DNA of 64,000 nt, from the NCBI RefSeq assembly GCF_007489275.1, contig NZ_VLNR01000003.1, positions 62,001-126,000 of the forward strand, written 5' to 3'. Positions 1 through 64,000 of the stretch are shown piece after piece. Under the pieces are notes generated by a model. That model did not search any database, was not told where the DNA came from, and saw only the letters and a list, made by a program, of their open reading frames with translations. Origin of the DNA: Aquimarina algiphila (GTDB taxonomy: Bacteria; Bacteroidota; Bacteroidia; Flavobacteriales; Flavobacteriaceae). The translations under genes and the position numbers were made by a program. Positions within the stretch are counted from its first letter, which is position 1. The number at the start of each line of letters is the position of its first letter.

Positions 1-471
1 GTTGGCTTAGAAGGAACTTGGAATTGGAAGTTTTATGACGCTTTTAGTTTAAGTGGATCTGTTACTTATCAGGAACATGAAATTACAAAATCAGAGAATG
101 ATCCGACTTTAGAAGGTAACGAACTAAGAAGACAGCCTAATTTCTTGGCCAATATAGGTGTTCAATATGATAACGGTAAGTTTGATAGTAGTCTTAGATA
201 TAATTATACCGGTGATAAATTCTCTAATCAAACGAACACAATTGAGTTAGAAGGTTTCGGGATAGCGAATTTTGATGCTGGATATACTTTTGATCTTACT
301 GATGATGGCGAAACATTGCGTTTAGGAACACAAGTGTTTAATCTGTTTGATGATGCAGGAATAACTGAAGGATCCCCAAGATTAGGAGATGGTCAAACAG
401 AAGCAGAATTTTTTGTAGGAAGACCGATTCTGCCAATTCGATTATTCTTCAATGCTACATTTAGTTTTTAA
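1..471 (+). CDS. TonB-dependent receptor, C-terminal fragment (5' end outside window)
   Basis: The reading frame is open from base 1, so this is the last 156 residues of a longer protein. It shows the alternating pattern of outer-membrane beta-strands, a late strand followed by LRLGTQVFNLFDD, and a terminal phenylalanine (ATFSF), as in the barrel end of TonB-dependent receptors. Such receptors import bulky solutes across the outer membrane using ExbB/ExbD/TonB energy. A hairpin terminator follows at 510-548 and an osmolyte-type hydrolase gene begins right after it, so the receptor may import that enzyme's substrate; this link is inferred. The plug and most of the barrel lie outside the window, so substrate class cannot be read. 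Confidence 0.85.
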   Translation, partial: VGLEGTWNWKFYDAFSLSGSVTYQEHEITKSENDPTLEGNELRRQPNFLANIGVQYDNGKFDSSLRYNYTGDKFSNQTNTIELEGFGIANFDAGYTFDLTDDGETLRLGTQVFNLFDDAGITEGSPRLGDGQTEAEFFVGRPILPIRLFFNATFSF

Positions 472-509
472 TATTTTCATGATACCAGTTTAATTGTTTT
501 TTAAGAATT

Positions 510-548
510 AAAAGCATTAGTGGTGTTTTATATAACATCAATGCTTTT
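510..548 (+). terminator. Hairpin terminator after the TonB receptor gene
   Basis: AAAAGCATT and its complement AATGCTTTT enclose a short AT-rich loop and are followed by a T run. It lies 38 bases after the receptor stop and 13 bases before the next start, so the downstream genes probably start from readthrough or a promoter within this gap. Confidence 0.6.
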
Positions 549-561
549 TTGAATATATACT

Positions 562-1878
562 ATGGATAAAAGAAATTTGATTGAAGAAGCAGAAAAAGTC
601 TTGAATAATAACTTTCAGAAAGAAGGGTTTACAATTCCTTGTGAAGGGTTGTATCCATTCCAATGGAAATGGGATTCTGGTTTTATTGCAATTGGTTATG
701 CTTATTTTGATGTTGCAAAATCCAAAAAAGAAATAACTACATTACTAGATGCGCAATGGGAAAATGGTTTTATTCCGCATATTGTTTTTCACACAGATAG
801 TGACACTTATTTTCCAGGACCTGATTTTCATAAATCTGAATTACATCCACAATCTTCAAGAGAATTCCGTTCTACAGGAATGACACAACCACCGATTACC
901 GGTTTCATTTTAGAGGAAATGCATAGAATTGTGGAAGATAAAGAAGATATGTTGTCTTTTGTTAAAAGTCATATTGATAGAGTATATAAAAATCATGAAT
1001 ATTTTTATGGGCAAAGAGATCCTCGTAATGAAGGACTAGTGTATATTTATCATAATTGGGAGTCTGGAACAGATAATTCACCTATGTGGGATGATATATG
1101 GAAAACTATGAATCCTCCAGAATATGAATTTGAAAGAAGAGATACTACTCATGTAGATCCATCTCAACGCCCTTCAAAAAGAGAATATGATCATTACCTA
1201 CATATTATAGAAATTGCAAAGAATCATAACTATGATGATAAAGCAATAGCAGAAACTTCTCCGTTTTTGATTCAAGATCCATTGTTTAACGCAATGCTTA
1301 TTAAATCAAATGAATCATTAATCAATTTATATGAAGTAATAGGAGGTCACTCAAACAAAATTGATCAGTTAAGAATATGGCAAAGAAAAAGTATAAGAAG
1401 TTTTAATGAGAAGCTTTTTAATAATGAGTTAGGAGTATATGTTCATTATGACCTTAGAAATGAAAAACAGATTTCATTTGTTTCATCATCATCTTTTGCT
1501 CCATTGTTTGCAGGGATTCCAGATATAGATAAAGCAAAAGTTCTTGTCAATACAATGTTAGAACGTTTTGGAGGTGAGGATAAGTATTTGTGCGCTTCTT
1601 TTGATCCTGCAAATGAAAGATTTAATCCAAAAAAATATTGGAGAGGTCCAGTATGGATTAATCTAAACTGGATGTTGTATTACGGATTAAAGAAATATGG
1701 ATATGATGAATTAGCTAAGAGAGTTAAAAATGATTCGGTAGAACTTATTGATAAGGCTGGTTTTTATGAATATTTTGATCCAAGAAAAAATATGTATAAG
1801 AATATGGAGCATGGTGGATACGGAGGAAGAAATTTTTCTTGGAGTGCAGCATTATTGATAGACCTTTTAAAAGATTAA
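562..1878 (+). CDS. GH63-like glycoside hydrolase (mannosylglycerate hydrolase type)
   Basis: The 438-residue protein has no signal peptide, so it should act in the cytoplasm. It is an (alpha/alpha)6-barrel enzyme of the MGH1-like/GH63 group: an aromatic N-terminal block (LYPFQWKWDSGF), QWENGFIPH, the NWESGTDNSP block with Asp171 as the likely acid residue, YWRGPVWINLNW, and a C-terminal NFSWSAALL block. Enzymes of this group split mannosylglycerate or glucosylglycerate into a hexose and glycerate. The glycerate kinase three genes downstream fits that product very well. It starts an apparent operon with the acetyltransferase 10 bases downstream. It could also act on another alpha-glucoside or mannoside; family assignment is firm, substrate is inferred. 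Confidence 0.82.
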   Translation: MDKRNLIEEAEKVLNNNFQKEGFTIPCEGLYPFQWKWDSGFIAIGYAYFDVAKSKKEITTLLDAQWENGFIPHIVFHTDSDTYFPGPDFHKSELHPQSSREFRSTGMTQPPITGFILEEMHRIVEDKEDMLSFVKSHIDRVYKNHEYFYGQRDPRNEGLVYIYHNWESGTDNSPMWDDIWKTMNPPEYEFERRDTTHVDPSQRPSKREYDHYLHIIEIAKNHNYDDKAIAETSPFLIQDPLFNAMLIKSNESLINLYEVIGGHSNKIDQLRIWQRKSIRSFNEKLFNNELGVYVHYDLRNEKQISFVSSSSFAPLFAGIPDIDKAKVLVNTMLERFGGEDKYLCASFDPANERFNPKKYWRGPVWINLNWMLYYGLKKYGYDELAKRVKNDSVELIDKAGFYEYFDPRKNMYKNMEHGGYGGRNFSWSAALLIDLLKD

Positions 1879-1888
1879 TTTTATAGAT

Positions 1889-2506
1889 ATGCATAAGCAA
1901 AAAATAAGATTTAATTTTTCAGATACGTATATTTTGGAGGATGATGTGGTGAAATTGGTTCCGCTAGAAGTTGAACATATTAAAAGCTTATTAGAAATTT
2001 CAAATGATCCGAATATTTGGATGTATTTTTTTGAAAAAGGAAACGAAATCAAGAATTTAACCAAATATGTCAAATCTGCAATTGAAAACCGAAGACGTAA
2101 GAAAGAGTATCCATTTGTTGTGTTTGATAAAAGAAAAAATAGATATGCAGGCAGTACTCGTTTCTATGAATTTATACCAGATCTTAATACTATTAAACTG
2201 GGACATACCTGGTATGGAAAAGAATTTAGAGGTACTGGATTAAATAAGCATTGCAAATATTTATTATTTGAATTTATGTTTGAAAAATTAGGGTTGGAAA
2301 GAATAGGCTTTGGAGCTTATGTTGAGAATGAAATTAGTATTGCGGCGATGACAAGTGTAGGATGTAAAAAAGAAGGAATATTAAGAGGTTTTTTTCCATC
2401 ACTTAATGGAAAAGGAAGAACCGATGCTATAGTTTTAGGTATTCTTAAAAAAGAATGGAATGAAAATGTAAAATACCAATTGAAAAATAAATTAAATAAA
2501 GTCTGA
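1889..2506 (+). CDS. GNAT family N-acetyltransferase (RimJ/RimL-like)
   Basis: This is a 205-residue GNAT protein. The acetyl-CoA binding region is visible as YGKEFRGTGLNKH near residue 110, followed by a helix and the FGAYVENEISIAAM segment typical of the RimJ/RimL branch, which acetylates amino groups of proteins or small molecules. It begins 10 bases after the hydrolase stop and so is probably co-transcribed with it. Its role in the putative glycosylglycerate pathway is not evident; it may modify an amino sugar or simply ride along in the operon. Confidence 0.8.
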   Translation: MHKQKIRFNFSDTYILEDDVVKLVPLEVEHIKSLLEISNDPNIWMYFFEKGNEIKNLTKYVKSAIENRRRKKEYPFVVFDKRKNRYAGSTRFYEFIPDLNTIKLGHTWYGKEFRGTGLNKHCKYLLFEFMFEKLGLERIGFGAYVENEISIAAMTSVGCKKEGILRGFFPSLNGKGRTDAIVLGILKKEWNENVKYQLKNKLNKV

Positions 2507-2558
2507 TTATTAAGGAATACTTGTTTTTAGCTGTTGTTAATACATTATACATAACCAT

Positions 2559-4160
2559 ATGAATTACTTGGATTATATCATTATCATTTTATACCTCGTA
2601 GGGTTTATTGGGATAGGTTACTTTTTTAAAGAAAATAAAACATCTCAAGATTATTTTTTAGGCGGAAAAAGCATGGGGTGGTTTCCTTTAAGCTTATCTA
2701 CAATGGCTACACAATTATCAGCAATAAGTTTCATCTCGGCTCCAGCCTTTGTAGGCTTGAAAGATGGAGGTGGATTGCAATGGTTGACTTATGAATTTGG
2801 AGTGCCTCTAGCGATGGCTTTTTTAATGATTGCGATAATCCCTCCATTGTATAAATCGGGAATTATCAGTGTATACGAATTTCTTGAAAGAAGATTTGAT
2901 GCTTCTTCGAGATTATTGATAAGTTTTGTGTTTCAGATTAGTAGGTCAGTAGCTACAGGAGTAATGGTATATACGATGTCTCTAATTTTGCAAGCAACCA
3001 TTGGAATTGATTTCTGGGTATCCATTTTAATAATAGGTGTTATTACTTTGCTATATTCATATCAGGGAGGAATGAAAGCAGTAATATGGGGAGATGTAAT
3101 ACAAATGATCATTCTCTTTCTGGGAATTGTTATTTGTTTGATTTATGGTATTAGCGAATTGGGTGGTTTAGATAATTTTTTAACAAACGTAGATCAAGAT
3201 AGAATTACTGCAATTGATTTTTCAAAATGGGGATTTAATAATGCTGATAAACAGGATGAATTTGGCTTCTGGCCAATGGTAATAGGTGGTTTCTTCTTAT
3301 ATGCTTCCTATTATGGTACTGATCAGACACAGTCTCAAAGATTATTATCAGCAAGTAATATGTCTACAATTAAAAAACTATTGTTAGCAAATGGACTTTT
3401 TAGATTTCCTATAACACTTACGTATTGTATTATGGGGTTAGTATTGGGAACACTTTTAGTAATGGATGTAAATTTTGCACAAGCAATGGATTCGATATAT
3501 CAAGAAAATATTACATCATTAGAAGGAAAAAAAGCTGATTTAATGGTTCCAGTATTTATAATCCATTATTTACCCAATGGTATTATAGGAATCCTAATTA
3601 TAGCAATCATGTCTGCGGCAATGTCTTCGCTAAGCTCCACCGTAAATTCCTTATCCGCCGTGACAATGGAAGATTTTATTAAGAGATACAAAAAAGATAT
3701 TCCTTTGGATCGATATGTAACATATTCCAGGGTGCTATCGGTATTTTGGGGAATAGTATGTTTAGGTTTTGCATTTTTTGCAGGAAATATAGAAGGGACA
3801 GTAATAGAAGTCATAAATAAAATCAGTTCCATATTTTATGGGCCTATCCTCGCAGCGTTTGTATTAGCTATCTTAACAAAAAAGACTAGTGCATTTGGAG
3901 CTAACATTGGTATTATCACTGGTGTTTTATGTAATATGTATTTATGGTTATATGTTCCCGAAATATTTTGGTTTTGGTGGAATGCTATCGGTTGTCTCGT
4001 TACAATCATTATAGGGTATTCGATAAGCTTATTGTTAAAAAACAGAAATAATAATGTATTGGAGACCGTTTTTTACAAACAAAAAAAAGAAATATTTATT
4101 CTTTTGGGATATTTTATACTAATCATTTCTATTGCATGGTTTTTACCAAAACTATTCTAA
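2559..4160 (+). CDS. Sodium:solute symporter (SSS family)
   Basis: A 533-residue protein with about 13 hydrophobic segments. The N-terminal block with FLGGKSMGWFPLSLS and SAISFISAPAF matches sodium/sugar (SGLT-like) symporters, and MSAAMSSLSSTVNSLSAV in the middle is the conserved SSS helix. It moves a small solute across the inner membrane with sodium. It lies between the hydrolase and the glycerate kinase with short gaps (52 and 31 bases), so the natural cargo is the glycoside or glycerate handled by those enzymes; that is an inference from context. Confidence 0.9.
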   Translation: MNYLDYIIIILYLVGFIGIGYFFKENKTSQDYFLGGKSMGWFPLSLSTMATQLSAISFISAPAFVGLKDGGGLQWLTYEFGVPLAMAFLMIAIIPPLYKSGIISVYEFLERRFDASSRLLISFVFQISRSVATGVMVYTMSLILQATIGIDFWVSILIIGVITLLYSYQGGMKAVIWGDVIQMIILFLGIVICLIYGISELGGLDNFLTNVDQDRITAIDFSKWGFNNADKQDEFGFWPMVIGGFFLYASYYGTDQTQSQRLLSASNMSTIKKLLLANGLFRFPITLTYCIMGLVLGTLLVMDVNFAQAMDSIYQENITSLEGKKADLMVPVFIIHYLPNGIIGILIIAIMSAAMSSLSSTVNSLSAVTMEDFIKRYKKDIPLDRYVTYSRVLSVFWGIVCLGFAFFAGNIEGTVIEVINKISSIFYGPILAAFVLAILTKKTSAFGANIGIITGVLCNMYLWLYVPEIFWFWWNAIGCLVTIIIGYSISLLLKNRNNNVLETVFYKQKKEIFILLGYFILIISIAWFLPKLF

Positions 4161-4191
4161 ATACAATTAATACTCGAAAAGATATAAGCGA

Positions 4192-5343
4192 ATGAAATTT
4201 GTAATTGCGCCGGATAAGTTTAAAGGATCTCTTGATGGTTTTGAGTTTTGTGATGCTGTTGAAGAAGGTTTGCGGCAAGTAATTCCAAAAGCAAAAATAA
4301 TTAAGCTTCCTCTTGCAGATGGAGGAGATGGAACAATGGAAGTTATTCGATATTATCTAAAGGGCGAAAAAGTCAGTAGTACAATAAACGACCCTCTTTT
4401 TAGAAAGATAAGTGCTAACTATCTCTTTAATTCTCAAGAAAAGATAGCATATATTGAAATGGCAGAAGCTTCTGGATTAAAATTGCTAAAAGAATCAGAA
4501 CAGAATTGTATGAATACTTCTTCTTACGGAACAGGAGAATTAATAGTAGATGCAATAGACAAAGGAGCAGAAAGAATTATATTAGGAATCGGAGGTAGTA
4601 GTACTAATGATTGTGGAATTGGAATGGCAGAAGCACTAGGGTATAGGTTTTTAGATTGTGCTGGCAATAAAGTGACTCCTGTCGGAAAGAATTTGTCTTC
4701 AATAACAAAAATAAATACACATCATCTTCATCCAAAATTGGCAAATGTAAAATTTGAAGTGGCGTGTGATGTGAATAATCCTCTATACGGAAAAAATGGA
4801 GCAGCAAAAATATATGCAGCACAAAAGGGGGCTTCCAAAAGTGAAATAGAATTTTTGGATCTTGGGTTGCGACATTTTTCTAACCTATTAAAAGTAGAGT
4901 TTTCTAAAGATGTGCAAAAAGAAAAAGGATCTGGAGCGGCAGGGGGAATGGGAGCGGCAGCAATTACATTTTTAAATGCAAACTTAATATCTGGAATTGA
5001 GTTAGTTAAAAGAATGGCAGATATTGATATACATATTAAAGATGCTGATTGGGTGATTACTGGTGAAGGCAGATTAGATAGGCAAACATTAGCAGGTAAA
5101 ACAATGAAAGGAGTTGTTGATAGTGCTAAAAAAATGAATATTCCGGTAGCTGCTTTTTGTGGAATTGTGGATATCCCAGATAAAGATTACCATCAATTAG
5201 GACTAAGATTCTCGACCTCAATTCTTTTGGATATTGTTCCCTTAGAAGAAGCGATTAAGAATAGTTATCAAAACCTAAGATTTTCGGTTATGAATTTTGC
5301 AAATGCGATATACCAAAATGAGGATAAAAAACTTGAAGGTTAA
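4192..5343 (+). CDS. Glycerate kinase (GarK/GlxK family)
   Basis: A 383-residue protein of the class in which MKFVIAPDKFKGSL opens the chain, with PLADGGDGT and the GIGGSSTNDCGIGMAEALG block in the first half and GEGRLDRQTLAGK near the C-terminus. These are the landmarks of type-I glycerate kinases, which phosphorylate glycerate (usually to 2-phosphoglycerate) and feed it into glycolysis. It is the last gene of the likely operon beginning at 562 and explains what happens to the glycerate released by the GH63-like hydrolase. Length is normal for the family and all motifs look intact. Confidence 0.93.
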   Translation: MKFVIAPDKFKGSLDGFEFCDAVEEGLRQVIPKAKIIKLPLADGGDGTMEVIRYYLKGEKVSSTINDPLFRKISANYLFNSQEKIAYIEMAEASGLKLLKESEQNCMNTSSYGTGELIVDAIDKGAERIILGIGGSSTNDCGIGMAEALGYRFLDCAGNKVTPVGKNLSSITKINTHHLHPKLANVKFEVACDVNNPLYGKNGAAKIYAAQKGASKSEIEFLDLGLRHFSNLLKVEFSKDVQKEKGSGAAGGMGAAAITFLNANLISGIELVKRMADIDIHIKDADWVITGEGRLDRQTLAGKTMKGVVDSAKKMNIPVAAFCGIVDIPDKDYHQLGLRFSTSILLDIVPLEEAIKNSYQNLRFSVMNFANAIYQNEDKKLEG

Positions 5344-5639
5344 AGAGCATGTAAGCTAAATTCTGTCTGTACTAAATTTTAATTATTGATTTTACTATGT
5401 GGTATTATGACAAACGATGAACAAAAAGGATTTTAGAAAAAAGACTTGACCAGTCTATATGAGCATTCGGTTAGAACTTTTTTGAGAAAGACAGTCACAT
5501 TTACTTCTATATCGAAAAGAAATGGAAGAGTCTTTTGTATAATTGAAGCCTTATAGTCCAATAATTTTATATTTAATTTAAGGAGAGGAATTGAAACAAT
5601 GGATAAGATTTATTTATATACCCATCTTTAGCTTTCTAA
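5344..5639. other. Gene-free stretch after the glycerate kinase
   Basis: About 300 bases with stop codons in all frames. I see no clear hairpin terminator, RNA gene or intact short ORF with a credible start. It marks the boundary between the metabolic operon and the accessory peptide island. Confidence 0.5.
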
Positions 5640-5792
5640 TTAAAGTACTAGTTCGGTATCGAACCCTGTACCTACAGGCTCTATACGTCGTTCAAGACCT
5701 GATGTGTCAATAGCAGTTACTTTAGGCCTGTCTCCTCCATAAACTTTTTTTAGTTGTTTTGCGTTTATTTTAAATTGCTTTAAATTTTTCAT
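5640..5792 (-). CDS. Short double-glycine-leader peptide A (50 aa)
   Basis: An ATG-started 50-codon ORF reads MKNLKQFKINAKQLKKVYGG as its first 20 residues, followed by a 30-residue tail beginning DRPKVTAIDTSG and ending ELVL. A basic, amphipathic leader ending in Gly-Gly is the form used for bacteriocin or RiPP precursors exported by C39-peptidase ABC transporters. The tail has no cysteine and carries both charges. No transporter or modifying enzyme adjoins it. It is short enough to be lost in automatic gene calling. The reading frame and GG leader are seen directly; export and function are inferred. Confidence 0.55.
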   Translation of the reverse strand: MKNLKQFKINAKQLKKVYGGDRPKVTAIDTSGLERRIEPVGTGFDTELVL

Positions 5793-5888
5793 AATTAATT
5801 TTTAAGAATTATACCTACTCTATTTTTATTAAGCTTTTCGGTTTTCGCAAACTTTAATACAAAAGGAAACATTACTTTATTGATATGT

Positions 5889-6344
5889 ATGGAACATGCT
5901 AGAAGGGATTTTGAAAAAACTCTGAATAGGGATGCATTCTGAGCCAGATATGTATTGGGGCAAAATCAAAAGCTATACGCTATAGAGTGAAAAGCAAGGA
6001 AACTTGAAAGTTCAGCTGAACAGAGAAACCGTTACCGCAAATTATATGCTGCTTCAATTTTAAATAGTTTTGAAAGTTAGTCTAAGGTACAGGTTCTTGA
6101 GGTTCTGCCTAAAAGTGCTAAGGGAAAAGCAATTGGATGTGCATTAAAATTATGGAACAAACTGAAAAGATATATCACTGATGTCATTTTGAGATTTACA
6201 ACAATTAGGAGGAGAACATCATCAAACTATGGGCTCTAGGCAGAAAGAATTATCCGTTTTTCGGGTTTTCATAGAGCTGCTCAAAAAACTGTAATGTTAT
6301 ATTCTTTATTTACCAGTTGTAAAATTAATATTATAGCCCCATAG
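5889..6344 (+). pseudogene. Decayed IS66-family transposase, C-terminal remnant
   Basis: Reading from 5889 in one frame gives IS66 TnpC C-terminal sequence broken by four in-frame stops (the first at 5940). Recognisable pieces are QNQKLYAIE with a stop then KARKLESSAEQR, VLPKSAKGKAIG, and the C-terminal AAQKTVMLYSLFTSCKI. In the +1 frame around 6190-6260 the expected block reappears as LWALGRKNYPFFG, so at least two frame changes are also present. The N-terminal two thirds of the transposase, the tnpA/tnpB partners and the terminal repeats are not seen. It is an old insertion scar within the peptide island. Confidence 0.85.
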
Positions 6345-6445
6345 TATATGAAATTATGGAGGATAGTGAGGTGTTTTATCTCTTTACTATTTGTGGGGTT
6401 AGCCAATTCTGTAGATTTGCTATTAGTAAATTGAATGTATATTGG

Positions 6446-6549
6446 TTGCTAAACGCTACAATAAGAAAGAAGGATGTTTGGAAACACGATTTATTAGAAG
6501 CTTACAATTAATACCAAGCCCTATTTTATCTTTTCGTAGCGTTTAGCAA
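6446..6549. repeat. 14-bp perfect inverted repeat spanning about 100 bp
   Basis: TTGCTAAACGCTAC at 6446-6459 is exactly matched in inverse by GTAGCGTTTAGCAA at 6536-6549, with 76 bases between. Weak similarity extends inward on both arms. The right arm lies 9 bases beyond the stop of the minus-strand peptide gene at 6559. It could be the ends of a small non-autonomous element left by the IS66 event or a long-loop terminator. Confidence 0.6.
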
Positions 6550-6558
6550 AAGTTTATT

Positions 6559-6759
6559 TTATTCAAGATATACAGTAGCAGATACACCACCTCTATCTCG
6601 GCACCAGCGGCTACCGCCTCGTTCTACTGAGCTTTCTGATTCTGCAGATGCGCTAAATGATTCTCCATTACCACAAATTACTAAACCATGCCCACCTGCA
6701 TTGATTTTTGATAATAATTTCTTGTCAATTCTATACTTAGAAAAATTTTTTAAATACAT
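6559..6759 (-). CDS. Short double-glycine-leader peptide B (66 aa)
   Basis: The ATG at 6757-6759 opens a 66-residue peptide. Its first 23 residues are basic and end LLSKINAGG, a double-glycine leader. The 43-residue tail is glycine- and serine-rich with an acidic middle (SASAESESSVERGG) and two cysteines (VICGNG and RWCRDRGG) that could form a disulfide or be modified. No lanthipeptide, radical-SAM or ABC-peptidase gene lies nearby. It is oriented like peptides A and C. It is a probable secreted bacteriocin, RiPP precursor or signalling peptide; the GG leader is visible, the function is not. Confidence 0.6.
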   Translation of the reverse strand: MYLKNFSKYRIDKKLLSKINAGGHGLVICGNGESFSASAESESSVERGGSRWCRDRGGVSATVYLE

Positions 6760-6917
6760 AAAATGTAATTTTAAAGTGTTATTGAATAATTATCTAATCA
6801 TAAGTAGTTAACATAGAACTTTTTTCGCAATAATTTATATTAACCGTTTGTTTCCGGAATTTATAAGTTAATATAATTACTTTGCTTATTTAAAGTTAAA
6901 TAATGCTAACTTAATGT

Positions 6918-7097
6918 TTAGAATATATGATATACCCCTTCTGAATCAAGATATACCAATCTGTTAAGATCATTAGTAGGTGCGGATCCTTCATAACACC
7001 TTCCTATACTATGATCACATATACGTGCCCCGCCGACTATTTTTTGTTGTTGACTTTTGCTTAATGTTTTTCCGAAATCTAAAATCGATTTTTTCAT
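6918..7097 (-). CDS. Short double-glycine-leader peptide C (59 aa)
   Basis: I place the start at the ATG at 7095-7097, giving MKKSILDFGKTLSK as the N-terminus; the frame stays open ten residues further upstream but that extension is hydrophobic and unlike the family. The 23-residue leader ends QQQKIVGG and closely follows the flavobacterial bacteriocin-type leader pattern (MKKSILxxGKxLxKxEQKxIxGG). The 36-residue tail begins ARICDHSIGRCYEG with two cysteines six residues apart and ends VYHIF. It is the most typical GG-leader peptide of the group. Confidence 0.72.
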   Translation of the reverse strand: MKKSILDFGKTLSKSQQQKIVGGARICDHSIGRCYEGSAPTNDLNRLVYLDSEGVYHIF

Positions 7098-7445
7098 AAT
7101 ATATATTTTAATTATTTGATACCACAATATGTTTAGTGTCGTTTGTGATTCTACGACTAAAATTTTTATACATTCATTTTATAGAAAATGATATGAATAT
7201 ACAGGTTGGCTGCATAGTTTTGAGATACTAAAGTATGTGTAAAAGGAAATTTTTTCAAGAGGATCTGGTCAGCATTTATAAATTTTACCTTATCGATTTA
7301 TAAATTTTACCTTACCATTTTGTAACTTCTAATCCTTTTTAGAATTGTCATGATAACCTTGTTTTTTTGCATTTCCTTTAATATTCTTTGTATGTTTACC
7401 CAAAATTTTGTTAAAAACTAATCCTTGCCCTTGGTTAGAGTACAT
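7098..7445. promoter_or_regulatory. Divergent regulatory region between peptide C and the TPR/AraC gene
   Basis: This gap of about 350 bases separates the minus-strand peptide genes from the plus-strand regulator and should hold both promoters. Its clearest element is the pair of 19-base direct repeats listed separately. I cannot place a convincing TAnnTTTG promoter box. Confidence 0.45.
7274..7314 (+). repeat. Two 19-bp direct repeats, 22-bp period (operator-like)
   Basis: ATTTATAAATTTTACCTTA occurs at 7274-7292 and again, identically, at 7296-7314. A 22-base period puts both copies on the same DNA face, as expected for tandem AraC-type binding sites. The repeats lie about 130 bases before the regulator start. 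A nearly identical motif appears in the palindrome at 9179-9202, before the fourth peptide gene. The repeats are seen directly; binding by the regulator is inferred. Confidence 0.65.
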
Positions 7446-9146
7446 ATGAGAGTTATTAGTTTATTTGTAATAATAGGATGCTTTATATCTACATTGTATT
7501 CTATGCAAGAACAGAAAGAAATCTATAATAGTTCTTCTGATTCACTAAAAGAGAAGACACTTCAAGAACTCAATACTCTTTTTTGGAATAGTAAAAATCA
7601 GGATTCAATAATCAAGCATGAGTTAGCGAATTTTTACATAGTAAAGGCTAAAAAGAATAAGGATAGAGAAAAGATTGCTGATGGATATCAAATGTTTCTT
7701 TCTATTTATGAAAAACAACCAGAGATATCATTACGGTATATAGATTCTATTATAAATGTAACAAAAGACTTAGAAAATAATCATTACCCATCCACGGGGT
7801 ATATGATGAAAGGAAATTTATTAAGTGGAGTTGAAAGATATGATGAATCTTTAGAGGCATATTTAATAGCTAAAAAGTATGCGGAAATTAATGATAACAG
7901 TTGGCAATTGATGGGGTTGAAACATAACATTGCCTTATTAAAGACTATTCTGGGGAAAGAGGAGGAAGCATTATTAGTGTTTAAGGAGAATTATAATCAT
8001 TTCAAAAAACAAGATGAAGTAGAAAAGCCTAGTCAGATCTATATTGCTACATTGTATGGGTTGTCAAAAAGTTACAATCGTCTTAAAAAATATGATTCGG
8101 CATATTTTTATTTGCAAAAAGGTATAAAATCTAGTTTATCTAGCAATCGTAAGTTCTATTATTCAGATTTGTTGTTTGCATTTGGGATAAATAGTTACTA
8201 CAGGAATGAATACAACCCCGCGATTGATAGTTTACAAAAAGCGCTAAATTTATTTGAAGACGATATTAATAAATCACAGGTAAGAATTAGTTATTTATAT
8301 TTAGGAAAGATCTATTTAAAGATAAAAGAAGAGCCCCGGGCACTAAGTTATTTACAAAAAGTTGATGCTGTAACCAATGATTCGAATTATAGATTAGAGA
8401 TAAGAGACGCTTTTACTTTATTAATTGATCATTATAAAAAAAGTAATGATCAAAACAACCAATTAAAAGTAATGGAAAAATTGGTACGATATGATAGTAT
8501 TTCTGCTATAAAACAGAGTCGTTTAAATAACTCAATTGTTAAAAAATATGATACTCCACAATTGATAAAGGATAAAGATCAATTGATAAGAGAAATTGTT
8601 AATAATAATAAGCGTTCAACTTATAGGTTGATAGTCTTAAGTGCTTTTGTAATGGTTGGGATAAGTTTTTTATTCAGATATTTTTATAAGAAAAGGAAAA
8701 GTGCTTACAAAACTTTGTTGAACAAGGAATTGAAAAGAGTTGAAGTTTTAGAGAAAAAGAATTCCAAATCTGTAAAGACAAGTTTAGACCTTTCTGTAGA
8801 GTTAAAACAAGAGATACTTAAGAAGTTAAGTGATTTTGAAAGTGATCTTGGGTATTTGAAAAATGATCTTACTCTAGCTAAGGTTTCAAAAAGTTTAAAA
8901 ACGAATTCTACTTATTTGTCTAATGTTATTAATATGGAAAAACAAAAGAATTTTGCAACTTACATTAATGATTTGCGAATTGCATATTGTATTTTAAAGA
9001 TAGAAGAGAATAAAATGTTTAGACAATATTCAATTAAGTCAATGGCAAAAGAAGTAGGGTTTAATAACATTCAATCATTTGCAAAGGCCTTTTCTAAAAA
9101 TAAAGGGTGTAACCCTGCAGAATATGTTAAAAGGTATAGGGATTAG
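7446..9146 (+). CDS. Membrane-anchored TPR protein with C-terminal AraC-type HTH
   Basis: I start at ATG 7446, where MRVISLFVIIGCFIS gives a signal or anchor sequence; a TTG 21 bases upstream would add seven non-typical residues. Residues about 30-370 are helical tetratricopeptide repeats (for example YLYLGKIYLKIKEEPRALSYLQK). A membrane helix follows near 393-412 (YRLIVLSAFVMVGISFLF), then a basic linker and a C-terminal AraC helix-turn-helix of about 100 residues with VGFNNIQSFAKAFSKNKGCNPAEYV. The layout implies that the TPR domain senses something in the periplasm and the HTH binds DNA in the cytoplasm. Flanking by GG-leader peptides suggests that it responds to or controls them. Domain calls are firm; the circuit is inferred. 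Confidence 0.87.
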   Translation: MRVISLFVIIGCFISTLYSMQEQKEIYNSSSDSLKEKTLQELNTLFWNSKNQDSIIKHELANFYIVKAKKNKDREKIADGYQMFLSIYEKQPEISLRYIDSIINVTKDLENNHYPSTGYMMKGNLLSGVERYDESLEAYLIAKKYAEINDNSWQLMGLKHNIALLKTILGKEEEALLVFKENYNHFKKQDEVEKPSQIYIATLYGLSKSYNRLKKYDSAYFYLQKGIKSSLSSNRKFYYSDLLFAFGINSYYRNEYNPAIDSLQKALNLFEDDINKSQVRISYLYLGKIYLKIKEEPRALSYLQKVDAVTNDSNYRLEIRDAFTLLIDHYKKSNDQNNQLKVMEKLVRYDSISAIKQSRLNNSIVKKYDTPQLIKDKDQLIREIVNNNKRSTYRLIVLSAFVMVGISFLFRYFYKKRKSAYKTLLNKELKRVEVLEKKNSKSVKTSLDLSVELKQEILKKLSDFESDLGYLKNDLTLAKVSKSLKTNSTYLSNVINMEKQKNFATYINDLRIAYCILKIEENKMFRQYSIKSMAKEVGFNNIQSFAKAFSKNKGCNPAEYVKRYRD

Positions 9147-9178
9147 TTTGCTGTATATAGTTTTATATAAAAAAAACA

Positions 9179-9202
9179 GGTTAAAATTTATAAATTTTAA
9201 CC
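9179..9202. promoter_or_regulatory. 24-bp perfect palindrome before peptide D
   Basis: GGTTAAAATTTATAAATTTTAACC is fully self-complementary with no loop, which fits a protein-binding site better than a hairpin. Its core ATTTATAAATTTTA-ACC matches the direct repeats at 7274-7314 apart from one inserted base. It lies 70 bases upstream of the peptide D start and 30 bases after the regulator stop. Confidence 0.6.
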
Positions 9203-9271
9203 GCTAAATAATTTTGAATCTATGTTGATCAATATTTCTTTTTTATTTTTAACTACTAATTAAAAGATGTT

Positions 9272-9460
9272 ATGGAAAAAAGAAAAATCGGATTAAAAAA
9301 AATTAACATTACAAAATTGGGTATCTCAATGCAATATGTAAATGGGGGTAATGATTTAGAAAGAGCTTCAAGACTTGGTAATGATTGTAGTGGAGGAGGT
9401 TGTGTTTCTGATATTAAGCCTTGTGTTGGGACTGCTTTTAAAAGAATTGATGATTATTAA
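9272..9460 (+). CDS. Short double-glycine-leader peptide D (62 aa)
   Basis: This 62-residue peptide starts at an ATG after an AT-rich leader region. The first 26 residues are basic (MEKRKIGLKKINITKLGI) and end QYVNGG; the 36-residue tail carries three cysteines in the order NDCSGGGCVSD and KPCVG, then ends KRIDDY. The pattern resembles the natural-product precursor families of Bacteroidota (GG leader with a Cys/Gly-rich core). It lies downstream of the TPR/AraC gene on the same strand, with the 24-base palindrome between. No maturation gene adjoins it, so any modification or export would use proteins encoded elsewhere. Confidence 0.68.
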   Translation: MEKRKIGLKKINITKLGISMQYVNGGNDLERASRLGNDCSGGGCVSDIKPCVGTAFKRIDDY

Positions 9461-9495
9461 TATTACATGATTTAGACTACCTAGAATGAACAACA

Positions 9496-9530
9496 AAAAG
9501 CCCAAATCAAGATTAGTGATTTGGGCTTTT
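9496..9530. terminator. Strong bidirectional terminator
   Basis: AAAAGCCCAAATCA and TGATTTGGGCTTTT form a perfect 14-pair stem with a short loop and T runs in both directions. It ends both the plus-strand peptide D transcript and the minus-strand acyl-CoA dehydrogenase transcript. Confidence 0.9.
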
Positions 9531-9551
9531 AGATTAGAGAATTTTAACTAA

Positions 9552-10694
9552 TTAATCTCTAAGAATGCTTCGTGATATTACGATCTTTTGGATTTCGCTG
9601 GTTCCTTCATAGATCTGAGTGATTTTAGCATCTCTCATTAATCGCTCTACATGATACTCTTTAACAAAACCATTACCTCCATGTACTTGTACTGCTTCTA
9701 TACTAACATCCATTGCAGCTTGAGATGCAACAAGTTTTGCCATAGCTCCTGATAAGTCATAATTTTCGTGATTATCTTTGTCCATCGCTGCTTTATATAC
9801 TAGCATACGAGCTGCTTCAATCTGTACATGCATGTCTGCAAGTTTGAAAGCGATTGCTTGATGATTCATAATTTCAGTACCAAAAGCTTTACGAACCTTA
9901 GCATATTCTTTTGCTAATTCATACGCTCCTGCTGCAATTCCTAGTGCTTGAGCTGCAATTCCTATACGCCCTCCAGCTAAAGTCTTCATTGCAAATTTAA
10001 AACCAAAACCATCTTCTCCAATACGATTTTCTTTAGGAACTTTTACATCATTAAAAATTAGAGAGTGAGTGTCACTACCACGTATCCCTAACTTATCTTC
10101 TTTGGGGCCAATTTCAAATCCTTCCCATCCTTTTTCAACGATAAATGCATTAATACCTTTATGTTTTTTTTCTTTATCCGTTTGCGCAATGACCAAATAG
10201 TAATCTGCAGATCCTCCATTAGTGATCCAGTTCTTGGTTCCGTTAAGAATATAATGATCTCCTTTGTCTACAGCTGTTGTTTTTTGAGATGTTGCATCAC
10301 TACCAGCTTCGGGTTCAGATAAACAGAAAGCTCCAATAGATTCTCCTGTGGTAAGTTTTGTTAGATATTTTTCTTTTTGTTCTGGAGTGCCATAGGTGTC
10401 AAGTCCCCAGCATACTAAAGAATTATTTACAGATACAATAACAGAACAAGATGCATCTATCTTGGATAACTCTTCCATAACCAAAACATAAGAGATGGTA
10501 TCCATTCCTCCTCCTCCATATTCTGGAGAAGCCATCATGCCTAAAAACCCAAGTTCCCCCATTCTTTTTACTTGTTGAGTAGGAAATTCTTGTTTGTTAT
10601 CACGCTCAATTACTCCTGGTAATAATTCAGTTTTGGCAAAATCACGAGCTGCATCTCGTATCATTAACTGTTCTTCGGATAATTTAAAGTCCAT
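9552..10694 (-). CDS. Acyl-CoA dehydrogenase
   Basis: I start at ATG 10694 (MDFKLSEEQLMIRDAARDF), which is where the family begins; the frame is open 11 residues further upstream but that part is unlike the family. The 380-residue flavoprotein shows the signature CLSEPEAGSDA near residue 130, the GGRIGIAAQALGIA helix, and the YEGTSEIQK motif containing the catalytic glutamate near the C-terminus. It oxidises short-chain or branched acyl-CoA to the enoyl-CoA in fatty-acid or branched-chain amino-acid breakdown. It stands alone and ends in the terminator at 9496-9530. A palindrome-like motif (10712-10725) sits just upstream of its start. Confidence 0.95.
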   Translation of the reverse strand: MDFKLSEEQLMIRDAARDFAKTELLPGVIERDNKQEFPTQQVKRMGELGFLGMMASPEYGGGGMDTISYVLVMEELSKIDASCSVIVSVNNSLVCWGLDTYGTPEQKEKYLTKLTTGESIGAFCLSEPEAGSDATSQKTTAVDKGDHYILNGTKNWITNGGSADYYLVIAQTDKEKKHKGINAFIVEKGWEGFEIGPKEDKLGIRGSDTHSLIFNDVKVPKENRIGEDGFGFKFAMKTLAGGRIGIAAQALGIAAGAYELAKEYAKVRKAFGTEIMNHQAIAFKLADMHVQIEAARMLVYKAAMDKDNHENYDLSGAMAKLVASQAAMDVSIEAVQVHGGNGFVKEYHVERLMRDAKITQIYEGTSEIQKIVISRSILRD

Positions 10695-11151
10695 ATTTCT
10701 GTATAATTTACTGTGCGCGCATAACACGCAATTCTTACTTTTCGATGAAAATAAATCGAGATAACCTCGTAAATTTTATTAATCCCACAAATATAAGTGA
10801 TAATATGATAGTTTTGCTGTTTTTTTCGTTTTTTGATATAATGATTTTTATTAGTGTTGTTTAAGAAATTTTTTGAATATGCTTTACTAAATTCTATGAT
10901 AATATCTCAAGCGAAACATTCTGTTGTTTATTAGCATAATTTTATTTTTATTTATCCTTTTGACGTATTTAGTTTTTTATATTTGTGAAGTCTCATTTTG
11001 ACTGTAATTTCAATGTATTGTAATACCTTATAATATGACTCAACTCTAACCTCTGTAATGGAGGGATTATTTTATTAAAAAAAAGACAATTATAAAGGAT
11101 GTTGCTGCAAAAGCATACAGTTATGTATTCAATGGATTGAAATTTAAAAGA
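10695..11151. promoter_or_regulatory. Divergent intergenic region, about 460 bp
   Basis: It separates the minus-strand acyl-CoA dehydrogenase from the plus-strand amino-acid dehydrogenase. TATATTTG at 10978-10985 matches the Bacteroidota -7 box and a TTTG lies 15 bases before it, a little closer than usual, so this may be a plus-strand promoter. The last part also shows a short LacI-like coding remnant discussed in the findings. Nothing else is apparent. Confidence 0.4.
10712..10725 (-). promoter_or_regulatory. Possible operator TTATGCGCGCACAG before acyl-CoA dehydrogenase
   Basis: Read on the minus strand this is TTATGCGCGCACAG, 18 bases upstream of the chosen start. It closely resembles the palindrome TTATGCGTGCATAA before the ketoacyl synthase gene (48135-48148). 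Two acyl-metabolism genes sharing the site suggests a common fatty-acid regulator, which is inferred. Confidence 0.4.
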
Positions 11152-12378
11152 ATGAAAGAGTTATTAAAAATATACGAAAATAAAGAGCCTGAAATAATTT
11201 TTAATTGGAAAGATGCAGAAACCGAAGCAGAAGGTTGGACGGTTATAAATTCTTTACGAGGAGGAGCAGCTGGAGGAGGAACAAGAATGAGAAAGGGTTT
11301 AGATATGAATGAAGTACTTTCTTTGGCAAAAACAATGGAAGTTAAGTTTACAGTATCTGGACCTGCAATAGGTGGAGCCAAATCTGGTATTAATTTTGAC
11401 CCAGAAGATCCGCGTAAAAAAGGAGTGCTTAAACGATGGTACAAAGCAGTGTCCCCATTATTAAAAAGCTATTATGGAACTGGAGGAGATCTTAATGTTG
11501 ATGAGATTCATGAAGTGATACCTATTACAGAAGAATGTGGAGTTTGGCATCCTCAGGAAGGAGTTTTTAATGGTCATTTTCAACCCACTGAGGCTGACAA
11601 AATAAATAGAATTGGACAGCTACGACAAGGAGTGATTAAGGTATTAGAAAATACTATGTTTTCTCCTAATGTTTCCAGAAAATATACTGTTGCAGATATG
11701 ATTACTGGATATGGAGTTGCTGAAGCTGTTCGACACTATTACGATATTTATGGTGGAGAAGTAAAAGGGAAAAGAGCTGTAGTACAGGGATTTGGAAATG
11801 TAGGATCGGCAGCTGCTTATTATCTTTCAGAAATGGGAGCAAAGATTGTGGGAATAATCGATCATGCCGGAGGGTTAATAAATGAAAACGGTTTTTCTTT
11901 TGAAGAAATTAAACAACTGTATTTAAATAAAAAAGGAAATAAACTGTATAGCGAAAACCTTATTCCTTTTGAAGAATTAAATAAAAAAATATGGTCGCTC
12001 AAAACAGAAATTTTTACTCCATGTGCTGCGTCAAGGTTAATAACAGAAGATCAAATAAGTCAAATGATTAATTCGGGTCTTGAGGTGATTTCTTGTGGTG
12101 CCAATGTTCCTTTTGCTGATAAAGAAATATTTTTTGGACCAATCATGGAATATACGGATGAGAGAGTAAGTTTGATACCTGATTTTATCTCTAATTGTGG
12201 AATGGCAAGAGTTTTTGCATATTTTATGGAGCGCAAAGTACAAATGACAGATGAAGCTATTTTCATGGATACATCAGAAACCATAAAAAGAGCTATTCAA
12301 AGCACTTACAATAATAAACAAACACAAACTAATATAAGTAAAACAGCATTTGAGATTGCTCTCAAACAGCTGATATAG
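11152..12378 (+). CDS. Glu/Leu/Phe/Val-type amino-acid dehydrogenase
   Basis: The first ATG is at 11152 (MKELLKIYENKEPE), giving 408 residues; the frame is open upstream from a TTG at 11137 and beyond without an ATG. The protein has the substrate block RGGAAGGGTRMRKGL, the catalytic-lysine region GPAIGGAKSGINFDP, GTGGDLNVDE, and the nucleotide-binding VVQGFGNVGSAAAYYL. It reversibly deaminates an amino acid with NAD(P). The lineage branch is closer to leucine/glutamate dehydrogenases than to the large hexameric GdhA, and specificity cannot be read. NhaB follows 27 bases downstream. Confidence 0.9.
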   Translation: MKELLKIYENKEPEIIFNWKDAETEAEGWTVINSLRGGAAGGGTRMRKGLDMNEVLSLAKTMEVKFTVSGPAIGGAKSGINFDPEDPRKKGVLKRWYKAVSPLLKSYYGTGGDLNVDEIHEVIPITEECGVWHPQEGVFNGHFQPTEADKINRIGQLRQGVIKVLENTMFSPNVSRKYTVADMITGYGVAEAVRHYYDIYGGEVKGKRAVVQGFGNVGSAAAYYLSEMGAKIVGIIDHAGGLINENGFSFEEIKQLYLNKKGNKLYSENLIPFEELNKKIWSLKTEIFTPCAASRLITEDQISQMINSGLEVISCGANVPFADKEIFFGPIMEYTDERVSLIPDFISNCGMARVFAYFMERKVQMTDEAIFMDTSETIKRAIQSTYNNKQTQTNISKTAFEIALKQLI

Positions 12379-12405
12379 TATTAATCGCATTAATCAAGTA
12401 CAACT

Positions 12406-13875
12406 ATGTTTAAGTATTTTTTAGGTAATAGTCCGAAATGGTATAAAACTCTAATGATCGGATTTTTAATTTTTAATGTATTTTCTTATTTCATTTTGGG
12501 GCCAACCGTGACAGCTTGGCTATTTATTGGAGAATTTATTTTTACTCTAGCGATGGCACTTAAATGTTATCCATTGCAATCAGGAGGGTTACTGGCTATA
12601 GAAATTCTAGCATTAAATCTAACAACACCAAAAAACGCTTATCATGAGGTAGATCAAAATCTAGAAGTTGTGTTACTGTTGGTGTTTATGGTAGCGGGAA
12701 TCTATTTTATGAAACCCTTGTTAATGTATATTTTTAGTAAAGTATTTACTAAAATAAAATCTAAAATGATACTTTCTTTACTGTTTGTGTTTTTAGCAGC
12801 AGTACTTTCTGCATTTTTGGATGCTCTAACGGTTACTGCTGTTTTGATAAGTGTAGCAGTAGGATTTTATGGAGTATATCATAAGATTCATTCTGGGTCT
12901 GGAGACTATGATGAGAGTGGAGTTTTAGATAAAAAAGAATTAAGTGGTGAAACTCTTGAGCAATTTAGAAGTTTTCTAAGAAGTTTGGTAATGCATGGTG
13001 TTGTAGGTACTGCGCTAGGAGGAGTATGTACATTGGTTGGTGAGCCTCAAAATTTATTAATTGGAGAGCGAATGGGATGGGATTTTATAGAATTTTTCCT
13101 TAAAATGGCACCAATTTCATTACCTGTTTTAGGAGCAGGGCTTATTACAACGGTTATTCTGGAGACTACAGGGTCCTTTGGTTTTGGTGCAAAATTACCA
13201 GAGGTTGCTAGAAATATTATTGAGAATTATACAGAAAAGGAAGATGCTAACAGATCTGATAAATCCAAATACGGACTAATAGTACAGGCTGTATCAGCTC
13301 TGCTTTTGATTGTTGGTCTGGCATTACATTTGGCTCCGGTAGGGTTTATTGGATTAGCATTAATTATTGTGCAGACGGCATTTATGGGGATTACAGAAGA
13401 GCACCATTTAGGAAAAGCATTCGAAGAAGCACTTCCATTTACAGGTTTGATTGTAGTTTTCTTTGTCATTGTTGCAATGATTCATGATCAGCATCTCTTT
13501 AAACCGATTATTGATTGGGCATTATCTCTAGATCCAGGACAGCAGCCTTCCATGTTTTATGTGGCTAATGGAGTATTATCTATGATAAGTGATAATGTTT
13601 TTGTGGCTACAGTATATATAGGAGAAGTTAAGCAGGCTTTTGATAACGGAGCAATATCTAGGGAGCAGTTTGAAAAATTAGCAATTGCAATAAATACAGG
13701 AACAAATTTACCAAGTGTTGCAACACCTAATGGGCAAGCGGCGTTCTTATTTTTACTAACTTCCTCTTTAGCTCCATTGATTGGATTGTCCTATATGAAA
13801 ATGGTAAAAATGGCCTTTCCATATACAATAGTACTAGGAGGTATTGGTTTATTGGGAATAATATATATATTGTAA
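12406..13875 (+). CDS. nhaB: Sodium/proton antiporter NhaB
   Basis: A 489-residue, many-helix membrane protein that follows E. coli NhaB nearly from end to end as I recall it: [16 protein letters not shown] is replaced by [16 protein letters not shown], then [27 protein letters not shown]-like [18 protein letters not shown], and [20 protein letters not shown] near the C-terminus. It expels sodium in exchange for protons at the inner membrane, fitting a marine habitat. It lies 27 bases after the dehydrogenase and before the ExbB-ExbD-TonB genes. Confidence 0.95.
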
Positions 13876-13908
13876 AGAGAAAAAACATACTTAACCTACA
13901 GAAATAAC

Positions 13909-13922
13909 GTTAGTATACTAAC
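13909..13922. promoter_or_regulatory. 14-bp palindrome before exbB
   Basis: GTTAGTATACTAAC is perfectly self-complementary and ends 20 bases before the exbB start. It could be an operator for the TonB-energising genes. No repressor is encoded beside it, so the regulator is unknown. Confidence 0.4.
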
Positions 13923-13942
13923 ACTAAATTAACAAAATCAAA

Positions 13943-14644
13943 ATGACGTATTTATCTATGCTTGGTGTTTTAGCCCAAAACACCCCAGAAAATAACCCAG
14001 AATTAGAAGAAACTTCATTATCTATTATGGACCTTTTGTTTAGCGGAGGTACCGGTGCTGTAGTTATCATCTCTATTCTTTTTGTATTGCTCTTTGTAGC
14101 TGTATATATCTATTTTGAAAGACTCTTTGCAATTAAAGCAGCTTCAAAATATGACGAAGGTTTTATGAGTAAAATTAGAGATAGTGTAGTTAGTGGTAAA
14201 ATTGAAGCAGCAAAAATTTTATGTGCTCAAACCAATAATCCCGTAGCAAGATTAACCGAAAAAGGAATTTCTAGAATAGGTCACTCTTTAGAGGATATAA
14301 ATAAAGCTATTGAAAATGCAGGTAGACTAGAGGTATATAAACTGGAAAAAAATGTAAGTATTTTAGCAACGGTTGCAGGAGCAGCTCCCATGATTGGATT
14401 TTTAGGAACAGTAATTGGTATGATTTTGGCATTCCATAATTTGGCTTCTAGTTCAGGAACTGCCGATATGGGGGTTCTGGCTGAAGGTATTTATACTGCG
14501 ATGACAACCACTGTAGGTGGATTAGTAGTAGGAATTGTAGCATATATTGGATACAATCATCTGGTAGTACGTACGGATAAAGTGATTCATAGTATGGAAG
14601 CTAACGCTGTAGATTTCTTGGACTTGTTAAACGAACCTGCATAG
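13943..14644 (+). CDS. exbB: MotA/TolQ/ExbB proton channel family protein
   Basis: A 233-residue inner-membrane protein with one N-terminal helix (VVIISILFVLLFVAVYIYF), a cytoplasmic helical region and two C-terminal helices around APMIGFLGTVIGMI and the TAMTTTVGGLVVGIVAY block. These are the ExbB/TolQ landmarks. With ExbD it uses the proton gradient to energise TonB and so outer-membrane receptors such as the one at the start of the window. exbD starts one base after its stop, tonB 4 bases after that, so the three form one unit. Confidence 0.93.
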   Translation: MTYLSMLGVLAQNTPENNPELEETSLSIMDLLFSGGTGAVVIISILFVLLFVAVYIYFERLFAIKAASKYDEGFMSKIRDSVVSGKIEAAKILCAQTNNPVARLTEKGISRIGHSLEDINKAIENAGRLEVYKLEKNVSILATVAGAAPMIGFLGTVIGMILAFHNLASSSGTADMGVLAEGIYTAMTTTVGGLVVGIVAYIGYNHLVVRTDKVIHSMEANAVDFLDLLNEPA

Positions 14645-14645
14645 T

Positions 14646-15038
14646 ATGAATTTAAGAGGAAGAAATAAGGTTAGTCCAGAATTTAGCATGTCTTCAATGA
14701 CAGATATTGTATTTCTGTTATTGGTATTCTTTTTATTGACATCACCTGCAATTACTCCAGAGGCTTTGGATTTAATATTACCGAAGGCAAAAGGAAAAAG
14801 TTCTAATGCGCAGAACATATCGGTTAGTATTACAAATAAACTACAATACTATATTGATGAAGAACGTATAAGTCAAAGTAGGTTAGAATCTGAATTATTA
14901 TCTAGATTACAAGGAAACAATGAGCCTACCATTATTTTAAGAGCCGAGGAAGGAGTTCCGATAGAGAAGGCGGTTGGTGTAATGGATATTGCGAATAGAA
15001 ATAAATATAAAGTAATACTTGCGGTAAGACCTGAATAA
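14646..15038 (+). CDS. exbD: Biopolymer transporter ExbD/TolR family protein
   Basis: A 130-residue protein with a short cytoplasmic start, one membrane helix containing the essential aspartate in MTDIVFLLLVFFLLTSP, and a periplasmic domain ending VILAVRPE. This is the standard ExbD/TolR plan. It is translationally coupled between exbB and tonB. The proton-relay aspartate is in the expected place. Confidence 0.93.
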   Translation: MNLRGRNKVSPEFSMSSMTDIVFLLLVFFLLTSPAITPEALDLILPKAKGKSSNAQNISVSITNKLQYYIDEERISQSRLESELLSRLQGNNEPTIILRAEEGVPIEKAVGVMDIANRNKYKVILAVRPE

Positions 15039-15042
15039 TAAT

Positions 15043-15936
15043 ATGATAAAGCTTGATACAAAACATAAAAGAAAATCCTTTATACTGACTATAATAGTTC
15101 ACATTGGGATTATATTTTTATTGTTTTATCTAAGTTTAAGTTATATAAATCCTGAGGAGGAAAGTGGTATTGCGGTGAATTTTGGAACTACAGAGACGGG
15201 ATCAGGTAATATTCAGCCTAATAAACCAATCAAATCTACGCCAAAACAAACCACACCAGAAACAACCTCATCTACTCCAGAACCACAAGAAGAAACACCC
15301 CAAATCGAAGATAAGGTGGTTACTCAAAATCTGGATGATGCTCCGGTAATTGAAAAAAAACCAAAAAAGAAGCCTAAAAAAAAGGTGGATGAACCTAAGA
15401 AAAAACCTAAGCCTTCTGATCAGAAACCTTCAAAGAATCAGACAGAAGAAAAACCTGTTAAGAAGGTAGAGGAAAAGAAACCAGATCCAAAACCAGATAA
15501 ATCTACTCTGGATATATTGAATAGTTTTTCTAATGGCCCCAAAAGTGATGGTAAAGCCAAAGGAGGGGAAGGTGATGATAGATCACCTGGAGATAAAGGT
15601 CGTCCAGATGGAGATCCTAATGCTAAGTCATACTATGGCACAGGTAAAGGACTGGATGGCGATGGGAATTATCGATTAGGAGGAAGGAAAGCACTTAACA
15701 AAGAAAAATTTGTTCAGGATTGTAATGAATCTGGTATTGTTGTAGTGAAAATAGAAGTTAATCAAAGTGGTAAGGTAATACGAGCTACTCCTGGGATGAA
15801 AGGAACAACGAATAGTGCTTCATGCTTAATGGAGCCGGCAAAGAGAGCTGCTTTGGCTACACGATTTAATAATGATTCTAAAGCTCCCGCAAAACAAGTA
15901 GGAACTATTATCTATCAGTTTAAACTTTCCGAATAA
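15043..15936 (+). CDS. tonB: Energy transducer TonB-like protein
   Basis: The 297-residue protein has an N-terminal anchor (ILTIIVHIGIIFLLFYLSLSY), a long Pro/Lys/Glu-rich stretch at about residues 60-155 (KKPKKKPKKKVDEPKKKPK), a glycine-rich linker and a C-terminal domain with VVVKIEVNQSGKVIRATPG and IIYQFKLSE. It spans the periplasm to pass energy from ExbBD to outer-membrane receptors. The C-terminal domain resembles the TonB/TolA-type fold of Bacteroidota. Gene order exbB-exbD-tonB-folC is common in flavobacteria. Confidence 0.88.
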   Translation: MIKLDTKHKRKSFILTIIVHIGIIFLLFYLSLSYINPEEESGIAVNFGTTETGSGNIQPNKPIKSTPKQTTPETTSSTPEPQEETPQIEDKVVTQNLDDAPVIEKKPKKKPKKKVDEPKKKPKPSDQKPSKNQTEEKPVKKVEEKKPDPKPDKSTLDILNSFSNGPKSDGKAKGGEGDDRSPGDKGRPDGDPNAKSYYGTGKGLDGDGNYRLGGRKALNKEKFVQDCNESGIVVVKIEVNQSGKVIRATPGMKGTTNSASCLMEPAKRAALATRFNNDSKAPAKQVGTIIYQFKLSE

Positions 15937-15944
15937 TATAGCAT

Positions 15945-17162
15945 ATGAATTATAGGGAAACTCTCGATTGGATGTTTGCCCAATTGCCAATGTACCAGCG
16001 TGATGGCGCTAGTGCATATAAAGTTGATCTTCATAATACCATTAAATTAGCTGCATACTTAGGAAACCCGGAAACCAAGTTTAAGAGTATTCATGTTGCA
16101 GGAACCAACGGAAAAGGATCCTCAAGTCATATGTTGGCATCGGTTTTACAAGAAGCAGGATATAAAGTAGGGTTATATACATCTCCGCACCTTAAGGATT
16201 TTAGAGAACGTATTCGTATTAATGGTAATGAGATCCCAGAACAGTATGTTGTTGATTTTGTTTCTACATATAAATCCTATTTCGAGGTAAATCAATTATC
16301 CTTTTTTGAAATGACAGTTGGGATGGCATTTCTTTATTTTGCAACATCAAAGGTTGATATTGCAATAATTGAAGTAGGGCTTGGAGGGAGATTAGATTCT
16401 ACTAATATTATTATTCCAGAAGTTTCTGTCATTACTAATATAGGAATGGATCATGTTAAATTTTTAGGAAATACGCTAACAAAGATCGCAGGAGAGAAAG
16501 CTGGAATTATTAAAAAAAATGTACCTGTAATAATTGGGAGAACTACACCTGAAACAAAAAAAGTTTTTACAGAAAAGGCTAAAAAATGTAATAGTGATTT
16601 ACATTTTGCAATAGAATATGATGGTCAGATGTATTCTTCAGATTTACTTGGGGTTTATCAGAAAGAGAATATTAGAACCGTACTGCAAACAATTTTGATC
16701 TTACAAAGACAAGGGTGGAAAATTAATGAACCTGCTATTTCAAGAGGTCTTACTAAGGTTGTAGTCAATACAGGATTGTTAGGAAGATGGCAAATCATAC
16801 ATAAAGAGCCTAAGGTTATATGTGATACTGCTCATAATAAAGATGGGTTAACCAAAGTTTTGGAGCAATTATTAGAAGAAAAATACGATTGCCTTCATAT
16901 CGTTTTGGGAATGGTTAATGATAAAGATTTAGATAGTGTTATGTCTTTATTTCCAAAAGAAGCTCAATATTATTTTTCTAAACCTGATATCCCAAGAGGG
17001 TTGGATGCAAAAAAATTAAAGAAAAAGGCTTTAGAGTATAATTTGTTTGGCGAAGAGTATGGTACGGTAAAAGAGGCGTATGAAGCTGCATTACAGGTGG
17101 CTACAAAACGTGATGTTGTATATGTAGGAGGAAGCACATTTGTTGTTGCAGAAATAATTTAA
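15945..17162 (+). CDS. folC: Folylpolyglutamate synthase / dihydrofolate synthase
   Basis: A 405-residue Mur-ligase-type enzyme. VAGTNGKGSSSHML is the ATP-binding P-loop, YTSPHLKDFRERIRING follows, and EVGLGGRLDSTN is the typical FolC motif. It adds glutamate to folates (and may also make dihydrofolate) in the cytoplasm. It starts 8 bases after tonB, so it probably shares its transcript. A tRNA gene with its own promoter follows. Confidence 0.95.
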   Translation: MNYRETLDWMFAQLPMYQRDGASAYKVDLHNTIKLAAYLGNPETKFKSIHVAGTNGKGSSSHMLASVLQEAGYKVGLYTSPHLKDFRERIRINGNEIPEQYVVDFVSTYKSYFEVNQLSFFEMTVGMAFLYFATSKVDIAIIEVGLGGRLDSTNIIIPEVSVITNIGMDHVKFLGNTLTKIAGEKAGIIKKNVPVIIGRTTPETKKVFTEKAKKCNSDLHFAIEYDGQMYSSDLLGVYQKENIRTVLQTILILQRQGWKINEPAISRGLTKVVVNTGLLGRWQIIHKEPKVICDTAHNKDGLTKVLEQLLEEKYDCLHIVLGMVNDKDLDSVMSLFPKEAQYYFSKPDIPRGLDAKKLKKKALEYNLFGEEYGTVKEAYEAALQVATKRDVVYVGGSTFVVAEII

Positions 17163-17178
17163 ATTTTCTTTAAAATTC

Positions 17179-17210
17179 TTTTGGTAGACTGTAAAACTGT
17201 CTTATATTTG
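17179..17210 (+). promoter_or_regulatory. Bacteroidota-type promoter for tRNA-Val
   Basis: TTTTG at 17179-17183 and TATATTTG at 17203-17210 are separated by 19 bases, which matches the Bacteroidota consensus TTTG-N19-TAnnTTTG. The tRNA begins 21 bases after the -7 box. Confidence 0.8.
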
Positions 17211-17231
17211 CATCCGCAATCGCAAGATAGC

Positions 17232-17306
17232 GGGCGCTTAGCTCAGTTGGTTCAGAGCACTTGGTTTACACCCAAGGGGTCAGGGGTTCGAATCCCTTAG
17301 CGCCCA
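17232..17306 (+). tRNA. tRNA-Val (anticodon TAC)
   Basis: A complete cloverleaf can be drawn: acceptor GGGCGCT with AGCGCCC, D arm GCTC/GAGC, anticodon stem CTTGG/CCAAG with loop TTTACAC (anticodon TAC, valine), and T arm AGGGG/CCCTT with loop TTCGAAT, then discriminator A. CCA is not encoded. It is preceded by a good promoter and followed by a hairpin terminator. Confidence 0.97.
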
Positions 17307-17315
17307 CTTTAAATT

Positions 17316-17346
17316 AAAAACCTATACAATTTGTGTAGGTTTTTTT
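17316..17346 (+). terminator. Terminator after tRNA-Val
   Basis: AAAACCTATACA and TGTGTAGGTTTT pair around a short loop and are followed by a T run. The stem lies just 3' of the mature tRNA. Confidence 0.85.
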
Positions 17347-17691
17347 CATTTCCAGAAGAAACTCCAAATCAAAAATAAGAGTCTGATACTACCTTTTGAA
17401 AGTATAGATAATTTTTCGGGCTATAAATAGGTGATATAAATCAGAATTCTATGAAAGAGGTGTGCACTTGTGTTAGGATCGAATTATGAAGCTTAAAAAA
17501 GCTTAAAGAAAGGTAATTTATGTATTTACTAACGATTAAAAGTGTAATCTATCTCTTTAAATTGTATAGATTTGTATAGTATCGCTTATTTGATGTGATA
17601 ATTGTGTTGTGGTACAAATTGATTTGAACAATGATATATGGAAAACACACATCATTTCTATTAGGTAAATTAGAGTATATTAAATATCTGC
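17347..17691. other. Intergenic stretch with no gene
   Basis: About 345 AT-rich bases between the tRNA terminator and the DUF2652 gene. All frames are broken, and I see no tRNA-flanking duplication that would suggest an integration site. Confidence 0.5.
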
Positions 17692-18777
17692 ATGGCAAAT
17701 TCATTATTGTTTATCCCTGATATTTCAGGTTTTACATATTTTGTTCAAAATACAGAGGTAGAACATAGTCAACACGTAATTTCTGAGCTGTTAGAAGTTC
17801 TTATTAATGCGAATACTCAGGATTTAAAACTGGCCGAGGTAGAGGGTGATGCTTTGTTTTTTTATAAAGAAAATGAGATTCCATCACAGGAAAAGCTTTT
17901 AGCACAGATAGAGACTATGTTTACTGGTTTTTATAGTCACCTAAAGCTTTTGGAGAAAAATCGTATTTGTCCTTGTAATGCTTGTGCTACTGCACCAAAT
18001 CTGCAATTGAAAATTGTAGTACATTGTAGTGAATTGCAGTTTATTACTGTACAGGAGAAACGCAAACCATTTGGACAATCGGTTATTGAGGCTCATAGAT
18101 TACTTAAAAATTCTGTTCCAAGTGATAATTATGCTTTATTAAGTAGTGAGGTTTCAAAGTTTATAGGTCTTCCGGTTCATTATAAAAGCAAGTTGTATAA
18201 TTTTGTAGAAGGAAGTGATGTATATGATGGTAAAGAAATTAGGTATGTGTTCTCTGAGATAGATAAAGCCAAATTAAAACTTAATCCATTTGCAATTCCT
18301 GAAGTGGTAGATTTTAAATGTGCTCCGAGTGTTGTTTTGACTACAGAGTTTGGTATTTCTGGACAGCAGTTGTTTGAGTACATTACTAATTATAGTTATA
18401 GACACTATTGGGTGAATGGAGTGAGTGAATTCGAATATAACCCTGAAGAAGTTACCCGGTTGGGAACAGAGCATGTATGCGTTATTGATGGAAAACGATT
18501 GAACTTTACAACAGTTACGAAAGCAGCAAATGGTAATGAAATTGTGTATGGAGAACGTACAACAGATGTCCCAGTTGATGCTCTTTATAATTTTTTTATT
18601 ATAAGACCTCTATCCGAAAATTCATGTTTATTAACCGTTGAGCTGTATCCCAAGGCTAAATCATTACTTAATAAGTTCTTGTTATGGCTTTTTATGAAAA
18701 GAATTTTTAGGAAATCTATGAGTACAACAATAAAAAATCTTGAAAACTTTGTCAAAAACGGGGCTGTTAATGGCTAA
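17692..18777 (+). CDS. DUF2652 domain protein with SRPBCC-like C-terminus
   Basis: The 361-residue protein begins MANSLLFIPDISGFTYFV, the hallmark of DUF2652, whose fold resembles class III nucleotide cyclases; the segment AEVEGDALFFYK follows. Catalytic metal-binding residues of true cyclases are not obvious, so enzyme activity is uncertain. A Cys-rich CPCNACA segment near residue 100 may bind metal. The second half (about 205-350) looks like an SRPBCC ligand-binding domain. It is convergent with murF and overlaps its stop by 4 bases. The specific role is unknown. Confidence 0.8.
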   Translation: MANSLLFIPDISGFTYFVQNTEVEHSQHVISELLEVLINANTQDLKLAEVEGDALFFYKENEIPSQEKLLAQIETMFTGFYSHLKLLEKNRICPCNACATAPNLQLKIVVHCSELQFITVQEKRKPFGQSVIEAHRLLKNSVPSDNYALLSSEVSKFIGLPVHYKSKLYNFVEGSDVYDGKEIRYVFSEIDKAKLKLNPFAIPEVVDFKCAPSVVLTTEFGISGQQLFEYITNYSYRHYWVNGVSEFEYNPEEVTRLGTEHVCVIDGKRLNFTTVTKAANGNEIVYGERTTDVPVDALYNFFIIRPLSENSCLLTVELYPKAKSLLNKFLLWLFMKRIFRKSMSTTIKNLENFVKNGAVNG

Positions 18778-20051
18778 AGTAGCTCAAGTATTCTTTCTAG
18801 TTGCATTCCTCGAGAACCCTTGATGAGGATCGCATCTTTCTTGTTTTCTAAACTCCAATTGCTCATTAAATCCTCATAAGATTTGAATTTTTTAATTCGA
18901 GGATCTTTACATTGAGTGAGAAAAAAATTACTTCCAATTAAGTATATTTCATTAACATTTGTATTACTGATTATATCGGCAATGTTTTGATGTTCTAATG
19001 CTGCTGCTTCTCCAAGTTCAAACATATCGCCAAGAAATACAACTTTGTGACTATGGTTTAGTTGGGTAAAACTACTAATTGCAGCATCCATACTGGTAGG
19101 ATTTGCATTGTATGCATCCAGAATAATAGTGTGATTTCCTTTTTCAAGAATTTGAGAGCGATTATTTTTTGGGATATAAGACTCGATAGCATTTTTAATG
19201 AGTTGAATATCTATCTCAAAATAACGCCCAATGGTTATTGCGGCTGCAATATTGGTGAAGTTATAAGCACCTACTAAATTACTGTTTATTGTTAAGTTTT
19301 GGTAAGTGGCTTTAACGTTGGGATTAGTTTCTGTTAATTGAATAGTAACATCGGTTTTAGAAGATGTAGAAAAAGTATAAGTATTAATGCCTAAAGAAGC
19401 ATTTTGAAGTTTTTTGTCGTCAGAATTAAGAAAGACAAGTTTGTTGTTATTTTTTAAATAAGTGTATAGCTCGGTTTTACCTTTTAAAACACCGTCGATA
19501 CCTCCAAAACCTTCTAGATGTGCTTTTCCTATGTTAGTAATGTAGCCATAGTCTGGGCTGGTAATTGAGGAGAGGAACTCGATTTCGCCCTGATGATTTG
19601 CTCCCATTTCTACAATCCCTATTTGCGTGTCTTTAGACATTGATAAAAGAGTAAGGGGGACTCCAATATGATTATTGAGATTGCCGATCGTAGCAGTCGT
19701 TTTGAAGCTAGAAGAGAGTACGCTGTTGATGAGTTCTTTTGTGGTTGTTTTTCCATTACTTCCAGTTAGAGCAATAATGGGAATGCCTAAATACTTTCGA
19801 TGATAAGATGCTAGTTCTTGTAATGTTTTTAAAGCATTATTTACTAGAATGTGCTTTTCAGAAGTCTTGAACTCTTTTTCATCTACTATAGCGTAGGATG
19901 CACCTAATTCTAATGCTTTTTCAGCATATGTATTTCCGTTAAAATTCTCTCCTTTTAGAGCAAAGAAGATATCTTTTTTTTTAATTTTTCGAGTATCAGT
20001 GCATACGGTATTGCTTTCTAGAAACAATTGATGTATTTGGGCAATAGTCAT
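18774..20051 (-). CDS. murF: UDP-N-acetylmuramoyl-tripeptide--D-Ala-D-Ala ligase
   Basis: A 425-residue Mur ligase. Residues about 15-80 form the substrate domain (VCTDTRKIKKKDIFFALKG), the P-loop is ALTGSNGKTTTKEL near residue 95, followed by VEMGANHQGEI and a C-terminal ligase domain with NRSQIL and LDAYNANPTSM. It attaches D-Ala-D-Ala to the peptidoglycan precursor in the cytoplasm. It follows gldJ on the minus strand with a terminator between and its 3' end overlaps the convergent DUF2652 gene by 4 bases. Confidence 0.96.
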   Translation of the reverse strand: MTIAQIHQLFLESNTVCTDTRKIKKKDIFFALKGENFNGNTYAEKALELGASYAIVDEKEFKTSEKHILVNNALKTLQELASYHRKYLGIPIIALTGSNGKTTTKELINSVLSSSFKTTATIGNLNNHIGVPLTLLSMSKDTQIGIVEMGANHQGEIEFLSSITSPDYGYITNIGKAHLEGFGGIDGVLKGKTELYTYLKNNNKLVFLNSDDKKLQNASLGINTYTFSTSSKTDVTIQLTETNPNVKATYQNLTINSNLVGAYNFTNIAAAITIGRYFEIDIQLIKNAIESYIPKNNRSQILEKGNHTIILDAYNANPTSMDAAISSFTQLNHSHKVVFLGDMFELGEAAALEHQNIADIISNTNVNEIYLIGSNFFLTQCKDPRIKKFKSYEDLMSNWSLENKKDAILIKGSRGMQLERILELL

Positions 20052-20068
20052 TAAGTATTGATATTAAA

Positions 20069-20098
20069 AAAAGCCCTGACAAAATTGTACAGGGCTTT
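20069..20098 (-). terminator. Terminator between gldJ and murF
   Basis: AAAGCCCTG and CAGGGCTTT form a stem with a T run on the minus strand, downstream of gldJ and just before the murF start. Confidence 0.8.
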
Positions 20099-20125
20099 AA
20101 TATTTATAACGAACTTTAAATAATC

Positions 20126-21802
20126 TTAATTTCTTGGTTTCTGATGTCTAGGTGTTTTTTGTTTTCTTGCTTTCGTACCAACACGAGACATAGCATTTCT
20201 GAAACCGATATAATCTGTAGCCATATATTGAGGCATAAATCTTCTTTGTGCTGGATCTAACCAGTACGCTCTGTCTTTCCAGGAACCTCCTTTGTAGACA
20301 CGTACTTTATCATCAACGATTGTTGTTCTTTTGCTAGATTCATCATATTTTTTATCCATTTTTGTGCTATCTTCTGCACTAGGGCCTACATAATGAATCG
20401 GAGCATTATACATTCTTCTGTTCGGAAGATTTTCGTCTTGATATCCTTCATAGTATCTAGAAGAACTCTTGTCACCATCACGATAGTTCCTGTTATCACT
20501 ATCAGTAAAGTTAGTTCTCATATAGGTTTCATTATCATCGATAGGAACCTGTAAAATACCACCAGGTAAAACTCTAGATATTATTCTACCATTACTTAAG
20601 GTGTCATATACTATAGAGTCTGTCATAACGATTTTTACAGTTCCATCAGGATTGATAGCATTTTTAGTATATACATTTCCTCTGTAGTAGTTAAAGTCAT
20701 TGTACTCATCATCTACTATAGGTCTGTATACATCAGCAACCCATTCTGCAACATTTCCTGCCATGTCATATAATCCGTAATCATTAGGGTCATAAGACTT
20801 TACTGGGGCAGTAATATCAGCACCATCATCACTCCATCCTGCAATACCACCATAATCTCCATCTCCTTGCTTAAAGTTAGCTAATTGATCACCTCTAGTT
20901 CTTCTTTGTCCAGAACGAGTGTATTTTCCACTCCAAGGGTATTTTTTTCTACCTCTATAGATGTTATAGCTTCTAATTTCAACTAAACCTAAAGCAGCAT
21001 ATTCCCATTCTGCTTCTGTCGGTAGTCTATACTTAGGTAAAAGTAATCCATCTTTACGTTGAATGTATAAACCTGTAGAGTCGTTGTTTTTTTCATATCT
21101 TTCTGAAGCTCTTCCGCCGCGAATAGCTTCATCATTACCTCCGTATGTTTGAGAAGGAGCATTTAAATAAGTATCTGTGTCAAATGTACTTTCTGCAGAA
21201 ACATCTTCGAAAGGAGCATTTTCTTTAATAACTTGTTCTTCTTCAAGAATTCTTTCATTAACGCGGTTAGTTCTCCAGTTACTAAATTCGATTGCCTGAA
21301 TCCAGTTTACTCCAACTACAGGGTAATTAGCATATGCCGGATGACGTAAATAGTTATTTGTCATCATTTCATTAAACCCAAGTCGGTTTCTCCAAACTAA
21401 AGTATCAGGAAGAGCACCATAGTAAATGTTTCTGTATTTTGGTTCAGTAGGAGGATAAACACCTTTTAACCAATCTAAGTATTCCAGATACATTACATTA
21501 GTTACTTCTGTTTCATCCATATAAAAAGATTGAACATGCTGTTGAGTTGGAGTATTATTCCAGTCATGCATTACATCATCCTGTACACGTCCCATAGTAA
21601 AGGTACCACCTTCTATAAAAACTAAACCAGGTCCTGTTTCTTGCTCTTTATAATTTGTCTGTACCTGAAATCCACCATCCTTGGAATTGTATTTCCAACC
21701 TGTGGCTCTGGAATTGTCACCATAATTGTTCTTCGAACAACTAAATAGTAAAACACTAACGGAAAGTGCCATTAGCGACTTAAAAATAAACGCGTTTCTC
21801 AT
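20126..21802 (-). CDS. gldJ: Gliding motility / type IX secretion lipoprotein GldJ
   Basis: A 558-residue lipoprotein: signal sequence ending LLFSCSKNN, with Cys22 as the lipidation site. The body is a sulfatase-modifying-factor/FGE-like domain: FIEGGTFTMGRVQDD, MDETEVTNVMYLEYLDWL, YRLPTEAEWEYAALG, YDMAGNVAEWVADVY, and a C-terminal KGGSWKDRAYWLDPAQRRFM. Such flavobacterial proteins are GldJ, an essential part of the gliding/type IX machinery that associates with GldK. The C-terminus is basic (RVGTKARKQKTPRHQKPRN). The FGE catalytic cysteines are lacking, as expected for GldJ. Confidence 0.95.
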   Translation of the reverse strand: MRNAFIFKSLMALSVSVLLFSCSKNNYGDNSRATGWKYNSKDGGFQVQTNYKEQETGPGLVFIEGGTFTMGRVQDDVMHDWNNTPTQQHVQSFYMDETEVTNVMYLEYLDWLKGVYPPTEPKYRNIYYGALPDTLVWRNRLGFNEMMTNNYLRHPAYANYPVVGVNWIQAIEFSNWRTNRVNERILEEEQVIKENAPFEDVSAESTFDTDTYLNAPSQTYGGNDEAIRGGRASERYEKNNDSTGLYIQRKDGLLLPKYRLPTEAEWEYAALGLVEIRSYNIYRGRKKYPWSGKYTRSGQRRTRGDQLANFKQGDGDYGGIAGWSDDGADITAPVKSYDPNDYGLYDMAGNVAEWVADVYRPIVDDEYNDFNYYRGNVYTKNAINPDGTVKIVMTDSIVYDTLSNGRIISRVLPGGILQVPIDDNETYMRTNFTDSDNRNYRDGDKSSSRYYEGYQDENLPNRRMYNAPIHYVGPSAEDSTKMDKKYDESSKRTTIVDDKVRVYKGGSWKDRAYWLDPAQRRFMPQYMATDYIGFRNAMSRVGTKARKQKTPRHQKPRN

Positions 21803-22757
21803 AATCTTAAGTTCGTTAAAGTAGAAATTAGGGCTTGCAATATAAATAATAAACGTTAAAATTACCCTAATTTTTTCAAAATATTATCAATTCACATTTT
21901 TTTATGAATTTATAACGACTTTGGATTAACGCAATATTTATAAATTTATTATTATTTTTTTTATAAAACTTGAAAGTTAGAATGAATTTAGAACCGTGTT
22001 CTTTTTTGGTTTTTTAATGTAATGAATTTGTTTTCAGTGACTAAGGGGTTGGGTGTGCGATGCTGCTTTTGCTGAAACAAATAGTCTTACAATTGAATAA
22101 TAGTAAAATTTTCATTCTGAGTTTTAGAGAAAAAAATATGCAAAAAATAAACTCTTAAAATTTTATTTTTTTAAAAAATGAATACCTACCAATGTTTAAA
22201 GGTTAATTTTTACTCTAAAAAGCCCTGTGCAACCAACTTTTTTTAATAATTATGTCTGTGAATACTTCAGAATACCTTTTTTTGGGATTAAAAATATATT
22301 CGAATTTTATTCTACACGTTTTTAAACAACATTGATATTTATGAAAAATAAAAAGTAGTTGAATTATGAGTTCATATGTTAATATGTTCAAATTAAGGTT
22401 AAACAGTAATAAATAACTAAAAACCATATGTATTGCTAAAAAATCTTGTTATATATACATAATTATGTGCAACAGTGTTATTTTAGCTTAGAATTTGGTT
22501 GATATTTGAAAGTGTGATAAAACCAACAAATAATGAGTGGTTTGTTTTAATTAAAACAATGAGTGTAAGTGGTTGGTTTTTATTACTTTATGAAAGAATA
22601 CGGTGGTTGTTGATTATGAAGAAGAAGATATTTTATTAAAATTAAACCTACCGAAAATTGAATGATATATAAGATATCTCTAAATTCGACGTTAATTAAT
22701 CAGCAACTTGAAAAAATTAAGAACTCAATTATTCTTAATCACTAAATAACTATATAT
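21803..22757. other. Unusually long gap between gldJ and porV, no porU seen
   Basis: About 950 very AT-rich bases separate the divergent gldJ and porV. No frame longer than about 70 codons is credible here, and I see no remnant of the PorU peptidase domain. A short inverted repeat TTAAGAA...TTCTTAA lies near 22718-22739. The gap should hold the promoters of both genes. Confidence 0.6.
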
Positions 22758-22775
22758 TTGTCAAACTCAATTTTA

Positions 22776-23951
22776 ATGGATATGAAAAGAATATTAATCC
22801 TTAGCCTGGTATTTGCAACAATTTTTACTTCAAAAACAAGGTCTCAGGAACAGAACAGAGCGATTACTACAGCCACACCGTTTTTGTTAATTGCTGCTGA
22901 TGCACGAGCAGCGGGTCTTGCAGATCAGGGGGTTGCAACGTCTGCAGATGCGTTTTCGCAGCAGTGGAACCCTGCAAAGTATGCCTTTATTAAAAATAAG
23001 CAAGGCGTAGGGGTTAATTATACTCCGTATCTTAGTAATCTGGTTAACGATATATTTTTAGGGAATGTAAATTATGTTAATCGTATAAATGAAAGAAGTG
23101 CTGTTGCGGCAAGTTTTAGATATTTTAGTTTAGGTGATATTGAGTTTAGACAAGGTCCTACAGATGCACCCAATGTGCAAAAGCCAAATGAGCTAACTTT
23201 AGATATTTCATATGCATTAAAACTGGATGATCATTTCTCTATGGCAGTAGCAGGACGTTATTTACGTTCTGATTTAAGACTTCAGGGTACTGGTGCCGAT
23301 GCAAGTGCAGCAGGTAGTTTTGGAGTTGATATCGCAGGTTTTTACCGAAGTGATGAAATAGCTTTTAATTCTTTTAATGGTAGATGGAGAGCAGGTGCAA
23401 CAATTTCTAATATTGGTCCAAAAATAAAATATGATGATGCAGGACAAGAGAATTTTATACCAACAAACTTTAGATTAGGTGGTTCTTTTGATTTTATCTT
23501 TAATGAAGATAACCGAATTACTCCATCGTTAGAATTTAGTAAACTTCTTGTTCCAACTCCGCTGGATCCTGATGCGGATGGTGATGGAACTATTACTCCA
23601 GAAGAACAACAAGCTGCAAATCAAGAATATAATGATAAAAGCGCTTTTGGATCTATATTTTCTTCATTTGGTGATGCACCAGATGGATTTAGTGAGGAAT
23701 TAAAAGAAATTACATGGTCATTGGGAGCAGAATATATGTATAAAGAAGTATTTGCTTTTAGAGCTGGATACTTTAATGAAGCCGAAGAAAAAGGTGCTCG
23801 TAAATTTTTATCACTAGGTGCAGGTTTTAAATATAATATTATCAATTTAGATATTTCATATTTATTCTCTACATCTTCTGTTAGAAGTCCACTTGATTCA
23901 ACGCTTCGTTTTGGTCTTTCGTTTAACTTTGGAGATGAATATTATGATTAA
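22776..23951 (+). CDS. porV: Type IX secretion outer-membrane channel protein PorV (LptO)
   Basis: I start at ATG 22776 (MDMKRILILSLVFATIF); ATG 22782 is an alternative and a TTG at 22758 is unlikely. A signal peptide precedes a FadL-like beta-barrel of about 370 residues with the PorV hallmarks TPFLLIAADARAAGLADQGVATSAD near the N-terminus, AFSQQWNPAKYAF, and the strand-rich end RFGLSFNFGDEYYD. PorV shuttles type IX cargo from the translocon to the sortase PorU. A calcium-like loop DPDADGDGTITPEEQ (about residues 264-278) is inserted in an extracellular region. A strong terminator follows. Confidence 0.94.
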   Translation: MDMKRILILSLVFATIFTSKTRSQEQNRAITTATPFLLIAADARAAGLADQGVATSADAFSQQWNPAKYAFIKNKQGVGVNYTPYLSNLVNDIFLGNVNYVNRINERSAVAASFRYFSLGDIEFRQGPTDAPNVQKPNELTLDISYALKLDDHFSMAVAGRYLRSDLRLQGTGADASAAGSFGVDIAGFYRSDEIAFNSFNGRWRAGATISNIGPKIKYDDAGQENFIPTNFRLGGSFDFIFNEDNRITPSLEFSKLLVPTPLDPDADGDGTITPEEQQAANQEYNDKSAFGSIFSSFGDAPDGFSEELKEITWSLGAEYMYKEVFAFRAGYFNEAEEKGARKFLSLGAGFKYNIINLDISYLFSTSSVRSPLDSTLRFGLSFNFGDEYYD

Positions 23952-23974
23952 ATCATAATATTGTAAATAATATC

Positions 23975-24011
23975 AAAAAAAGTATCAACTGTAAAGTTTG
24001 ATACTTTTTTT
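23975..24011 (+). terminator. Terminator after porV
   Basis: AAAAAAAGTATCAA and TTGATACTTTTTTT form a long stem with a T run on the plus strand, 24 bases beyond the porV stop. Confidence 0.9.
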
Positions 24012-24094
24012 GATTGTGGTACATTGTGAAGCTCTATTGGATGTTTAATAGGTGTAGAACTAGATGATCAAAAAATCATAAGACAAAAGTATAG

Positions 24095-24577
24095 ATGAAG
24101 GAAGTAGAACTAAAATCTATTCTACAGGTATATGATTCATTTGATGAATTACCTGTAGATATACAAAAACTGATGCAACAATCTTTTGAGATTAGAGATA
24201 AAGCATACGCTCCTTATTCGGAGTTTCTGGTAGGAGCAGCCTTGTTATTAGAAAATGGCGAAGTGATTTTGGGGAATAATCAAGAGAATGCTTGTTATCC
24301 ATCTGGATTATGCGCAGAACGTACAGCTATATATTATGCTGGAGCTAATTATCCAGGAATTCCCATTGTTACAATGGCATTATCTGCTAAATCCTTAAAA
24401 CATCAATTGGTTACTCCAACACCTCCGTGTGGTGCCTGTAGGCAATCAATAGCAGAGTATGAGATAAAACAGAACAAGCCAATAGCTATTTATTTTATGG
24501 GAGAGACAGGAAAAGTGGTCAAATCTTCTTCTTTAGCTAATTTATTGCCGCTTATTTTTGATAATTCGTATTTATAA
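24095..24577 (+). CDS. cdd: Cytidine deaminase
   Basis: A 160-residue enzyme with zinc-site motifs SGLCAERTA and PPCGACRQ, and the entry loop SEFLVGAAL. It converts cytidine or deoxycytidine to uridine or deoxyuridine for pyrimidine salvage. It lies between porV and the pyruvate dehydrogenase genes, as I recall for related genomes. Length and motifs are normal. Confidence 0.95.
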   Translation: MKEVELKSILQVYDSFDELPVDIQKLMQQSFEIRDKAYAPYSEFLVGAALLLENGEVILGNNQENACYPSGLCAERTAIYYAGANYPGIPIVTMALSAKSLKHQLVTPTPPCGACRQSIAEYEIKQNKPIAIYFMGETGKVVKSSSLANLLPLIFDNSYL

Positions 24578-24729
24578 CGTTTTCGTTGATTTTATGCGCA
24601 AACTCCTTTCTCCTTAATTCCGAATATGTTATTTTTGTTTTTCGTTCTCTTAATAAATAAGGAGGAAAAATTAAATAATTACTAGTTTTTAAACTGGTTT
24701 TTTATATATACATCAGCACACAATTATAA

Positions 24730-25731
24730 ATGAAAAAGATCACTAAAGAAGTTTACCTAAATTGGTACGAAGAAATGCTTTTCTGGAGAAAGTTCGAAGA
24801 TAAGCTGGCTCAGGTTTATATCCAACAAAAAGTAAGAGGCTTTTTACACTTGTACAATGGGCAAGAAGCTATTTTAGCAGGAGCCTTACATGCAATGGAT
24901 CTTACAAAAGATAAAATGATAACAGCTTATCGTAATCATGTACAGCCTATAGGTATGGGTGTTGACCCAAAACGTGTAATGGCAGAGTTGTATGGTAAAG
25001 GAACTGGTACTTCTCAAGGTTTAGGAGGATCGATGCATATATTCTCAAAAGAACATCGATTTTATGGAGGACATGGTATCGTTGGAGGACAAATACCTTT
25101 GGGAGCTGGTTTGGCATTTGCAGATAAGTATCATAAAAGAGATGCAGTGACACTTACATTTTTTGGTGATGGAGCTGCTCGTCAGGGATCGTTGCATGAG
25201 ACTTTTAACTTGGCGATGCTATGGAAATTACCAGTAGTGTTTTGTGTAGAAAATAATGGATATGCTATGGGTACTTCTGTAGAAAGAACAGCAAACCATA
25301 CTGATATCTGGAAACTAGGACAAGGATATGAAATGCCTTCTGGTCCTGTAGATGCAATGAATCCTATAAAAGTTGCGGAAGCAATGGATGAAGCTATTAC
25401 TAGAGCAAGAACAGGAGGAGGGCCAACATTTTTAGAATTAAAAACATATAGATATAGAGGGCACTCTATGAGTGATGCTCAAAAATATCGTACAAAGGAA
25501 GAAGTAGCAGAGTATCAAAAAATAGACCCTATAACTCAGGTTTTGGATATTATTAAAGATAAAAAATATGCTACAGATGAAGAAGTTGCTGAGATCGATA
25601 AAAGAGTAAAAGATAGAGTTGCAGAATGTCAGAAATTTGCTGAGGAATCACCATTCCCAGAAAAGAATGTAATGTACGATGTTGTATATGAACAGGATGA
25701 TTATCCATTTTTATCACACAAACCACAATAG
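24730..25731 (+). CDS. pdhA: Pyruvate dehydrogenase E1 component, alpha subunit
   Basis: A 333-residue thiamine-diphosphate enzyme: RKFEDKLAQVYIQQKVRGF near the start, GGSMHIFSKEHRFYGGHGIVG, and the ThDP/Mg site DGAARQGSLHETFNLA, with the phosphorylatable-type loop YRYRGHSMSDAQKYRT. It decarboxylates pyruvate and hands the acetyl group to E2. The E2 gene follows after 3 bases. E1-beta and E3 are not in this window, which is usual when pdhA-pdhC is separate from pdhB. Confidence 0.95.
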   Translation: MKKITKEVYLNWYEEMLFWRKFEDKLAQVYIQQKVRGFLHLYNGQEAILAGALHAMDLTKDKMITAYRNHVQPIGMGVDPKRVMAELYGKGTGTSQGLGGSMHIFSKEHRFYGGHGIVGGQIPLGAGLAFADKYHKRDAVTLTFFGDGAARQGSLHETFNLAMLWKLPVVFCVENNGYAMGTSVERTANHTDIWKLGQGYEMPSGPVDAMNPIKVAEAMDEAITRARTGGGPTFLELKTYRYRGHSMSDAQKYRTKEEVAEYQKIDPITQVLDIIKDKKYATDEEVAEIDKRVKDRVAECQKFAEESPFPEKNVMYDVVYEQDDYPFLSHKPQ

Positions 25732-25734
25732 ATT

Positions 25735-27345
25735 ATGGCTACAGTAATTAATATGCCGCGATTGAGCGACACCATGGAAGAAGGAGTTGTTGCGAAGTGG
25801 CTTGTTAAAAAAGGAGATACAATTAGCGAAGGAGATATCCTGGCTGAAATAGAAACCGATAAAGCTACAATGGAGTTTGAGTCTTTTTATGATGGAGTAC
25901 TACTTCATGTAGGAATCCAAGAAGGAGAAACAGCACCAGTAGATCAGTTATTAGCAATTATCGGAGAAGAAGGTGAAGATATTTCTGGTTTGTTGAATGG
26001 AAGTGCAGCACCAGCTGCTGATGCTCCAAAAGAAGAAAACACTGAAGAATCGGCGGTTCCAACGTCATCTGAATCTACAGCAATACCAGACGGAGTTGAA
26101 ATTATTACTATGCCTCGTCTTAGTGATACAATGGAAGAAGGAACAGTAGCAACCTGGTTGAAAAAAGTTGGAGATACTGTAGAAGAAGGAGATATCTTAG
26201 CTGAAATAGAGACAGATAAAGCTACAATGGAGTTTGAATCCTTCTATAACGGAACTCTACTATATATAGGTATAGAAGAAGGGCAAACTGCAAAGGTTGA
26301 TGTGCTGTTGGCAATAATAGGGCCTGAAGGCACAGATGTTTCAGGTTTAAAAGATGGAGTGACTGTTGCTAGTTCAACGGGTAGTGATCAAAAATCTGAG
26401 ACAGAAGCAAAACCCGAAATAAAAACAGAAACGGCTCCTGTCGCAACAACTAATGGAGGTAGAATATTTGCTTCTCCTTTAGCTAAGAAAATTGCAGCGG
26501 ATAAAGGAATTGATCTTTCCCAAGTCAAAGGAACTGGTGAGAATGGACGTATCGTTAAAAAGGATGTGGAAACATTTACGCCTTCTGCTCCTACTAGTAC
26601 TCCAGTATCAACTAACGAAACAACCCCTACACCAATAGTACAAACATTTACTCCTGCAGGAGAAGAGAGTTTTGAAGAGGTAAAGAATTCGCAAATGCGT
26701 AAAGCGATTGCAAGAAGTCTATCAGCTTCTAAATTTACTGCACCTCACTATTATTTAACAATAGAAGTGGATATGCAGAATGCAATGGCTTCTCGAAAAA
26801 ATATTAATGAATTACCCGATACAAAAGTATCGTTTAATGATATGGTGGTAAAAGCATGTGCAATGGCACTTCGTAAACATCCACAAGTAAATACGCAATG
26901 GACAGATAATACTACTAAGTATGCTAAGCATATTAATATAGGTGTTGCAGTAGCTGTGCCTGATGGTTTAGTCGTTCCAGTATTACCTTTTGCTGATCAT
27001 ATGTCTCTTACTCAAATTGGAGCTAAGGTTAAGGATTTAGCAGTTAGAGCTCGTGATAAGAAATTAACTCCACAAGAAATGAGTGGTAGTACTTTTACGG
27101 TGTCAAACTTGGGTATGTTTGGTATTCAGGAATTTACTTCTATTATTAATCAGCCTAACTCTGCAATATTATCAGTAGGAGCGATTGTAGAAAAACCAGT
27201 AGTAAAAGATGGTCAGGTTGTAGTAGGGAATACAATGAAAGTTACTTTAGCTTGTGATCATAGAACAGTAGATGGAGCTACAGGAGCTCAATTTTTACAG
27301 ACACTAAAACAGTATTTAGAAAACCCGGTTACTATGTTGGCATAG
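25735..27345 (+). CDS. pdhC: Pyruvate dehydrogenase E2 (dihydrolipoamide acetyltransferase)
   Basis: A 536-residue protein. Two lipoyl domains, each with the EIETDKATMEFES lipoylation block, lie at about residues 2-78 and 123-202; an Ala/Pro/Thr-rich linker, a peripheral-subunit binding domain (FASPLAKKIAADKGIDLSQVKGTGENGRIVKKDV), a second linker and the catalytic domain with the acetyltransferase histidine in CDHRTVDGATGAQFL. It carries acetyl groups from E1 to CoA. It directly follows pdhA. The two lipoyl domains are very alike, as after a recent duplication. Confidence 0.95.
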   Translation: MATVINMPRLSDTMEEGVVAKWLVKKGDTISEGDILAEIETDKATMEFESFYDGVLLHVGIQEGETAPVDQLLAIIGEEGEDISGLLNGSAAPAADAPKEENTEESAVPTSSESTAIPDGVEIITMPRLSDTMEEGTVATWLKKVGDTVEEGDILAEIETDKATMEFESFYNGTLLYIGIEEGQTAKVDVLLAIIGPEGTDVSGLKDGVTVASSTGSDQKSETEAKPEIKTETAPVATTNGGRIFASPLAKKIAADKGIDLSQVKGTGENGRIVKKDVETFTPSAPTSTPVSTNETTPTPIVQTFTPAGEESFEEVKNSQMRKAIARSLSASKFTAPHYYLTIEVDMQNAMASRKNINELPDTKVSFNDMVVKACAMALRKHPQVNTQWTDNTTKYAKHINIGVAVAVPDGLVVPVLPFADHMSLTQIGAKVKDLAVRARDKKLTPQEMSGSTFTVSNLGMFGIQEFTSIINQPNSAILSVGAIVEKPVVKDGQVVVGNTMKVTLACDHRTVDGATGAQFLQTLKQYLENPVTMLA

Positions 27346-27375
27346 TTTCAAATACTTTAAATAATATTCACAATT

Positions 27376-27405
27376 AATCCTGTCTCAAATGAGGCGGGAT
27401 TTTTT
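27376..27405 (+). terminator. Terminator after pdhC
   Basis: AATCCTGTCTC pairs with GAGGCGGGATT, allowing two G-U pairs, and is followed by a T run, 30 bases after the stop of the E2 gene. Confidence 0.75.
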
Positions 27406-27428
27406 ATCTTTATCAAAAACATATTCTT

Positions 27429-28400
27429 ATGCAGAAAAATATTTTTATCATTCTGATTGCGATCTTATTTATGAGTTGTAATCAAACTACTACTGCTCAG
27501 TCTCAAGTAAAAACAACTGAAGATGGTGGTTTAGGAAAAACCAAGGTTTCAGACGTTGCAGATATTATGAATTTTTTAGCGAGTGATGAGTTAGGTGGCC
27601 GGGATACAGGGAGTGAGGGTTTAGAAAAGGCAGCTCAATTTATTGAAGGGGAGTTTAAGAAATATGGTATTGCTCCTTATTTTGATACCTATAGAAATGC
27701 TTTTGATGTTAAAGGAACGGCGACATATAATATGGTAGGATACCTTAAAGGAACAGATGCTACTTTATCAAATGAATTCATCATTTTGGGAGCACATTTT
27801 GATCATATAGGAACAGGTAAGGAGGTTAATGGTGATACTATTGCTAATGGAGCTAATGATAATGCTGCTGGTAGTAGTGCGGTTATTTCATTAGCCAAGC
27901 AGTTTGCCCAATTAAAAAATAATAAAAGAAGTATCCTTTTTGTTTTATTTGGAGCTGAAGAAAGAGGGTTATTGGGTTCTGCACATTTGGCTGAAGTCCT
28001 AAAAGAAAAGAATATTAACCTATACACCATGGTTAATTTTGAAATGATAGGTGTGCCTTTAAATGATAAATCCTATAAAGCATATATTACAGGGTTTGAA
28101 ATGTCTAATATGGCTCAAAAAATAAACGATTATGCTGGATCAGAATTGATAGGGTACTTGGCTAAAGCTAAAGAGTTTCAATTGTTCAGAAGAAGTGATA
28201 ACTATCCTTTCTATGAACAATTTAAGGTGCCTTGCCAAACCATTTCTACCTTTGATTTTACAAATTATGACTATTACCACCATGTAGATGACGAAGTATC
28301 TGAAATGAATTTTGAATTTATGGCAGAACTGATTAATAATTGTGTTCCTGTTATTGAAAAAATGGCGAATACAACTGATAAAGAAATTAAGTTAAATTAA
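27429..28400 (+). CDS. M28 family zinc peptidase (lipoprotein)
   Basis: A 323-residue protein with lipobox LFMSC (Cys17) after a signal sequence. The zinc ligand motifs GAHFDHIG and NGANDNAAGSSA, then LFGAEERGLLGS, define M28 aminopeptidases. It probably trims peptides at the periplasm or cell surface. It follows the pyruvate dehydrogenase genes and a terminator, so it has its own promoter. Another M28 enzyme with secretion domains is encoded at 58021. Confidence 0.9.
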   Translation: MQKNIFIILIAILFMSCNQTTTAQSQVKTTEDGGLGKTKVSDVADIMNFLASDELGGRDTGSEGLEKAAQFIEGEFKKYGIAPYFDTYRNAFDVKGTATYNMVGYLKGTDATLSNEFIILGAHFDHIGTGKEVNGDTIANGANDNAAGSSAVISLAKQFAQLKNNKRSILFVLFGAEERGLLGSAHLAEVLKEKNINLYTMVNFEMIGVPLNDKSYKAYITGFEMSNMAQKINDYAGSELIGYLAKAKEFQLFRRSDNYPFYEQFKVPCQTISTFDFTNYDYYHHVDDEVSEMNFEFMAELINNCVPVIEKMANTTDKEIKLN

Positions 28401-28448
28401 CTAAGTACACCTCGCAGATTTTAAATCTATAACGTATATTCATATAGA

Positions 28449-29129
28449 ATGAAAAACATTATCATAACCGGCGCTAGCAGAGGTATAGGCTTCGAACTGG
28501 CAAAATTATTTGCCGAAGAGGGACATCAGGTTTTAGCTTTATCCAGAAACGAAAAACCTATTGCTGAACTGCGACATAAAAACATACATTCGTTTTCTTT
28601 TGATATCTGTAATACAAGGGATTTAAAAAAGATGACAGATTATATTTCATCCACTTGGAAACAGGTAGATGTTTTGATAAACAATGCAGGTAAATTATTA
28701 CATAAACCTTTTAGCGAAATTTCTACACAAGATTTTGAGGAAGTATATAAGGTAAATGTTTTTGGAGTAGCCGAAATTACACGTTTGATTTTACCTTTTA
28801 TGACATCAGGTAGTCATGTGGTTACCATAAGTAGTATGGGAGGGATACAAGGAAGTATAAAATTTCCCGGACTGGCTGCGTATAGCTCTAGTAAAGGAGC
28901 AGTGATCACATTAAGTGAATTGTGGGCAGAAGAATATAAAGAAAGTGGTATTGCTTTTAATGTTTTAGCACTTGGAGCAGTTCAAACAGAAATGTTAGAA
29001 GAAGCGTTTCCTGGGTATCAAGCACCTCTAACCGCAATAGAAATGGCAAGTTATATCAAAAACTTTTCATTAACCGGGAACTCCTTTTATAATGGAAAAG
29101 TTCTTCAGGTTTCTAATAGCACTCCTTAG
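28449..29129 (+). CDS. Short-chain dehydrogenase/reductase
   Basis: A 226-residue Rossmann protein. GASRGIGFELAK is the nucleotide loop, VLINNAG the NNAG motif, SSMGG carries the catalytic serine, and YSSSKGA the YxxxK pair. It is a classical SDR of unknown substrate, using NAD(P). It starts 48 bases after the M28 gene and ends shortly before a 380-base gap. A role in carbonyl reduction or sugar metabolism is possible, but nothing nearby fixes it. Confidence 0.9.
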   Translation: MKNIIITGASRGIGFELAKLFAEEGHQVLALSRNEKPIAELRHKNIHSFSFDICNTRDLKKMTDYISSTWKQVDVLINNAGKLLHKPFSEISTQDFEEVYKVNVFGVAEITRLILPFMTSGSHVVTISSMGGIQGSIKFPGLAAYSSSKGAVITLSELWAEEYKESGIAFNVLALGAVQTEMLEEAFPGYQAPLTAIEMASYIKNFSLTGNSFYNGKVLQVSNSTP

Positions 29130-29475
29130 TAAAGTGAAAAAAGAGTTTTGCATTACATTTACAGTGTTTGGTGGTAAATTTTATCTTTTATCTGCTTTTT
29201 TGTTTAAAAACTCTGTTTTATAACTTAAGTGTTTTTTAATAATCTTCAAATTAGAAATCAGAAGCTGTAGTAATGATCTGTTAACTCTTGTAATATTATT
29301 TCGAATGATATGTATACCTGTTGTGGTTATGATAAACCATATGTGCTATAGATTTATCCAAAATATTTTTTTAATAGACGACATTTAATGATTTTTATAT
29401 CGAGTTTTATTGATTGTTGAGTATGTCAATATAACTTAAGTTATACTTAAATTCTAATATAATTAGTTTGGTTAT
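29130..29475. other. Intergenic stretch with no gene
   Basis: About 350 bases between the SDR gene and the hairpin at 29476. All frames are broken; I see no RNA gene or repeat. Confidence 0.5.
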
Positions 29476-29510
29476 AGAATCCGTCAATAAATTTGACGGA
29501 TTCTGTTTTT
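29476..29510. terminator. Terminator between convergent genes
   Basis: AGAATCCGTCAA and TTGACGGATTCT form a long stem. The T run is on the plus strand; the minus-strand lipoprotein gene ends 4 bases away. Confidence 0.8.
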
Positions 29511-29513
29511 TAA

Positions 29514-29984
29514 CTACAAGTCGGATGTGGATTTAGTTCCTATAGTGTCAAAAGTAATTTTTGTAGTTTTTAATAGTTCTCCTTCAATTTCTATGTTTGA
29601 AGTTTTGATAGTAGTGATGATTGTATCTATAGTAGTAGCAAAGACAACTTCTGTTTTTACTGTTTTTATAGAATCCGAAACAGTTTGAAAAGCCCCTATA
29701 AAGTTAACTTCTTTGATATTAGTATCTTTAATAGACAGCACACTATTTTGTTTACTTCTTGAACTAAAGTCTGGATGAGATTTTTCTAACGTTTCTTTGT
29801 CAATAAATTCCTGTAGTTTTTGTGTAATTAGGATGATATAAGCTTCATTTTCTGAAATGATAGGACGACTATCTTCTTCTAATGCTTCAATAGTTTCTGA
29901 AGCTTCCATGTCTAATTCTTTTGAAGGAGCTTTAGCGCAGGCAAATACTAATGTCGATATTATGATGTACACAAACTGTTTCAT
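29514..29984 (-). CDS. Hypothetical lipoprotein
   Basis: The 156-residue protein has a lipoprotein signal with the box VFACAK (Cys16 as the lipid site). The mature part is acidic at first (LDMEASETIEALEED), then contains a repeated-strand region rich in Thr and Ile near the C-terminus. I recognise no family. It overlaps the preceding gene by 4 bases (ATGA), so the two are translated together. Confidence 0.7.
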   Translation of the reverse strand: MKQFVYIIISTLVFACAKAPSKELDMEASETIEALEEDSRPIISENEAYIILITQKLQEFIDKETLEKSHPDFSSRSKQNSVLSIKDTNIKEVNFIGAFQTVSDSIKTVKTEVVFATTIDTIITTIKTSNIEIEGELLKTTKITFDTIGTKSTSDL

Positions 29985-30802
29985 GATTTTACTTTAAATT
30001 TAAGTTTAACAATTTGTCCGTTTAATCTACGAGATTCTATAATTTCAATATTCTTTAAGCTTTTTGTAGGGGTAGTTAATTTATTTATAAATTCATCTTT
30101 TGTATGTATTTCAATACCTAATCCATAAGGCAAAACCTGAAAAATAGTTGCGTTATTTGCTATTATTCTGGATAGTTCTTTTTTCCTGTTTTTCCAATCT
30201 TTTACCTTTCCGTTAGCATAATAATGTAACATCAGCGCATAATCATCTGTTTGGATTTGTAATTCCTCTTGTGTGTCAGAAGAAGCTATTCTGTATATGG
30301 TATCTGTCTTATGATATGGAGACTGTATAATGAAATGAATAAAATCATCTTCTGTTTTCCAGGTGAAACAACCCAAACTATCGCTTTTTGAATGAAAAGG
30401 AGATTCTTTATCATTTAGTATGATAATATCTATAGGTATTTTGGTTAGAGGCTGATTTCTATCTTGATCAATAAAACAAAAGGTAAATGTTCTTTTGGTA
30501 GGGATTAAAAAGTAGATAGAAATGAATACACCAAACCCAAAAATTACTATCCAAAACCATTTGGGGATAGTAAAGGGTTTTGCAGGGTTGGAATCGATAT
30601 TATGATTATTTTTAAAATCATTCCAGTTGATATAACCACAATATCTAGAAAGTAGATTTAAAATATCTACACGGGGTAATTTCTCTGAGGAGTTTTTGAA
30701 ATAACTATAAAATGATTTTTCACTAATAGTCGCTTTAACTTGTTTTTGCAAATCTTCCTGAAAAACGACAATATCTTGCCCTTTCCACTCAGCAATATCC
30801 AC
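29981..30802 (-). CDS. Hypothetical membrane protein with N-terminal cytoplasmic domain
   Basis: GTG 30802 gives 273 residues, but the frame is open about 50 codons further upstream with coding-like sequence (SEEKILFDLLKKAVTQHFL) and no ATG, so the true start is unresolved. The N-terminal region (FYSYFKNSSEKLPRVDILNLLSRYCGY) looks helical and DNA-binding or protein-binding; a membrane helix follows near residues 84-101 (FWIVIFGFGVFISIYFLI) and then an extracytoplasmic beta-rich domain. Homologous proteins of unknown function occur in flavobacteria as I recall. It may transmit a signal across the inner membrane. Confidence 0.6.
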   Translation of the reverse strand: MDIAEWKGQDIVVFQEDLQKQVKATISEKSFYSYFKNSSEKLPRVDILNLLSRYCGYINWNDFKNNHNIDSNPAKPFTIPKWFWIVIFGFGVFISIYFLIPTKRTFTFCFIDQDRNQPLTKIPIDIIILNDKESPFHSKSDSLGCFTWKTEDDFIHFIIQSPYHKTDTIYRIASSDTQEELQIQTDDYALMLHYYANGKVKDWKNRKKELSRIIANNATIFQVLPYGLGIEIHTKDEFINKLTTPTKSLKNIEIIESRRLNGQIVKLKFKVKS

Positions 30803-31019
30803 GCTCGAAGCGTTATTTGCAGTTAAAAAATGTTGTGTAACTGCTTTTTTTAAGAGATCGAATAGTATTTTTTCTTCAGAAGTAATAATTGTATGATTTT
30901 GATAATAAGGTGTTTGTGTTTTGTAAAATGATTTACAATTGCTTTACAAGTGTTCTACAATAGATTCATCTGGTTAGCTTTTAAGTTTGTTTTCAGATAA
31001 CAATATAAAAAGTATATAG

Positions 31020-32597
31020 ATGAAAACAAAGGTGATTAAAAAAATCAAAGTAGTATTTATGGGATTATTAGTTTTAAGTATTGGTTCTTGTAATCAATTA
31101 CCTAAAAGAGTCAACCATATTAATGAATCTGGTATTACAGAAGAAGAAGTTGATTTCGAATACAAATTAGAATATTTAGAGGGAGTAGATAAGAATTCAG
31201 AGGAGTATCAAGAAATACTAGAGAACAATTTTAAAAGGGTGAGTTTTTCGCCGGTCTCTACTTTTTCTATAGATGTTGATAGGGCATCATATAGTAATAT
31301 TCGTAGAATGATAAATAATGGACAAGAAATCGAAAAAGATGCTGTTAAAATTGAAGAAATGATCAATTATTTTAAATATGAATATGATCAGCCAACCGAT
31401 AAACATCCATTTGCAATTCATACAGAATCAGGAGCTACACCATGGAACAATAATACAAGATTGGTGAAAATTGGATTAAAAGGTAAGGAAGTACCTGTAG
31501 ATTACATTCCAGCTTCTAACTTGGTGTTTTTGATAGATGTTTCAGGATCCATGGGGGAAACAAATAAATTGCCATTATTGAAAAGCGCATTGAAGCTGTT
31601 GGTCGGTCAGCTTAGAGAAAACGATAAAGTTTCTATTGTGGTATACGCAGGAGCAGCAGGAGTTGTTCTTGAACCCACTTCTGGTGACGATAAACAGAAA
31701 ATTATACAAGCATTAGAGGATCTTATGGCAGGAGGTTCAACAGCAGGTGGAGAAGGTATTGAGTTAGCCTATAAAATAGCTGAGGAAAATTTTATTAAAA
31801 ATGGGAATAATAGGGTGATTTTGGCTACAGATGGAGATTTTAATATAGGTGAAAGTTCGGATAAAGAAATGAAGAGGCTTATTGAAATTAAGAGAGAATC
31901 CGGAGTGTTTTTAACTTGTTTAGGGTTTGGGATGAATAACTATAAAGATAGTAAACTTGAAACATTGGCAAATACAGGTAATGGTAATCATGCATACATT
32001 GATAGTATGCAAGAGGCACAACGTGTATTAGGAACCGAGTTTGGCGGTACGTTGTTTACCATTGCTAAGGATGTAAAAATTCAAGTCGAATTTAATCCAG
32101 CAAAGGTTACAGCATATCGTTTAATAGGATATGAAAATCGATTGCTTGATGACGAAGATTTTATTGATGATACCAAAGATGCTGGTGAGTTAGGAAGCGG
32201 TCATACTGTCACTGCTCTGTATGAGGTAATACCTAAAGGAGTAGAAAGTAGATATCTCAAAGATGTTTCAGATTTAAAATACGCCAATAAGACGGAGAAA
32301 AACAACTATGGTAATGAAATGTTTACCGTTAAGGTAAGGTATAAAAACCCAAAAGAAAATCAAAGTATAGAAATGTTACATGTCTTTACGATGGATACAG
32401 AAATAGAAATGTCAACAGATTTTCAATTTGCTTCTTCTGTTGCTTGGTTTGGAATGAAGTTAAGGGATTCTAAATACCTCCAGAATCAGAATACAGAAGA
32501 TATCATATCTCTAGCTCAAAATAATAAGGGTAAAGATGTTTTGGGTTATAGAGCAGAGTTTGTAAGGTTAATTAGTAGTTATGAAGGAGCAAAGTAA
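31020..32597 (+). CDS. von Willebrand factor A domain lipoprotein (YfbK type)
   Basis: A 525-residue lipoprotein with Cys24 in SIGSCNQ. The N-terminal module (FSIDVDRASYSNIRRMI) and the VWA domain with metal-site DVSGSMGE (Asp173) and ATDGDFNIG, plus the C-terminal HTVTALYEVIP region, match the YfbK family. These proteins are anchored in a membrane and bind partners through metal-dependent adhesion. It is followed by a DUF4349 lipoprotein gene overlapping by 17 bases, so they form a unit. Confidence 0.9.
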   Translation: MKTKVIKKIKVVFMGLLVLSIGSCNQLPKRVNHINESGITEEEVDFEYKLEYLEGVDKNSEEYQEILENNFKRVSFSPVSTFSIDVDRASYSNIRRMINNGQEIEKDAVKIEEMINYFKYEYDQPTDKHPFAIHTESGATPWNNNTRLVKIGLKGKEVPVDYIPASNLVFLIDVSGSMGETNKLPLLKSALKLLVGQLRENDKVSIVVYAGAAGVVLEPTSGDDKQKIIQALEDLMAGGSTAGGEGIELAYKIAEENFIKNGNNRVILATDGDFNIGESSDKEMKRLIEIKRESGVFLTCLGFGMNNYKDSKLETLANTGNGNHAYIDSMQEAQRVLGTEFGGTLFTIAKDVKIQVEFNPAKVTAYRLIGYENRLLDDEDFIDDTKDAGELGSGHTVTALYEVIPKGVESRYLKDVSDLKYANKTEKNNYGNEMFTVKVRYKNPKENQSIEMLHVFTMDTEIEMSTDFQFASSVAWFGMKLRDSKYLQNQNTEDIISLAQNNKGKDVLGYRAEFVRLISSYEGAK

Positions 32598-33456
32598 TAT
32601 TAAAAGTATGGGATTTAGATTCGCGAAAATATATTTTTGTTTAAGTGTTTTTATGTGTTCAATCTTCTCTTGTTCTAAATATGAGAACAAATATGATGAA
32701 AGTATCGCATTAGAGGAAACAGGAGAAACTGCTCTTTTAAATACACATCAGACTGAAGATGCTGGAGGGATAGAAGTAAAAAATAAAAATGTTATAAATA
32801 ATCAGATAAAAATCATCAGAAATGCGAATTGCAGAATCAAAGTTGCAAGCGTTGAAAAAGCAACAATATTAGCAAAGAAGATTGCTTCAGAACATAACGG
32901 ATATATTTCTGATGAAAGATTTACAAATACAAATTATGCTAAAGAAAATCGTTTCACTATCAGGATTCCTCAGAATGAATTTGATGTGGTGCTTGATGGT
33001 GTTTGTGGGCTGGCAGAATTTGTGGATTATAAAAATATTTCTACTGTAGATGTAACAGAAGAATATGTAGATATAACTTCTCGGTTAAAGACAAAATTTG
33101 AAGTAAAACAGCGTTACGAAAACATTTTAAGAACCAAGGCTAAGACAGTAGAAGATATTCTAAAAGCAGAAGAAAAACTGAGTAAACTTCAGGAAGAAAT
33201 TGAGTCAGCACAAGGAAGATTAAATTATTTAACCAATAAAGTGTCTTTTAGCACAATTCAAATAGATATTTATGAGACCATTATCCCTAAAGAAGAACCA
33301 GCAGAGTATCGCCCAGGTTTCTTGGACAAAGCAAAACAAGGCATGTCATTTGGTTGGTCTATCATAGAAAATCTAACGTTGCTATTATTTTATATCTGGC
33401 CATTATTAATTTTAGGAACTTTGATTTTTGTGTATTTTAAGTGGATAAGGAAATAA
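32581..33456 (+). CDS. DUF4349 domain lipoprotein
   Basis: The 291-residue protein starts within the last codons of the VWA gene; ATG 32608 (MGFRFAKIYF) is an alternative that removes the overlap and has AAGGAG before it. The lipobox is IFSCSKY. The DUF4349 region (IIRNANCRIKVASVEKA, then GYISDERFTN and FTIRIPQNEFDVVLDG) is followed by a coiled coil (EEKLSKLQEEIESAQGRLNYL) and a C-terminal membrane helix (LLLFYIWPLLILGTLIFVYF). The function is unknown. Co-transcription with the VWA gene suggests a shared surface assembly. Confidence 0.85.
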   Translation: MKEQSNIKSMGFRFAKIYFCLSVFMCSIFSCSKYENKYDESIALEETGETALLNTHQTEDAGGIEVKNKNVINNQIKIIRNANCRIKVASVEKATILAKKIASEHNGYISDERFTNTNYAKENRFTIRIPQNEFDVVLDGVCGLAEFVDYKNISTVDVTEEYVDITSRLKTKFEVKQRYENILRTKAKTVEDILKAEEKLSKLQEEIESAQGRLNYLTNKVSFSTIQIDIYETIIPKEEPAEYRPGFLDKAKQGMSFGWSIIENLTLLLFYIWPLLILGTLIFVYFKWIRK

Positions 33457-33464
33457 AAAATAAT

Positions 33465-33498
33465 AAATTAAGCGTACTATTCTGGTGCGCTTAATTTT
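33465..33498 (+). terminator. Terminator after the DUF4349 gene
   Basis: AAATTAAGCG and CGCTTAATTT form a stem with a T-rich tail. A possible GTG start of the next gene at 33485 lies inside this stem, which argues for a later start. Confidence 0.75.
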
Positions 33499-33541
33499 GT
33501 ATTTTGCAAAAGCAAAAAGGAAGATTAATAATTTTATACGC

Positions 33542-34138
33542 TTGAAAGAAATATTAAGGAGATATATTCCAGAACGATCTGTAGATAGGGCATTTGATTT
33601 GGTTGTAAAATGTAATGTACATCTTAAAATCGTTAATGAACGAGTTACCAGACATGGAGATTACCGCAAAATGCCTGATGGAAGACATCAGATTACAGTA
33701 AATGCCTCTCTTAATAAATATCGTTTTCTCATTACACTAATTCATGAAATTGCTCATTTGGTCGCTTTTGAACAGTATGGGAGATTCATAAAACCTCATG
33801 GTGTAGAATGGAAAAATACTTTTCAGAAATTGATGCTACCTTACATTAATCCAGAGATTTTTCCATCTAAGCTATTACCTGTCATAGCGAATCATTTTAA
33901 AAACCCAAGAGCAAGTAGTGATACTGATGAGAAATTAGCATTAGCATTAAAACAATTTGATCCTGCTAATGATAAAAATTATATCTTTGAATTACCCCTA
34001 GGAAGTGTTTTTCGATTATATAATGGAAAAATCTTCAAAAAAGGTAATAAGAAAGTAAAGCGCTATGAATGCGTAGAACTTGATACAGGAAGAGTTTACC
34101 TTTTTAATCCAAACGCAGAAGTTGAATTATTAAACTGA
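33542..34138 (+). CDS. SprT-like zinc metalloprotein
   Basis: No ATG is available near the family start. I choose TTG 33542 because KEILRRYIPERSV matches where the family begins; the GTG at 33485 lies within the upstream terminator stem. The protein is about 198 residues. It shows VHLKIVNERVTRHGDYR, the HEIAHLVAFEQYG zinc motif and a C-terminal beta domain. SprT-like proteins are metallopeptidase-related and linked in eukaryotes to DNA-protein crosslink repair; the bacterial role is unclear. manC starts 3 bases later. Confidence 0.8.
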   Translation: MKEILRRYIPERSVDRAFDLVVKCNVHLKIVNERVTRHGDYRKMPDGRHQITVNASLNKYRFLITLIHEIAHLVAFEQYGRFIKPHGVEWKNTFQKLMLPYINPEIFPSKLLPVIANHFKNPRASSDTDEKLALALKQFDPANDKNYIFELPLGSVFRLYNGKIFKKGNKKVKRYECVELDTGRVYLFNPNAEVELLN

Positions 34139-34141
34139 CTT

Positions 34142-35221
34142 ATGAACAAAAATTATTATGCTATTCTTATGGCGGGCGGAGTAGGCTCTAGGTTTTGGCC
34201 AGTAAGTACAACAGAATTTCCGAAACAATTTCATGATATGTTGGGTACAGGAGAAACTTTAATTCAACGTACTTTTTCTCGTTTAACTAAGATTATTCCA
34301 AAAGAGAATATATTTATTCTTACTAATCAGCGTTATAATGATTTGGTTTTAGAACAATTGCCAGAAGTACAACAGAAGCAGGTAGTTACTGAGCCAGCGA
34401 TGCGTAATACAGCACCATGTATCCTGTATGCATCATTAAAAATTCAAAAAGATAATCCTGATGCAGTAATGGTTGTAGCGCCAAGCGATCACTGGATTGA
34501 GGATGAAACCGCCTTTATAGCAAATTTAGAACAAAGCTTTATAGCTTGTTCTAAAAGCGATATTCTCATGACTTTGGGGATTCAACCAACATTTCCTAAT
34601 ACAGGCTATGGATATATTCATTATGATAAAGAAAGCAAAGTTGCAAGAAAAAAAGTAATTCAGTTTACTGAGAAGCCAGATTATGATACTGCAAAACAGT
34701 TCTTGAGTACTGGGAATTATTTATGGAATGCAGGAATATTTATTTGGAGTGCTAAAAGCATTATAACAGCATTTAGTAGATTTCAAAAAGAAATGACTGC
34801 ATTATTTGAAAAAGGAATACAGGTGTATAATACCAAGGAAGAAGGTGATTTTATCAATACTAATTACCCGCTAGCAGAAAATATATCTATTGATTATGCC
34901 ATTTTGGAAAAAGCAGAGAATGTATATGTATTTCCTGCAACATTTGATTGGAATGATTTAGGTACCTGGGGATCATTATATGATAAACTAGATAAAACAG
35001 AAGCAAATAATGCTGTCGTTAATGCTAACGTTTTGGCAGTAAATGCGTCTAATAATATGATTAGAACTTCAAGCGATAAAATTGTCGTAGTTGATGGTTT
35101 AGAGGATTATATCATTGTTGATAAAGAAGATGTACTCTTGATTTACCCTAAAAGCAAAGAACAGGATATTAAAGTAGTACTTAAAAAAGTAAAAGAAAAA
35201 TACGGAGAACAATACGGATAA
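34142..35221 (+). CDS. manC: Mannose-1-phosphate guanylyltransferase
   Basis: A 359-residue nucleotidyltransferase with the signature MAGGVGSRFWPVSTTEFPKQF at the N-terminus, VAPSDHWI, FTEKPDYDTAKQF and WNAGIFIW. It makes GDP-mannose from mannose-1-phosphate and GTP for surface polysaccharides. The C-terminal isomerase domain of bifunctional enzymes is absent, so this is the single-domain form. The link to the glycosylglycerate locus, where mannose might arise, is only speculative. Confidence 0.93.
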   Translation: MNKNYYAILMAGGVGSRFWPVSTTEFPKQFHDMLGTGETLIQRTFSRLTKIIPKENIFILTNQRYNDLVLEQLPEVQQKQVVTEPAMRNTAPCILYASLKIQKDNPDAVMVVAPSDHWIEDETAFIANLEQSFIACSKSDILMTLGIQPTFPNTGYGYIHYDKESKVARKKVIQFTEKPDYDTAKQFLSTGNYLWNAGIFIWSAKSIITAFSRFQKEMTALFEKGIQVYNTKEEGDFINTNYPLAENISIDYAILEKAENVYVFPATFDWNDLGTWGSLYDKLDKTEANNAVVNANVLAVNASNNMIRTSSDKIVVVDGLEDYIIVDKEDVLLIYPKSKEQDIKVVLKKVKEKYGEQYG

Positions 35222-35228
35222 ATTTATT

Positions 35229-36674
35229 ATGGAAGAGAATACCAACCAACCGATTCCTGATCAGGAAGAGATGGCAGAATCAGTAAAAAGAGATGCAAAA
35301 GGGCTTTTTGAAAGTATAAGCCAATTTCTTTCAGAACTTTTGGATATTCGATCAGAAACAGACAAAGATCAAACAATTGAGGATGTTAAAAATGATATTC
35401 CATTTAAAGGACATACTGCTTGGATTCTTATTTTTTCGGTATTTGTAGCATCTATAGGTCTTAATGTAAGTTCTACTGCTGTGGTTATTGGAGCGATGTT
35501 AATTTCTCCATTAATGGGGCCTATCGTAGGAGTAGGTCTATCTATTGCTATTAATGATATAGATACATTAAAAAGATCTATGGTCAATTTAGGAGTGATG
35601 GTAGGCTTAAGTGTAATTGCCGCTACACTTTATTTTTGGGTTTCTCCACTAACAGAATTAACTCCCGAATTAGAGTCACGAACAGCTCCTACTATTTTGG
35701 ATGTATTGGTAGCAGTTTCTGGAGGCCTTGCATTAATTATCGCAAAATCCAAGAAAGGTACAATGCCTAATGCTATAGCAGGAGTAGCAATTGCTACTGC
35801 TTTAATGCCTCCTTTGTGTACTGTAGGATATGGTATAGCAGAGTGGGAGTTAGAATATGCCATAGGTGCTTTGTATTTATTTTCAATCAATGCGATATTT
35901 ATAGCATTGTCAACATTTACGGTTGCAAAATTATTACGTTTTCCGATGATTCGTTATGCAAATTCTGCAAAGCGAAAACGTATTGCTCAACTTGCTTCTT
36001 TACTAGCTATATTTGCTATGATTCCTGCAAGTTATACATTTTATGTAACTCTTAATGAGAGTAATGCTAAGAGAGATTATAAAGCTTTTATGCTAAATGA
36101 GATTGATGCTAATGAAAACTTATATCTACGAAAAGATTTCTATGATTATGATAACGAATCTATAAAACTATATTTTGATGGAGAAATCACAGAAGCAACA
36201 GTAAGCGATTTGCAAAATGAAATTAAAAAGTATTCGAGTATTAGTGATTTTACATTAGCTATAAATGGAAATAAATCAAGAGGGATTGACCAGATCTCAA
36301 AAGCTTATGATCGTTCTATTGAGCAATTAAATCGTTTAGAAAAAGATAATGATAAACTTCTTGATGAAATTGAAGATCTAAAAATCCAGATAGCCGGATT
36401 AGAAACTCAACTTAAAGAGGCAAATAAAGTAGTGCCTGTGGATGTAATGCCTTATAGTAGTATTGCAAAAGATGCAAAAATCAGATTTCCAGACCTGGCA
36501 GAACTTGGATATGGTGAAGTGTTGAAATCGAATTTTTTAAAAGTAGATACAGTACAGGTTATTTTTCCTAGATGGAAATTTAAAGTATCAGATAGTCTGA
36601 ATCAAATTAGGGTGAATGCATTACAAAAATGGATAACCAAGGAAATGAAAGCTGATACGTTACATATAGAATAA
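35229..36674 (+). CDS. DUF389 domain membrane protein
   Basis: A 481-residue membrane protein. The block FSVFVASIGLNVSSTAVVIGAMLISPLMGPIVG and the following helices (ATALMPPLCTVGYG) are the DUF389 domain, with about six membrane segments. A coiled coil (LNRLEKDNDKLLDEIEDLK) occupies about residues 370-400 in the C-terminal soluble part. The family function is unknown. It begins 7 bases after manC. Confidence 0.9.
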   Translation: MEENTNQPIPDQEEMAESVKRDAKGLFESISQFLSELLDIRSETDKDQTIEDVKNDIPFKGHTAWILIFSVFVASIGLNVSSTAVVIGAMLISPLMGPIVGVGLSIAINDIDTLKRSMVNLGVMVGLSVIAATLYFWVSPLTELTPELESRTAPTILDVLVAVSGGLALIIAKSKKGTMPNAIAGVAIATALMPPLCTVGYGIAEWELEYAIGALYLFSINAIFIALSTFTVAKLLRFPMIRYANSAKRKRIAQLASLLAIFAMIPASYTFYVTLNESNAKRDYKAFMLNEIDANENLYLRKDFYDYDNESIKLYFDGEITEATVSDLQNEIKKYSSISDFTLAINGNKSRGIDQISKAYDRSIEQLNRLEKDNDKLLDEIEDLKIQIAGLETQLKEANKVVPVDVMPYSSIAKDAKIRFPDLAELGYGEVLKSNFLKVDTVQVIFPRWKFKVSDSLNQIRVNALQKWITKEMKADTLHIE

Positions 36675-36702
36675 GTAAGAAGTGTAAATGGAAATTACAT
36701 TA

Positions 36703-37706
36703 TTACTTACATACATCAGTATCTAGAACGGCATCAGAAATACCACTTATAAAATCGCATTGTGATATAGATAAAATATCTAAGGAATTGTTTTGTAGAT
36801 CTACGCTTCTAAGTGCCGTAAGATTTTCAATACTGTCTGGCAGTTTTGTTAGCTTATTGTCATTTAAATACAATTCTGCAAGTGTTTTAAGGTTTCCAAT
36901 ACTATCAGGAATACTTGCTAATTGATTATTAGATACACTTAATGTTATAAGTGCTTTAAGGTTTCCAATACTAACAGGAAGCCTTGTTAATTGATTCCAA
37001 TATAAAACAGCATCTTCAAGTGCTGTAAGATTTCCAATACTATCGGGAAGACTAGGTATTTGATTATTAGATGCATTTAATGACATAAGTGCTTTAAGGT
37101 TTCCAAAACTATCTGGGAGAGTAGTTAATTTGTTGTTAGATACATCAAGGTATTCAAGCGCTACAAGGTTTCCAAAACTTTCAGGAAGACTTATTAATTT
37201 ATTATGATTTAAAAATAAGTGTGTAAGTGTTTTAAGGTTTCCGAAACTTTTAGGAAGACTTGTTAATTGGCCTAGACGCAGCCTATTAGATGCGTTTAAT
37301 ATTTTAAGTGATTTAAGGTTCCCAAAACTATCCGGAAAGCTTATTATTGGATTATAATCTAAATATAATTTATAAAGCATGATAAGGTTTCCAAAACTAT
37401 TTGGCAGCCTTGTTAATTGATTATCAGATAAAACTAATTCCGAAAGCATTGTTAGGTTCCCAAACTATCTGGGAGTTTTGCTAATTTATTATTATGTAAA
37501 TCTAATTTGGTAACTCTTCCGTGCACTACAGTCACACCTTTCCAATCCTCTATGGTATTTGTAGTAATGTCCCAACCTAAAGTATTATCTTGATTTGCTT
37601 TATAGATATCTATCAATATGGAACGATCGTCTTGAGCAACGCCAATACCATATAAAAATAATCCCATCACTATAGATAGGTACTTAACAAAACATGTGTT
37701 TTTCAT
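36703..37706 (-). pseudogene. Secreted leucine-rich-repeat protein gene, single-base frameshift
   Basis: The first frame (37706-37452) gives a signal peptide (IVMGLFLYGIGVAQ), a plant-type LRR cap (ILIDIYKANQDNTLGW, DWKGVTV) and the first repeat, then stops at PDSLGT. The second frame (from 37449) continues with about ten 23-residue repeats of the form LxxLPDSFGNLKAL and ends ISDAVLDTDVCK. Comparing with the other repeats, one A is missing from the run at 37462-37464 (CCCAAACT where the sister at about 37320 has CCCAAAACT). The protein would be a cell-surface or secreted binding protein. The lesion may be real or a sequencing error. Confidence 0.8.
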
Positions 37707-38058
37707 AAAACAGTATCTATTTTTAAGGACAAAGATGATAGTTTCAAGATCTGGATACTACCCTTTTTTCAGGGTTTTATCCATAAGTATAGCTACTATG
37801 TGTTCGAATGGTATTCTTTATGAAAAATGAAGAACATGAAAAATATGTATTGTACACGATTAAAATTAAAAAACCTAAGTAAATTGTAAAAATGACGAAA
37901 TACTCAATGATATTTTCTTAGATAAATTAAAAGATTAAAAAGAGTCTATACAACAGGAAAAAAAAGAATAAATTAGATGCGTATTTCTAGTCTTAAAGGT
38001 TTTTAAAACCTTTGAGTTTTATGTTAATTATGGTAATTAATACAATACCAAAAAATAA
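37707..38058. other. Intergenic stretch with no gene
   Basis: About 350 AT-rich bases between the divergent leucine-rich-repeat and AraC genes. Nothing else is visible beyond possible promoter sequence. Confidence 0.5.
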
Positions 38059-38985
38059 ATGATAATTTCAGAAAACGAGATTCGCAAAGATTATATTAAT
38101 CGAGTTAACAAAGCTCTAAGATTTATTGATGATCATTTGGACTCAGAATTATCATTAGAGTCTGTTGCTAATGCGGCTCACTATTCGCCATTTCACTTTC
38201 ATAGAATCTTTAAAGCGATGGTTAATGAAACTCTTAATGCTTATATTACAAGAAGGCGAATTGAAAAAATGGCTTCTATTCTGATGCACAAAAAAGAAGT
38301 ACGTATTACAGAGCTTTCTCTTCAATATGGTTTTAATAGTAATTCTGCATTTACCAGGGCTTTTAAGAATTTTTACAGTGTATCTCCTTCAGAATTTAGA
38401 AAACTAAATCCAGGAAAATTTAGCAAGATAAGTAAAGTAGAAAGCAAGAATGGTCAAGAAAAACTGATCTTCGAAAAATATATTTGCAATATTAATAATC
38501 ATTTAAATTGGATTAAAATGAATGCAAATATTGAAATTAAAGAAATACCAGAATTACATTTTGCCAGTAGCACTCATATTGGAATAGATGGAATAGAAAA
38601 TGCCTTCGAGAGAATGTTAAAATGGGCTAGATCAAAAAGGTTATTGGATAATCCTGAGACTAAAATGACAAGAATTTTTCATGATAGCTTTAAAATAACA
38701 GCAGAAGATAAAGTGCGTATGAGTATTTGCGTACTCACAAATGAACCTTTTGAAGAAGAAGGGGAAATAAGTAAAGTTCAAATCAAAAAAGGAAGTTGCA
38801 TCGTAGGCCGTTTTGAAATTACACCTGATGATTTTGAAAAATCCTGGAGCGGGATGTTTGTTTGGATGAGTAATAACGGATATAAAAGAGCAGAACAAAA
38901 TCCATTTGAAATTTACCATAACGATTTCCGTAAACACCCAGAAAATAAGTGCGTAGTTGATTTATATATTCCGATCGAAAGGTAG
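38059..38985 (+). CDS. AraC-family regulator with GyrI-like effector domain
   Basis: A 308-residue soluble protein. Residues about 12-110 form two helix-turn-helix motifs (LESVANAAHYSPFHFHRIFK and ITELSLQYGFNSNSAFTRAFK). Residues about 155-305 resemble the GyrI-like small-molecule domain (IEIKEIPELHFASSTHIGI, FEITPDDFEKSW). Such proteins sense drugs or metabolites and activate nearby genes. The following VOC, HxlR and flavodoxin-like genes are candidates, though none is clearly co-regulated. Confidence 0.9.
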   Translation: MIISENEIRKDYINRVNKALRFIDDHLDSELSLESVANAAHYSPFHFHRIFKAMVNETLNAYITRRRIEKMASILMHKKEVRITELSLQYGFNSNSAFTRAFKNFYSVSPSEFRKLNPGKFSKISKVESKNGQEKLIFEKYICNINNHLNWIKMNANIEIKEIPELHFASSTHIGIDGIENAFERMLKWARSKRLLDNPETKMTRIFHDSFKITAEDKVRMSICVLTNEPFEEEGEISKVQIKKGSCIVGRFEITPDDFEKSWSGMFVWMSNNGYKRAEQNPFEIYHNDFRKHPENKCVVDLYIPIER

Positions 38986-39105
38986 AGTGTCAATATCATG
39001 TGTTACAATTATATGTTAGAAAACACATTGTTTTGTTTTACATTTTGTATTGGATTGAGATATGAGATAATAAGATTTTTGTATACCCTCGATAAAAAAG
39101 AAATT

Positions 39106-39498
39106 ATGAAATTTGCATACACCATTATTTATGTAGAAAATGTTCCTGAAACCATTGATTTTTATGAGAAAGCATTTGGATTTAAAAAGAAATTTATAAC
39201 ACCAGAAAATGATTATAGCGAATTGATTTCTGGAGAAACAACAATTGCATTTGCATCAATAGAATTAGGAAACTCTAACGTTAAGGACGGATTTATAAAA
39301 AGCTCACTTCTAGAAAAGCCATTTGGAGTAGAATTGGCATTTACCACAGAAAATATTGATTTTGATTTTGAAAAAGCAATTAAAGCAGGTGCCATCGAGG
39401 TAGAAAAACTTATAACTAAACCTTGGGGACAAAAAGTTGGATATGTTAAGGATAATAATGGGTTTTTGATTGAGATATGTACTCCAATCAAGAATTGA
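39106..39498 (+). CDS. VOC (glyoxalase/dioxygenase-fold) protein
   Basis: I start at ATG 39106 (MKFAYTIIYVENVPETIDFYEKAFGF), the family start; the frame is open 36 residues further upstream with no family similarity. The 130-residue protein has the paired beta-alpha-beta-beta-beta units of the vicinal oxygen chelate fold, with KPWGQKVGYVKDNNGFLIEICTP at the end. Likely roles are antibiotic (bleomycin-type) binding or a small-molecule isomerase; substrate unknown. Confidence 0.85.
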   Translation: MKFAYTIIYVENVPETIDFYEKAFGFKKKFITPENDYSELISGETTIAFASIELGNSNVKDGFIKSSLLEKPFGVELAFTTENIDFDFEKAIKAGAIEVEKLITKPWGQKVGYVKDNNGFLIEICTPIKN

Positions 39499-39556
39499 TA
39501 ATTATCGACATTCATACGATTTATTTATATCTTCATTTTTGAATGAAATTTGAAAC

Positions 39557-39880
39557 ATGAGTGCATACCAGAGAAAAACCCCGTTAAAAAGTGATTGCGC
39601 TATAGAAAAGGCATTACATGTTATTTCGGGGAAATGGAAGCCCGCAATACTCAATGAGCTTTTGAAGAGAAATACTAGGCTTAAAGATATTCAAAAAGGC
39701 CTTCCCGAAGCTTCAAAAAGAGCATTAACGCAACAGTTAAAGGAAATGATTGATGATGGACTAATTCAAAAAAAGGATTTTAATGAATTTCCTAAACGAA
39801 CCGAATATTCAATTACTGACTTAGGGACCAAACTTTCTTCAGTTTTTGAAGAACTTTCAAAATTTGGAAATACTTTATAG
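39557..39880 (+). CDS. HxlR-family transcriptional regulator
   Basis: A 107-residue winged-helix protein: CAIEKALHVISGKWKPAILNELL then TRLKDIQKGLPEASKRALTQQLKEM and an EYSITDLGTKLSSV wing. The HxlR/MarR-like family controls redox, aldehyde or drug response genes. The flavodoxin-like gene starts 72 bases downstream and is a plausible target. The motif cysteine (SDCAIEKAL) found in redox-sensing members is present. Confidence 0.88.
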   Translation: MSAYQRKTPLKSDCAIEKALHVISGKWKPAILNELLKRNTRLKDIQKGLPEASKRALTQQLKEMIDDGLIQKKDFNEFPKRTEYSITDLGTKLSSVFEELSKFGNTL

Positions 39881-39952
39881 GGTAAAAATTACCCCTTATT
39901 TGATAATTGCTTTAAACAGAATAGCTTTGCTTTTTAATTAAATATATTCAAA

Positions 39953-40471
39953 ATGAATAAAAAAGGAGTGCTTATTCAGGGAAGTTCGAGAAGCAAAGGA
40001 AACACTAATATAATTGTATCTTATATTAAAGAAAGGACAGGGTTTGATGTTATAGATTTAAAATCAAAACGCATTAGTGCATATGATTATGAATCAGAAA
40101 ACATTGATGATGATTTTATTCCTTTAATGAAAGAAATTGTGGACACCTATGATATTATAATTTTTGCTACTCCTGTGTATTGGTATGCTATGAGTGGTGA
40201 TATGAAAATATTTTTTGACAGAATAACAGACTGCTTGAAAATTGAAAAAGAGATCGGAAGAAAATTGAGAGGAAAAATAATGGGTATGGTAAGCTGTGGT
40301 TTTGATGCAGAGCTTAAGAATGGATTCACTATGCCTTTTATAGAATCTGCTAATTATTTAGGTATGCATTATCTTGGGGATATACATACCTGGATAGAGG
40401 GGGGAGCAATTTCTGAATCTTTGCAAAAAAAACTTAATAGTTTTATTGAAGAAAAAATAAAAATTATATAA
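39953..40471 (+). CDS. NAD(P)H-dependent FMN reductase / flavodoxin-like protein
   Basis: A 172-residue protein. The FMN-binding loop QGSSRSKGNTN is at the N-terminus and FATPVYWYAMSGDMKIFFDR forms the second flavin site. It belongs to the NADPH-dependent FMN reductase/iron-sulfur flavoprotein group and probably reduces a quinone or other small compound. It follows an HxlR regulator on the same strand. Substrate unknown. Confidence 0.85.
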   Translation: MNKKGVLIQGSSRSKGNTNIIVSYIKERTGFDVIDLKSKRISAYDYESENIDDDFIPLMKEIVDTYDIIIFATPVYWYAMSGDMKIFFDRITDCLKIEKEIGRKLRGKIMGMVSCGFDAELKNGFTMPFIESANYLGMHYLGDIHTWIEGGAISESLQKKLNSFIEEKIKII

Positions 40472-40668
40472 AATTACTTAGTACATTTTTTTATGTATAA
40501 GATTATTTAAGATATACTGAATGAATAAAAAAGAATGAAACTAGAAGGTTTGTAGACTATAGCTTTTAAAACATTTACTATTTTATTGAAATTTTAGAAA
40601 ATAAAACTTTTCTGAATAAGACAAGAGCTAATTACTACTAAAAAAGATAGACTTACTTTTCTTAAAAT

Positions 40669-41433
40669 TTATAACCTTTTTATCTGCGCGTCACGTACTT
40701 TTTTGAAAAGGTTAGATGAATATACAAAATCGGTTACAGCTTTGTTATCAGTTTTGAAAATCTGGCTTTTGTCACCTTCCCATTCTAGGTATCCATTTTT
40801 AAGGAAAACAATCTTTTCTCCGATTTCCATTACAGAGTTCATATCGTGAGTGTTAATCACAGTAGTGATGTCATATTCTTCTGTGATTTCTTTAATGAGA
40901 TTATCAATGACAATTGCTGTTCTTGGATCCAGTCCAGAATTAGGTTCGTCACAGAATAGATATTTTGGTCTGGTTACGATAGCTCGAGCTATAGCAACTC
41001 GTTTTTGCATCCCTCCACTAATTTCAGAAGGAAGTTTGTTATTTGCATTTTCAAGATTAACTCGATTCAAAACCTCATGAACTCTCTCAAGCATATCATC
41101 TTTTTTCTGCTTGGTAAACATCATCAAAGGAAACATTACATTCTCTTCTACTGTCATAGAATCAAATAATGCACTTCCTTGAAAAACCATTCCCATTTGT
41201 TCTCTTAAATCTCTTTGTTGTTCTTCGGATAGTTCAGAATATGTGCTGCCATCATAACATATAGCGCCTTGTTCTGGAGTAAAAAGACCAAGTAGACATT
41301 TTAAAAAAACAGTTTTTCCACTTCCACTGGTACCAATAATAAGATTGGTTTTACCTCGATCAAAGGTAGTAGTGATTCCTTTTAAGATTTCCTCTCCGTT
41401 AAATCCTTTATGTAGGTTTGTAACTTCTATCAT
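40669..41433 (-). CDS. mlaF: Phospholipid-type ABC transporter ATP-binding protein
   Basis: A 254-residue ATPase with Walker A GTSGSGKT, Q-loop GMVFQGSALFDSMTV, signature SGGMQKRVAIARAI and Walker B LFCDEPNSGLDP. The GMVFQGSALFDSMTV block is typical of the MlaF branch. It works with the permease of the next gene (their ends overlap by one base) to move lipids between membranes. The MCE (MlaD) partner is not in the window. Confidence 0.9.
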   Translation of the reverse strand: MIEVTNLHKGFNGEEILKGITTTFDRGKTNLIIGTSGSGKTVFLKCLLGLFTPEQGAICYDGSTYSELSEEQQRDLREQMGMVFQGSALFDSMTVEENVMFPLMMFTKQKKDDMLERVHEVLNRVNLENANNKLPSEISGGMQKRVAIARAIVTRPKYLFCDEPNSGLDPRTAIVIDNLIKEITEEYDITTVINTHDMNSVMEIGEKIVFLKNGYLEWEGDKSQIFKTDNKAVTDFVYSSNLFKKVRDAQIKRL

Positions 41434-42170
41434 TAGCTTAATAATAACTGTGTGAGTACATAATTAGAAATAATAATAACTACTGTAGTCCATACAAAAG
41501 CAGAAGTACTTGCTTTACCAACTTCTAATGCACCACCTTTCATGTAGTATCCATGAAATGATGGTATTGTAGCTAGTAAAAAAGAGTATAAAAACGTTTT
41601 AATAAATGCATAGACAAGATGATATGGGATGAATTCTTCTCTAAGCCCAGTTAAAAAATCTGATGTAGAAACAAATCCACCATAGACTCCAGCAACATAT
41701 GCTCCAAATATACCTGTAAACATTGCAATTGCAATAACAAAAGGATAGGTGAGCATAGCAATGATCTTTGGGAAAATTAAGTAATTAAGAGAATTAATAC
41801 CCATAACCTCAAGTGCATCAATTTGTTCTGTAACTCTCATTGTTCCTATGCTTGAGGTGATAAAAGAACCTACTTTACCGGCCATAATTACAGAAATAAA
41901 TGTCGGCGCAAATTCGAGGATAACCGATTGTCTTGAAGCAAAAGCAATAAGTTTTTTTGGTATTAAAGGATTTGTAAGATTAAGTGCAGTCTGAATCGCA
42001 ACAACAGCTCCGATAAAAAATGCAAGAAATACAGTTATACCTAAAGAACCAATAATGAGATCATCGATTTCTTTAAATATTAGATTTCGTATCACAGAAC
42101 CTTTAGTCATTCGACTAAAAACTCCTTTTAACATTAAAAAATATCGACCAATATCGTCTAAGTAAAACAT
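41433..42170 (-). CDS. mlaE: Phospholipid-type ABC transporter permease
   Basis: A 245-residue membrane protein with the MlaE landmarks FFIGAVVAIQTALN near residue 50, APTFISVIMAGKVGSFITSSIGTMRVTEQIDALEVMGINS, and YLIFPKIIAML. It is upstream of the MlaF gene in the same operon and forms its transmembrane part. About five membrane helices. Length and motifs fit. Confidence 0.9.
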   Translation of the reverse strand: MFYLDDIGRYFLMLKGVFSRMTKGSVIRNLIFKEIDDLIIGSLGITVFLAFFIGAVVAIQTALNLTNPLIPKKLIAFASRQSVILEFAPTFISVIMAGKVGSFITSSIGTMRVTEQIDALEVMGINSLNYLIFPKIIAMLTYPFVIAIAMFTGIFGAYVAGVYGGFVSTSDFLTGLREEFIPYHLVYAFIKTFLYSFLLATIPSFHGYYMKGGALEVGKASTSAFVWTTVVIIISNYVLTQLLLS

Positions 42171-42283
42171 GCTGCATAATTAGAAAGGCTAAAATAGAAA
42201 AAAAAATAGCTACAGCATTTAACCTTCTATTAAAGTTTTACATTTGTACAAATAGTACTTTAGCGACTTAAATTTATAAAGTA

Positions 42284-43921
42284 ATGACAAAGAAAGTATT
42301 TCTAATAACATGGTTAGCCTTACTGTGTATTCCTTGTAATTCGCAGGAGAATAAGATTAATAGTTCACCAAAACTTGTTGTTGGTATAGTAGTAGATCAA
42401 ATGCGATATGATTATATCACAAGGTTTTATGGTAGATTTGGAGAAGATGGATTTAAACGTATGATTCGAGAGGGGTATAATTGTAAGAATAACCATTTTA
42501 ATTATGTACCTACATATACAGGACCCGGCCATGCTTCTGTTTTTACAGGAACAACACCGCAAAACCATGGTATAATCTCTAATCATTGGTATGATAAGTT
42601 TAGTAAAGAGATGGTGTATTGTGCTAGTGATGCTTCAGTTAAGGCAGTAGGTTCAGAGAGTGATATGGAAAGAATGTCGCCTCATCGTATGAAAACCTCC
42701 ACCGTAACCGATCAAAATAGATTACATACCCAGTTAAAGGGAAAAACTATAGGAATTGCAATAAAAGACAGAGGAGCTATTTTGCCTGCAGGGCATTCTG
42801 CTAATGCGGCATATTGGTTTAGAGGGAAGGACGAAGGAAAATGGATCACAAGTACATACTATCGAAATGATTTACCAGGTTGGGTTGAAAAATTTAATAA
42901 CTCTGGTCAAGCCAAATCTTATTTTAAGGTATGGAATACATTGTATGATATTAAAACATATACCGAAAGTGGTGAGGATCAAAATAAATTTGAAGGAGGG
43001 TATAAAGGAAAAGAGACAGCTACATTCCCTTATGACTTGGCTAAATTAAAAGATGAAAATTCTGGATATGATATTTTAAAATCATCTGCATTTGGAAATA
43101 GTCTAACGGCTGATTTTGCAATAGCAGCGATTGAGGGAGAAGAATTAGGTGCTGATGAGGTTACAGATTTTCTAACGGTTAGTTTTTCTAGTACAGATTA
43201 TGTTGGACATAATTTTGGAGTAAATTCAAAAGAAATTCAGGATACATATTTACGATTAGATAAGGATTTGGGACGTTTCTTTACTGCATTAGATACAAAA
43301 GTAGGTAAAGGAGAGTATACAGTTTTTTTAACAGCTGATCATGGAGCAGTTCATGTACCTTCTTACTTGCAGTCGGTTAAAATTCCTTCGGGCTATTTTG
43401 ATAGAGATGCTTTTAAAACCAAAGTGGAGACATTTGTGAAAGAAAAGTTTAAAGTAGACGGATTGATTGAAAATATTTCTAACAATCAAGTGTTTTTTAA
43501 CTATAAAACATTGTCAAAAAATAATGTTGTGTCAGAAGAATTGCAGAATGCAATAGCTCATTTTGTATTACAAGAAGATCAGATAGACAAAGTTTTTACC
43601 AGAAGTCAATTGCAAAATGGAGAGTTTTCTTCTGGTATTGTAGCTTTGGTACAGAAAGGATATAATCAAAAAAGAAGTGGAGATGTGGTTATTGTTTTAG
43701 ACCCCGCTACGATTTCGTATTCAAAAACCGGTTCTACTCATGGAAGTGGCTTAAATTATGATACCCATGCTCCATTATTATTTTTTGGTCATGGTATTAA
43801 AAAGGGGAGCACAACAAGAAAAACACATATACCAGACATCGCTCCAACAATTTCTGCGTTGCTAGGAATTACTTTTCCAAATGGAGCGACTGGAGATGTA
43901 TTGTCATTTGTTTTAGAATAA
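42284..43921 (+). CDS. pafA: PafA-type alkaline phosphatase
   Basis: A 545-residue secreted enzyme: a signal peptide (LITWLALLCIPCNSQ) then VVGIVVDQMRYDYITRF and the nucleophile threonine in YTGPGHASVFTGTTPQNHG, and the metal ligands in TADHGA and HGSGLNYDTHAPLLFFG. These are the alkaline phosphatase superfamily PafA features. It releases phosphate from monoesters in the periplasm or outside. Possible promoter TACATTTG lies at 42239-42246. Confidence 0.9.
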   Translation: MTKKVFLITWLALLCIPCNSQENKINSSPKLVVGIVVDQMRYDYITRFYGRFGEDGFKRMIREGYNCKNNHFNYVPTYTGPGHASVFTGTTPQNHGIISNHWYDKFSKEMVYCASDASVKAVGSESDMERMSPHRMKTSTVTDQNRLHTQLKGKTIGIAIKDRGAILPAGHSANAAYWFRGKDEGKWITSTYYRNDLPGWVEKFNNSGQAKSYFKVWNTLYDIKTYTESGEDQNKFEGGYKGKETATFPYDLAKLKDENSGYDILKSSAFGNSLTADFAIAAIEGEELGADEVTDFLTVSFSSTDYVGHNFGVNSKEIQDTYLRLDKDLGRFFTALDTKVGKGEYTVFLTADHGAVHVPSYLQSVKIPSGYFDRDAFKTKVETFVKEKFKVDGLIENISNNQVFFNYKTLSKNNVVSEELQNAIAHFVLQEDQIDKVFTRSQLQNGEFSSGIVALVQKGYNQKRSGDVVIVLDPATISYSKTGSTHGSGLNYDTHAPLLFFGHGIKKGSTTRKTHIPDIAPTISALLGITFPNGATGDVLSFVLE

Positions 43922-43949
43922 TTAAATCAATACATACAATCGTAATAGT

Positions 43950-43988
43950 AAAAGGCTAAATCTTATTATCAATAGGATTTAGCCTTTT
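43950..43988. terminator. Terminator between convergent pafA and the TlpA-like gene
   Basis: AAAAGGCTAAATC and GATTTAGCCTTTT form a stem of 13 pairs with T runs both ways, serving both convergent genes. Confidence 0.9.
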
Positions 43989-44023
43989 AAGTATGTCTTG
44001 ATTTTTAATCAGAATAACTTCAT

Positions 44024-45430
44024 TTATATTTTTAATTCCTTGAAAACATCAAGAAGTTTGGCATCAGATGGTCTAGGAGCACTGGCACTTACAATTTTAC
44101 CGTTTGGGTCTATTAAAATGAACCTAGGTATTCCCTGTATCCCATAATCAACAATAAATTGAGAAGACCAATTGTTGTCGGCGAATAATTGAATACCGCC
44201 TAACTCTTTTTCTGTAACCATCTTTTTCCAAGCATCGTGTTGTGCTTTTTTATCAATAGATATACTAACGAATTCGATATTTTTATTATGAAATTCTTTT
44301 TCTTTTTTTTTAAGATGTGGAATTTCAGCTTTACACGGGCCACACCAGGTTGCCCAAACATCGATATATACGTATTTTCCTTTAAGGTCGTTTAGCGAAG
44401 TAGTTCCACCTGCAAAATTTTCATAATTATTAAATACAGGAGACTCATTTCCTTTAACTAATTGCTTTACTTTTTCGAATTGTTGTGTTAATTCACTTTT
44501 AAACTCTTCATCATCAGAGGCCGCCATAATCATGTTGTACAATTCAACAGCGTTATCATTCCTAGGAGAGACTTGATAAGCAATATTTTTAATCAAAATA
44601 TTTCTAATATTTTTACTTTTAATCTTTGATAAGCTTTCCATTTGAGCTTTGTCAAACGGGATGTTATCTGCATCAGCTTTTTCGCTAGAGATTCTGTCAA
44701 AGACACTCATTACTAATCGTCTGTATGCTTGAGAAGATTCAAAATCTTTAGAATTATCAATATCAAAACTTGTTAATTCATCAAGGAAGCCTGCGGGAGT
44801 CTTATATCCTGTTTTTTTTGTGTAATATGCATGATTTCCTTTAAAATCATTAATCATAGATAGATATTCATAATGATTATCACTGGTTTGGATTGAGACA
44901 AATTCGGGGTTTATATTGGTAAACTTTTTCAAAAGTTCATTTTTAGCTTGCTCTTGTTTTAATGCTTCATTTTTGAATTCTTTAGCATCTTTGCTAAATA
45001 GATTTTTATATCCTTCAGGTCCTTCAGATAAAAAGCTTTCCTGTAATAAAAGTTTTTCTGCTAAATAGTTGTTTTCGTCTGAGCCAGCCCCTGTATATTT
45101 TATACTTTCATCAAATTCTTTAACATCAATTGATAAATTTAATTGATTTCCAAAATCTAAATATATACTAGAACGTTCTTGACCAATTATAAAACCATAA
45201 GTACCTTTAGTATCTATTTTTAAGGTGTCAGAAAATGTACCATCTTCTTTAATTACTATAGTTTGACCGAAATTATTACCATCTCCATATATTTTAATTT
45301 CATTTTCTACGGCATTCTTTACTGTTCCTGAGAAAAGAACATAATCTACTTTTTCAGTTTTGTTTTCTTTATTGCAAGAAACTAAAAATAGTACACAGCC
45401 TAGTGATAGAAGAAAAGATTTGATTTTCAT
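44024..45430 (-). CDS. TlpA-like thiol:disulfide lipoprotein with DUF4369
   Basis: A 468-residue lipoprotein (lipobox ending FLVSCNK, Cys19). An N-terminal DUF4369-type beta domain (YVLFSGTVKNAVENEIKIYG), a helical middle and a C-terminal thioredoxin fold with WATWCGPCKAEIPHL near residue 361 and the cis-Pro region GIQGIPRFILID. It probably reduces disulfides in the periplasm or acts in cytochrome c maturation. Such proteins are common in Bacteroidota. Confidence 0.9.
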   Translation of the reverse strand: MKIKSFLLSLGCVLFLVSCNKENKTEKVDYVLFSGTVKNAVENEIKIYGDGNNFGQTIVIKEDGTFSDTLKIDTKGTYGFIIGQERSSIYLDFGNQLNLSIDVKEFDESIKYTGAGSDENNYLAEKLLLQESFLSEGPEGYKNLFSKDAKEFKNEALKQEQAKNELLKKFTNINPEFVSIQTSDNHYEYLSMINDFKGNHAYYTKKTGYKTPAGFLDELTSFDIDNSKDFESSQAYRRLVMSVFDRISSEKADADNIPFDKAQMESLSKIKSKNIRNILIKNIAYQVSPRNDNAVELYNMIMAASDDEEFKSELTQQFEKVKQLVKGNESPVFNNYENFAGGTTSLNDLKGKYVYIDVWATWCGPCKAEIPHLKKKEKEFHNKNIEFVSISIDKKAQHDAWKKMVTEKELGGIQLFADNNWSSQFIVDYGIQGIPRFILIDPNGKIVSASAPRPSDAKLLDVFKELKI

Positions 45431-45522
45431 GAGTCTATATTTTGAATGAGTTATGGGTTGAATATAAGAATTTTACAATGTCAATTTCAAAGCGTTAGCT
45501 ATACTTTAAGATTTAAATAATG

Positions 45523-46371
45523 CTAGATCAATTTTTTTTTCATCTTTTTCCAGCGCAGATTCCTAATAAACTTTCCTTCAATTGGTGAAACGAGAAATGT
45601 TTGCTTTTTCTTTTTAGCTTTAAAATATCCTGCCAAATAATCTTTGATGAGTTTGGGTTGTCCTTTCCGTAACGCTAATTTGACAGAAGCTATTAAAGTA
45701 ATCAAAAGACCATATCGCATACGGTAAAAAGCTTCTCCTTGTTTATATTTTGATTTTGAGTTATATGTGTTACCGGTAGGCTTTAGATGTTTTACATGTA
45801 GTGATGCATCTGTTTTAATTTTCCAATTATGGTATTGAGCTAATAATTCGTCTACGGTATCCCATCCCATTGCGGGTCTAAGACCATTAATGTCTTTAAA
45901 ACATGCTTTTCGATATGCTTTTAATGCTCCCCGAATATGATCTTTGTTAGTTAAGTTTTCTAATTTCCATTCCTGATTTTTTTGGACGTAACAAAATCCT
46001 CCTGCAATTCCTATGCTACTATCTTTTTTAAAAAGTTCTATGATTTGTTCTATATAATTTGAAGGGAAAATCAAGTCAGCATCAAATTTACAAATGATAT
46101 CATAATCAGTGTCAAGTGTTCTATAGCCTTGATAAAAAGCATTGATTACTTTACTGCCTGGCATATGTTCTTCTGAAGAATTGGTATCGATTAAACTTAT
46201 GAAATCGTATTGATCAATAAATTTATTTACGATATCTACCGTAGTATCTGTGGAGTTGTCATTAACGATAACTATTTTTTGAGGTAAGACAGATTGTGAT
46301 ACCAAAGACTCAATAGTTTTAGCAATGAATTGTTCTTCGTTATGCGCTGGTATGACAATATATGTTTTCAA
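45523..46371 (-). CDS. Family 2 glycosyltransferase
   Basis: A 282-residue GT-A enzyme: YIVIPAHNEEQFIAKTIESL at the start, VNDNSTDTT, and the DxD-like metal site CKFDADLIFP. It transfers a sugar or a sugar-like group to an acceptor in envelope-glycan or lipid synthesis. A basic C-terminal tail (KKKKQTFLVSPIEGKF, KKMKKKLI) follows. It lies after the methyltransferase and ketoacyl synthase-like genes on the minus strand with short gaps and may work with them on one lipid or pigment. Confidence 0.87.
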   Translation of the reverse strand: MKTYIVIPAHNEEQFIAKTIESLVSQSVLPQKIVIVNDNSTDTTVDIVNKFIDQYDFISLIDTNSSEEHMPGSKVINAFYQGYRTLDTDYDIICKFDADLIFPSNYIEQIIELFKKDSSIGIAGGFCYVQKNQEWKLENLTNKDHIRGALKAYRKACFKDINGLRPAMGWDTVDELLAQYHNWKIKTDASLHVKHLKPTGNTYNSKSKYKQGEAFYRMRYGLLITLIASVKLALRKGQPKLIKDYLAGYFKAKKKKQTFLVSPIEGKFIRNLRWKKMKKKLI

Positions 46372-46407
46372 GAAATAGTATAAATTTAAATTTATAGAAG
46401 AAGCATA

Positions 46408-46938
46408 CTAATTACTTTTGATTCTTTCTGCGTATACAATATAATACCTTGGTGTAAAAAATCGTAAAAGTGGGCGAAATCCAATTTTTTTAATAGGATG
46501 TGTCCATTTATCTCTGGCTATGATCTTCCACCCGGCTTTTTCAAGAAGCCAATCAAATTGCCAGTCTTCAAATTCATGATAATGTCGATCCCAAGGGTCG
46601 GTCTTACTTCGATAGGCAGGGGAGAACCATAATTTTAAGGGAATGGAGGCTACAAGCTTATCTGCTTTACAATCTCTTAAGACGTTAAATGGGGCGATAA
46701 GATGTTCAAAAATTTCAAAGGCCGTTAAGACTTCAACGGTATCAGTCTGGACAGCTTTGGTGTCAATGTCTAAATCTTCACCAGAAGTGTTTGAAACCGT
46801 ATAGCCTTCCTTTTCCATGAAGTCCACAAAAGGATTTCGAACTCCTAAATCTAAAATAGTAGCGGGAGCAGGGACATTGTCTCTTAAAAATTCTAATGTT
46901 TTTTGATATCGTTTGTGAGGAAAAGTTCCTTCGTACAT
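46408..46938 (-). CDS. Methyltransferase-like protein (class I fold)
   Basis: I start at ATG 46938 (MYEGTFPHKRYQKTLEFL); an open stretch upstream to 46977 is hydrophobic and unlike the family. The 176-residue chain shows a shortened SAM-binding strand-loop (ATILDLGVRNPFVDFM) and a TVEVLTAFEIFEHLIAP segment resembling motif II-III. The usual GxGxG loop is altered, so catalysis is uncertain. It is next to the ketoacyl synthase homologue with a short gap. Confidence 0.7.
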   Translation of the reverse strand: MYEGTFPHKRYQKTLEFLRDNVPAPATILDLGVRNPFVDFMEKEGYTVSNTSGEDLDIDTKAVQTDTVEVLTAFEIFEHLIAPFNVLRDCKADKLVASIPLKLWFSPAYRSKTDPWDRHYHEFEDWQFDWLLEKAGWKIIARDKWTHPIKKIGFRPLLRFFTPRYYIVYAERIKSN

Positions 46939-47022
46939 AATAATTAGGTCAATAATTATGATTGTAAAAATAGACAATTACATAGATTACCGAGATAGAT
47001 CTAAAAGAATTTTATCAATGGA

Positions 47023-48081
47023 TTAAAATTGATATAGGAAAGCATTAATGTTCATACCGGCTCCAACACTGGCGAATAATAAGATATCTCCTTTGAGAAT
47101 AGATTGATTTTTTATTTTCCCCTTTAGAATCAGGTCATATAGTGTTGGAATTGTAGCAACACTACTATTTCCTAATTTTTGGATACTCATAGGCATAATA
47201 TGATCAGGGACTTTTTGTTCGTAAAGGCTATAAAACCTTTTTACAATGGCCTCGTCCATCTTTTCATTTGCTTGATGGATAAGTATTTTTTTGACATCAA
47301 AGATATTAAAACCTGTCTTGTCAAGACATGCTTTCATTGCATTAGGAACATGGTTTAAGGCAAATTCATATATTTTTCTTCCATGCATCTTGATATATTT
47401 ATTATGGTCTGAAGAAGTGTTGTTATATGTTTTTCCAAAGAACAAAAAATTACTTTCTTCAAAGGTGTAAGAAGCACTAACGGAAGATATGATCCCTCCC
47501 GATTCTTTTGTGTCTTCTAATATTACAGCACCTGATCCATCAGAATAGATCATAGAATCACGATCATGTTTATCGATAACTCGAGATAAAGTTTCTGCTC
47601 CAATGATAAGACATTTTTTTGCCATACCACTTTTAATGTATGATCGGGCTTGTATAACACCTTCTATCCACCCAGGACAACCAAAAAGGACATCATAGGC
47701 AACACAATATGGGTTTTTTATTTTTAATTTGTGTTTTACTCTTGCGGCGAGACTAGGTACGGCATCGCCTTGTGCAGAATTTTTGGTTACGTCTCCAAAG
47801 TTATGGGCTACAATAATATAATCAAGCGTTTCTGGGTTAATTCCAGAATTACCAATAGCTTTTTCGGCAGAAAGAAATGCTAAATCAGAAGTATTTTGTT
47901 GAGCAGAGGCATATCTACGCTCTTCAATACCAGTGATTTTTTTGAATTTGTCTATGACTGTAGTAGTGTCATGTTCGATTTGAACGCCGTCATTATTAAA
48001 AAACTGATGATTAACAAAATCCTCATTTTTCTCAATTTCACTAGGGATATAGCTTCCCGTGCCCGTTATTTTGATATTCAT
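47023..48081 (-). CDS. 3-oxoacyl-ACP synthase III (FabH-like) enzyme
   Basis: I start at ATG 48081 (MNIKITGTGSYIPS); the open stretch to 48120 is unlike the family. The 352-residue thiolase-fold enzyme has the nucleophile Cys135 in DVLFGCPGWI, IHQANEKMDE with the catalytic histidine, and KLGNSSVATIP with the catalytic asparagine. It condenses an acyl thioester with malonyl-ACP or a related unit. A true FabH is normally near plsX; here it sits beside a methyltransferase and glycosyltransferase, suggesting a specialised lipid or pigment path. A palindrome precedes it (48134-48149). Confidence 0.88.
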   Translation of the reverse strand: MNIKITGTGSYIPSEIEKNEDFVNHQFFNNDGVQIEHDTTTVIDKFKKITGIEERRYASAQQNTSDLAFLSAEKAIGNSGINPETLDYIIVAHNFGDVTKNSAQGDAVPSLAARVKHKLKIKNPYCVAYDVLFGCPGWIEGVIQARSYIKSGMAKKCLIIGAETLSRVIDKHDRDSMIYSDGSGAVILEDTKESGGIISSVSASYTFEESNFLFFGKTYNNTSSDHNKYIKMHGRKIYEFALNHVPNAMKACLDKTGFNIFDVKKILIHQANEKMDEAIVKRFYSLYEQKVPDHIMPMSIQKLGNSSVATIPTLYDLILKGKIKNQSILKGDILLFASVGAGMNINAFLYQF

Positions 48082-48133
48082 CGTTCCCAAATTGTATGTT
48101 GTACAAGGTAAGGTAAACATATGGGATTACTTT

Positions 48134-48149
48134 ATTATGCGTGCATAAT
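48134..48149. promoter_or_regulatory. 16-bp palindrome before the ketoacyl synthase gene
   Basis: ATTATGCGTGCATAAT is an inverted repeat with a 2-base centre, 53 bases upstream of the chosen start. The same half-site pattern TTATGCGyGCA occurs before the acyl-CoA dehydrogenase at 10712-10725. It resembles a TetR/MarR-type operator; the regulator is not encoded nearby. Confidence 0.5.
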
Positions 48150-48198
48150 ATTTTTTACAACGCCCAAACTTACTTTTGAAGTCAGAAATAAATATAAA

Positions 48199-48564
48199 TT
48201 ACTCAATTTTCAGTTGCATAACTGTGGCAATAGATAGCGCTCTTGTTTTTATAAGTTCTGCTTTTTCTCCTTCGAAATTAATATCTACTGTGTTACGAAA
48301 TAGGGATAACCAAGTATCAAAATGAACTTTTTTAATTTTTTTTTGATTGTCTAAGTTTTTATGAATCCGGATTACATTTTTTTTATATCCTCCTGTTCTA
48401 AATAATTGTTGTTCCCAAAAATCTGTAATCTGCGGAATATGTTCTTTAAGATTGATTTTTGCGATTTCGGTAAAGTAAATACCTATCATAGGATCAGCAA
48501 ATGCTTCCTTGTAAAATGTTTCCATTAGAAATATGATATCCTTTCGTGATGTAATATCTTTCAT
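48199..48564 (-). CDS. Group III truncated haemoglobin
   Basis: A 121-residue globin. FYKEAFADPMIGIYF gives the B/C helices, and DFWEQQLFRTGGYKKNVIRIHKNLD contains the proximal histidine in the F-helix region. Group III (TrHbN-like) globins bind oxygen or nitric oxide in the cytoplasm. It follows a terminator and precedes the ketoacyl synthase gene on the same strand. Confidence 0.9.
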   Translation of the reverse strand: MKDITSRKDIIFLMETFYKEAFADPMIGIYFTEIAKINLKEHIPQITDFWEQQLFRTGGYKKNVIRIHKNLDNQKKIKKVHFDTWLSLFRNTVDINFEGEKAELIKTRALSIATVMQLKIE

Positions 48565-48583
48565 AGAATTTTGAGTTTAATCA

Positions 48584-48613
48584 AAAAGAGGCAACTATAT
48601 AGTTGCCTCTTTT
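48584..48613 (-). terminator. Terminator after gcvP
   Basis: AAAAGAGGCAACTAT and ATAGTTGCCTCTTTT form a palindromic stem; on the minus strand it follows the gcvP stop (48635) and precedes the truncated haemoglobin gene. Confidence 0.85.
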
Positions 48614-48634
48614 ATAATTTGTATAGCTTAAATG

Positions 48635-51493
48635 TTAAGCTTCGGCTTCCATATATTCTTCAATAGGAGTACAGGTGCAAATTAGGTTTCTGTCTCCATA
48701 GGCATCATCTACACGTCTTACGGATGGCCAAAATTTATTTTCTGCTATATACGATAATGGATATGCTGCTTGCTCTCTTGAATATGGGAAATCCCAATTA
48801 TCATCAGTTAACATTGCCAACGTATGAGGAGCATTCTTCATAACATTATTTGTGTTATCTGTAGTGATCTCTGCTATTTCCTGACGAATTGAGATCATTG
48901 CGTCACAAAAACGATCTAATTCTGACTTACTTTCACTTTCGGTGGGCTCTATCATCATAGTTCCTGCAACAGGAAAAGAAACTGTTGGGGCATGAAAACC
49001 ATAATCCATAAGGCGTTTTGCTATGTCTGTTACTTCGATACCATTGGCTTTAAAAGGCCTGCAATCAATAATCATTTCATGAGCAGCTCTTCCTTTTTCG
49101 CCTACATAGAGCACACTATAATGGCCATCTAGTCTTTCTTTTATATAATTTGCGTTTAGGATTGCATATTCTGTAGCTTGCTTTAACCCTCCAGCTCCAA
49201 GCATGGTTATGTATCCATAAGATATTAAACATGCCAATGCAGATCCCCAGGGAGCTGCAGAAATTGCAGTAATGGCCTGATCTCCTCCAGTACTAATAAT
49301 TGGATTACCCGGTAAAAAAGGAGCTAGTTGTTTGGCAACGCAAATTGGTCCAACTCCGGGGCCACCTCCACCGTGAGGTATTGCAAATGTTTTATGTAAA
49401 TTAAGATGACATACATCGGCTCCAATAGCCCCGGGGTTGGTTAAACCAACCTGGGCATTCATATTAGCTCCGTCCATATATACTTGACCGCCATTATCAT
49501 GGATAATTTTAGTAATCTCTTTGATTGCTGACTCATATACACCATGAGTTGAAGGATAAGTTACCATTAAAGCAGCAAGGTTATCCTTATGTTTTAAGGC
49601 TTTTTCTCTAAGATCCTCTACATCAATATTTCCTTCTTCGGTAGCTTTGGTAACAATTACTTTCATTCCCGCCATTACGGCTGATGCAGGGTTAGTTCCA
49701 TGTGCAGAAGAAGGAATTAAGCATATGTTACGATGATGATCACCTCTCGATTCATGATAAGCACGAATGACCATTAAACCAGCAAACTCTCCTTGTGCAC
49801 CAGAGTTAGGCTGCAAAGATGTAGCTGCAAAACCAGTAATCTCTGTAAGTTGATCCTCAAGTTTATTTAATACCTCTTGATATCCAATAGCTTGATTTAT
49901 AGGAGCAAAAGGATGAATGTTACCCCATTGTGGATCACTGAGTGGCAACATTTCTGAGGCAGCGTTGAGTTTCATGGTACAAGAACCTAACGGAATCATA
50001 GAATGATTTAAAGAAAGATCTTTACGTTCTAGTTTTTTGATATAACGCATCAATTCTGTTTCAGAATGATAAGCGTTAAATACTTCGTTTGTTAAGAATT
50101 CGGTATTACGTTTTAAGTTTTGATCAATAGAATTTATATCTTCTATTTGTTCTATCTTATCAATAGTCTTACTATTAGTTACTTGTGCAAAAATTTTGAT
50201 AATTGTATTTACATCTTCAATCGTCGTAGCCTCATTAAGAGAGATAGAGACTGTATTTGCGTCTGGATAGAAAAAATTAACTTCAAGGGTTTCGGCAGCT
50301 TTTCTAACTACGTTAGCATCTGCTTTTATACGTATAGTATCAAAATATGTTGCGTTAAGTTGTTCAAATCCTAAATTTTCTAGAGATTTAGCTAAAGTAT
50401 TGACAGTTGCATTAACTTTTGAAGCAATATAGGTCAACCCTTCTGGACCATGATATACTCCATACATTCCAGCCATAACAGCAAGTAGTACTTGAGCTGT
50501 ACAAATGTTTGAGGTAGCTTTATCTCGTTTGATATGTTGTTCTCTGGTCTGTAATGCCATTCGCAACGCTCGATTTCCATTTAAGTCCTGTGTAACTCCA
50601 ATGATTCTACCGGGGATATTTCTTTTAAATGCTTCTCTTGTAGCAAAGAATCCAGCGTGTGGTCCACCATATCCTAAAGGAATTCCAAAACGTTGTGTAG
50701 TCCCTACTACAACATCAGCATCAAAACTTCCTGGTGATTTGAGCATTACTAAACTTAAAATATCTGCAGCAACCGCTACTTTAATTTCAGATTGATGTGC
50801 TTTTTGCACAAAATCGGCATAATCATAGACTTGTCCAGATTTACCCGGATATTGCACAATAGCACCATAGAAATCAGTAGAGAAATCAAAGTGTTGATGA
50901 TCACCTATTACTAATTCTATACCTAAAGGAATTGCTCTTGTCTTTAATAAAGAAAGTGTTTGAGGAAGTATTTCTTCGGAAACAAAAAATTTATTAACCT
51001 CATTTTTTTTCTGTGCTCTAGAGCGAACTGCAAATAACATTGTCATGGCTTCTGCTGCTGCCGTACTCTCATCTAGTAATGATGCATTAGCCAATTCCAT
51101 ACCGGTAAGATCACAGATCATGGTTTGATAATTTAACAATGCTTCTAATCTACCTTGAGCAATTTCTGCTTGATATGGAGTATAAGCTGTATACCACCCT
51201 GGATTCTCAAGGATATTACGTTGAATAACTGCAGGTAAACATGCTTCATGATATCCTAAGCCTATATATGTTTTAAAGACTTTATTTTTTGCAGAAAGCT
51301 TTTGCATATGTGCGGAATATTCTTGTTCACTCATAGCAGAAGCAAGATTGAGTGGGTTTTTTAGAAGAATATCATCAGGAACAGTTTCATAGATAAGTTG
51401 ATCCATAGAATCAACCTTTATTGTATTTAACATATTGCCTAAATCCTTTTCTGATGGACCAATATGGCGCAGTTTAAAAGAGTCAGTTTTCAT
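48635..51493 (-). CDS. gcvP: Glycine dehydrogenase (aminomethyl-transferring), P protein
   Basis: A 952-residue single-chain P protein, the long form fusing two PLP-fold halves. Key features are the N-terminal [14 protein letters not shown], the PLP lysine in [21 protein letters not shown] in the second half and the C-terminal [13 protein letters not shown]. It decarboxylates glycine and passes the aminomethyl group to the lipoyl H protein. The H and T protein genes are not in this window. No riboswitch was recognised upstream. Confidence 0.97.
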
Positions 51494-51630
51494 AGCGAAA
51501 AAAACAGTTGAGATTAAGACCGCAAAAATACATATTTAAACCATAAAAATTTCACAATAAATTAACCATAAGGTATCAAGTTTTTAACCAATTTCGGGGT
51601 GTTATTAACACATACCCCTAAATTTATAAC

Positions 51631-52461
51631 GTGAAAACCTTAAAAAGTATATTTAGATTTTACATCCATGGTAGTATACATGTTGCTTTAGCAAGTGTTT
51701 CTTTGGTTCAGATTACTTTAATGAAATATGGTATTTCGAGTGCATACATGTTTCTTTTCTTTAGCTTTTTTGGGTCTGTTACTGCTTATAATTTTGTGAA
51801 ATATTCTAATGCATCCAAATTGTATCACAAAAGATTAACAAAATCAATGAAGGGGATTCGTGTATTAACGATTCTGAGTAGTTTGTTATTCACATATCTG
51901 GCATTTAAATTTTCTATCGAAATTCTTTTGTATATGATCCCACTTATTGCACTTACAGTGCTTTATATTGTACCTGTTTTTCCAAATAAGAAAAACTTGA
52001 GGAATGTTGCGGGGGTGAAAATTTTCATTATTGGTTTAATTTGGGCGGGTACTACTGTTATGATTCCTGTAGTTTTTGCAAAAGGGAGTTTTAATTTGGA
52101 TTTTTGGATAGAGATGGTACAGCGTTTTCTTTTTATCATAGTAATGATGTTACCTTTTGAAATAAGAGATCTTCAATATGACGAGGCCACTTTGGAAACG
52201 GTACCACAGAAAATCGGAATAACAAGAACAAAAGTTTTTGGGAGTATATTACTAGTCGTTTTTTTGTTGCTAACGGCTACAAAGGGAGGATTGCTTCCCT
52301 CTGTAGAGATTTTAAGTACAATCTTAGTAACTACAATTAGTTTATTGTTTTTATGGGGAACAGAGAAAAAACAATCAGAATATTATTGTTCTTTTTGGGT
52401 AGAAAGTGTTCCTATTATGTGGTTGGGTATAGTAATCCTTCTACAGAATTTATTTGGTTAA
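51631..52461 (+). CDS. UbiA-like prenyltransferase-fold membrane protein
   Basis: It starts at GTG 51631 (VKTLKSIFRFYIHG in translation). The 276-residue protein has about eight membrane helices and the UbiA second motif EIRDLQYDE (DxxxD), with TVPQKIGITRTKV typical of UbiA. The first Asp-rich motif is replaced by YNFVKYSNAS, so prenyl-diphosphate binding may be altered or lost. Its 3' end overlaps the convergent anti-sigma-like gene by 12 bases. The substrate is unknown. Confidence 0.75.
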   Translation: MKTLKSIFRFYIHGSIHVALASVSLVQITLMKYGISSAYMFLFFSFFGSVTAYNFVKYSNASKLYHKRLTKSMKGIRVLTILSSLLFTYLAFKFSIEILLYMIPLIALTVLYIVPVFPNKKNLRNVAGVKIFIIGLIWAGTTVMIPVVFAKGSFNLDFWIEMVQRFLFIIVMMLPFEIRDLQYDEATLETVPQKIGITRTKVFGSILLVVFLLLTATKGGLLPSVEILSTILVTTISLLFLWGTEKKQSEYYCSFWVESVPIMWLGIVILLQNLFG

Positions 52462-52704
52462 TTGTTCCTGTAGTTTTTGTTTCATAACTTCCTTGTCAGT
52501 AGAAGGTATTGACTGAATATTAGATTTATCCATTGCCTTAGTAAGCTTTCCATTCCTCTTTGAATATGCTCTCGTCATTTTACAATACATCAACCTAATA
52601 TTAAGTTTGATAAGTTCTATGAATGTAGCTTCACCATACTGGTTTTTATCACAGATATACTTCGCTTCTTCACAGGATACAAATAGTCTAGTAGTTTTTT
52701 CCAT
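52450..52704 (-). CDS. Small anti-sigma-like protein, degenerate zinc motif (paralogue 2)
   Basis: An 84-residue protein clearly homologous to its neighbour (52763-53017): SCEEAKYICDKNQYGEATFIELIKLNIRLMYCKM. The zinc-finger anti-sigma motif HxxxCxxC is eroded here to RLMYCKMT, retaining only the first cysteine of the pair. It lies after the sigma factor and first partner on the minus strand. It may be a non-metal-binding modulator or a decaying copy. Confidence 0.75.
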   Translation of the reverse strand: MEKTTRLFVSCEEAKYICDKNQYGEATFIELIKLNIRLMYCKMTRAYSKRNGKLTKAMDKSNIQSIPSTDKEVMKQKLQEQLTK

Positions 52705-52762
52705 TATACTATTATCGTAATTCTTTTATTTTGGGGTATTATATTTATGTATATGTCTTATG

Positions 52763-53017
52763 TTATTCAGACATTTTTTGTTTTAGTCTTTCTTTCATCG
52801 ATTCTTTTTCTGATCGATTAATACTGATGACTTTTGGATCTTTTACTAATTTTGTTAATTTCATGTTTTTTGCAGTATATTTTCTGCATGCTCTACAATA
52901 TATCAAGTGTATATTAAGTTTTACTTTTTCCCAAAAAGTAGCCTCTTTATACTGATTCTTATCACAGAAGTGATTTGCTTCTGAGCAACTGACTAAAATT
53001 CCCTTTTCTTTACTCAT
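52763..53017 (-). CDS. Small zinc-finger anti-sigma-like protein (paralogue 1)
   Basis: An 84-residue protein with SCSEANHFCDKNQYKEATFW then HLIYCRACRKYTAKNMKLT. HLIYCRAC is the HxxxCxxC motif of zinc-associated anti-sigma domains, and an earlier cysteine can complete the site. The gene starts 7 bases after the sigma factor stop, the expected order. It is small enough to be often overlooked or misnamed. The anti-sigma role is inferred from motif and position. Confidence 0.8.
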   Translation of the reverse strand: MSKEKGILVSCSEANHFCDKNQYKEATFWEKVKLNIHLIYCRACRKYTAKNMKLTKLVKDPKVISINRSEKESMKERLKQKMSE

Positions 53018-53023
53018 TTTTTA

Positions 53024-53578
53024 TTAAAACCAATTTTTTTCTAAACATTCGGCCATTGCCGTACGGGCTCTATGAATGATAACCCATAGGTTAGACGCAG
53101 TAATATCAAATTCATTACAAATAGCTTCTGTATCGAAACCTTGTATTGTTTTCATTTTAAAAATAATGGATTGTTTTTCGGGTAGTTTTTCCATACAGTT
53201 ATGTATTGCTAAACCCAATTCATCATTTTCTATTTCGCTTTCTGCATTACCGTCAAAAGGATCAGCAACTCTCTCTTCTAACCAATCACCTTCAGTTTCA
53301 GAATCAGTGCTATAATTAATTCTTACCTCTGCTTTACCTTTATTACTATTAATTTTTCTGTAATGATCAATGATTTTTCTTTTCAGGATGGAAATCAGCC
53401 AAGTACGTTCACTAGCTTCTCCTTTGAAATTTTTCATGGATTTAAGCCCGGCAAAGAACGTTTCTTGCACTAGATCTTGTGCGATTTCTTTATCATCAAC
53501 TCTGACAATGGTATAGTTAAACAGATAATCACTGTACTTATCCACCCATGTGTTGGGGTCTATGGTGTTTGTTGACAT
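53024..53578 (-). CDS. ECF-type sigma factor
   Basis: I start at ATG 53578 (MSTNTIDPNTWVDKYSDYLFNY); the stretch to 53605 is unlikely. The 184-residue protein has region 2 (DLVQETFFAGLKSMKNFKG) and region 4 (LPEKQSIIFKMKTIQGFDTEAICNEFDITASNLWVIIHRAR). It directs RNA polymerase to a stress or envelope regulon. Two small anti-sigma-like genes follow in the same orientation. Candidate targets could be the nearby operon ending at 53707, but no sigma-specific promoter was identified. Confidence 0.92.
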   Translation of the reverse strand: MSTNTIDPNTWVDKYSDYLFNYTIVRVDDKEIAQDLVQETFFAGLKSMKNFKGEASERTWLISILKRKIIDHYRKINSNKGKAEVRINYSTDSETEGDWLEERVADPFDGNAESEIENDELGLAIHNCMEKLPEKQSIIFKMKTIQGFDTEAICNEFDITASNLWVIIHRARTAMAECLEKNWF

Positions 53579-53706
53579 GGTCTTTTCTATTGTTATGATC
53601 ACCAAAAATAGGATAAAAAGTTGAATCTTATAAATGCTTTACCGAAAGAATACTCTATACGAATATTTATTTAATCTATACTAAATAAAGATCTTAGTCT
53701 TATTTT

Positions 53707-54165
53707 TTAGATTTCCTTACGTTCTAAGTGTAATTTTATTGATCTATTACGCGATAATAAGAATTTTGTAAGATGATTTTTTATGGCAATACTGTTTAGA
53801 ATTCTTCCCAGAAAACCTAAAGGGACTTTATATTCTATTATGTCAATCATCTTTGTGCCTGATGAGGTTGTATTAAAAATATGCTGATGCCTAAAACTTT
53901 TAAAATGCCCATTAACCATTTGGTCTGTAAAGTGATTGGGGTAGTTATAGGCTGTGATTAAACTTTGATGTTTAAGATAGAAACCAAAATGTTTGCCTTT
54001 CCATGTAACGGTTTCATTTAATTCTATTAATCCAGAAATTCTTCCAGAAATTGCTTTTTCTTTTGTTTTGCTGGCAGATTCTACATGAAAATCTATACTT
54101 CTTGCCAAGTCAAACACTTTTTCAATAGGAGCATTTATTTTAGTAGTAAGGTGTATTGTTGTCAT
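53707..54165 (-). CDS. SRPBCC family protein
   Basis: A 152-residue START-like ligand-binding protein: IHLTTKINAPIEKVFDLARSIDFH, GLIELNETVTWKGKHFG and a C-terminal PLGFLGRILNSIAIKNHLTKFL helix. It binds a hydrophobic ligand or acts as a cyclase/polyketide-like chaperone. It follows the TIGR01777-type gene by 8 bases, a pairing I have seen in other bacteria. It ends the operon that begins at 57848. Confidence 0.82.
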   Translation of the reverse strand: MTTIHLTTKINAPIEKVFDLARSIDFHVESASKTKEKAISGRISGLIELNETVTWKGKHFGFYLKHQSLITAYNYPNHFTDQMVNGHFKSFRHQHIFNTTSSGTKMIDIIEYKVPLGFLGRILNSIAIKNHLTKFLLSRNRSIKLHLERKEI

Positions 54166-54173
54166 AAATAGTA

Positions 54174-55082
54174 TTATGTAAGAGAAATTAAAGCGAGTTC
54201 GAGATCTGGATATAAAAACTGAAAACCATTATCTATAAGTTTTGAAGGAATTACATTTCTACTTTTGAGTATAAGTTCTGTATCTGTCCTTATAATTCGG
54301 GCTCCCAGTTCTAGTATTGGTTTTGGGATCGGAATTGCGATAGGGTTTTTTACAATTTTATTAAGTGTATTCATGAAGACCAAGTTAGTTGATGGTTTGG
54401 GAGCTACAATATTGATTACATCTTTAATATGTGAATTGTTTATTATAAACTCTACACTTCTTGCAAAGTCTACTTCGTGTATCCAGCTCAGTTTTTGATC
54501 CCCAGGACCTTGTTTTCCTCCTAAACCGATTTTTGTCAATCTTAGAATTGGGGGGAAAGCTCCTCCTTTTTTACCTAAAACAATAGAGGTTCGTAGTGCA
54601 ATTTTTCTGGTCTTAAGAGTTTGTTGATTAAAAAAAGTTTTTTCCCATGATGTAGCGACATCAACAGAGAATCCACTACCAATTTCTCCGTCGGTTTCAT
54701 TCATTTCTTTATCCAAAGAATGTCGATAGATGGTAGCCGTAGACGAATTTAACCAAGTTTTAGGTGGGTTTTTACACTTATTGACAGCTTCTCCTAAGAT
54801 AGCGGTTGATGCTACTCTCGAGTTTAGAATGAGGTCTTTATTTTTTTGAGTGTATCTACAATCTACTGATTTGCCAGTCATATTAATAAGAACATCAGCA
54901 TTTTCTAGTGTTATTGCCCAGTCTCCAATAGTTTTGGCATCCCAATGCACAAATCGAATATTATTTTCTGTGTTACTTTTTCCACGGGTTAAAATTATAA
55001 TGGTTTCTGCTTTTGATTTAAAATACCTTACCAGTACTTCTCCAAGGAAACCTGTTCCAGCTGCGATTACTATTTTTTTCAT
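54174..55082 (-). CDS. TIGR01777-type NAD(P)-binding epimerase
   Basis: A 302-residue Rossmann protein with KKIVIAAGTGFLGEVLVRYF at the start, VLINMTGKSVDCRYTQKNK, STATIYRHSLDKEMNE and ALRTSIVLGKKGGAFPP, the SulA/TIGR01777 signature. Family function is uncertain (nucleoside-diphosphate-sugar epimerase-like). It lies between the methyltransferase and SRPBCC genes with 13- and 8-base gaps. Confidence 0.9.
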   Translation of the reverse strand: MKKIVIAAGTGFLGEVLVRYFKSKAETIIILTRGKSNTENNIRFVHWDAKTIGDWAITLENADVLINMTGKSVDCRYTQKNKDLILNSRVASTAILGEAVNKCKNPPKTWLNSSTATIYRHSLDKEMNETDGEIGSGFSVDVATSWEKTFFNQQTLKTRKIALRTSIVLGKKGGAFPPILRLTKIGLGGKQGPGDQKLSWIHEVDFARSVEFIINNSHIKDVINIVAPKPSTNLVFMNTLNKIVKNPIAIPIPKPILELGARIIRTDTELILKSRNVIPSKLIDNGFQFLYPDLELALISLT

Positions 55083-55095
55083 TTCTTTTCTAATT

Positions 55096-55977
55096 TTATT
55101 TTTCTGCAGTGATTAGGTAATACCCAAAACTTCTCATGTGCAAGCCAGAGAGTAATGCGAATAAAGACCCTTTAAGGTTTTTCCAGCTTTGTGGTTTTAA
55201 TGATTCTTTTCTAAAAAGTTTTTTGAACATAAAACCAGTGATAGCAAAAGGTACATGAAGTACAGAGGGAGCTACTCTTGCAGAAACATCTTCTATAACT
55301 ATATTCTTGAAACCAATCTGTTCTAAAGTAAGCTTTATTTTATCCATACTTCCTAAGCCTTCTAGACTCCATCCTTTACAAAGTTGTTCATAACAATAGT
55401 TGCTTCCGACACATAAGTCTTCTTCATCTTTTTTTAAGAATGCATCTGCAATAACGAGTTTAGCACCTGGTTTTAATATTCGATATGCTTCTTTGAAAGC
55501 TGCTGCACTATGTCCAGAATGACAAAAGCTCTCTATAGCATAAGCACCATTTACGCTATTAGTTTTAAAAGATGTACGCGTATAGTTTTCTTCAAGAATC
55601 AATCCGTTCATATTCTGTAATCTTTTGTTTCCCTCACTAACCTGAAAAGGAGATACTGTTACACCAATGATACGTAGTAGAGGATATTTTCTAAGTGCAT
55701 ATCGCATAGCCCCACCGATTCCGCAACCCAGGTCAGCAATTAGTGCGTTTTGTTTTGAAACTTGTAAACGATCAAATACCTGCCCATTCATCTCGTTTAG
55801 CATAGTATCTCTTTTGAAAATACTGGTTTTAAACGGGATATAATACCCAAAATGCATATTGAAATCTTTACTCCAGAATTCATAATCCTCGGTTGCTTCA
55901 TCATAAAACCTGATTATTTTTTCTTTGGTAGCGGATCTTTTGAGTTTTAGTTTATGTAATATGGTAAGTGTACTCAT
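55096..55977 (-). CDS. SAM-dependent methyltransferase (sterol/tocopherol C-methyltransferase-like)
   Basis: A 293-residue class I methyltransferase. The SAM-binding loop is IADLGCGIGGAMRYA, then YAIESFCHSGHSAAAFKEAYRILKPGAKLVIADAF. The layout resembles sterol 24-C- and gamma-tocopherol methyltransferases and cyclopropane synthases, suggesting a lipid or isoprenoid acceptor. The C-terminal region carries a hydrophobic surface (HVPFAITGFMFKKLF). It precedes the epimerase-like gene by 13 bases in the GbsR/MarR operon. Confidence 0.87.
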   Translation of the reverse strand: MSTLTILHKLKLKRSATKEKIIRFYDEATEDYEFWSKDFNMHFGYYIPFKTSIFKRDTMLNEMNGQVFDRLQVSKQNALIADLGCGIGGAMRYALRKYPLLRIIGVTVSPFQVSEGNKRLQNMNGLILEENYTRTSFKTNSVNGAYAIESFCHSGHSAAAFKEAYRILKPGAKLVIADAFLKKDEEDLCVGSNYCYEQLCKGWSLEGLGSMDKIKLTLEQIGFKNIVIEDVSARVAPSVLHVPFAITGFMFKKLFRKESLKPQSWKNLKGSLFALLSGLHMRSFGYYLITAEK

Positions 55978-56031
55978 AACATTGCTATTTAACAGAGTGA
56001 AAAAAATACTCTTTGATTAGAACTAATTAAT

Positions 56032-56445
56032 TTATAATCGAACTTCTGGACCTTGAGGCCTGGATACCTGAGATGACATTGCCATTCTTTTATTTGCTTT
56101 TTTTCTTCCTCTGAAAAATAAAAAGAGATTAAGGAATAACATGATGCCCAAATAAATGGAGAAACCTCCTATTTTAGAGCTTAAAACCTCGACTAGGTTT
56201 TGGTAGGTATTCTGAAATTGATAGGCATTAATTTTAAGGATTAGTAGAGCCCAGCCAATGTTTAAGAGATAAAAACCAACCTCAAATAATCGATTTGTAG
56301 CCAAAGCAATATCTTCTTTACCTTTAAAAATATCAATCATAAATGTTTTTCCGTTTTTGAATAGTGTTTTTGAAACGAAATAGGTTAGAATGATTGTAAT
56401 AGGTAGATAAATCATATATCCGATAAAAATCTTAGAAGTTTCCAT
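56032..56445 (-). CDS. Small membrane protein, paralogue of the preceding gene
   Basis: A 137-residue protein with three hydrophobic helices and a positively charged C-terminal tail (RGRKKANKRM). It shares KNGKTFM, then NRLFEVGFYLLNIGWALL with the protein at 56457 (RNGNIFI, NNLLLTGYYLLNIGYAVV), so these are tandem duplicates. I recognise no characterised family. It lies in the GbsR/MarR operon, 54 bases before the methyltransferase gene. Confidence 0.75.
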   Translation of the reverse strand: METSKIFIGYMIYLPITIILTYFVSKTLFKNGKTFMIDIFKGKEDIALATNRLFEVGFYLLNIGWALLILKINAYQFQNTYQNLVEVLSSKIGGFSIYLGIMLFLNLFLFFRGRKKANKRMAMSSQVSRPQGPEVRL

Positions 56446-56456
56446 AAGTGTTGTAT

Positions 56457-56807
56457 TTATAGTTTTTTACTAGTTTTAATAAATTTTGTAATCCAAAACA
56501 GATTGAAATAATGTAATGAAGCCAAAGCACATATAATGATGGCGGTATGATATGATATAATTTCTAGCATTTGAGGTAGATTGAGTATAGTTGACCAATT
56601 GGATAAAGTAACTACTGCGTATCCAATATTTAATAGATAATACCCCGTTAAAAGTAAATTGTTGATTCGTATACCATATTCTATATCATCGGGAATAAGA
56701 TTAGAAATAAAAATATTTCCATTACGATGACAGATAGAACCCACTTTAATAATAATGATTAAAGTTATGAGTAAATAAATACTATATGCGATTAAGTTTA
56801 GGTTCAT
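56457..56807 (-). CDS. Small membrane protein, paralogue of the following gene
   Basis: I start at ATG 56807 (MNLNLIAYSIYLLITLI), giving 116 residues and removing the 23-base overlap that the longer frame (from 56834) would cause. It has three hydrophobic helices and shares the YLLNIGYA block with its neighbour at 56032. The function is unknown. Confidence 0.7.
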   Translation of the reverse strand: MNLNLIAYSIYLLITLIIIIKVGSICHRNGNIFISNLIPDDIEYGIRINNLLLTGYYLLNIGYAVVTLSNWSTILNLPQMLEIISYHTAIIICALASLHYFNLFWITKFIKTSKKL

Positions 56808-56811
56808 AGTT

Positions 56812-57255
56812 TTAATTGTGATTAAAAAAACCAATACAATTGTGAATAGTTAATAAGCTGTATACCAGGGTAAAAAGAATAAATAGACCATTCATAAAGT
56901 ATCCGCCAATTTTAAATATTTGCTTTTTCGGGATTTCATACATGGGATAATAAGCTATTTGAGTAGCTACTTTTCCAACCCAGTACGCTGCTATTAATCC
57001 CGTTAAAGCAATTGCAAGGGGTGATTGTTCTTTTAAGTATGATGGGATCAGAATTGCAATTAATCCAAAGGAAAAATTAAGCCCCTGTATGTATCTTCCG
57101 TAAGTTTTTGCTATTTCTTGATTAAGGGGCTTTAGTTGTTTTACATCATTATACCAATCAAACACTCTATGCCTGATATAAGGGTAGATTAATGCGGTAA
57201 ATATTTGGCCGATTCCTCCTATGACTATTAACCAGATTGGGATATTGAATTTCAT
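56812..57255 (-). CDS. Hypothetical four-helix membrane protein
   Basis: A 147-residue protein with about four hydrophobic helices: IWLIVIGGIGQIFTALIYPYI, FSFGLIAILIPSYL, ALTGLIAAYWVGKVA and NGLFILFTLVYSLL. No known family is evident. It is the first structural gene after the GbsR/MarR regulator; an operator TTTCA-N8-TGAAA at 57274-57291 lies directly upstream. Confidence 0.72.
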   Translation of the reverse strand: MKFNIPIWLIVIGGIGQIFTALIYPYIRHRVFDWYNDVKQLKPLNQEIAKTYGRYIQGLNFSFGLIAILIPSYLKEQSPLAIALTGLIAAYWVGKVATQIAYYPMYEIPKKQIFKIGGYFMNGLFILFTLVYSLLTIHNCIGFFNHN

Positions 57256-57273
57256 ATTTCGATTATTTTAAAG

Positions 57274-57291
57274 TTTCAGAAAAAACTGAAA
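57274..57291. promoter_or_regulatory. Operator TTTCA-N8-TGAAA before the membrane-protein operon
   Basis: TTTCAGAAAAAACTGAAA is an inverted repeat with an 8-base centre, 18 bases upstream of the gene starting at 57255. The same TTTCA-N8-TGAAA spacing recurs before the regulator gene at 57876-57893. Confidence 0.65.
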
Positions 57292-57344
57292 GTATAATTG
57301 AAAATAAAAAGGAGTCTCCTCCTTCTTACTTTAGAATATTATTT

Positions 57345-57848
57345 TTATTTAATTAATTTTACCAATGCTTTTGTAATCCAATTATGATCCTGACCAACCA
57401 CCTTATTCATCATAATGTCAAGGGTGTCTGCCATTTCGTGCAATGCTTTGGTTTGCTTTATTAATTCTTTTGTTTTGGCGGTGCCATCTTCATCAATATT
57501 CGAAACATCTTTTAAAATCTTGATGGTTGGTTTTAATTCTCTTCTACTTCTTTCTTTAGCAATTTGTCTTGCCAACTCTTGTACATCCTTCTCAGAAGTG
57601 AAATATTCTTTTCGTTCTCCCATTTTGTTTTCTTTGAAAACAATTCCCCAATCCATTAATTGGCGTAAATTCATGCTTGTATTCCCTCTGGAAATCTTTA
57701 ATTCTTCCATGATATCTTCCATGGACATCGGTTCTGGTGAAACTAATAATAAGGCGTGTATTTGTGCCATGGCTTTATTAATTCCCCATAAAGATCCTAG
57801 AGATCCCCAAGTAGAGATAAATTTGTTTTTTGCTTCATCATAATTCAT
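57345..57848 (-). CDS. GbsR/MarR-family transcriptional regulator
   Basis: A 167-residue winged-helix protein: GSLWGINKAMAQIHALLLVS, MSMEDIMEELKISRGNTSMNLRQLMDWGIV, then a KNKMGERKEYFTSE wing. The GNTSMNLRQL recognition helix is typical of the GbsR subgroup. It heads the group of genes reaching to 53707 and is preceded by a matching operator at 57876-57893, so autoregulation is likely. Confidence 0.88.
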   Translation of the reverse strand: MNYDEAKNKFISTWGSLGSLWGINKAMAQIHALLLVSPEPMSMEDIMEELKISRGNTSMNLRQLMDWGIVFKENKMGERKEYFTSEKDVQELARQIAKERSRRELKPTIKILKDVSNIDEDGTAKTKELIKQTKALHEMADTLDIMMNKVVGQDHNWITKALVKLIK

Positions 57849-57874
57849 AGTACAAATATATAAAAAATTCTAAA

Positions 57875-57894
57875 CTTTCAAAAAATATTGAAAG
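57875..57894. promoter_or_regulatory. Operator TTTCA-N8-TGAAA before the GbsR/MarR gene
   Basis: CTTTCAAAAAATATTGAAAG starts 27 bases upstream of the regulator start. Its TTTCA-N8-TGAAA form equals the site at 57274-57291. Confidence 0.65.
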
Positions 57895-57918
57895 ATATTT
57901 ATGTTTATAATGAAAATT

Positions 57919-57934
57919 CACTTAAGCTTAAGTG
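57919..57934. promoter_or_regulatory. 16-bp palindrome before the secreted M28 gene
   Basis: CACTTAAGCTTAAGTG is fully self-complementary and lies in the divergent gap, 87 bases before the M28 gene start. It could be an operator for that gene; no matching site was found elsewhere by eye. Confidence 0.4.
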
Positions 57935-58020
57935 TATACAGTTATTATTTTGCGGGGATACCATTTTTGTTAAAGGTTGATTTTGTGTAAGTTATAAGTC
58001 TAACACAAACTCATATAATA

Positions 58021-60189
58021 ATGAAAAAATTTAATCGAATTATTTCAACACTTTTGCTATGCTTTTTTATGATGCATAGTTTTGGTCAAGAGGCAAGCAA
58101 CATGTTTTTTGCTACAATGCAAACCAAAGATGCCCAAGGGCTCAAAATTAATCATCCAGAGGACATTAAAATCATTGATTCTGCTAATGGATATAGTGCA
58201 GTAATGCTTAGTCCTAATGCTGCAGAAGAATTACATCACAAAGTATTAGTTCATGGTCCCGGGTTTATTTATGAGACCTCAGAAAAGGCTGCACTTCAAT
58301 CTATCCAAAACATTAATAAAAGAGAGGTTCAGAAGATGAGCACCAATTTTTCTATTACACAAGATGCTTTGGTACGGCAAAGTCTTGATTTGGTGAATAA
58401 TGTTAATATTGCTAATCAGATTCAGGAGCTGGAGAATTATGGTACACGGTATCATACAACAAATAGTGCTCGTCAGGCTGTTTTGGATTTAAAAACAAAA
58501 TGGGAAGGTCTCGCGCAAGGAAGAAGCGATGTTTCTGTACGCATTGTAAACCATAATAGTACAGCAATGCCATCTGTTATAATGACAATAACCGGAACGG
58601 AGGAGCCAGGTGAATTTGTCATCATTGGAGGGCATATTGATTCTACAACAAGAAATAATAATAATTCAAATGCTCCGGGAGCTGATGATAATGCTTCTGG
58701 GATATCAACTATTACAGAGGCAGCCAGAGTATTATTTGCAATGGACTTTAAGCCTAAACGCACTGTAGAATTTATGGCTTTTGCAGCAGAAGAAGTGGGA
58801 CTTAGAGGATCCAAAGAAATTGCAGAAGATTATAAAAGTCGAAATGTAAATGTAGTAAGTTATATGCAATTAGATATGACTAATTATAAAGGCTCGACCA
58901 ATGATGTATATGTTTCTACAGATTCATATAATGATGATACCTTGAATGATTTTCTTATCCAGTTAATGAATTATTATAATGCTTCAGGAACTCATAAAAT
59001 TACTTATGGTACATCACAATGTAATTATGGCTGTTCTGATCATTATAGTTGGGCACAGCAAGGGTACGATGTAACTTTTCCATTTGAAGCGACATTTAAC
59101 GAGAGTAATCCAAATATCCATACAACACGAGATACGTTTGATAGATCTCCCACACCTAATGCAACACATGCGGCTAAATTTGCAAAGTTAGCTTTAGAAT
59201 ACCTGATCGAAATATCTAATGGAGTAACCACAGGAGGTGGGGGAGGTAGCCAATGTACATCTAATATTACTGCATTTCCATATCAACAAGGATTCGAAGG
59301 TACTATTGGAGCCTGGTCACAATCAACTTCAGATAACTTAAATTGGACTATAGATTCAAATGGAACTCCTTCTAATGGAACAGGACCAAGCAGTGCGATA
59401 GAAGGGACTTCATATATTTATGTAGAAGCTTCAGGAAATGGAACAGGATTTCCTAATAAGAGAGCAATACTTACTTCTCCATGTTTTGATTTCTCGGGAC
59501 TATCAACAGCTACGCTAAGTTTTCAATATCATATGCTAGGTAGTGCAGTAGGAAGTTTATCTGTAGAAGCTAGTACTGATAGCGGGACTACATGGACAAG
59601 TATTTTTAGTAAATCAGGGTCACAAGGAAGCAACTGGAATATAGCAACAGTTAATCTTGATGCATATACTGGAGGTGAAGTACAATTAAGGTTTAATGCG
59701 TTAACTGGTAATAGTTGGCAAGGAGATATTGTTATTGATGATATAAAGATGTCTGAAACCTCTGGAGGAGGGAATACAGATATTTGTGCCGGGGTCGCTC
59801 CATATAACTCCTCTGTTAGCTATCAACCTGGGGATCAAGTAACGTATCAGGGTAGTTTATATGAAAGAACCAATACAGGTTGGAATCGTATTGGTGAATG
59901 TGGACCATCTGCAAGAAGTTCAACAACGACAAAACTTATAGGTGATACTGCATTACTTGAGCTTTTTCCCAATCCGGTAGATGGGGAATATGTCACGGTT
60001 ACTGTCAATAATGATTTATGGAAATCAGGTAGTATTCTTGTTGTGGATATTAAGGGTAATATTTTACAAGAGTTGAAGCTTCAGAACAAAATTACTCAGA
60101 TCAATACCTCTAAGTTTTCTTCAGGAATTTATTTTTTGACACTTTTTAATGGAGCAAAGAGTTATACTAAACAAATGATAAAGAAATAA
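58021..60189 (+). CDS. Secreted M28 peptidase with MAM-like, CBM and type IX sorting domains
   Basis: A 722-residue secreted enzyme. Order: signal peptide (IISTLLLCFFMMHSFGQ); M28 catalytic domain at about 120-400 with zinc motifs GGHIDSTT (near 203), GADDNASGI, AEEVGLRGS and HTTRDTFDRS; a MAM-like beta domain at about 417-578 (FPYQQGFEGTIGAW ... GDIVIDDIKM); a chitin-binding-3-like module at about 588-625 (YQPGDQVTYQGSLYE); and a type A type IX sorting tail from about 648 (LFPNPVDGEYVTV ... KSYTKQMIKK). It would be exported and anchored or released by the type IX system whose PorV is encoded here. The CBM may target it to chitin or peptidoglycan. Confidence 0.92.
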   Translation: MKKFNRIISTLLLCFFMMHSFGQEASNMFFATMQTKDAQGLKINHPEDIKIIDSANGYSAVMLSPNAAEELHHKVLVHGPGFIYETSEKAALQSIQNINKREVQKMSTNFSITQDALVRQSLDLVNNVNIANQIQELENYGTRYHTTNSARQAVLDLKTKWEGLAQGRSDVSVRIVNHNSTAMPSVIMTITGTEEPGEFVIIGGHIDSTTRNNNNSNAPGADDNASGISTITEAARVLFAMDFKPKRTVEFMAFAAEEVGLRGSKEIAEDYKSRNVNVVSYMQLDMTNYKGSTNDVYVSTDSYNDDTLNDFLIQLMNYYNASGTHKITYGTSQCNYGCSDHYSWAQQGYDVTFPFEATFNESNPNIHTTRDTFDRSPTPNATHAAKFAKLALEYLIEISNGVTTGGGGGSQCTSNITAFPYQQGFEGTIGAWSQSTSDNLNWTIDSNGTPSNGTGPSSAIEGTSYIYVEASGNGTGFPNKRAILTSPCFDFSGLSTATLSFQYHMLGSAVGSLSVEASTDSGTTWTSIFSKSGSQGSNWNIATVNLDAYTGGEVQLRFNALTGNSWQGDIVIDDIKMSETSGGGNTDICAGVAPYNSSVSYQPGDQVTYQGSLYERTNTGWNRIGECGPSARSSTTTKLIGDTALLELFPNPVDGEYVTVTVNNDLWKSGSILVVDIKGNILQELKLQNKITQINTSKFSSGIYFLTLFNGAKSYTKQMIKK

Positions 60190-60205
60190 TGTAACTAGTC
60201 ATAAG

Positions 60206-60245
60206 GAGCGTAGTTGAGGTAAAATATACTTTTTCAACTACGCTC
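60206..60245. repeat. Palindromic element after the M28 gene
   Basis: GAGCGTAGTTGA and TCAACTACGCTC form a 12-pair stem; weaker pairing (CATA...TATG) extends it. T runs are weak on both sides, so this may be a dispersed palindromic repeat serving as a bidirectional terminator rather than a classical one. Confidence 0.65.
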
Positions 60246-60261
60246 GATATGACATAAGATT

Positions 60262-62283
60262 TTATTTAATCAAACCAGCACGTTTTAAAAGTGCTTCAGG
60301 TTTAGGATCCTGTCCACGAAAACGTTTGTATAATGTCATAGGGTTTTCGGTTCCTCCCTTTGATAATACATGTTCCTTAAACTTGCCAGCAATTTCAGTA
60401 TTAAAGATTCCGTTTTCTTTAAAATATTCAAAAGCATCAGCATCTAATACTTCAGCCCATTTATAAGAATAATACCCAGAAGAATAACCGCCTTGAAAAA
60501 TATGTGAAAAAGCAGTACTCATACAGTTTCCTGACACATTAGGATATAAAGAAGTTTCGGCAAAAATCTTTTTCTCATGCTCTTTAACATTTTTAATAGC
60601 ACTTGGATCTCCGGCATGCCATGACATATCTAATAATCCAAAACTTAGTTGCCTTAGTGTTGTCATTCCTTCCATGAAAGTGGCAGATTCTTTGATTTTT
60701 TGTACCAGTTCCATAGGAATAACTTCTCCTGTTTCATAATGTTTGGCGAATATTTCAAGAGCTTCCTTTTCGTAGCACCAATTTTCCATTACCTGGCTCG
60801 GCAGTTCTACAAAATCCCAATATACACTAGTTCCTGATAATCCCGGATATGTTGTATTGGCTAACATACCATGTAATGCATGACCAAACTCATGAAATAA
60901 AGTAGTAACTTCATTAAATGTCAATAATGAAGGTTTACTTGGGGTGGGTTTTGTAAAATTACAAACGATAGAAACATGTGGTCTTATGTTTTCATTATTT
61001 TTTCGCATTTGAGATTTATATGAAGTCATCCATGCTCCATTTCGTTTTCCGGGTCTAGGATGAAAATCAGCGTAAAATAATGCGATAAAATTGCCTTCTA
61101 GATCAGTTACGTTATAGGTCTTAACTTCTTCGTGATATTTATCTATAGTATTGATTTCTTCAAATTGGAGTCCAAATAATTTAGATGCTATTGTAAAGAC
61201 ACCATCAATTACATTTTCTAGTTTGAAATATGGTTTCAATTTTTCATCATCAAGATCAAAAAGTTTTTGTTTCAATTTTTCAGAATAATATGCGCCGTCC
61301 CATTTTTGCAATTGATCAATTCCATCAAGATCTTTAGCAAATGATTCGAGTTGACTAAATTCTCTTTTTGCTGCTGGTTTTGCTTTATCTAAAATTTCGT
61401 TTAGAAAAGAAAAAACAGTATCAGGAGTTTCTGCCATTCTTTCTTCCAGAACATATTCTGCATGAGAAGAATACCCAAGAAGTTGAGCACGCTCATGTCT
61501 AAGTTTGACAATTTTTAAAACAATTTCCTGATTATCAAGCTCATCATTGTGGAATCCTTTTGCACCAAAAGCAAGAGCTAGTTTTTTGCGTAGTTCACGA
61601 TTATCGGCGTAGGTTATAAAAGGAATATAGCTGGGATAATCAAGAGTCACTAACCAGCCATCTTTGCCTTTTGCTTCTGCCATTGCTTTAGCAGCTTCTT
61701 TAGCTCCTTCAGGCAAGCCAGCTAAATCAGACTCAATAGTGAGTAGCATTTCAAATTTGTTAGTCTCAGCAAGTATATTTTCACCAAACTTTAAACTTAT
61801 TGTTGAAAGTTCTTTATCAATTTCTCTAAGCTTTTCTTTCTTTTGATCAGGAAGATTGGCTCCATTTCTTGAAAATGATTTATACCTCTTTTCAAGTAAT
61901 CTAGATTGTTCGGGAGTGAGTTGTAATATATCTTTCTGTTGATAAACAACTTCAATTTTTTTAAATAAATCAAGGTTAAGTGCAATATCATTACTAAACT
62001 CAGAAAGTAAAGGAGATGCTTCTTGTGCTATTTTCTGAATTTCCTCATTTGTTTCAGCACTATTTAAGTTAAAAAACACACTGGTAACCCTATCTAATAA
62101 TTCTCCAGAATAATCAAGGGCTTCTATAGTATTGGAAAAAGATGGCTTTTCTGTATTAGAAACTATGGCATCAACTTCTTTTTTTGCGATATTAATACCG
62201 TTTTTGATAGCTGGTAAAAAGTGTGATGATTTTACTTCTGAAAATGGCGCTGCATCAAACGAGTTTAATAATGGATTTTTCAT
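60262..62283 (-). CDS. M3 family metallopeptidase (oligopeptidase/dipeptidyl carboxypeptidase)
   Basis: A 673-residue cytoplasmic zinc peptidase. The active site is H464EFGH in LFHEFGHALHG, followed by the downstream glutamate region and GGYSSGYYSYKWAEVLDADAFEYF near the C-terminus. The N-terminal PFSEVKSSHFLPAI segment is typical of the M3A oligopeptidase A/dipeptidyl carboxypeptidase branch. No signal peptide is evident. It degrades peptides, including those from protein turnover. Confidence 0.93.
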   Translation of the reverse strand: MKNPLLNSFDAAPFSEVKSSHFLPAIKNGINIAKKEVDAIVSNTEKPSFSNTIEALDYSGELLDRVTSVFFNLNSAETNEEIQKIAQEASPLLSEFSNDIALNLDLFKKIEVVYQQKDILQLTPEQSRLLEKRYKSFSRNGANLPDQKKEKLREIDKELSTISLKFGENILAETNKFEMLLTIESDLAGLPEGAKEAAKAMAEAKGKDGWLVTLDYPSYIPFITYADNRELRKKLALAFGAKGFHNDELDNQEIVLKIVKLRHERAQLLGYSSHAEYVLEERMAETPDTVFSFLNEILDKAKPAAKREFSQLESFAKDLDGIDQLQKWDGAYYSEKLKQKLFDLDDEKLKPYFKLENVIDGVFTIASKLFGLQFEEINTIDKYHEEVKTYNVTDLEGNFIALFYADFHPRPGKRNGAWMTSYKSQMRKNNENIRPHVSIVCNFTKPTPSKPSLLTFNEVTTLFHEFGHALHGMLANTTYPGLSGTSVYWDFVELPSQVMENWCYEKEALEIFAKHYETGEVIPMELVQKIKESATFMEGMTTLRQLSFGLLDMSWHAGDPSAIKNVKEHEKKIFAETSLYPNVSGNCMSTAFSHIFQGGYSSGYYSYKWAEVLDADAFEYFKENGIFNTEIAGKFKEHVLSKGGTENPMTLYKRFRGQDPKPEALLKRAGLIK

Positions 62284-62831
62284 TGTTATATTGATAATTT
62301 CTTTTGTTGTTAATTATTTATGTTCTTATATCGAAAAAAATGACCTTTTGTCGAAGAACGTCTCTTAGTTATATCGATTTTAAACCAAACTAATTTTTAT
62401 ACTAATAGATTTGATCAGGTTTATTAGTATGGTCAAGTATTAAAATGGAATGTTATTTTTATTTGGGGTATGAATATTAATAATTGTTTTAATACGAAGA
62501 CCAAATATATCGAAAGGGCTGCAATTTTTGCAGCTCTTTCTTTCTATTTTGAGCCAAAAAGGAGGTTTTTTTAAAGAAATTTTATGATTGTGTCTGTTTT
62601 TTCGATCAAAAAAGTGTTCTAAAAACGACAAAAAATGCAATTCGTCGACAAAAAATGCAATTCGTCGAAAATTGTATAAATTTTATGACTACTTTTATTG
62701 TGTAATTAAAGTAAGGTTTTACCTTTGTTGTAGGTTTTAAGAGTAATGGTCTTACAATGAATTTTTTTGTGTAATATATTTAAGTTGGTTAATAAATATT
62801 GTTATATTCTTTTGTGAGACCTGATATTCAA
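62284..62831. other. Intergenic stretch with a short tandem repeat, no gene
   Basis: About 550 bases between the M3 gene and the hairpin before purE. The only ORF here (about 66 codons) is Lys/Arg/His-rich and overlaps the repeat, so I do not count it as a gene. The tandem repeat at 62626-62665 is the notable element. Confidence 0.5.
62626..62665 (+). repeat. Two-copy 20-bp tandem repeat
   Basis: CGACAAAAAATGCAATTCGT occurs twice head to tail at 62626-62645 and 62646-62665, followed by a partial third start (CGA). Exact tandem identity suggests a two-site regulator-binding element or a recent slippage. No gene boundary is next to it. Confidence 0.75.
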
Positions 62832-62860
62832 GAGAGCCACTGAAAAGTGGCTCTTTTTTT
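62832..62860. terminator. Hairpin at the end of purE
   Basis: GAGCCACT and AGTGGCTC pair around GAAA. The T run is on the plus strand; on the minus strand it lies right at the end of purE and may still stop that transcript. Confidence 0.65.
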
Positions 62861-63344
62861 ATTTCTTTATTTGCTTCGCTCCTTCGATTACCTTCTGTTT
62901 TAATCCTTCTTTATATACTAAAACCTTATCCAGAACACAAGTGTCACCTGTCCCTATGATCTGAGCAGCCAAGATACCTGCATTTAGAGCTCCATCCAAT
63001 GCTACCGTAGCAACAGGAACCCCACCCGGCATTTGTAAAATTGATAATACAGAATCCCAACCGTCTATAGAGTTACGTGATTTAACGGGAACACCTATAA
63101 CAGGTAAAGGAGATAATGATGCTACCATACCAGGAAGGTGAGCTGCGCCACCTGCACCAGCAATAATAACTTTAATACCACGGTTATGTGCATTTTTGCC
63201 GTAGTCAAAAAGTTTTTCTGGGGTACGATGTGCCGAAACGATATCTACTTCGACTTCAATGTCAAAACCTTGTAATATTTCTATAGCTTTTTCCATTACA
63301 GGCATGTCACTTGTACTACCCATTATAATTCCCACCTTGCTCAT
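62859..63344 (-). CDS. purE: N5-carboxyaminoimidazole ribonucleotide mutase
   Basis: A 161-residue enzyme with the signature VGIIMGSTSDMPVMEKA and SAHRTPEKLFDY, then IAGAGGAAHLPGMVAS and GVPVKS. It moves the carboxyl group on carboxyaminoimidazole ribonucleotide in purine synthesis. It follows purK on the minus strand with about 88 bases between. Confidence 0.97.
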   Translation of the reverse strand: MSKVGIIMGSTSDMPVMEKAIEILQGFDIEVEVDIVSAHRTPEKLFDYGKNAHNRGIKVIIAGAGGAAHLPGMVASLSPLPVIGVPVKSRNSIDGWDSVLSILQMPGGVPVATVALDGALNAGILAAQIIGTGDTCVLDKVLVYKEGLKQKVIEGAKQIKK

Positions 63345-63432
63345 TATGATATGTATTAATGTTGTTGTCTTTATTATTTAATTTTGATAAGCCAATTTAT
63401 GTTTAGAGATAAAATAGATTTCCCTAAAGTTA

Positions 63433-64000
63433 TTATGTGTTACTAATCACTTTGATTGTATTTTTTACTTTTTGGGCAATTTCTCTTGCTTTATCAATGT
63501 CTTGATGAACAATAGTGACGTGCCCCATTTTTCTGAAAGGGCGTGTTTGTTTCTTACCATAAATATGTGGTGTCACCCCTTTCATTTTCATGATATCCTC
63601 TATGTTTTGGTATACTACATCGCCTGTATAGCCTTCGGCACCTACCAAATTTACCATAATACCAGCTACTTTACTTTCAGTGGCTCCAAGAGGTAAATTC
63701 AGGATTGCTCTTATGTGTTGTTCAAATTGATTTGTATAACTTGCTTCTATACTGTAATGCCCACTATTGTGAGGTCTGGGAGCAACTTCATTAACAAGAA
63801 TCTGGTCGTCTTGGGTTTGAAACATTTCTACAGCTAAAACACCTACGTGTTCAAATGCCTGAGATACTTTTTCTGCAATTTCAACAGCTTTTCTGGCAAT
63901 TTTTTCTTCTATTCTAGCAGGACATATTACATATTCGACTTGATTAGCTTCTGGATGAAATTCCATTTCTACCACAGGATAAGTTTTAATTTCGCCACTT
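63433..64000 (-). CDS. purK: 5-(carboxyamino)imidazole ribonucleotide synthase, C-terminal part (5' end outside window)
   Basis: The minus-strand frame is open to the window edge, so the gene begins outside. Visible are IKTYPVVEMEFHPEANQVEYV, AFEHVGVLAVEMFQ, NEVAPRPHNSGHYSIEA (the ATP-grasp/substrate region) and the C-terminal lid GKKQTRPFRKMGHVTIV. PurK uses ATP and bicarbonate to carboxylate aminoimidazole ribonucleotide, feeding PurE next to it. Confidence 0.95.
   Translation of the reverse strand, partial: SGEIKTYPVVEMEFHPEANQVEYVICPARIEEKIARKAVEIAEKVSQAFEHVGVLAVEMFQTQDDQILVNEVAPRPHNSGHYSIEASYTNQFEQHIRAILNLPLGATESKVAGIMVNLVGAEGYTGDVVYQNIEDIMKMKGVTPHIYGKKQTRPFRKMGHVTIVHQDIDKAREIAQKVKNTIKVISNT

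What the first reader, a model, noticed from the sequence alone, without database searches (positions are those of the whole stretch)
5640..9470. Island of four double-glycine peptides around a membrane TPR/AraC regulator
Seen: four short ORFs (5640-5792, 6559-6759, 6918-7097, 9272-9460) each begin with a basic leader ending in GG, with cores unlike one another and containing 0, 2, 2 and 3 cysteines. Between them lies a 566-residue TPR protein with membrane helix and cytoplasmic AraC HTH. Known: such leaders are cleaved by C39-peptidase ABC exporters, and TPR/AraC membrane regulators are a Bacteroidota sensor class. Inference: the regulator senses an exported peptide (its own or a competitor's) and controls the peptides, a peptide-based sensing or competition system. 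No exporter or maturation enzyme is adjacent, so it would use machinery elsewhere, and the diverse cores suggest an open arsenal.
Basis: partly seen in the sequence, partly recalled or inferred. Interest (0 to 1): 0.85.

Follow-up and report, generated by a model that had tools for sequence, protein, structure and literature searches.

The report
Membrane regulator paired with export-tagged peptides
A marine bacterium carries a membrane-bound gene switch beside small peptides that look tagged for export, and the same pairing recurs across its relatives with a shared DNA tag in front of the peptides, which looks like an undescribed bacterial peptide-signalling or competition network.

Summary
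Observation confirmed: four GG-leader ORFs flank a 566-residue TPR-TM-AraC regulator; 400 shuffles of the island's non-coding DNA gave at most 1 such ORF against 4. Genus: Aquimarina. The peptides are not equal. The downstream one (9272-9460) is the regulator's partner: 69 of 100 full-length relatives of the regulator have a same-strand GG peptide within 500 bp downstream, 80 of 100 by a leader profile. Genome-wide in 8 genomes, 49 of 55 leader hits at E<=1e-6 lie just downstream of such a regulator (35 of 41 without the profile's own rows). A palindrome lies between regulator and partner, and two half-copies lie before the divergent peptides. Searching 12 genomes for this box gave 12 unlinked sites; 10 have a GG peptide within about 525 bp, six of them arrays of 3-5. 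So this is a regulon of export-tagged peptides under a one-component membrane regulator; the partner is most likely its signal, the rest effectors. Binding, export and activity are inferred; fast core change beside a near-constant sensor and a good structural match to sugar-sensing MalT speak against the signal role.

The parts
7446..9146 (+). TPR-TM-AraC one-component regulator, 566 aa: N-terminal hydrophobic segment, TPR superhelix about 39-360, TM-like segment about 391-417, AraC-type HTH about 451-562
   Evidence: Pfam; model, mean pLDDT 88.8, pTM 0.66; hydropathy
9272..9460 (+). Partner GG peptide (peptide 4), leader MEKRKIGLKKINITKLGISMQYVNGG, core of 36 aa with 3 Cys; proposed signal
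   Evidence: position kept in orthologs; pairing statistics
9179..9202 (.). Perfect 24-bp palindrome GGTTAAAATTTATAAATTTTAACC, proposed operator of the partner peptide, 32 bp after the regulator stop and 69 bp before the peptide ATG
7275..7311 (.). Two direct copies of TTTATAAATTTTACC 22 bp apart between peptide 3 and the regulator, proposed operator of the divergent peptides
6918..7097 (-). GG peptide 3, leader MKKSILDFGKTLSKSQQQKIVGG, of the leader type of the remote box-bearing arrays; proposed effector; off frame in 5 of 5 collinear loci
6559..6759 (-). GG peptide 2, 2 Cys, well conserved, on an exchangeable cassette; proposed effector
6340..6910 (-). Exchangeable cassette around peptide 2: 90-92% nt identity to L081 (G044) and L080 (G035), although the regulator genes there align at 64-65% nt
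5640..5792 (-). GG peptide 1, no Cys; intact in G004, start lost in two other loci; proposed effector
5883..6320 (+). Remnant of an IS66 transposase (stops inside) between peptides 1 and 2
   Evidence: DDE_Tnp_IS66, E 2.7e-16

Best explanation
The locus is one copy of a recurrent module: a membrane-anchored one-component regulator (TPR superhelix proposed to be periplasmic, one TM helix, cytoplasmic AraC-type HTH) followed at a short distance by its own GG-leader peptide, with a palindromic operator between them. Most likely the partner peptide is cut after GG and exported by a C39-type ABC exporter encoded elsewhere, is sensed by the TPR domain, and the HTH then acts at boxes before the partner gene (feedback) and before further GG peptides: here peptides 3, 2 and 1, in sister species a remote array of 3-5 GG peptides. 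Those further peptides are probably effectors (bacteriocin-like). Shown by sequence: recurrence of the pairing, shared box, box before unlinked GG peptides, exporter linkage and co-occurrence. Inferred: that this regulator binds the box, the sign of control, export, topology, ligand identity and effector activity.
For: Pairing: 64 of 101 regulators have a same-strand GG peptide starting 100-200 bp downstream (6.3/kb, against 0-0.01/kb beyond 1.5 kb on that strand); 69 of 100 within 500 bp; 80 of 100 by a leader HMM built from 67 of the same peptides. Genome-wide in 8 genomes 49 of 55 leader hits at E<=1e-6 and 57 of 78 at E<=1e-3 lie <1.5 kb downstream of a regulator match, chance about 0.12% each; 35 of 41 at E<=1e-6 without the profile's own rows. 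Control: 17 weaker HTH matches of the own genome, 0 GG peptides in their flanks. Box: the two upstream copies are present in 6 of 6 loci with divergent GG peptides and absent or degenerate in 4 of 4 without. Box search in 12 genomes: 26 distinct sites, 14 at the locus, 12 unlinked; of these 12, 10 have a GG peptide within about 525 bp (6 are arrays at 429-433 bp), 1 lies 103 bp before a C39 exporter gene, 1 before nothing related; reversed-pattern control 2 hits. Palindromes of other sequence lie in the same place behind other paralogs: 21 of 67 stretches at p<=0.05, orthologs not independent. Exporters: of 19 listed C39 places (of 29 matches) in 8 genomes, 12 lie within 10 kb of a regulator, 0.7 expected; 51 of 51 genus genomes with a strong regulator match have a C39 match, 8 of 15 without one have none. 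The TPR part aligns with peptide-bound NprR and Rap. Core similarity follows TPR distance given HTH (partial rank r 0.175, p 0.002) more than HTH given TPR (0.050, p 0.048).
Against: In close orthologs the core changes fast while the TPR part hardly does (G064 vs G063: TPR dN 0.01, core dN 0.42; core dS 0.37 against TPR dS 0.04, so cores seem swapped by recombination), which fits an effector better than a signal matched to its receptor. The correlations are small and the pairs not independent. MalT domain III, the sensor of a sugar-responsive activator (function recalled), aligns as well as or better than NprR (Z 22.4 against 21.6), and unrelated TPR proteins rank first. 20 of 100 regulators have no leader-family peptide, 46 of 67 intergenic stretches have no significant palindrome, and outside the genus only 15 of 41 loci have a leader-family neighbour. 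About 2 of the box sites may be chance. No expression, binding or activity data.
Confidence: 0.55

Rival explanations
1. The regulator controls GG peptides through the same boxes, but its ligand is something else (a competitor's peptide, envelope fragments, a sugar or other metabolite); the partner peptide is the nearest effector of a competition regulon.
For: Partner core dN/dS is 0.72-2.22 in 20 of 21 ortholog pairs while TPR is nearly constant; peptide cassettes are exchanged between species; the TPR part aligns well with sugar-sensing MalT.
Against: A partner with one leader type lies behind most paralogs at a similar distance, distinct from the leader type of the remote box-bearing arrays; core follows TPR better than HTH across paralogs.
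Confidence: 0.34
2. The partner peptides are lanthipeptide or other RiPP precursors, modified in trans, and the regulator is an ordinary cluster regulator (not exclusive of the two readings above).
For: 32 of 44 partner peptides match the class I lanthipeptide leader model NF038153 and 14 the rSAM-RiPP model TIGR04149 at E<=0.1, curated cut-offs not checked for each; the genome's single Lant_dehydr_N match lies between such regulators and a C39 exporter on C261.
Against: The window's partner peptide matches neither model; 7 of 66 partner cores have no Cys; no modifying enzyme was recognised by eye among the ORFs; one LanB match for 14 regulator matches in the genome.
Confidence: 0.15
3. The peptides are chance ORFs or decayed remnants and the clustering is an artefact.
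For: Peptide 3 off frame in 5 of 5 collinear loci; peptide 1 start lost in 2 of 3.
Against: Shuffle test, purifying selection on partner leaders and on peptide 1, recurrence, box before unlinked GG peptides.
Confidence: 0.02

Closest known systems
Com/Blp-type pheromone and bacteriocin regulons of streptococci (ComC/BlpC, C39 exporter, ComDE/BlpRH)
   Same: Signal peptide and effector peptides carry GG leaders; a common promoter element (direct repeat) marks the regulon (PMC5295010, passages)
   Different: One-component TPR-TM-AraC regulator in place of histidine kinase and response regulator; Gram-negative; exporter not at this locus; function untested
RRNPP quorum sensing (Rap, NprR, PlcR, Rgg, PrgX) of Firmicutes
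   Same: TPR receptor gene next to a small propeptide gene; TPR fold similar
   Different: RRNPP receptors are intracellular and 250-500 aa, most propeptides are Sec-exported (PMC10075063, passages); here 566 aa with a TM-like segment and GG leaders
Bacteroidetocins, and RiPP clusters of Bacteroidales with TPR genes
   Same: GG peptide plus C39-type exporter in Bacteroidota (PMC6671954, passages); TPR genes in 2 of 9 RiPP clusters with a pheromone role suggested (PMC10352776, passages)
   Different: A term search of PMC6671954 found no AraC or tetratricopeptide; no TPR-TM-AraC/peptide pair or shared operator in the passages seen
Class I lanthipeptide leader family NF038153 (lant_leader_L1a)
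   Same: 32 of 44 partner peptides match at E<=0.1
   Different: Window peptide does not match; the only LanB match is elsewhere; some cores lack Cys

Membership tests
RRNPP quorum-sensing system | Receptor and propeptide genes adjacent | tested here: met
RRNPP quorum-sensing system | TPR fold that binds the peptide | tested here: inconclusive
   TPR fold present; binding not testable here
RRNPP quorum-sensing system | Intracellular receptor of 250-500 aa | tested here: not met
   566 aa with a TM-like segment
RRNPP quorum-sensing system | Propeptide exported through Sec (exceptions exist) | tested here: inconclusive
   Leader is short, K-rich and ends in GG; no signal-peptide program was run
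Com/Blp-type GG-peptide regulon | Several GG-leader peptides behind one promoter element | tested here: met
   by sequence only
Com/Blp-type GG-peptide regulon | Histidine kinase and response regulator as receptor | tested here: not met
   the regulator is one-component; no kinase recognised by eye among the ORFs of 1-16000
Com/Blp-type GG-peptide regulon | C39 exporter in the genome | tested here: met
   5 matches, none at this locus
Com/Blp-type GG-peptide regulon | Peptide induces the regulon; effectors kill | not testable with these tools
   needs experiment
Class I lanthipeptide system | Leader matches the curated model | tested here: not met
   window peptide 4: no NCBIfam match; peptide 3: L1b 11.9 bits, cut-off 27
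Class I lanthipeptide system | LanB at the locus | tested here: not met
   the only Lant_dehydr_N match of the genome is on C261; LanC not searched
AraC-type (HTH_18) regulators | HTH_18 match over cut-off | tested here: met
   38.9 bits, cut-off 33.6

The most novel reading that the evidence does not exclude
Flavobacteriales have an undescribed class of peptide signalling: a one-component transmembrane TPR-AraC receptor and its own GG-leader signal peptide, present in many specificity types per genome, each with its own palindromic operator, and driving cassettes of swappable GG effector peptides, some unlinked to the receptor.
Probability: 0.45. Interest if true: 0.92.

Novelty: new variant of a known kind. 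Interest (0 to 1): 0.8.

Why it matters
Peptide quorum sensing with adjacent receptor and propeptide genes is described for Firmicutes (PMC10075063, passages). A Gram-negative counterpart with a membrane one-component receptor, with up to 15 matches per genome, would give a handle on how Flavobacteriales switch on peptide export, would help to tell which of their many GG peptides are signals and which effectors, and would suggest that some peptides labelled lanthipeptide precursors are signals.

Tried and rejected
Naming the four peptides by Pfam or NCBIfam gave nothing over a cut-off. Treating all four as one family was rejected: leaders fall into different types. 'Box before every exporter' was rejected: seen in G021 only, not in L302 or L303, exporter regions of G064 and G063. 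Strict receptor-core matching among close orthologs was not supported. Taxonomic reach: at E<=1e-60 the regulator family was found in 22 of 296 Bacteroidota genomes, all of the same order (only the 4 best candidates per genome were scored). An earlier stricter pattern gave 6 of 28 downstream partners outside the genus; the leader HMM on a larger set gave 15 of 41, 10 downstream and 5 divergent.

Limits of the counts. The 100 loci were taken mostly down the list (which scored at most about 21 candidates per genome and did not list all matches), plus own-genome, exporter and peptide-2 loci. The leader HMM was built from 67 of the peptides it then finds. One search scored 126 of up to 239 candidates in some genomes, so its regulator list may be incomplete. 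From (92 matches) the 14 above E 1e-3 were dropped. One pair (L216) was dropped before (66 of 67 used). The 17 control loci are weaker HTH matches, some of them fragments of unknown make-up, and a few have shorter flanks. One search used the 19 C39 places listed for its 8 genomes, not all 29 matches. In one search the threshold was E<=0.1; curated cut-offs were not checked member by member. On second reading I added the MalT match, which I had left out, and lowered the main reading from 0.58 to 0.55 and raised its rival from 0.32 to 0.34 for that reason.

Literature: 10 searches, of which only the top rows of each listing were seen and two found no paper, showed no description of this pairing. 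The library is open-access only, so absence is weak.
Full report
WHERE IT IS. The window is contig C195, 62001-126000, of a 7.0-Mb genome. So this is an Aquimarina (Flavobacteriaceae). The link between names and handles is inferred from these lengths.

OBSERVATION. The four ORFs and the regulator are as described. Peptides 1-3 are on the minus strand upstream of the regulator; peptide 4 is on the plus strand behind it. In the island's non-coding DNA (5344-7445 and 9147-9560) 4 ORFs pass a GG-leader rule; of 400 dinucleotide shuffles 380 gave 0 and 20 gave 1.

THE REGULATOR. Pfam: HTH_18, TPR_12 and TPR_2 over their cut-offs. An AlphaFold2 model from 62 sequences has mean pLDDT 88.8 and pTM 0.66: TPR superhelix (about 39-360), a long helix 336-438 that holds the TM-like segment, HTH from 451. 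Hydropathy peaks start at residues 1-4 and 390-397; the basic stretch after the second suggests a cytoplasmic HTH and a periplasmic TPR part (inference). The TPR part aligns with peptide-bound NprR (Z 21.6) and Rap proteins (Z about 19-21.5), but also with sugar-sensing MalT domain III (Z 22.4) and, ranking first, with an unrelated TPR protein (Z 24.9). The fold allows peptide binding and does not prove it.

THE PAIRING. 100 loci (1.55 Mb) held 101 distinct full-length regulators. 64 of 101 have a same-strand GG peptide starting 100-200 bp after the stop; 69 of 100 with enough sequence have one within 500 bp; beyond 1.5 kb the same-strand downstream density is 0-0.01/kb. A leader HMM, which also takes leaders ending in AG or GA and non-ATG starts, raises this to 80 of 100; 7 of 101 HMM hits are more than 1.5 kb from a full-length regulator. 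The partner leader is K-rich, mostly with L at -20, K at -16, I/V at -4 and GG. Cores differ widely: length 13-62, median 30; Cys 0-7, none in 7 of 66. In 11 genomes searched with both profiles (8 have regulator matches), leader hits lie <1.5 kb downstream, same strand, of a regulator in 18 of 18 at E<=1e-9, 49 of 55 at 1e-6, 54 of 69 at 1e-4 and 57 of 78 at 1e-3; chance is about 0.12% each. Without the 14 places that are rows of the profile, 35 of 41 at 1e-6. From the regulator's side, 41 of 71 matches, fragments included, have such a hit behind them. The three genomes without regulators (G041, G047, G062) have no credible leader peptide: two weak hits inside long frames in G062. Control: 17 weaker HTH matches of the own genome, 0 GG peptides in their flanks of up to 1.5 kb. 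Divergent GG peptides upstream are enriched too: 16 at 300-1000 bp on the opposite strand of 97-99 regulators.

THE BOX. Between regulator and partner the window has a perfect 24-bp palindrome (9179-9202); between regulator and peptide 3 it has two direct copies of its half (7275-7289, 7297-7311). In nine relatives compared by eye a box sits a few tens of bp after the regulator stop, degenerate in G007 and G021. The upstream pair is kept in the 6 of 10 loci with divergent GG peptides (window, G064, G063, G017, G004, G021) and absent or degenerate in the 4 without (G016, G034, G023, G007). In two more distant loci with peptide 2 (L080, L081) one upstream copy was found, in L080 with a mismatch. 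A search for GGTNARNATTTATAAATTTTNACC with up to 2 mismatches in 12 genomes gave 26 distinct sites; the reversed control gave 2; G033 and G024, without a close ortholog, gave none, and G007 gave none. 14 sites are at the locus. Of the 12 others, six (G016, G017, G023, G034, G063, G064) lie 429-433 bp before a tandem array of 3-5 GG peptides with leaders of the peptide-3 type (MKKSILNLGKALSKAEQKSINGG and the like); one is a cassette in G021 with an off-frame peptide 3 and, about 520 bp off, peptide 2; two precede a single GG peptide by 159 bp (G063:C3, G064:C2); one lies behind a paralogous regulator before its partner (G004:C13); one lies 103 bp before a C39 exporter gene (G021:C39); one (G034:C13) has nothing related. 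The pattern was made from this locus and its orthologs without reference to those arrays, so finding GG peptides there is an independent test. Other paralogs have palindromes of other sequence in the same place, for example GTCTGGTTTCCGGAAACCAGAC; 21 of 67 stretches reach p<=0.05 against 60 shuffles each; orthologs in this set are not independent.

EXPORT. The genome has 5 C39 matches over cut-off. Of 19 C39 places listed for 8 genomes (29 matches in all), 12 lie within 10 kb of a regulator, 0.7 expected. Over 66 genus genomes, 51 of 51 with a strong regulator match (E<=1e-50, a threshold I chose) have a C39 match, and 8 of 15 without one have none (Fisher p about 1e-6); some of the latter are small or incomplete and species are related, so this p-value is optimistic. 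The single Lant_dehydr_N match of the genome lies between regulators and a C39 exporter on C261.

EVOLUTION. Among 7 orthologs (21 pairs, simple NG86 counts on short sequences) dN/dS is 0.09-0.29 for TPR, 0.04-0.16 for HTH, and 0.72-2.22 for the partner core in 20 pairs (the other has no core change); for the leader it is 0.06-0.19 in 12 of the 15 pairs without the window, 0.66 and 0.86 in two, undefined in one, and 0.41-0.74 against the window. The core's dS is raised as well in some pairs, so whole cores are probably exchanged. Across 66 pairs, core similarity follows TPR distance given HTH (0.175) more than HTH given TPR (0.050), while leader similarity shows the reverse (0.095 and 0.208). 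The first result fits fast effectors, the second a ligand; I regard the ligand question as open. Peptide 2 sits on a unit (about 6340-6910) 90-92% identical to G044 and G035 although the regulator genes there align at 64-65%; alignable copies lie in stretches without a detected regulator in G011, G021, G054 and G042. An IS66 transposase remnant (E 2.7e-16) lies between peptides 1 and 2.

BEYOND THE GENUS. Of 41 distinct regulator loci from other genera of the order, 10 have a leader-family peptide downstream and 5 a divergent one; 26 have neither.

MECHANISM. Best reading: the partner peptide, cut at GG and exported, is sensed by the TPR part; the HTH acts at boxes before the partner and before effector GG peptides here and elsewhere. 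Shown: anatomy, recurrence, shared box, exporter linkage. Inferred: binding, sign of control, export, ligand, effector activity. The main rival keeps the regulon but gives the regulator another ligand.

KNOWN OR NEW. It works like a Com/Blp-type GG-peptide regulon (PMC5295010, passages) and resembles RRNPP in gene order and TPR receptor (PMC10075063, passages), but misses defining features of both (membership test). A survey of Bacteroidales RiPP clusters notes TPR genes in 2 of 9 clusters and a possible pheromone role (PMC10352776, passages). A genome survey of Flavobacteriaceae reports many RiPP clusters in Aquimarina (PMC10734526, passages). Ten searches showed no account of this pairing; the library is open-access only.

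Noticed in passing
6918-7097 (peptide 3) and L082, L084, L085, L117, L118: An A-tract just before the GG codons differs between loci (6, 7 or 8 long; L082 also has 6 but differs before it), and the core is out of frame with the leader in 5 of 5 collinear loci while its own frame stays open for about 35-48 codons; phase variation, slippage and recent decay cannot be told apart.
   Followed up: partly
5883-6320: Remnant of an IS66 transposase between peptides 1 and 2.
   Followed up: yes
6446-6471 and 6524-6549: 26-nt inverted repeat (85% complementary) just behind peptide 2, inside the exchangeable cassette; terminator or element end.
   Followed up: no
L085 (G032): Regulator counterpart of which only residues 1-84 and 486-562 align, while the upstream boxes and the divergent peptide region remain.
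   Followed up: partly
L292 5800-5823 (G021:C39:98800): Box with 2 mismatches 103 bp before a C39 exporter gene; not seen in L302 and L303; may be chance.
   Followed up: partly
A3 members (44 partner peptides): 32 of 44 match the NCBI class I lanthipeptide leader model at E<=0.1, so automatic annotation might call such peptides lanthipeptides; curated cut-offs were not checked one by one.
   Followed up: partly
L293-L298: The remote arrays hold overlapping sets of cores in differing number and order between species, as if peptides were gained and lost as cassettes.
   Followed up: no
L103 and L104 (own genome C261, about 62300-76500): Three regulators (one broken into two frames), partner peptides, a LanB match, what look by eye like a second LanB piece and an HlyD-type protein, and a C39 exporter in one stretch.
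   Followed up: partly
29092-29223 (+) and 56812-56943 (-): Two further short ORFs pass the GG rule in the window; cores look unlike the others, probably chance.
   Followed up: no
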